A DNA stretch of 20,275 bases. It comes from a virus. A program made the position numbers and the translations under genes. The stretch spans positions 1-20,275 of IMG/VR virus record IMGVR_UViG_3300031951_001512. One strand, 5' to 3'. Below, piece by piece: positions 1-20,275 of this stretch. The notes below the pieces were generated by a model. It was not told the origin of the DNA and did not search any database. It was given only the letters and a program-made list of their open reading frames with translations. Positions within the stretch are counted from its first letter, which is position 1. Each line of letters opens with the position of its first letter.

Positions 1-2
1 TA

Positions 3-3000
3 CGTACAAGCCTACGCGATGCAGTAACTCGCAAGGTTATTGATGAAAAAGAAGCACTGCAAATCCTCAATGACTTTATTGCTGCACCTAATGAAGGTGT
101 AAAAAATGAGATTATCGAGAACTATGCCAAGACTGTAATCCGTAATGCTGCCATTAACTATGGACACCATGAGGATATTGCAGAACTTGCTGTCAATACC
201 TATATCAAGACACATCGCCTAACCAAAAAAGAAGCAATGCAGGCGAAGGAACAGAACCGTGCATACATGGTTGGCGCAGATGGAACTGCTATGTCTGACC
301 CACAGTTGATTACTCAACTTGCTAACGGTGCTTATCTTCCAGATGTTGCAATCATTGATAAGGCATTCAAGGAGTTTGGAACACGTCCTGGTTCTATTAC
401 CAAGGCTGGTCGTTCAACTCTATACGGCGTAAAGACAGCGCTTGATGAACTACAAGCCATCTGGCGTGGTGGAACATTGGCACGTGGTGGTTTTACTGGT
501 AACATTCTTCGTGATGCTAACTTTCGTGCATGGGCAGATACTTCAATGTTCTCCCTATACTCACAGTTAAGCACAAGCAGCCTAGATGCTGTAACTAATG
601 GACTTAATACAGTCAAGAAGATTGCATCTTGGGAGAAGGACTCAATTAGTCCTAAGCGCAATATGCGCAACATTCGTGAGTCTATTGATGAGAACGATAA
701 GATTCTCAAGAAGATGGAAGCACGTCTAGAGGCAGAAGGTTTCTATAAGAAGCCTAAGAAGGGTGCAAAGCCTGTAGAGATTACACCAGCAATTCAGCGT
801 GTTGTCGAATACAGAGATAAGATTGCAGCCACTCTAGCAGAATTACGCCGCCAAGAGAAGGCTATTGTTGACAATATCCCAACTCAGGTAATCAAGAAGG
901 ATAAGATTAGCGTATCTGGTTGGGATTTCCCAGCACCGCTTTCTGGTCAACTTGGTGAGATTAGCCGTCAGAAGTTAAACGGCAAAGAAGAGATTCGTGG
1001 TGCGCTAGCATCTGTTCGTGAACTAGAGATGGAATCTGTACGCCGTGGAAGTTACGGTGGCAAGGTTTACCATGCTGTGGACAATGAAGCAGAGCACCTT
1101 GTAGCATGGACTGACATGCTTAATAACCACCTACGTAATGACCCTCTTGCGGTTAAGATTATGGAAGGCGAGATGAGTAAGCCAGAGTTAATGAACTGGC
1201 TACAAGAAAACTCTCAGCGTTCCTACATTGACCGTTTCGGTCTAACCGTAGTTGAAGAGGGTAAGCCTGCACGTCGACTACGTCGTGATGATGCAGAATA
1301 CATTTATGACCGTGTTAACTTTGCCGTAAACAGCATTGCTGCTAATGAGCAGGTTCGCAAGTTGGTTCTCAATAACCAATTGACGGCGGTTGAACTCAAG
1401 AAACTGTACCCAGTAGTTGCAGAACGTCCACCAGTATCTGGAGATGTCACAACTAATGCATTAGGTAGAGGAAGTCTAGCACGTGTTCTGCCTAACCTTC
1501 AAAAGGATATAGTCCAGTACTTGGCAACACAGCCAACTTCTAAACTTAACTACAATCACTACTTTGCAGCAAAGTACTATGAGAAGTTAGAAACTCTAGT
1601 AATGAATGCTAACGAACGTGGTGTCATTCCTGGTGCAAAGCAGAAGGTTCAGTACGAAAAGATTGCTCGTTCTTACGCAATCAATGAGTATCGCAGCAAG
1701 ATTAACGCGTTCTCAAAGGATATGAACTTTGCTGGACTAATGAACTATGTTATAGCCTTCTTCCCTGCGGTTGTAGAGCAGTTCAGAGCATACGGACGCA
1801 TTATGATAGATAACCCAGAGTTGCCTATCCGTCTTGCTTATGCAGCCCAGATTCCAGAATACATTGCAGATACACAAGAAGATGCCTATGGCAATAGATA
1901 CATTGAGTACACTATGCCATACACAGGACTAAAGGCACGTTTTGGAGTTGAATGGTTTAATCCAATTAACCCAACATCTGGTTCTATTCTATCTGCTGGT
2001 CCACTAGCAACTACTGGTGCTAACCTTTTTGCTAAGCAAACAGACTTTGCTGATAGTAAACTAGGTAGTTTCTTACTACCATTTGGTGTATCAACTAACA
2101 ATATGTCTGCTTATACTCCTAATACATGGAGAAAAGCATCTGAGTTGTATAAAGCCTGGAGAGGCGATGGAGAGCAGTTCAACAGAGATGTGAACATGAT
2201 TTCCAAGCAGTATCTATTTGACTTTATTGAAGATAATGATAAGCAACCAAGTCCGTCTCAGTTGAATCAGATTCAGATTCGTGCAGAGAAGGACGCATTA
2301 GCATTATCTGTATTGAAGTTCGTATCATCATTGACACTGCCACAGCAGCCAAAGATGCGTACAGCAATCTCATTCTATCAGGATAGATTCAACGAAGCAA
2401 TGAAGCAAGACCCAATTAATGGCGCAGAAGAGTTCATGAAGGATAATCCTGAGTACTTTATGCTTGCTGATAAGTTGGAGAATAACCTATCTGGTATTCG
2501 TGCAGACGAAACAGCGGTTGCTTTGCTACAGCGCAACAACATGGCAACAAGAGAGATAGTTACAAACGTTACAGACCTTACCGCATTAGGTGCAGTCTTT
2601 AATGATGATAACTATGCATTCTCAAGTGCAGCAGATGCTTACCTTCGCACACAGAAGATTCCTGGCTTGGACAGTAAGTACAAGGCTAGCGAAGCATCAC
2701 TTCTTAACATGAAGTCAACTGTTGTTAACAAGGGTTGGACTGATTGGTTTAAGTTAATTCAGGTAGTTTCAACAGAGATGAAGAAGCCACCGTATAACCT
2801 AGACCCTGCACGTGGCTACGGAGACGTAGTTCTACAGCAGTACAAGGACGCTTTCATCGAGCAACAGAAGACTGAAAACCCTATGTGGTACGATGAGAAG
2901 ATTAACAGTTCTGGTGGCGGAGACAAGGGTAGAATGGCTAGCGTTATCAAGGCTGTTACTATCGCTGCTAATACACCTGAGATGTGGAAAGACTTATCTC

Positions 3001-3245
3001 AGCAACCACGCTGGTCTGCTATTGTTGAATACATGAACTTCCGCTATCAGATTAACGATGAATTAAAGCGTCGAGACATCGGATACGATACCAAGTCAGC
3101 AATTGACCTACGTAATCAAGTCACACTTAAGGTGTGGGAGTTACGTAACAAGGATGTAAAGTTCGGTCAGTTCTATGACAGATATTTTGATGGAGATGAC
3201 TTTAGTGTTGTCTTCGATTATACACCACCAAAGAGGAGCAAGTAA
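3..3245 (+). CDS. Very large internal virion-type protein, 5' end outside the window
   Basis: The reading frame is open from base 3, so the ATG at 237 is internal and the gene begins left of the window. At least 1080 codons are visible. By visible residue number, 220-291 is charged and helical, likely coiled coil. Around 167-174 there is a short NILRDANF motif, reminiscent of N-R-D motifs in large polyvalent phage proteins (weak resemblance). A hydrophobic stretch at about 580-592 (YVIAFFPAVVEQF) is followed by a helical, polar C-terminal half. There is no signal peptide, nuclease or protease motif I can recognise. It overlaps the next start by one base (TAATG) and heads a four-gene set upstream of the scaffold. 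Its size, helicity and place suggest an internal or ejected virion protein. A fusion carrying a portal or MuF-like part further upstream cannot be excluded. Function is inferred. Confidence 0.8.
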   Translation, partial: RTSLRDAVTRKVIDEKEALQILNDFIAAPNEGVKNEIIENYAKTVIRNAAINYGHHEDIAELAVNTYIKTHRLTKKEAMQAKEQNRAYMVGADGTAMSDPQLITQLANGAYLPDVAIIDKAFKEFGTRPGSITKAGRSTLYGVKTALDELQAIWRGGTLARGGFTGNILRDANFRAWADTSMFSLYSQLSTSSLDAVTNGLNTVKKIASWEKDSISPKRNMRNIRESIDENDKILKKMEARLEAEGFYKKPKKGAKPVEITPAIQRVVEYRDKIAATLAELRRQEKAIVDNIPTQVIKKDKISVSGWDFPAPLSGQLGEISRQKLNGKEEIRGALASVRELEMESVRRGSYGGKVYHAVDNEAEHLVAWTDMLNNHLRNDPLAVKIMEGEMSKPELMNWLQENSQRSYIDRFGLTVVEEGKPARRLRRDDAEYIYDRVNFAVNSIAANEQVRKLVLNNQLTAVELKKLYPVVAERPPVSGDVTTNALGRGSLARVLPNLQKDIVQYLATQPTSKLNYNHYFAAKYYEKLETLVMNANERGVIPGAKQKVQYEKIARSYAINEYRSKINAFSKDMNFAGLMNYVIAFFPAVVEQFRAYGRIMIDNPELPIRLAYAAQIPEYIADTQEDAYGNRYIEYTMPYTGLKARFGVEWFNPINPTSGSILSAGPLATTGANLFAKQTDFADSKLGSFLLPFGVSTNNMSAYTPNTWRKASELYKAWRGDGEQFNRDVNMISKQYLFDFIEDNDKQPSPSQLNQIQIRAEKDALALSVLKFVSSLTLPQQPKMRTAISFYQDRFNEAMKQDPINGAEEFMKDNPEYFMLADKLENNLSGIRADETAVALLQRNNMATREIVTNVTDLTALGAVFNDDNYAFSSAADAYLRTQKIPGLDSKYKASEASLLNMKSTVVNKGWTDWFKLIQVVSTEMKKPPYNLDPARGYGDVVLQQYKDAFIEQQKTENPMWYDEKINSSGGGDKGRMASVIKAVTIAANTPEMWKDLSQQPRWSAIVEYMNFRYQINDELKRRDIGYDTKSAIDLRNQVTLKVWELRNKDVKFGQFYDRYFDGDDFSVVFDYTPPKRSK

Positions 3246-3985
3246 TGGTTGACCCAATTATTGGTAGAAAGCCTACGCCATCACCAACTGCTACGCCGTC
3301 TCCTGCACCCGTTCCTGCTGGTCTTGGTGTATCGATTGCTCAGGCTGCAAAGAATACTCAATTAAATATCAAGACACCTACAAGCGTATCTGTTGATACA
3401 GTTAACTTTGTATCCAGCCTAACTAAGGCACAGATGAAGCAGATTATCCCGTGGCTTGATAAGTTTGGTGCTAGCAAGACAGATATTGCAACTGTTGGCA
3501 ACGCTAAGAAGTATCTACAGAATAACTTCAATACCTATGTTGAGAATGCTGGTAATAGTGTAACTAAACTAATCCAGTTGTTTAAGGATGACTATCTTCC
3601 ATCCTCAGACCCAGATGCCGATAAAGGCCCTAAGTCTAATGGCGTAACCCAATATATTACACAGAAGTCGCCAGCGTTACTAAAGCAAGATGTTGATAAG
3701 TTCCTTTTGGAGAAGGTTGGCAGCACCAACATTAAAGAAGAATCTCGTCAAAAGATTATGGATGAGATTAATAAGATGATTGCCGAAGGCACAACTACAA
3801 CTAGCAAGATGACTAAATCTGGCAAGACAATAACAACTCAGACTGCTGGATATAGCGAAGAGCGTGCAGGCGCTGTTGTAGAGCGCGTCGCAAAAGAATT
3901 AGAACCAGAGAAGTATGAACAACAGAAGCAACTAAACTTCTTTGACTTCATGCAACAGGCAGAACAAATGCGAGGTGGCAGATAG
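3245..3985 (+). CDS. Hypothetical structural-module protein with Pro-rich N-terminus
   Basis: This 246-aa protein of unknown function has its ATG at 3245 sharing a base with the upstream stop (TAATG), so its translation is probably coupled to the giant protein. Residues 9-25 are a Pro/Thr/Ser/Ala linker (TPSPTATPSPAPVP). The rest is polar and probably helical, with Lys/Glu-rich segments and a short aromatic motif near the C-terminus (NFFDFMQQAEQMRGGR). No membrane segment or catalytic motif is visible. It lies between two proteins that look like internal virion components, so a minor virion or assembly role is the best guess. I do not recognise the family. Confidence 0.8.
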   Translation: MVDPIIGRKPTPSPTATPSPAPVPAGLGVSIAQAAKNTQLNIKTPTSVSVDTVNFVSSLTKAQMKQIIPWLDKFGASKTDIATVGNAKKYLQNNFNTYVENAGNSVTKLIQLFKDDYLPSSDPDADKGPKSNGVTQYITQKSPALLKQDVDKFLLEKVGSTNIKEESRQKIMDEINKMIAEGTTTTSKMTKSGKTITTQTAGYSEERAGAVVERVAKELEPEKYEQQKQLNFFDFMQQAEQMRGGR

Positions 3986-5049
3986 TGGCTGATTTAGCAG
4001 GCTTTAGAGCAGCAGAGGCTGTATCTGCGGCTGACATAGCAGGAGATGCCGTTAAGGGAATGTCACCTGGCTCAGCATGGGTATTTAATGAGAAGACAAA
4101 GAAGTGGGAAAAGCCTGCTAAGCCAACTCAGGGTAACAAGACTTATACTTGGGATGACAATAATGGTTGGGTTGCTAGTGGTGTTGATACATCTGGACTA
4201 ACAGCAAGCCTTGGCTTTGTTCTTTCTCGAGCACTTCTTGATGACCCTACATATGGTAAGGGTCCTGGAGGGCTACAAGAGGTCTACGACCTATGGGCTG
4301 CTGGAGACCAAACCGCAGCACTTAATGCATACTTTCAGTCTAACTACTACCTAAAATTAGGTAAGACCGCTGCTTCACGTTATTCGCTAAAGTTGAATCA
4401 ACCAGAAGTGTATGCTGCTGATGAGGCTGCTTATATTTCTAATCAGAAGAATCGCCTATTCAAACTGGGTGTTCGAGTTGAAGATAACGAACTTACTGAT
4501 TTACTTAAGAAGGCATTTTCTGGCAACTTAACAGATACTCAATTAGATTCATCTATTGCTTTGACAAATAGTTTTGGTGGTAAGTTCGGCGGAACTATCC
4601 TCACCCAAATACAGGACCTCAAGAATACTGCTCGCTCATACGGATTATCATACACTGAGGCTAAGTATAATCAGTGGGGTGCTGACCTATTTGCAAATCG
4701 CATCACAGATTCAGAAGTTGAAGAAGCGATTAAGGTTGAATCAGCAAGTAAGTATCCAGCATTTGCGGACCAGATTATGAAGGGCGTAACTGTAGATGCA
4801 CTAGCATCTGCTTACAAGTCTTCAATGGCTACAATCCTTGAGATTGATGCAGACTCTATTGGCTACAATGACCCAACTCTTATGAAGGCACTACAGTATG
4901 TAGGACCAGATGGTAAGCCATCAAGCAAGCCACTATGGCAATTTGAATCAGACTTACGTTCTGATGCTCGCTGGCAGTTTACAAACAATGCTAGAGATTC
5001 AGTTGATTCTTTGCAATATAAGGTTATGAAGGATTGGGGACTAATGTAA
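3985..5049 (+). CDS. Hypothetical helical virion-associated protein
   Basis: This 354-aa protein starts at GTG 3985, which overlaps the previous stop as TAGTG. No nearby ATG gives a comparable coding length. The N-terminal 65 residues are polar with several Trp (SAWVFNEKTKKWEKP, then a DDNNGW motif). The remainder is a run of soluble helical segments rich in Ala, Tyr, Asp and Leu, ending KVMKDWGLM. In composition and pattern it resembles the C-terminal half of the next gene's product: Tyr/Ala-rich helices with repeated 'YG' and 'A..Y' spacings. The two may be distantly related internal virion proteins. That relation is an impression, not a computed match. There are no transmembrane segments or enzyme motifs. 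Confidence 0.8.
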   Translation: MADLAGFRAAEAVSAADIAGDAVKGMSPGSAWVFNEKTKKWEKPAKPTQGNKTYTWDDNNGWVASGVDTSGLTASLGFVLSRALLDDPTYGKGPGGLQEVYDLWAAGDQTAALNAYFQSNYYLKLGKTAASRYSLKLNQPEVYAADEAAYISNQKNRLFKLGVRVEDNELTDLLKKAFSGNLTDTQLDSSIALTNSFGGKFGGTILTQIQDLKNTARSYGLSYTEAKYNQWGADLFANRITDSEVEEAIKVESASKYPAFADQIMKGVTVDALASAYKSSMATILEIDADSIGYNDPTLMKALQYVGPDGKPSSKPLWQFESDLRSDARWQFTNNARDSVDSLQYKVMKDWGLM

Positions 5050-6908
5050 TGGCAGCAGCAGATGCAGCAAATGAGGCACGTTTAGCAGCCGCTAAGAACG
5101 CGGCTAAGACTTTAACACAGGCAGAGATTGCCGCTAAGACAGCAGAGCAAGTTGCTGCTGGTGTAAAGAGCACAGACAGAGCAGCACGTCTTCCAGGCGA
5201 AACTGCAACGGAAGCAAATGCTCGTATTACTGCAGCATACAAAGAACAACCTAAGCCTGAGTTAACTCAAGAAGGTAAAGCAGCAGGAGCAACAATTGAA
5301 TTTGTTCGCACTGGTGCTGGCGGTGTTGGTGTATACAAAGAAGTTTTTCCAACTGGAGTACCAATTCCAACAGTAAGAACAACAGTTTCTGGCGCTCAAG
5401 TTGATGCAACTGGAAAGCCAACTGGAGAAACGGGAACACCAGCAGTGGCTACTGTACCTGCCGATAAGGTTGTTACTAGCACGCCTGCTGTTAACCCTAA
5501 TGCAACTCTCGCTGCTGGCGGTTCTTCTGCTGGTAAGGATTCAACTGGAAAAGAAATCTTTTACAAAACAGAAGGCGGAAACGGTGTAAGTTTTTATTAT
5601 GCCGATGGCTCCAAGGTTCCAGTAGACAATCTTGTTGGTGTCCCACAGACTGTTGATTTTGCAAATGCTGGTTGGTCTATTCAAGGTTTACCAGTAGGTC
5701 AGACTCCTGCATCAGTAAAATACGCAGATATAATTCGTAATGAATCAGCAAAGGGAACTCAACCTGGTGGCAATTCATACATTGCTGGAGATGTAGTAGT
5801 TGTTAACGATGTGAATGGTGTCAGCCTATACAATCTTGATGGCAAACTTATTTCTGGCAAAGGTTCACAATACCAAATCGGAATGGGTACAACTGGCGGA
5901 AAGCAGATTAATATTGCAGCAGTTGGTACATTTGGTCAGCCAGACTATATGCCAAATAAGGCAACAGGAACAACAGCAACCGTTCCTTCACCATTTACCA
6001 CTGCTACAACAAGCACCGCTACAACAAGCACTGCTACTACTAGTACAGCAACCACAAGTACTGCTGGGCTAACAACAACTCAGTACAACGACCGTATGGG
6101 TGTTTACTCAGCAATGGCTGATAGATTCAACAAGTACGGACTAACTGGTCTTGCTAATAAGATTAAAGAACTTGCTATCCAAGGAGCAACAGAAGCAACA
6201 ATTACTCTGCAACTCCAGGAGACACCAGAATATCAGCAACGATTTGCAGCAAACGCTGACCGCATTAAAAAGGGTTTAGCAGCATTAACTCCTGCAGAGT
6301 ATGTCAATGTTGAAGATTCGTATCGTCAAGTACTACGTGCTTACGGACTAAAGCAGTTCGACAACGACGCATATGTCAAGCAATTTATTGCTAACGACAT
6401 GTCACCAACAGAACTTTCTAACCGTGTTGTTACAGCAGTGCAGCGTGTACAAAATGCAGACCCTGCTATCATCAGTCAACTTAAGCAATACTACGGTATT
6501 GGTGCGGCTGACATGGTTGGCTATGTACTTGACCCAGAACAGCAGTTCCAGAAGATTGAGCGCCAGATTGCAGCATCAGAAATTGGTGTCGCTGCTGCTC
6601 GTCAGGGACTAAAGGCTGGAGTATCAGTTGCAGAGCAACTAGCAGCACAGGGTGTAACCGAGGCAGAAGCACGCAAGGGTTACTCAACTATCGCAGACAT
6701 TCTTCCAACTGCAGAGAAACTATCCGACATCTATGGTACAACCTTAGAAGGATACGGACAAGCAGAAGGTGAACAAGAAGTGTTTAACCAACTCGCATCA
6801 GCACAGCGTAAGCGCCAGCAACTCACAGCACGTGAGATTGCAGCCTTTAGCGGTTCATCTGGTGGAGCAAAGACGAGCCTATCTACATCTAGCGTAGGCC
6901 AATTCTAA
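5049..6908 (+). CDS. Ala-rich internal virion-type protein with TTSTA repeat linker
   Basis: I place the start at ATG 5049 (TAATG overlap with the upstream stop), not at the in-frame TTG 5034, because the same junction recurs through this module; this gives 619 aa. Residues 1-60 are an Ala/Lys/Glu helix. About 70-310 are Gly/Val/Thr-rich and probably beta. Residues 320-339 are four copies of TTSTA. About 345-619 are helical, with a C-terminal tail of Ser/Gly ending SSVGQF. The helical half, with its 'LTPAEYVNVEDSYRQ' and 'QLKQYYGIGAADM' elements, matches my memory of a family common in phages attributed to Actinobacteria, where it is normally left unnamed. It is the last gene before the non-coding spacer and scaffold. 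An internal virion or ejection protein is plausible but unproven. Confidence 0.82.
   Translation: MAAADAANEARLAAAKNAAKTLTQAEIAAKTAEQVAAGVKSTDRAARLPGETATEANARITAAYKEQPKPELTQEGKAAGATIEFVRTGAGGVGVYKEVFPTGVPIPTVRTTVSGAQVDATGKPTGETGTPAVATVPADKVVTSTPAVNPNATLAAGGSSAGKDSTGKEIFYKTEGGNGVSFYYADGSKVPVDNLVGVPQTVDFANAGWSIQGLPVGQTPASVKYADIIRNESAKGTQPGGNSYIAGDVVVVNDVNGVSLYNLDGKLISGKGSQYQIGMGTTGGKQINIAAVGTFGQPDYMPNKATGTTATVPSPFTTATTSTATTSTATTSTATTSTAGLTTTQYNDRMGVYSAMADRFNKYGLTGLANKIKELAIQGATEATITLQLQETPEYQQRFAANADRIKKGLAALTPAEYVNVEDSYRQVLRAYGLKQFDNDAYVKQFIANDMSPTELSNRVVTAVQRVQNADPAIISQLKQYYGIGAADMVGYVLDPEQQFQKIERQIAASEIGVAAARQGLKAGVSVAEQLAAQGVTEAEARKGYSTIADILPTAEKLSDIYGTTLEGYGQAEGEQEVFNQLASAQRKRQQLTAREIAAFSGSSGGAKTSLSTSSVGQF
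6006..6065 (+). repeat. Four tandem 15-bp units encoding TTSTA
   Basis: Units lie at 6006-6020, 6021-6035, 6036-6050 and 6051-6065. Each encodes Thr-Thr-Ser-Thr-Ala. The DNA units differ at synonymous positions (for example AGC/AGT, ACA/ACT/ACC, GCT/GCA) while the peptide is unchanged. It joins the beta-rich and helical halves of the protein and is probably a flexible linker. Confidence 0.85.
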
Positions 6909-7024
6909 AATCCTGAACGGACCTATCGGCCCCGTCAGCGTAACAGACCGAGAGTAGGAGCCAGCCAGTTTCCCCGAACTGAACTGTGGCCTGCGAACTA
7001 CAACGAATAGAAGGGTGGGTTGCT
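6909..7024 (+). promoter_or_regulatory. GC-rich structured spacer before the scaffold gene
   Basis: This is the largest gap in an otherwise packed plus-strand operon (116 bases). It is visibly richer in G and C than the flanking genes. It can form a hairpin at 6966-6981 (stem CAGTT/AACTG, loop TCCCCG) and alternative short stems further upstream (ACGG/CCGT around 6917-6935, or TCGG/CCGA). There is no U-run, so it does not look like a terminator, and I see no convincing -35/-10 pair. A purine-rich GAAGGGTGGG precedes the scaffold ATG. A leader RNA, processing site or late promoter controlling head genes would fit the position. Confidence 0.4.
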
Positions 7025-7498
7025 ATGAGCAACAACTACTGGGATGATGAAGACGACGACCTCGATACCGACAATGAGGCGCAAATGGACGGCAGTGACT
7101 TACTTAAAAAGTTACGCAAAGCCAAGCGTGCTGATGAAAAGCGTATCAAGGAACTTACAGAGCAACTTGAGGGATTTTCCAAGGCGCAGCGTGAGTCAAC
7201 CGTTAAAGCAATCCTAGAACAAAAGGGTGTAAACCAGAAGGCAGCGCGTCTAGTCCTCAAGGACTTAGACGGTGATTTCTCAGAAGAAGCAGTTACAAAC
7301 TGGCTTGATGAGAACGCTGACTTGTTTGGCATTGAAGTCTCTCAGAGACCAGATAGTCAAAATCTCGCTACACTACGTCAGCAAGATGTAATGACACAGA
7401 ATGCCGTTACACCAGACAGAGCACAAGACATCGAGCAGCGCATGAACAATGCAAGTTCAATGGAAGAACTCATGTCTTTAATGCAAAGTCAACAATAA
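7025..7498 (+). CDS. Capsid assembly scaffolding protein (predicted)
   Basis: I choose ATG 7025 over the in-frame GTG at 6986 because the ATG follows a purine-rich ribosome site (GAAGGGTGGG) and the extra 13 codons fall in the structured spacer. The product is 157 aa. It has a very acidic N-terminus (residues 4-18 are mostly Asp, Glu and Asn), a charged helical or coiled-coil segment at about 26-50 (KKLRKAKRADEKRIKELTEQ), a middle domain with SEEAVTNWLDEN, and a Met/Gln-rich C-terminus (MEELMSLMQSQQ). Small acidic helical proteins directly upstream of a capsid gene are typical phage scaffolds that guide procapsid assembly and then leave. The C-terminal helix would be the likely capsid contact. 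The assignment rests on position and composition, not on a family motif. Confidence 0.75.
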   Translation: MSNNYWDDEDDDLDTDNEAQMDGSDLLKKLRKAKRADEKRIKELTEQLEGFSKAQRESTVKAILEQKGVNQKAARLVLKDLDGDFSEEAVTNWLDENADLFGIEVSQRPDSQNLATLRQQDVMTQNAVTPDRAQDIEQRMNNASSMEELMSLMQSQQ

Positions 7499-7528
7499 TA
7501 TCCGTTCATAGTCAAGGAGACTAATACA

Positions 7529-8731
7529 ATGGCAAACGCCTATACAGATACCTCGTCCACCTCGTTTGGTGGTACAGTAGGTGGCGCAGGTCTCGTACAG
7601 AAGGCATATGACCGCCTTCTCGAGTTCGCTCTCCGTTCAGAACCCCTAATTCGTTCTGTCGCAGATAAGCGCCCAGCAAAGCAAGCAATCCCAGGTTCAA
7701 CCGTAGTTCTACAGAAGTACGTTGACCTAGATGCAAAGACATCAACACTAACAGAGACAGTTGACCCAGATGCAGTAGCATTGTCAACACCAACATCTGT
7801 TACAGTAACACTTAACGAGTACGGTAACGCTGTGCTTGTAACACGTGCGTTGGAACTATTCTCTCTAGCAGATGTAGACCCAGCAATCGCAAACATCATT
7901 GCTTACAACTTGGCAGATTCTATCGACCAGGTTGCAATGACAACTCTACGCTCAGGTTCAAACAACATCTACGCAGGCAACGCAACATCAGTTGCTGGTG
8001 TAGATGCAGCAGACACACTAGACTCAGCAGACATCCGTCGCGCTGTAGCGAAGTTGCGCTCGAACAAGGCTAAGGGCCGTCGCGGCAATGCATACTGGGT
8101 TGGTATTCACCCAGAAGTTTCACACGACCTTCGTGCAGAGACAGGCGACCTTGGATGGCGCTACCCACAGTCACAGTCTGCAGAGAATGCATCTAAGGTC
8201 TGGGCTGGAGAAATCGGTGAGTACGAAGGCGCATTCTTCGTAGAATCATCACGTTTGTACAACGCTAAGTCAGGTGCAGACCAGACAGCATTGGCAACAA
8301 CAGCAGCAACAGTTGCTGGAACATCAGCAGGATTCACTGTTGGCGTTGCATCATCATCTGTTATCGCAGCACGCGCTGAGGTCGGAGATAAGATTGCAGG
8401 AACTGGTATCGCATCAGGTGCTAAGATTACTGCTATCGCAACATCAGGTTCAACAACAACAATCACAGTTGATACAGCAAACACTGCAGCAGTAACAGTT
8501 TCAACAACTCTTACTGTAACTCCAGTAACACGCGTATTCGATACAATCGTTGCAGGTTCACAGGCAATGGCGGAAGCCGTAGCAGAAGAGCCACACGTAG
8601 TTATCGGTAACGTAACTGATAAGTTGATGCGTTTCCGCCCAATGGGTTGGTACGGCGTACTTGGCTTCTCAGTATACCGCGATGAGGCTCTATACCGAAT
8701 CACATCAGGTTCATCAATCGCTGCTCTCTAG
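7529..8731 (+). CDS. Major capsid protein, N4 gp56 family (HK97 fold)
   Basis: The 400-aa product forms the icosahedral shell. ATG 7529 follows AAGGAGA at 7514-7520. Family-typical features include an N-terminal arm, then a beta-rich region (GSTVVLQKYVDL, about 56-67), a helix with DIRRAVAKLR (169-177), YWVGIHPEVSHDLR (189-202), the signature-like VWAGEIGEYEGAFFVES (224-240), and a C-terminal MGWYGVLGFSVYRDEALYRI (372-391). The pattern of 'IHP..-.DLR' then 'GEIG-EG-.FVES' is what I recognise as N4gp56. Residues about 246-334 are an extra Ala/Thr/Ser/Gly-rich beta segment inserted between FVESSRLYN and RVFDTIVAGSQAMAEAV. It is followed by tandem stops (TAG TAG) and a hairpin. Confidence 0.87.
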   Translation: MANAYTDTSSTSFGGTVGGAGLVQKAYDRLLEFALRSEPLIRSVADKRPAKQAIPGSTVVLQKYVDLDAKTSTLTETVDPDAVALSTPTSVTVTLNEYGNAVLVTRALELFSLADVDPAIANIIAYNLADSIDQVAMTTLRSGSNNIYAGNATSVAGVDAADTLDSADIRRAVAKLRSNKAKGRRGNAYWVGIHPEVSHDLRAETGDLGWRYPQSQSAENASKVWAGEIGEYEGAFFVESSRLYNAKSGADQTALATTAATVAGTSAGFTVGVASSSVIAARAEVGDKIAGTGIASGAKITAIATSGSTTTITVDTANTAAVTVSTTLTVTPVTRVFDTIVAGSQAMAEAVAEEPHVVIGNVTDKLMRFRPMGWYGVLGFSVYRDEALYRITSGSSIAAL

Positions 8732-8748
8732 TAGTTAATTGACTGCTG

Positions 8749-8766
8749 GACAGGGGAAACCCTGTC
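8749..8766 (+). promoter_or_regulatory. GAAA-loop hairpin after the capsid gene
   Basis: A perfect 7-bp stem, GACAGGG paired with CCCTGTC, closes a GAAA tetraloop. A possible G-U pair at 8748/8767 extends it. No U-run follows, so it is not a standard intrinsic terminator. It lies between the capsid stop and the next ribosome site (AAGGAGG, 8784-8790). It could stabilise the 3' end of capsid mRNA, act as a partial attenuator, or mark a processing site. The structure is seen in the sequence; the role is inferred. Confidence 0.65.
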
Positions 8767-8794
8767 TGGTGGTGAGTCCACTAAAGGAGGAGTC

Positions 8795-9064
8795 ATGACA
8801 GATTACATCTTCGAGACACCAACTGTCGATGAAGGCTTTGAAGGAGTTCAACGACTCTTTACGTTTTACAAGTTAGCACGTGGTATCAGTATTATCAGAG
8901 TTAATGGAACTTACCGTCAGGTTCGTTATCCATACGATGGTGACTTAGACACTTACCAAGAAGTATATCTTGGTGGTAGCAAGTACACTGTAGATGAGAC
9001 AACTCGAGAGAATCTAATCAACGGAAACGTTGGAGTTACGACAGCAAACTTTACCGCAATATAG
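8795..9064 (+). CDS. Small hypothetical head-region protein
   Basis: This 89-aa protein is unrecognised at family level. ATG 8795 is preceded by one of the strongest ribosome sites in the window (AAAGGAGG, ending at 8790). The protein is rich in Tyr, Thr and Val and likely beta-rich in the middle (ISIIRVNGTYRQVRYPYD, about 32-49). It has no Cys and no membrane segment. It sits right after the capsid gene, where phages often encode head decoration, head-tail connection or small completion proteins. The strong ribosome site suggests it is needed in quantity, which would fit a capsid accessory protein, but nothing in the sequence shows this directly. Confidence 0.8.
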   Translation: MTDYIFETPTVDEGFEGVQRLFTFYKLARGISIIRVNGTYRQVRYPYDGDLDTYQEVYLGGSKYTVDETTRENLINGNVGVTTANFTAI

Positions 9065-9071
9065 GGGACAT

Positions 9072-9518
9072 ATGGGACACGAACACGCAAGCAAAGTTCT
9101 TGAATGGGCATACAAACTAGTAGACGGAGATATGATTCCATACTCCGCTCTCTATGGGTGTGTGTACTGTGATGCTACATCAACAGAACCTTTTCCTGAT
9201 GAGAATGACGTATTCATAGACCATACCAAGTGTGGTCCTGAATGTTTTGGATGCAAAGCAAGAGGGCTTCAAATGAATACTGGCGATGCCAATAGTCAAA
9301 GAAATGCTCCTCGCAAAAGATTTGAAAGCGAATTAACAGCATACGCTAATGCGAAGGCACAAGGAATCCAACCTGGTGGCACTTCGATGGAGAAGATTCG
9401 TGAGGCAGAAAGAGCCTCCGAAGTATTGAATAAGCCATACAATGCTAATTCAATGCCAGATGCAAAACACGTAAATCAATCAACCGCAGCAGTAATGAAA
9501 GAGATAGGACAAGCATAA
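9072..9518 (+). CDS. Cys-rich putative zinc-binding protein
   Basis: I take ATG 9072 as start: it is preceded by GGGGAC at 9064-9069, and the longer in-frame extension would run into the previous gene. The product is 148 aa. Cysteines C30 and C33 (GCVYCD), then C54, C58 and C61 (KCGPECFGCK), form C-x2-C-x20-C-x3-C-x2-C, a zinc-ribbon-like arrangement; H51 is also close. The C-terminal half is polar and helical with many Ala, Glu and Asn. Similar Cys-containing proteins occur in the head-gene region of many actinobacterial phages, usually without a known role. Zinc binding is predicted from the spacing only; DNA or protein binding would both be possible. Confidence 0.8.
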   Translation: MGHEHASKVLEWAYKLVDGDMIPYSALYGCVYCDATSTEPFPDENDVFIDHTKCGPECFGCKARGLQMNTGDANSQRNAPRKRFESELTAYANAKAQGIQPGGTSMEKIREAERASEVLNKPYNANSMPDAKHVNQSTAAVMKEIGQA

Positions 9519-9721
9519 TGCCAATGGTCGAAGGTAAGAAGTTCCCATATACACCAGCAGGTAAGAAGGCAGCCAAGGCATATGCCGCTGGCGAAAAGAT
9601 GGAATCCAAGTCTGAGAAGATGATGGAAATGAAAAAGGGCATGAAGAAGACCGCTAAGAAGGTTGCTAAGAAGTCTGTAGCAAAGAAGATGGTCATGAAG
9701 AAGATGGGCAAGAAGAAGTAA
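9518..9721 (+). CDS. Tiny Lys/Met-rich basic protein, histone-tail-like
   Basis: The 67-aa product has 23 Lys and 10 Met. ATG 9518 shares a base with the upstream stop (TAATG). The N-terminus (GKKFPYTPAGKKAAKAYA) resembles a short element found in many small phage proteins of aquatic origin. The C-terminal half is a run of KK pairs spaced about every four residues (MKKGMKKTAKKVAKK and so on), much like linker-histone tails. It has almost no acidic residues beyond position 38, so it should bind nucleic acid or an acidic surface. It is the first of six tiny basic genes. A virion DNA-condensing role is a guess. Confidence 0.8.
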   Translation: MPMVEGKKFPYTPAGKKAAKAYAAGEKMESKSEKMMEMKKGMKKTAKKVAKKSVAKKMVMKKMGKKK

Positions 9722-9880
9722 ATGCCTAAGATGACACCGCAGGATGCTGCGATGCTTAAGATTTTTCAGAAGGAATACGGCACAATGGTATATCCATCAC
9801 CAGTTCGTGCATCAACTGCCGATAGCGCACGTAGACAAAACGAAGCAAAATTGGCTAAGGCTAAGAAAGCCAAGAAGTAA
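9722..9880 (+). CDS. Tiny basic protein, 52 aa
   Basis: ATG 9722 begins one base after the upstream stop and the gene ends at TAA 9878-9880, whose last base starts the next ATG. The 52 codons read MPKMTPQDAAMLKIFQKEYG, then TMVYPSPVRAS, then a C-terminal tail of Lys/Ala (KLAKAKKAKK). The N-terminal half could form an amphipathic helix. Its codon usage, tight joining on both sides and basic tail match its neighbours, so I regard it as real despite its size. Its function is unknown. Confidence 0.75.
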   Translation: MPKMTPQDAAMLKIFQKEYGTMVYPSPVRASTADSARRQNEAKLAKAKKAKK

Positions 9881-10047
9881 TGAAGAGCAAAGTTCAGAAA
9901 GTAATGGGCGAGTTTAAGCGGGGAACACTACACTCTGGTAAGGGTGGTAAGGTTGTTAGAAACCCTAAGCAGGCTGTTGCTATTGCTTTATCTGAGGCTG
10001 GCAAGTCAAAAGCAAAAAAGACTATTAAGAAGGCGAAGAAAAAATAA
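9880..10047 (+). CDS. Tiny basic protein, DUF6496-like
   Basis: The 55-aa product starts at ATG 9880 (TAATG overlap) and ends at 10047 with another TAATG. It contains VMGEFKRGTLHSGKGGKVV followed by NPKQAVAIALSEAGKSK. The pattern 'V-M-EFK-G-LHSG--GK-V---KQA-AIALSEA' is one I associate with DUF6496, found in phages, bacteria and some large algal viruses. The C-terminus is Lys-rich. The function of the family is not established as far as I know. The 'LHSG-G--V' loop and basic tail suggest nucleic-acid binding, which is inference. Confidence 0.78.
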   Translation: MKSKVQKVMGEFKRGTLHSGKGGKVVRNPKQAVAIALSEAGKSKAKKTIKKAKKK

Positions 10048-10301
10048 TGGACCCAAGACTAAAGCGAGCAGGAGTATCGGGCTTTAACAAGCCTAAGCGT
10101 ACACCAAGTCACCCAAAGAAGTCACATGTTGTTGTGGCTAAAGAAGGAGATAAGGTTAAAACTATTCGCTTTGGTCAACAGGGCGTTACTGGAGACAAGA
10201 AGCCAACAGCACGTCAGGCTTCCTTCAAGGCTCGCCACGCAAAGAATATTGCCAAGGGCAAGATGTCTGCTGCATACTGGGCGGATAAAGTTAAATGGTA
10301 G
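10047..10301 (+). CDS. Small basic protein of a conserved phage/viral family
   Basis: The 84-aa product begins MDPRLKRAGVSGFNKPKRTP and contains HPKKSHVVVAKEGDKVKTIR, then FGQQGVTG, RQASFKARHAKNI and a C-terminal YWADKVKW. The 'K-IRFGQQG' plus 'ASFKARHAKNI-KG--SAAYWA--VKW' pattern is a recognisable conserved domain of unknown function in phages and large DNA viruses. I believe it is DUF6321, but cannot confirm the number. It has strong TAATG coupling at the start, and its last codons overlap the next gene's start by 7 bases. Its role is unknown; being basic and conserved, it may be a packaged virion protein. Confidence 0.82.
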   Translation: MDPRLKRAGVSGFNKPKRTPSHPKKSHVVVAKEGDKVKTIRFGQQGVTGDKKPTARQASFKARHAKNIAKGKMSAAYWADKVKW

Positions 10302-10483
10302 CAAAGAAAAAGGCTAAGTCAAAAGTCAATGCTGCTGGCAACTATACCAAGCCTGGCATGCGTGCTTCATTGTTTAAGAAGATTAAGGCTGGCTCTAAGG
10401 GTGGAGACCCTGGAGAATGGTCTGCTCGTAAAGCACAACTACTTGCTGTTCAGTATAAGAAGGCAGGCGGAGGCTACAAGTAA
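10295..10483 (+). CDS. Small basic protein with WSARKAQLLA motif
   Basis: This 62-aa protein starts at ATG 10295, inside the last codons of the previous gene (7-base overlap). It opens with Lys-rich MVAKKKAKSK, then NAAGNYTKPGMRASLFKKIK, AGSKGGDPGEWSARKAQLLA and ends KKAGGGYK. The 'KAGSKGG-PG-WSARKAQLLA--YK--GGGYK' element is a conserved domain seen in phages and large DNA viruses, with no assigned activity that I know. The mix of Trp-Ser-Ala-Arg-Lys and Gly-rich ends suggests a small nucleic-acid-binding fold. It belongs to the same cluster of tiny basic genes and the same coupled mRNA. Confidence 0.82.
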   Translation: MVAKKKAKSKVNAAGNYTKPGMRASLFKKIKAGSKGGDPGEWSARKAQLLAVQYKKAGGGYK

Positions 10484-10719
10484 TGGCACTTGCTAAGTCA
10501 CAGCAGTCACTTAAAAAGTGGACTGCGCAGAAGTGGAAGACCTCTGATGGTAAGCCATCTAAAGGCAAAAAAAGATATTTACCAGAAGCAGCATGGGCTG
10601 CATTAAGTCCTGCAGAAAAAGCAGCAACCAATAAGGCCAAGGCTAAAGGTAATGCTAAAGGTAAGCAGTTTGTGAAACAACCAAAGTCAATAGCAAAGAA
10701 GGCTGCGAGGTTTAGATAA
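10483..10719 (+). CDS. Small basic protein with KGKQFVKQPKSIAKK C-terminus
   Basis: This 78-aa protein has its ATG at 10483 overlapping the previous stop (TAATG). It reads as SLKKWTAQKWKTSDGKPS, then a KRYLPEAAWAALSPAEKAAT segment and a C-terminal GKQFVKQPKSIAKKAARFR. The combination 'W--QKW-T-DGKPS---RYLP--A--ALS--E-AAT--AK' with 'KGKQFV-QPK-IAKK-A-(F/Y)R' is a conserved small domain found in aquatic phages and phycodnavirus-type genomes. No enzymatic residues are evident. Three neighbours (9880, 10047 and 10295) also belong to families shared with large algal viruses, so the set may act together. Confidence 0.82.
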   Translation: MALAKSQQSLKKWTAQKWKTSDGKPSKGKKRYLPEAAWAALSPAEKAATNKAKAKGNAKGKQFVKQPKSIAKKAARFR

Positions 10720-10994
10720 TGGCAGTAGGAGTAGCAGGTAGCACATTCGCTGACGAGTTAAATCGTCTTGCAAATGGTGGAACATACCCCACACCAGATG
10801 AGTACCAATCTGAGCAAGGTGCAGCAAATAACTATGCTGAGACTAGTGGCTTGGGTATTATAGCAGCATTAAATATTAAAGCCGACACAAACCGTCAGCC
10901 TGATGATTACAAGATGATGAACGCTATCTGTAATGAATTAGCAGGAACTACTGGACTGTCAGCCGTTGTTGCGTTAAGGAGCATAGACCTATGA
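10719..10994 (+). CDS. Small hypothetical protein before the adaptor
   Basis: This 91-aa protein is not basic, unlike the six genes before it. ATG 10719 overlaps the upstream stop (TAATG). It opens MAVGVAGSTFADELNRLANG and has a PTPDEYQSEQGAANNYAETS middle and a hydrophobic, helical C-terminal part (IIAALNIKAD and GLSAVVALRSIDL). It overlaps the adaptor gene by four bases (ATGA). Position suggests a head-completion or connector-associated role; I cannot name a family. Confidence 0.78.
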   Translation: MAVGVAGSTFADELNRLANGGTYPTPDEYQSEQGAANNYAETSGLGIIAALNIKADTNRQPDDYKMMNAICNELAGTTGLSAVVALRSIDL

Positions 10995-11908
10995 CAACTT
11001 TAGCACAGATGATTGATGAAGTCCTTATCAACCTTTCAGGTTATACGTACCAACAGGACCGTTCGACATATCTTAAGACTGCAGTCACTACACTCACATC
11101 ACCGAGTACAGCACCTACAATCCTATCTCTAGGAGATACGAGCAACGTAGGTAAGGGTATCCTTGAGATTGATGAAGAGTTAATGTGGGTTGATTCATTT
11201 GACCGCGTATCTAATACAGCAACTGTCTCACCATATGGACGTGGATATTTGGGAACACCAGCAACTACACACGCTGCTGATACGAAGGTAACTATCTCGC
11301 CTATCTTCCCACGCTACGTAGTTAAGAAGGCAATCAACGATACTATCCGAGCAATGGGTGCAAGTCTGTTGTCTATTAAGCAGACCACTTTCACATTTAA
11401 TGCAGCAATCAATACATATGAATTTGAGAACCTAAGCATTGAGAATATTCTTACTATGTCATGGCAGGATACAGGTCCTTCTAAGGAATGGATTCGTATC
11501 AAGCGTTGGGACTTTGACCCATTTGCAGATGTAGATACATGGGGTTCAGGCTCACAGACAGTTACTATCTACGACTGGATTACTCCAGGACGTACAGTAA
11601 AGGTTATGTATGCAACACCACCATCAACACTAGAGAATAGTTCAGATGTATTCACGACTACTACAGGTTACGCTGAATCAGCACGTGACATCGTAATTCT
11701 TGGTGCATCATACAGACTATTGGCTTACCTTGACCCAGCACGTGCAGGTCAAATCAGCCCACAGGCGGACGAAACAGATGGCAAGCGCCCATACGGTGCA
11801 AGTGCATCAGCAACAAAGCAACTCTTTGCTCTTTACTCACAACGTCTTAACGAAGAAGTCAGTACACTGCAAAACCAATATCCGCCACGAATTCATTATA
11901 CTCGATAG
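10991..11908 (+). CDS. Probable head-tail adaptor protein
   Basis: The 305-aa product begins at ATG 10991 (ATGA overlap). Residues 1-30 are helical (LAQMIDEVLINLSG). Residues about 37-105 form a small beta module with EIDEELMWVDSF and GRGYLGTPATTHAADTKVTI. There is a helix at 108-125 (PRYVVKKAINDTIRAM), a beta-rich central part with several Trp, and a C-terminal helical region (SARDIVILGASYRLLAYLDP, then LFALYSQRLNEEVSTLQ) ending PPRIHYTR. An N-terminal helix, beta insert and helical C-terminal end fit connector or adaptor proteins that dock on the portal and accept the tail, and its place between head and tail genes agrees. No tail-terminator or tube genes follow, which fits a short tail. 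The family assignment is by architecture and context only. Confidence 0.68.
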   Translation: MTTLAQMIDEVLINLSGYTYQQDRSTYLKTAVTTLTSPSTAPTILSLGDTSNVGKGILEIDEELMWVDSFDRVSNTATVSPYGRGYLGTPATTHAADTKVTISPIFPRYVVKKAINDTIRAMGASLLSIKQTTFTFNAAINTYEFENLSIENILTMSWQDTGPSKEWIRIKRWDFDPFADVDTWGSGSQTVTIYDWITPGRTVKVMYATPPSTLENSSDVFTTTTGYAESARDIVILGASYRLLAYLDPARAGQISPQADETDGKRPYGASASATKQLFALYSQRLNEEVSTLQNQYPPRIHYTR

Positions 11909-11916
11909 GAATATAA

Positions 11917-13689
11917 ATGACAACACGCAATTACTCCTCTCGCTCCCAGCAAACAACACTGACAAGCGCAGTTACCGCTGGCGCATCATCAATGGTTGTC
12001 GTTTCAGGTACAGCGCTCTTGGGTGGTGTAACCATCCCTGCTGGAACAACCTTTACTATCGTAGTAGACCCAGATACAGCGCTTGAAGAAATTGTAGATG
12101 CCACGCAGGTATCTACTAATACCTTTACAATAACACGTGCTATTGATGGCTCATCTGCTCAGGCTCACTCTGCTGGAGCAGTTGTTCGTCACATGGCTAT
12201 CGGTCGTGATTACCGCGAAGCAAATACCCACATTGAGGCTTCTACAGGTGTCCACGGTATCTCTAACTCATCTTCTGTAGTTGGAACAATCGACACACAG
12301 ACACTGACTAATAAGACCCTTACAGCACCTACAATCACCAACCCTAGCATTTCGGGTGCTGGTGTGGATGCAAGCATTGTCTTTGAGGGTGCTACTGCAG
12401 ATGCGTACGAGACTACGCTCACAGTAACAGACCCAACTCAAGATAATACAATTACCCTACCTAATACAACTGGTACAGTAGTTATTGCTACGGCAGTACA
12501 GACTCTTACTAATAAGACTTTAACAAGCCCAACTATTTCAGGTAGCCCTGTTATCACAGGTCTATCATCTGCTGGCATGTCAACATCATCTGCTACTCCA
12601 AAGGATTACGTAGATAGCATTTTAGGTTCTGCAACTGCAGCATCTACTAGTGCAGCATCTGCTGCAGCAAGTGCTACCGCAGCCGCTACATCAGCAACGA
12701 GTGCAGCAGCAAGTGCAACGGCATCTGCTACATCCGCTACAGCCTCAGCAACAAGTGCTACGGCAGCAGCAACTTCTGCTACAAGTGCAGCAGCCTCTGC
12801 GACAGCAGCGGCGACTAGCGCAACCAGTTCTGCAACTAGCGCTACAGAAGCAGCGACATCAGCCACATCTGCTGCAGCAAGTGCAACAGCAGCAGCAACG
12901 TCAGCAACATCTGCTGCAGCGAGTGCAGTAACTGCTGCTAACTCAGTAGCAACAATTGCAGGCTATGCAACCTCATCAGCCAACTCAGCAACTGCTGCTG
13001 CTACATCTGCAGCAAGTGCTGCTACATCAGCAACTAGCGCTGCTGCATCATACGATGCTTTCGATGACCGCTACCTTGGTAGCAAGACATCTGACCCAAC
13101 ACTTGATAATGACGGTAATGCTCTTATAACTGGAGCACTTTACTTCAACTCGGTAATAAGCGCGATGAAGGTCTACAATGGTTCTTCTTGGGACCTAGTG
13201 GCACCAGATACATCTAACTTTATCCAGAAGACAGTACTTACTGCCAAGGGTTCAATCATCGCGGCAAGCGCTGCATCTACGCCATCTGAACTGACAGTCG
13301 CATCAACCAATGGTTATGTGCTTAGTGTTAATAGCGCAAGTGCTACAGGACTTGAGTGGGCAGCACCTAACCCTGGCGATATCACTGGTGTAACTGCTGG
13401 AACTGGATTGACAGGAGGCGGAACCTCTGGTTCTGTAACCTTGCAACTTGACACGTCAAGTGTATATGTGGTACCATCACAGTCGGGACAGTCAGGCAAA
13501 TATCTTACAACCGATGGCTCTGTTGCATCTTGGGGAACTGTATCAAGTTACTCAGCACCAACACTAGGCACAACAGTGGTAACATCTGGTGTGACTATTA
13601 CAACAATTTCAGGATTAACAGACGTAGTACTTAATGGTCCAGGAAGCGTGGCAGATGAACTGACACTACTTCTTATGGGCGCACTCTAA
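11917..13689 (+). CDS. Tail fibre with TLTNKTLT repeats and Ala/Ser/Thr heptad stalk
   Basis: ATG 11917 follows TAGGA at 11906-11910, and the product is 590 aa. Residues 12-95 form a beta module (DPDTALEEIVDA, then TITRAIDGSSAQAHSAGAVV) that is widespread in phage tail proteins. Two TLTNKTLT elements follow (about 129-150 and 195-215), a motif typical of aquatic phage fibres. Residues about 239-378 are roughly 20 heptads of Ala, Ser and Thr, likely a trimeric helical stalk like that of lambda side-tail fibres. Next is a DRYLGSKTSDP-DNDG-AL-TGALYFN element (391-430), and a C-terminal beta region with GDITGVTAGTGLTGGGTSG (488-506). It should form the fibre carrying host recognition or connecting to the neighbouring beta proteins. 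No chaperone domain is seen. Confidence 0.85.
   Translation: MTTRNYSSRSQQTTLTSAVTAGASSMVVVSGTALLGGVTIPAGTTFTIVVDPDTALEEIVDATQVSTNTFTITRAIDGSSAQAHSAGAVVRHMAIGRDYREANTHIEASTGVHGISNSSSVVGTIDTQTLTNKTLTAPTITNPSISGAGVDASIVFEGATADAYETTLTVTDPTQDNTITLPNTTGTVVIATAVQTLTNKTLTSPTISGSPVITGLSSAGMSTSSATPKDYVDSILGSATAASTSAASAAASATAAATSATSAAASATASATSATASATSATAAATSATSAAASATAAATSATSSATSATEAATSATSAAASATAAATSATSAAASAVTAANSVATIAGYATSSANSATAAATSAASAATSATSAAASYDAFDDRYLGSKTSDPTLDNDGNALITGALYFNSVISAMKVYNGSSWDLVAPDTSNFIQKTVLTAKGSIIAASAASTPSELTVASTNGYVLSVNSASATGLEWAAPNPGDITGVTAGTGLTGGGTSGSVTLQLDTSSVYVVPSQSGQSGKYLTTDGSVASWGTVSSYSAPTLGTTVVTSGVTITTISGLTDVVLNGPGSVADELTLLLMGAL
12631..13050 (+). repeat. About 20 heptad (21-bp) units, Ala/Ser/Thr-rich
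   Basis: The protein-level consensus is (S/A)AA(S/T)SAT, with near-perfect copies SAAASAT and AAATSAT alternating. The last third is more degenerate (TAANSVA, TIAGYAT, SSANSAT). At the DNA level the units vary at wobble positions (TCA/TCT/AGT/AGC, GCA/GCT/GCC/GCG). The region makes a long reading frame on the opposite strand, which is an artefact of Ala codons. It is likely a helical trimeric stalk. Confidence 0.88.
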
Positions 13690-13704
13690 GAAAGGGAGTA
13701 ACCA

Positions 13705-14010
13705 ATGCCAACAACAACTAAAGTACTGTTCCGTGGAGCAGCGACAACATCAACAGGTACGACTCTATATACAACACCAGGTGGTACAACTGCCGTTGTT
13801 AGTAATATTGTAATTGAAAATAGCGCAGCAACAACATCTACATTTACACTAGCGCTTAATGCAGTCCCAATTGCTACTACAGTATCAATTCCTGCTAACA
13901 GCGTAACAGTAATTGATATGAAGCAAGTTCTTCCTGCTACTCAAACAATTACAGGTGGAGCGTCTACAACTGCTGTAGATATTCACATTAGCGGAGTGGA
14001 GATTTCCTAA
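13705..14010 (+). CDS. Small Thr-rich beta-sandwich tail accessory protein
   Basis: The 101-aa product has ATG 13705 after AAAGGGAG (13691-13698). It is rich in Thr, Val, Ile and Ser with alternating hydrophobic residues throughout (VLFRGAATTSTGTTLYTTP, VVSNIVIENSAATTSTFTLAL, IPANSVTVIDMKQVLP), which suggests an all-beta fold. Small proteins of this type commonly sit beside tail-fibre genes in aquatic phages and may cap or decorate the fibre. There is no cysteine and no catalytic motif. It overlaps the following propeller gene by TAATG, so the two are probably made together. Confidence 0.78.
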   Translation: MPTTTKVLFRGAATTSTGTTLYTTPGGTTAVVSNIVIENSAATTSTFTLALNAVPIATTVSIPANSVTVIDMKQVLPATQTITGGASTTAVDIHISGVEIS

Positions 14011-15203
14011 TGGCTATTCAACAATTACCTGCATCAACTGGTAGCGCGGTTGCTTTACCAGCAAATGCTGTTGCAAAATTAGCAAGAGGGTATACGGCAT
14101 CTGGTTCTTATACACATCCTTCTGCAATTACAACTAGCGGCGCTATTGTTAATGTTGATGCAAGTTTATCATCAACATTTGTTTATTCTGCTTCTGATAA
14201 TAATGTGGGTGGTTTTATAACAAAGGCTTATGGTGACACAAGTTTTAGGCTTACCACTACAGAGAATAATTTTTCTGTATTTCCCGTAGTTCCTAACAGC
14301 AGATTAACTACATTAAATGCATACTACCCAACTGCTTTGGGATATGGAAATGGTGTTTGGTTTTGCACTGATTTATTTGGAGATATTCTTTCTTCTACAG
14401 ATGGAATTACTTGGACATTAAGAGCAGACTTTACTGGTCAAGAGGGCAAGTTTGCCGTTTATGCTAGCGACCAAACTACTTGCAAATATATGGTAGGTGG
14501 TCACGGAGGAACTCTTTATTCTTCTACAAACGGAACAACCTGGACAACACGAACTGCCGCTTCGGGTGTTTCAAGTGATATGAAAGGTCTTGCTTATGGC
14601 AATAGTTTATATCTTCTTGTTGGTGCATCTGGAAAAATAGATTCATCAACAGACGGTATTACTTGGACTACAAGAACATCAGGTGTTGCATCGCAATTAA
14701 ACGCAGTTGCTTACGGTGCAAATGCAACAGATAAATATGTTGCTGTAGGTGTAAGCGGTGTAGTTAGAAGTTCCACTAATGGTATTACCTGGACTTCTCG
14801 TACAACAGGAACTGGAACGGTTGAATATCGTAGTGTTGCTTATGGAAAAGGTTTGTATGTAACAGTTGGAAACAATAGCACTTATGCTACATCTACAGAT
14901 GGTATTACTTGGAGCCGTTCAAATGCACCACTTTCAACTACCACACAAACAATTTTATCTGTAACTTTTGGTAGCGGGTTATTTTTGGCACCTGTTTCTA
15001 GTAATTCTAAAACTATGCTTGTATCGCTAGATGGATTAAGTTGGTCAACAACTGCTTATCCAGATGCAGGTACAAGTTATACTGGCATATATGCGTTAGC
15101 AGCAGGTGGTAAAGTTGTTGGTGTAACAGCCACCGATGGAGCGTTTATTGCTCAGGAACCAGCAGTAATTAGTTTATACACAACTGAATTAACTACACTA
15201 TAA
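14010..15203 (+). CDS. Six-Asp-box beta-propeller tail/adhesion protein
   Basis: The 397-aa product starts at ATG 14010 (TAATG). From residue 129 onwards there are six Asp-box (BNR-type) motifs of the form S-x-D/N-G-x-x-W, at 129-135, 172-178, 213-219, 255-261, 295-301 and 339-345, spaced about 40-44 residues apart. These mark successive blades of a beta-propeller like those in sialidases and phage adhesins. The N-terminal 100 residues are Thr/Ser/Ala-rich and probably attach it to the tail. Sialidase catalytic residues (Arg triad, Tyr/Glu pair) cannot be assigned, so binding of a surface glycan is likelier than cleavage. The gene is AT-richer than the fibre upstream, suggesting separate origin. 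It ends in tandem TAA TAA. Confidence 0.82.
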   Translation: MAIQQLPASTGSAVALPANAVAKLARGYTASGSYTHPSAITTSGAIVNVDASLSSTFVYSASDNNVGGFITKAYGDTSFRLTTTENNFSVFPVVPNSRLTTLNAYYPTALGYGNGVWFCTDLFGDILSSTDGITWTLRADFTGQEGKFAVYASDQTTCKYMVGGHGGTLYSSTNGTTWTTRTAASGVSSDMKGLAYGNSLYLLVGASGKIDSSTDGITWTTRTSGVASQLNAVAYGANATDKYVAVGVSGVVRSSTNGITWTSRTTGTGTVEYRSVAYGKGLYVTVGNNSTYATSTDGITWSRSNAPLSTTTQTILSVTFGSGLFLAPVSSNSKTMLVSLDGLSWSTTAYPDAGTSYTGIYALAAGGKVVGVTATDGAFIAQEPAVISLYTTELTTL

Positions 15204-15219
15204 TAACAAAGGGGACATA

Positions 15220-15894
15220 ATGCAAGAAGTACAAAAAGTAGACTTAATGATAGCAACACCTGGTTATTCATTAATGAGCAGTTATGTCAAGAGTCTTCTT
15301 GATACTGTTGCAGAGTTAAGTAAACGTGGTATAACTTGGGGTTTTTCTAATCAGTATGCTTCTCACGTTGCAGACGCTAGAGAAGTTACCTTAAGTGGAA
15401 CACAAGAAAACTCAGTTGTAGAAAATCGTCCATTCCAAGGTTTAGTTGAATATAAAAAAATACTTTGGATTGATTCAGATATTGCTTGGAAGCCAGAGGA
15501 TGTAATTAAACTTTACGAATCTGACGAAGATATAGTATCTGGAGCATACTTACTTGCTACTGGTGAGGTAACTGCCTATCCAATAGCACTTAAAAGGGCT
15601 TTGACGTATGATGAAGTACTACCTATGACAGAGCCAATGAAAGTTGGAGCAATTGGATTTGGATTTGTCTGCATCAAAAAGGGAGTCTTTGAATCTCTAA
15701 GCCGACCTTGGTTCCAATCTGCAATTACAACTATAGAAGTAGATGGAAAAGATTATACATTTCCAATCATAGGAGAAGATATTTCTTTCTGTGAAAGAGC
15801 AAGAGCAAATGGTTACGATATTTGGTTTGACCCAACCGTTAGAGTAACACATCACAAAACAATGAAATTAACTTGGGAAGGAATAAAGCCTTGA
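15220..15894 (+). CDS. GT-A fold glycosyltransferase (first of two)
   Basis: The 224-aa product starts at ATG 15220 after AAAGGGGAC (ending at 15216). It would move a sugar from a nucleotide-sugar donor to an unknown acceptor. The metal/nucleotide site is D85-S86-D87 in ILWIDSDIAW. A GFGFV element (146-150) precedes IIGEDISFCERARANGYDIW (183-202), with GED at 185-187 and H211-H212 in the RVTHHKT end, as in GT2-like enzymes. It is short and lacks membrane segments, so it is cytosolic. Codons favour AAA for lysine and the gene is AT-rich. It is related to the product of 16197-16919. The acceptor might be phage virion proteins or host-wall polymer; neither is shown. Confidence 0.83.
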   Translation: MQEVQKVDLMIATPGYSLMSSYVKSLLDTVAELSKRGITWGFSNQYASHVADAREVTLSGTQENSVVENRPFQGLVEYKKILWIDSDIAWKPEDVIKLYESDEDIVSGAYLLATGEVTAYPIALKRALTYDEVLPMTEPMKVGAIGFGFVCIKKGVFESLSRPWFQSAITTIEVDGKDYTFPIIGEDISFCERARANGYDIWFDPTVRVTHHKTMKLTWEGIKP

Positions 15895-16142
15895 GAAACG
15901 GATTAGAAACAACCGTAAATGGACAACACGAATATGTTGTTTATGATAACTTTACTATAGAAATCTGGAATAAAGATGACGAAGATGGGACACCTCCTTG
16001 GTTTCGTCAACCTAATTATCCAGACAACACCCCATTTGAAAGTAAAGAAAAAGCAATTGAATGGGCAGAAAATATGCTAACTGAATATCAAGCACCTCCC
16101 GTAACAGAAGAAGAAGTTTTGCTAGAAGAACCAACAGAATAA
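15891..16142 (+). CDS. Small acidic hypothetical protein between glycosyltransferases
   Basis: I take TTG 15891 as start: it overlaps the preceding stop as TTGA and has AAGGA upstream at 15878-15882, while the in-frame TTG at 15873 lacks both. The 83-aa product reads ETTVNGQHEYVVYDNFTIEI, then a Trp/Pro-rich middle (PPWFRQPNYPDNTPFES), a helix (KEKAIEWAENMLTEY) and an acidic C-terminus (TEEEVLLEEPTE). The 'TPF-S-E-A--WAE' element recurs in small proteins near phage tail genes. Its intimate coupling to the glycosyltransferase suggests it is a partner, chaperone or small tail component. It is not recognised at family level. Confidence 0.72.
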   Translation: MRNGLETTVNGQHEYVVYDNFTIEIWNKDDEDGTPPWFRQPNYPDNTPFESKEKAIEWAENMLTEYQAPPVTEEEVLLEEPTE

Positions 16143-16196
16143 TGTTTATCCCTGAGTAAGGATTAAAACTGCTCACTAACATTTAAGGGGACTAAA

Positions 16197-16919
16197 ATGA
16201 TTCAACCAAAAGAAACAGTAGCCATCGGTTGGTGTGATGGTGGTATGGTAGATGGTAAATTTGCTGAGGGACTAATGTCTGCAGTGATTACTGGTGGGGC
16301 CAATAAGATGCCTATCAGTACATCTATCAGAGTGCAGGGTAATCAGATTGGCAGACAACGCCAGGTTCTGTTTGACTACTGGGCTGACAACATGGACACT
16401 GACTGGCTATTATGGGTAGACTCAGACATTGTTCTAACACCAGATGTAATGAAGAAGTTATGGGCAACTGCTGACAGGCATCACCGCCCTGTAGTAAGTG
16501 GCGTGTACTTTATCTCTAAGGAGAATGAAGGCACACTGATGAAGCCATATCCAGTACTCTTTAATGATGTATCTGAGTATGAGATTCAGTATGTGCATCC
16601 ACTACCACAGAATGAAGTTATCAAGTGTGACTCAGCAGGATTTGGGCTAGTGCTTATGCACAGGTCTATCGTGTCCACTATGCGAGACAAGCATCCTAAT
16701 CAGTCCCTATTTATGGAGACTGCAGGCGGAACTGATGACCAGTTCATCGGTGAAGATATTATCTTCTTCCGCAAGATGAAGGCTGCTGGTATTCCACTAC
16801 ATGCACACACTGGTGCTCTAGTAAAGCATATGAAGCGATTTGCGCTTGACTATGATTACTATGGTATGTACTGGACAATGGATAGTATTCAAAAGAAAAT
16901 GAAAGAACAACCAAACTAA
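16197..16919 (+). CDS. GT-A fold glycosyltransferase (second of two)
   Basis: The 240-aa product begins at ATG 16197 after AAGGGGAC (ending at 16192). D75-S76-D77 lies in LLWVDSDIVLTPD, a GFGLV element is at 148-152, and IGEDIIFFRKMKAAGIP (184-200) carries GED at 185-187, with H211 in ALVKHMK. The order and near-identical spacing of these elements match the first enzyme, so the two are diverged paralogues. The gene uses AAG for most lysines and is less AT-rich than its relative. It lies directly before the large tail protein. A role in glycosylating virion or cell-wall components is inferred; similar phage genes are usually of unknown acceptor. Confidence 0.83.
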   Translation: MIQPKETVAIGWCDGGMVDGKFAEGLMSAVITGGANKMPISTSIRVQGNQIGRQRQVLFDYWADNMDTDWLLWVDSDIVLTPDVMKKLWATADRHHRPVVSGVYFISKENEGTLMKPYPVLFNDVSEYEIQYVHPLPQNEVIKCDSAGFGLVLMHRSIVSTMRDKHPNQSLFMETAGGTDDQFIGEDIIFFRKMKAAGIPLHAHTGALVKHMKRFALDYDYYGMYWTMDSIQKKMKEQPN

Positions 16920-16928
16920 GGAGTCTAC

Positions 16929-19145
16929 GTGGCTGGTCGTGATATTACCGAAGGTCGTGCAACGCGGGCAATTGCTGTTGATGTTGGTGTAGTTTCTACT
17001 ACATCTATCTGGCAGAACACTGATGTAGCATACGATACTGCTATTGGCGGTATGCCGTTTATTTATGCTATCAGCGATGCACGTCCTTATATCCGACAGA
17101 CTGCACCGTTCCGTAAGGAACAGTTCGACAATCAAACTGAACCAGGCGAGCAATCACTTACTGGTTGGTGGATTCGTAGTCAGCAGTCTTTCCACGGTGG
17201 AGACGGTATAACCTTTTACGACCCAGCCCAGACTGCATCTAACTCACCTGACCACTATCGCTTTGCCGATAGCAAGGGTGTAGATGTATGGACACAGGGT
17301 AAAGTAACGCTACTTAATAATGTTAATGTAGGACACATTACAACTGGAGCAATAAAATCTAATGGTCGCCCAAATCAATACCTACGTTCGATTAGATGGA
17401 ATGATACTCCAGGCGTTTTATTAGCAGACGAATATGATGTTGATAAGATTGATACCGATGGCAATGAGACACACTTCATTAACTACAATGCTGGCACAGA
17501 TTCAGCGGTATATGCTATCTGCGACGATGGAACATTTGCCTACTGGATTACTAACACATCAACCAAAAAGACTGTATACAAGAAGCCACTGACTGGCACT
17601 TCTGCATCTACAGCAGATGTTACACTGATGTTTGATGAGATTGGCACAATCAACAACGCTGCTATGGAGTATGTAAAAGAGCGTATTGTTATGTGCGCCG
17701 ATAACAAGGTGTATGAGTTTGCTGCATCTGCAGTAGCGATGCCAAGCCCTGTATACACACACCCATCAACAACCCATGTGTACACATCTGTTGCTGCTTC
17801 TGGTCCTGCCATTTACGTATCTGGCTACAATGGAATCCAGTCTAGCATCATCAAGTTTACCCTATCAACTGCTGGCGTTATGCCAACATTGACATCTGCA
17901 ATTACTGCAGCAGAGTTCCCAGTAGGTGAAATCGTACATAAGATTCACTACTACTTAGGTTATATGATTATTGGAACTAACAAGGGAATCCGCGTTGCAG
18001 TAGTTTCAGACCAAGACGGTTCACTTACTTATGGACCTCTTATCGTAGAGACAAGCCAGCCTTGCTATGACTTTGCTAGCCGTGACCATTATGTATGGTG
18101 CGCAACTGGCGTAGATGGTGAACCTGGAGTCATCCGTATTGACCTAAGTTTACAGTTGGAAGCATTGCGCTTTGCTTATGCAAACGATATCTATTATGGT
18201 GGAGTTACAGGCCGTGTCACTACTGCTTGCGCATTTGCTAACGGCACTGACCAATTAGTGTTTGCATCCACTGGTTTAACTGTTGGTGGCACAATCACCA
18301 ATAAGGTTATGACATCAGGTGTTGCAACACTAACAACCGCTACAGCCCATGGGTTGACTACTGGAGATGCTGTATGGGTAGAGGGAGTTGATTCTAACTT
18401 TAACTCTTCTACTGGTCCTTGGACTGTGACGAGTGCAACAACAACAACCTTTACATACACCAGCGCGGTGACTTCAACCGTTGCATCGACTGCAGTATCA
18501 TCAGCGACAGCAGTAGCCAATACTCCTGGCTCTACATACATTCAAGATGACACAGAACTGCTACCAACTGGATACATACAGACTGGCTACATTCGCTACA
18601 ACACGCTAGAGCCAAAGAACTTCAAGCGTCTTATTGCACGCGGTGACTATACCTATGGCTCAATGACACTGGAAACAGTTACAGCAGATGGCACTGAGTA
18701 CGATGTCGTATCTTACGATGCGTCAGTCCCGCCAGTAGAAGTAACTACATCTAATCCACAAGAAGCACAGGAATATCTGGCTTATAAGTTCCTCTTATTC
18801 CGTGATGGTGTTGACAACACTAAGGGACCAATCATGGAAGGCTATCAGGCTAAGGCAACTATCGCTACGCCTCGCCAACGAGTAATGAGATTCCCCGTCT
18901 ATTGCTATGACGTGGAGACAGACCGATACAATGTACAGGTTGGATATGAAGGCAGAGCCTTCGATAGAATTGCCCAACTAGAATCCGTTGAAGAAAACGG
19001 TGACGTTGTAACATGGCAAGACTTAACCACAGGTGAGTCTCGTCAGGCTGTCATTGAACAAATCTCTTTCACTCGCCTCACACCTCCAGACCGTGGATTC
19101 ACTGGTTATGGTGGTGTCATTGATATCACGATTAGGACCGTATAA
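16929..19145 (+). CDS. Large tail protein with propeller-like centre
   Basis: The 738-aa product starts at GTG 16929 with AAGGAG at 16918-16923. Residues 1-130 are an attachment-type N-terminus (MAGRDITEGRATRAIAVDVG, then FRKEQFDNQTEPGEQSL). Residues about 135-440 contain repeated beta strands with YAICDDGTFAYWIT and similar, resembling a propeller. Residues about 449-532 are a Thr/Ser-rich insert with TATAHGLTTGDAVWVEGVDS, an element seen in many phage tail proteins. The C-terminus (RIAQLESVEENGDVVTWQD, RGFTGYGGVIDITIRT) is beta-rich. By size and place it is probably a tail hub, nozzle or minor tail protein. A T7 gp12-like nozzle is one option that would agree with a short tail, but I cannot show homology. 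Confidence 0.75.
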   Translation: MAGRDITEGRATRAIAVDVGVVSTTSIWQNTDVAYDTAIGGMPFIYAISDARPYIRQTAPFRKEQFDNQTEPGEQSLTGWWIRSQQSFHGGDGITFYDPAQTASNSPDHYRFADSKGVDVWTQGKVTLLNNVNVGHITTGAIKSNGRPNQYLRSIRWNDTPGVLLADEYDVDKIDTDGNETHFINYNAGTDSAVYAICDDGTFAYWITNTSTKKTVYKKPLTGTSASTADVTLMFDEIGTINNAAMEYVKERIVMCADNKVYEFAASAVAMPSPVYTHPSTTHVYTSVAASGPAIYVSGYNGIQSSIIKFTLSTAGVMPTLTSAITAAEFPVGEIVHKIHYYLGYMIIGTNKGIRVAVVSDQDGSLTYGPLIVETSQPCYDFASRDHYVWCATGVDGEPGVIRIDLSLQLEALRFAYANDIYYGGVTGRVTTACAFANGTDQLVFASTGLTVGGTITNKVMTSGVATLTTATAHGLTTGDAVWVEGVDSNFNSSTGPWTVTSATTTTFTYTSAVTSTVASTAVSSATAVANTPGSTYIQDDTELLPTGYIQTGYIRYNTLEPKNFKRLIARGDYTYGSMTLETVTADGTEYDVVSYDASVPPVEVTTSNPQEAQEYLAYKFLLFRDGVDNTKGPIMEGYQAKATIATPRQRVMRFPVYCYDVETDRYNVQVGYEGRAFDRIAQLESVEENGDVVTWQDLTTGESRQAVIEQISFTRLTPPDRGFTGYGGVIDITIRTV

Positions 19146-19354
19146 TGTCTACTGCTCAATGGCTAGGATTAGCCGTATCCGTTTGTACTCTAGTTGCCGC
19201 ATTTGCTACAGCAGTACGCTGGTTAGTTAAGCACTACTTGTACGAACTAAAACCTAACTCTGGCTCGAGCCTAAAAGATTCAGTTATTCGCCTTGAAGAG
19301 AAGGTGGAAATCCTTTATCAGATTATGATTCAAAGAGGGAAAGATGGGAACTAA
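19145..19354 (+). CDS. Small single-membrane-span protein, possible holin
   Basis: The 69-aa product begins at ATG 19145 (TAATG overlap with the tail gene). One hydrophobic helix spans about residues 5-27 (WLGLAVSVCTLVAAFATAV), followed by a basic/aromatic patch (RWLVKHYLYEL). A conserved-looking KPNSGSSLKDSVIRLEEKVE segment leads into a short coiled coil that ends KDGN. A single span followed by the 'PNSGSSL-D-V-RLE' motif just before an endolysin is common in phages thought to infect Actinobacteria. It may be a holin, a holin partner or a membrane anchor for lysis timing. Which of the two flanking membrane proteins makes the hole cannot be told from sequence. Confidence 0.75.
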   Translation: MSTAQWLGLAVSVCTLVAAFATAVRWLVKHYLYELKPNSGSSLKDSVIRLEEKVEILYQIMIQRGKDGN

Positions 19355-19821
19355 TGAAGCCTGTTGTCAAGAAAGCCACACCTGCCGCTATTGCTGTCCT
19401 TCGACAAGCCACCAAGATATCTCCATCGCGTACGAAAGCATCCGATGGACTTCTGCCGTCGAAAGCGCATCAAGCACAGAACCCCAACTCAGACCATAAC
19501 ACAGGTCTTGCAGTAGACTTAACTCATGACCCAGCACGCAACATTGACTGTGCTGATATCTATGAACAACTCAAGCGCGACAAGCGAGTAAAGTATCTAA
19601 TCTTCAAGGGTCAGATATGGATTCCAGGCAGAGGTGATAAGCCTTATACTGGCAGTAATCCACATAACAAGCATTTACATATATCAATCAAGGACAACTG
19701 TGGGAATGATGAATCCCCATGGTTCCCATGGTTAGACAAGCCTAAGTTCTCTACTGCTGACCAAGCCAGATTGGCAGCATCCAGACTAAAGCCCCTACCA
19801 AAGAAGAAAGAGAAAAAATGA
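19354..19821 (+). CDS. Endolysin, M15-type (VanY-like) peptidase
   Basis: The 155-aa product has ATG 19354 at a TAATG junction. It carries the metallopeptidase M15 signature: SDHNTGLAVD at 46-55, with H48 and D55 as predicted zinc ligands, and SNPHNKHLHISI at 101-112, where H109 (with H107 nearby) would complete the site. Peptidases of this fold cut peptide cross-links or terminal D-Ala bonds of peptidoglycan. The core is compact, with no separate cell-wall binding domain and no signal peptide, so release needs a holin. The C-terminus (ARLAASRLKPLPKKKEKK) is strongly basic and may assist wall binding. The next holin-like gene overlaps it by ATGA. Confidence 0.87.
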   Translation: MKPVVKKATPAAIAVLRQATKISPSRTKASDGLLPSKAHQAQNPNSDHNTGLAVDLTHDPARNIDCADIYEQLKRDKRVKYLIFKGQIWIPGRGDKPYTGSNPHNKHLHISIKDNCGNDESPWFPWLDKPKFSTADQARLAASRLKPLPKKKEKK

Positions 19822-20015
19822 AACTAAGCAAGAAGCAGAAGTCAGTATTAAAGTCATACCTACGTGGTGTACTTGTCTCATTCCTGACCTTCCTAGCAGG
19901 TAATGAACTAGGGTTGGAGCCAGCAATCTCTATTGCTATCGCCTCTCTAGCAGGTCCTGCAGCGAAAGCACTGGATAAGACAGAAGATGAGTACGGACTA
20001 GGCTCCAAAGAATAG
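19818..20015 (+). CDS. Holin-like small membrane protein
   Basis: The 65-aa product overlaps the endolysin by four bases (ATGA at 19818). The N-terminus is basic (MKLSKKQKSVLKSYLRG). Two short hydrophobic stretches follow (about 18-29, VLVSFLTFLAGN; 35-48, PAISIAIASLAGPA), and the C-terminus is charged (DKTEDEYGLGSKE). This size and shape fit a class II-type holin that makes membrane lesions so the endolysin can reach the wall. It is the last gene of the plus-strand operon and is followed by the terminator. Confidence 0.78.
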   Translation: MKLSKKQKSVLKSYLRGVLVSFLTFLAGNELGLEPAISIAIASLAGPAAKALDKTEDEYGLGSKE

Positions 20016-20052
20016 GCATTAAACGCCTTCCAAGGCCCTTTTAAGACAAGAA

Positions 20053-20100
20053 ACCCCCTTACCTTAGTAGAAATACTAGGGCGAGGGGGTCTTTTGTTGT
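20053..20100 (+). terminator. Strong intrinsic terminator with GAAA loop
   Basis: The 17-position stem, 20053-20069 with 20074-20090, has one A/C mismatch (20061/20082) and two G-U pairs. It closes a GAAA tetraloop (20070-20073) and is followed by CTTTTGTTGT. Five consecutive C-G pairs lie at its base. A-rich sequence on the left (AAGACAAGAAA) gives U-rich RNA for the opposite strand, so it may also stop the convergent minus-strand transcript. Confidence 0.9.
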
Positions 20101-20109
20101 TTCTAAAGG

Positions 20110-20262
20110 TTACTTTTCGAGTTCTTCTTCCAACTCTTCAAGCCATAAGGTGTATTGCTTTCCTCGGATTCGAGCCTTGATGTCGTAGTATGCTGCCTCT
20201 AGGGCATAGAATACGGTGATACCAACGAGTGACCCAAGTGCTGCTTCAATGAAATTTGACAT
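20110..20262 (-). CDS. Minus-strand 50-aa small membrane-type protein
   Basis: The reverse complement reads ATG at 20262 down to TAA at 20110-20112. AAGGAG lies four bases before the ATG (CTCCTT at 20267-20272 on the plus strand). The peptide starts MSNFIEAALGSLVGITVFYA, with a hydrophobic segment at about 5-24, continues into a basic stretch (KARIRGKQYTLW) and ends in an acidic helix (LEELEEELEK). It converges on the late operon, sharing the terminator region, and may be the first or last visible member of a minus-strand (early or regulatory) gene group beyond the window. Its function is unknown; it could be a small lysis-related or membrane-modulating protein. Confidence 0.75.
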   Translation of the reverse strand: MSNFIEAALGSLVGITVFYALEAAYYDIKARIRGKQYTLWLEELEEELEK

Positions 20263-20275
20263 AGTACTCCTTAGA

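Follow-up and report, generated by a model that had tools for sequence, protein, structure and literature searches.

The four overlapping genes that open this stretch of viral DNA probably form a conserved entry module of the ejection type, which belongs to a lineage of actinobacterial podoviruses and is placed between portal and scaffold. The window, i.e., the stretch of 20,275 bp that was analysed, is the entire IMG/VR record, hence terminase and portal can be seen in relatives only. All features of the window described below are encoded on the plus strand. The module comprises a giant protein (at least 1080 aa), of which the C-terminal 1080 aa are encoded at 3..3245 in an ORF that is open at its 5' end, followed by p2 (246 aa; 3245..3985), which occupies the same slot as gp10 of Immanuel3, p3 (354 aa, GTG start; 3985..5049; phrog_6654, E 6.5e-34) and p4 (619 aa from the ATG at 5049; 5049..6908; phrog_8424, E 1.4e-80). 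Stop and start codons overlap by a single base at the giant/p2 (TAATG), p2/p3 (TAGTG) and p3/p4 (TAATG) junctions; thus, the initial annotation described the four genes fairly as coupled, and 619 aa is a likelier length for p4 than the 624 aa from a TTG (5034-6908) which the ORF listing also offers.

As that annotation had stated, the module precedes scaffold and capsid. The scaffolding protein (157 aa from an ATG; 7025..7498), whose orthologues mostly have 156-159 aa and for which a reading of 170 aa from a GTG (6986-7498) is also listed, matches phrog_7813 (E 6.5e-33) and phrog_648, “head scaffolding protein” (E 3.6e-5), and the major capsid protein (MCP; 7529..8731) matches phrog_1357 (E 4.9e-76). 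Further downstream, there are a conserved 305-aa protein of the tail module (10991..11908; phrog_7578, function unknown, E 1e-91), for which a PDB profile search gave no match of note and an adaptor-like role is a guess from its position, a tail fibre protein of 590 aa (11917..13689; phrog_38058, E 7.7e-182), and a 738-aa protein that is nozzle-like in its AlphaFold2 (AF2) model and Foldseek matches (T7 gp12/P22 gp10 type; 16929..19145). Beyond these lies the gene of a candidate lysis peptidase (19354..19821), whose weak VanY match (PF02557, E 0.062) stays below the cut-off of that family; a 65-aa ORF comes next.

The order TerL, portal, giant, (p2), p3, p4, scaffold and capsid, with TerL and portal as the upstream genes, is common to IMG/VR relatives, a Planktophila phage and the Streptomyces Beephvirinae (cluster BF); for the IMG/VR sets, the labels “Planktophila-type” and “Streptomyces-type” denote similarity only. 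After removal of exact-flank duplicates, 116 p4 ORFs corresponded to 90 loci, 61 of which extend more than 2.5 kb downstream. The MCP gene lies downstream of p4 in every one of these 61; in 59, the first labelled gene after p4 is scaffold, the remaining two being Streptomyces phages with an intervening tRNA cassette. Upstream, a giant of at least 1400 aa is present in 20/20 loci in which p4 starts beyond base 7600. In a second set, obtained via the Streptomyces p3, the labelled genes keep a constant order in 78/78 loci, with p2, p3, p4 and MCP all present in 44. The four-gene module is conserved and its gene order is an ordinary detail of this lineage; the description of the order as unusual is, thus, justified with regard to T7, where the ejection genes gp13-16 come after gp12, but not within the phage's own lineage.

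Within the module, p3 is the most informative protein. In p4, a variable N-terminal part precedes a conserved C-terminal part of ~270 aa; complete close relatives range from 444 to 860 aa, with the final 264-275 aa being 85-92% identical, and phrog_8424 spans residues 323-619 of the 624-aa reading. At least 554 p4 relatives were contained among the 600 pattern-matched stretches listed in the p4 scan. The C-terminal domain of p3 is common to Streptomyces gp11 and gp12 (alignment A3), which bear NlpC/P60 and SLT domains, respectively (Immanuel3, Pfam E 3.6e-30 and E 2.5e-5), while a Pfam scan of the p3 of the window found neither a hydrolase domain nor any other match. In Streptomyces-type relatives, p3 is duplicated in tandem; in the first set, which was not deduplicated for this count, p3 is single in 93 of 95 loci, with two copies only in L002 and L003. 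Among the Streptomyces-query p3-type proteins (131, reduced to 92 after removal of near-identical ones), NlpC/P60 was found in 40 and SLT in 35; Dennebes gp12, for which Pfam gives nothing at E 0.05 or below, is yet SLT-like by eye. A few Planktophila-type p3 and p4 proteins carry LysM: among homologues from which near-identical sequences had been dropped (p3, 97 to 53, with 52 in alignment A6; p4, 103 to 74, with 68 in A7), Pfam finds it in 2/53 p3 and 8/69 p4 proteins, N-terminally in all six matches inspected singly. An ORF of 180-460 aa occupies the p2 slot 83 times per 97 p3 ORFs and is absent from L004. The term “Ala-rich”, which had been applied to the proteins of the module, suits p4 (15.1% Ala) and p3 (12.1%), but neither the giant (9.6%) nor p2 (7.7%). 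The C-termini of p3 and p4 were considered as mutual homologues and rejected (hhalign probability 0.6%). GDSL lipase matches in p4 (3/69, best E 8.1e-4) were taken as chance; the sole match inspected, in L014 (E 0.003), covers residues 309-459, most of which belong to the conserved C-terminal domain.

These same features could also belong to external tail-tip or minor tail proteins, i.e., p3, p4 and perhaps p2 would act with wall-active N-termini from outside the particle and the giant alone would be internal, a reading that we consider unlikely. Streptomyces records in GenBank/RefSeq label gp11 and gp12 “minor tail protein”, “peptidase”, “glycosylase” or “hypothetical protein”, which makes a tail location of p3 possible, and the variable N-termini of p4 resemble receptor-facing diversity. 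However, the genes of the 305-aa protein, the fibre and the nozzle-like protein are grouped apart, beyond the capsid gene, whereas p2, p3 and p4 overlap each other and the giant, which they also adjoin in relatives.

The giant itself is incomplete in the window. Its residue 1 corresponds to residue 546 of a 1625-aa homologue (L005), with residues 546-1625 of which it is 96% identical, implying that the 5' part has been cut off by the contig end. In close homologues that are complete, the protein is 1624-1661 aa long; identity to Immanuel3 gp9 (1648 aa) is 21% over 1054 columns. The AF2 model of the 1080-aa part, of moderate confidence (pLDDT 64.8), is almost all helix. With this model, Foldseek returned 0 matches at E <= 0.001 and VIA a best Z of 9.0 over 72 residues (216-292), which is within the background that the tool states for models of helical proteins; phage ejection proteins are absent from the 50 VIA rows listed, a result that excludes no family. 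Among 42 giant sequences that were left of 71 after dropping near-identical ones (41 of them in alignment A4), just five columns are invariant (Q, L, A, G, F); so little invariance makes it less likely that this part is an enzyme. The idea that the giant may fuse other head functions is not supported in view of the separate TerL, portal and scaffold genes of relatives and of the L005 giant, for which Pfam gives no match at E 0.01 or below. A PHROGs scan of five full-length giants (L002, L004, L005, L129, L130) yielded a match to phrog_167, “tail length tape measure protein”, in one of them (L129, residues 88-325, E 3.1e-7) and a weak match to “tail associated lysin” in another (L005, residues 141-204, E 2.5e-4). 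Both stretches overlap a hydrophobic Gly/Ala-rich segment. With regard to membrane-spanning regions, a hydrophobic segment exceeds the threshold in 17 of 41 giants from IMG/VR (located at 336-354 in one and within residues 71-181 in the other 16), but in 0/3 giants of named phages and nowhere in the 1080 aa encoded here. Phrog_10618 matches the giant of the window, but is absent from the matches listed for the complete giant of L005.

We propose the giant as the main ejection or internal virion protein. That the four products are ejection proteins, as the initial annotation had suggested, is plausible in view of the helical giant and the wall-directed domains on p3 and p4 homologues, although profile searches with the giant, p3 and p4 retrieved no ejection protein of solved structure, and nothing convincing emerged from such searches with alignments A4, A5, A6, A7 and A10. 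A purely structural role in the head, in which the four proteins would build an inner core or portal ring for assembly and not be ejected, would fit the location between portal and scaffold as well as the helical giant; it is, however, very improbable, given that NlpC/P60, SLT and LysM on p3/p4 homologues suggest a role at the cell wall upon entry.

With regard to the tail, the AF2 model of the 738-aa protein (pLDDT 84.6, pTM 0.75) resembles a podovirus-type nozzle. In the PDB, each of its best eight Foldseek matches is to an entry on a podovirus tail (E 2.3e-13 to 1.5e-8, TMq 0.27-0.41); the 50 VIA rows listed (Z 23.8-26.2) are all non-phage, largely WD40-type propellers, and lack phage nozzles, so that the assignment is based on the Foldseek ranking, the gene position and the relatives. 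Nozzle sequences were reduced from 80 to 28 (27 in alignment A5) and later from 71 to 44 by dropping near-identical ones; 15 and 40 of these are in alignment A9. The initial annotation rightly saw no tape-measure-like long gene between capsid and lysis genes: no ORF in this interval is longer than those of the fibre and the 738-aa protein, none after the capsid is tape-measure-like, and the nozzle-like protein of the window explains the absence. Among loci L002-L196, mostly partial genomes, no ORF reaches 900 aa apart from giants, homologues of the fibre and a single antisense ORF; a 1649-aa antisense ORF of Immanuel3 was treated as not coding. According to the respective reports, the cultured Streptomyces phage Abafar is a podovirus with a tail of 16 nm (PMC11536984), the tail of the cultured cluster BF phage Destructrice also measures 16 nm, with “no identifiable tape measure protein” (PMC13097060), and five S. 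scabiei phages of cluster BF are podoviruses (PMC9753666). A short tail without tape measure is, thus, supported for the phage of the window, with electron microscopy found for Streptomyces relatives only. That the phage is long-tailed and the giant its displaced tape measure, as the length of the giant and the one tape-measure PHROG match might suggest, is already contradicted by the 16-nm tails of cultured relatives, the nozzle-type protein, the position of the giant gene before scaffold and the ORF inventory of L002-L196.

Based on the gene order and its conservation, the domain fusions, the nozzle-like fold and the helical content, the entry module probably works as follows. The giant, a helical internal virion protein, would exit the head along with the DNA, with p2, p3 and p4 accompanying it or sitting at the portal. 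The conserved C-terminal domains of p3 and p4 would attach these proteins to the particle, while their exchangeable N-terminal parts would be aimed at the cell wall: NlpC/P60 endopeptidase and SLT lytic transglycosylase on the two tandem p3 copies of the Streptomyces type, LysM in some Planktophila-type relatives, and linker-like sequence in the window. With a short nozzle tail on the virion, a tape measure would be unneeded. Since a literature search found no virion proteomics of the lineage, we infer presence in the particle, attachment through the C-terminal domains and ejection.

If this holds, podoviruses of Actinobacteria might have an ejection system of their own, with no detectable sequence relation to the T7/P22 set, that combines C-terminal virion-docking domains with exchangeable wall-directed N-termini, both p3 hydrolases having been lost or never gained in Planktophila-type lineages; we advance this tentatively. 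In the latter, either another protein would open the wall of the small, streamlined hosts or little opening would be needed. The analysis proposes roles for four “unknown” genes across many environmental phages and a nozzle role for a gene called hypothetical in the Streptomyces matches listed; for Actinobacteria, a set of candidate entry proteins that can be tested would be of use.

Among known systems, Planktophila phage LanE43AprE7 (E7; OX376640) and probably F5 (OX376641), cultured on “Ca. Planktophila” (PMC10202952), share with the window the order giant, p3, p4, scaffold and MCP, at 78-80% (MCP) and 72% (nozzle) identity. The giant is preceded by ORFs resembling TerL, portal and HslV, which carry labels in contigs L110-L113 of the E7 type. 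In contrast to the window, the E7 giant has 1764 aa, E7-type giants being ~14% identical in the alignment, and there is no p2 ORF between giant and p3. The Beephvirinae of cluster BF (Immanuel3, Dennebes, Abafar) have homologues of the giant, p3, p4, MCP, the 305-aa protein, the fibre and the nozzle, arranged as in the window; their scaffold corresponds to that of the window by position and annotation only, with no blastp match. They differ in having p3 as a tandem pair of genes, which bear NlpC/P60 and SLT, as compared to one p3 in the window, and in the tRNA cassette between p4 and scaffold; since the window contains 0 tRNAs and, hence, no such cassette, we regard it as a relative of the Beephvirinae rather than a member. 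Beephvirinae also have an endolysin gene between TerL and portal and no gene annotated as HslV-like. Bacillus phage Page (NC_022764) encodes an MCP that is a remote relative (28.6% identity across 54% of the query). Its 1679-aa gene of unknown function, located, unlike the giant, after the tail genes beside a holin gene, was rejected as a homologue of the latter for want of profile similarity; likewise, its 730-aa tail protein has no similarity to the nozzle profile. No likeness to T7 gp14/gp15/gp16 was detected, be it in sequence with the profiles of giant, p3 and p4 or in fold with the moderate model of the giant. T7 has the order gp8 (portal), gp9 (scaffold), gp10 (capsid), gp11, gp12 and then gp13-16, whereas the module stands before scaffold instead of after gp12, with its largest protein first instead of last. 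Judged by a review on ejection proteins (PMC8954989), gp14/gp15/gp16 and the module are alike in their inferred role and in a large helical protein, whereas the hydrolase domain is on gp16 in T7 and, in the present lineage, only on p3 homologues; the same review describes helical proteins encoded in an operon, among which hydrolase domains have been swapped.

The four genes at positions 3-6908, i.e., the giant (3-3245), p2 (3245-3985), p3 (3985-5049) and p4 (5049-6908), overlap by one base at every junction (TAATG, TAGTG and TAATG) and are followed by the scaffold and then the capsid gene (MCP); the window, 20,275 bp long, is the whole of an IMG/VR virus record, with all assigned genes on the + strand. 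The initial annotation was right in placing four genes ahead of scaffold and capsid, but its description of them as Ala-rich applies to p3 and p4 and not to the other two proteins. The first gene is cut by the contig end: the window giant begins at what is residue 546 in the giant (1625 aa) encoded by the related locus L005. Complete close homologues have 1624-1661 aa, and complete ORFs of at least 1400 aa (n = 66, including one antisense ORF) range from 1536 to 1858 aa.

The distribution of NlpC/P60, SLT and LysM among proteins that share a C-terminal domain shows that p3 has constant C-terminal and exchanged N-terminal parts. Its C-terminal domain is common to gp11 and gp12 of the cultured Streptomyces phage Immanuel3, whose first domains are NlpC/P60 in gp11 (E 3.6e-30) and SLT in gp12 (E 2.5e-5); the Cys and His motifs of NlpC/P60 and the Glu of SLT are seen in these sequences. 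Gp12 of Streptomyces phage Dennebes had no Pfam match at E ≤0.05, though it looks SLT-like by eye. Among 92 non-redundant p3-type proteins found with the Streptomyces query, NlpC/P60 was matched by 40, SLT by 35 and SLT_3 by 6 (counts that may share members), while four (L300, L337, L353 and L354) start close to the C-terminal domain. Two p3 genes are present in 43 of the 44 loci having all of p2, p3, p4 and MCP. In the p3 alignment set A6 (53 members, four from Streptomyces), NlpC/P60 occurs in two, SLT in one and LysM in two, the NlpC/P60 and SLT numbers equalling those of its Streptomyces members.

Variation in p4 follows the same pattern: in complete close relatives it measures 444-860 aa, with the last 264-275 aa being 85-92% identical. 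LysM was matched by 8 of 69 p4 proteins and is N-terminal in all six p3/p4 matches inspected singly. Two p4 proteins share a short segment with the p3 of the window (p3 residues 15-63 in L017 and 25-67 in L010). At the border between the variable and conserved parts of p4, positions 5997-6070 encode a Thr/Ala/Ser repeat (TATTS units), and the 860-aa p4 of L017 (14984-17566), with an inserted array of YTGEYNGKKYxNG-like repeats, illustrates the extent of N-terminal variation.

According to a review on ejection proteins, functional domains are swapped between ejection proteins, and a hydrolase is absent from P22 (PMC8954989). On these observations together, an entry role of the four proteins, putatively as virion components, is favoured. 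The earlier proposal of ejection proteins is plausible and now has better support, and the gene order is an ordinary one within a known podovirus lineage. No treatment of the module was recognised in a non-exhaustive literature search on the family, hosts and ejection proteins.

A model of the giant's 1080 window residues, of moderate quality (pLDDT 64.8, pTM 0.36), is almost wholly helical and gave no significant Foldseek match; the alignment of 42 sequences holds only five invariant columns, which fits a structural protein. Of 41 giants from IMG/VR, three of them with an open 5' end, 17 carry a hydrophobic segment rich in Gly and Ala, which none of the three giants of named phages has; in 16 of the 17 it lies within residues 71-181, a region absent from the window. 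A result that speaks against the entry reading is the match of one giant, among the five scanned at full length, to a tape-measure PHROG (E 3.1e-7). Streptomyces phages Abafar (Manuelvirus, Beephvirinae; PMC11536984) and Destructrice (cluster BF; PMC13097060) have 16-nm tails, five cluster BF phages of S. scabiei are podoviruses (PMC9753666), and Destructrice has "no identifiable tape measure protein", so the literature already notes that cluster BF lacks a tape measure (PMC13097060).

Independently of these relatives' tail data, a podovirus tail is predicted from the model of the window's 738-aa nozzle-like protein (16929-19145; 56 sequences, pLDDT 84.6). Its best eight Foldseek PDB matches are chains from podovirus tail entries (PhiM1 nozzle, Pa223, Kp7, T7, Kp9, P22, Sf6 and P22), the 793-residue T7 chain being gp12, and a viral structure library added matches to entries that bear the names tail tubular protein B and P22 Gp10. 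On its own, the propeller has no diagnostic value, since the 50 VIA-align matches listed are all to non-phage proteins, most of them propellers of the WD40 type. Among the Streptomyces records listed, the homologue is labelled "hypothetical protein".

Small, very Lys-rich ORFs (67, 84, 62 and 78 aa, plus shorter ones) lie between capsid and tail genes (9518-10719), with comparable ones in L004, L008 and L017; they are possibly DNA-binding. The fibre (11917-13689) contains a long Ala/Ser/Thr-rich repetitive stretch, and one homologue reaches 1344 aa (L070). Between fibre and nozzle, ORFs 15220-15894 and 16197-16919 are alike by eye, the latter matching glycosyltransferase family 2 (PF00535, E 3.4e-5). 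Downstream of the final + strand ORF lies an inverted repeat of high GC content with T-rich sequence behind it (20050-20100), which by eye resembles a terminator.

In the phage collection, the giant matched 29 records, all Streptomyces phages; p3 and p4 each matched 30, namely 29 Streptomyces phages and OX376640. The latter is LanE43-AprE7, the name of Planktophila phage E7, which infects the freshwater actinobacterium 'Ca. Planktophila' (PMC10202952, whose main text mentions no electron microscopy). Given the identity to E7 of MCP (78-80%) and nozzle (72%), the host is likely a freshwater member of the Nanopelagicales.

The absent left flank is supplied by relatives: in L005, the genes ahead of the giant encode TerL (phrog_38, E 3.3e-66), the portal (phrog_104, E 2.7e-30), a peptidase of HslV/proteasome-like type (7345-7887; phrog_1040, E 1.1e-24) and a protein of 157 aa. 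TerL and portal thus have genes of their own, and the giant of L005 (1625 aa) had no Pfam match at E ≤0.01, which speaks against the suggested fusion of other head functions in the giant. The peptidase, located between portal and giant, could be a prohead protease; an M/V-T-T N-terminal start is found in 12 of 12 non-redundant sequences (L005 and 11 homologues). The Immanuel3 and Dennebes records contain no gene annotated as such a peptidase.

Deduplication reduced 116 p4 ORFs to 90 loci, 61 of them with >2.5 kb downstream. MCP lies downstream of p4 in all 61, and the next labelled gene is the scaffold in 59, the exceptions being two Streptomyces phages (L002 and L003). A giant of at least 1400 aa lies upstream in 20 of 20 loci in which p4 starts beyond base 7600. 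In a second set of 78 loci, found with Streptomyces p3, the labelled-gene order is kept throughout, with p2, p3, p4 and MCP all present in 44. The order differs from that of T7, where the internal proteins are located after gp12, and from that of Bacillus podovirus Page, where a 1679-aa gene follows the tail genes; yet it is the rule within its own podovirus lineage and, contrary to the initial annotation, ordinary there.
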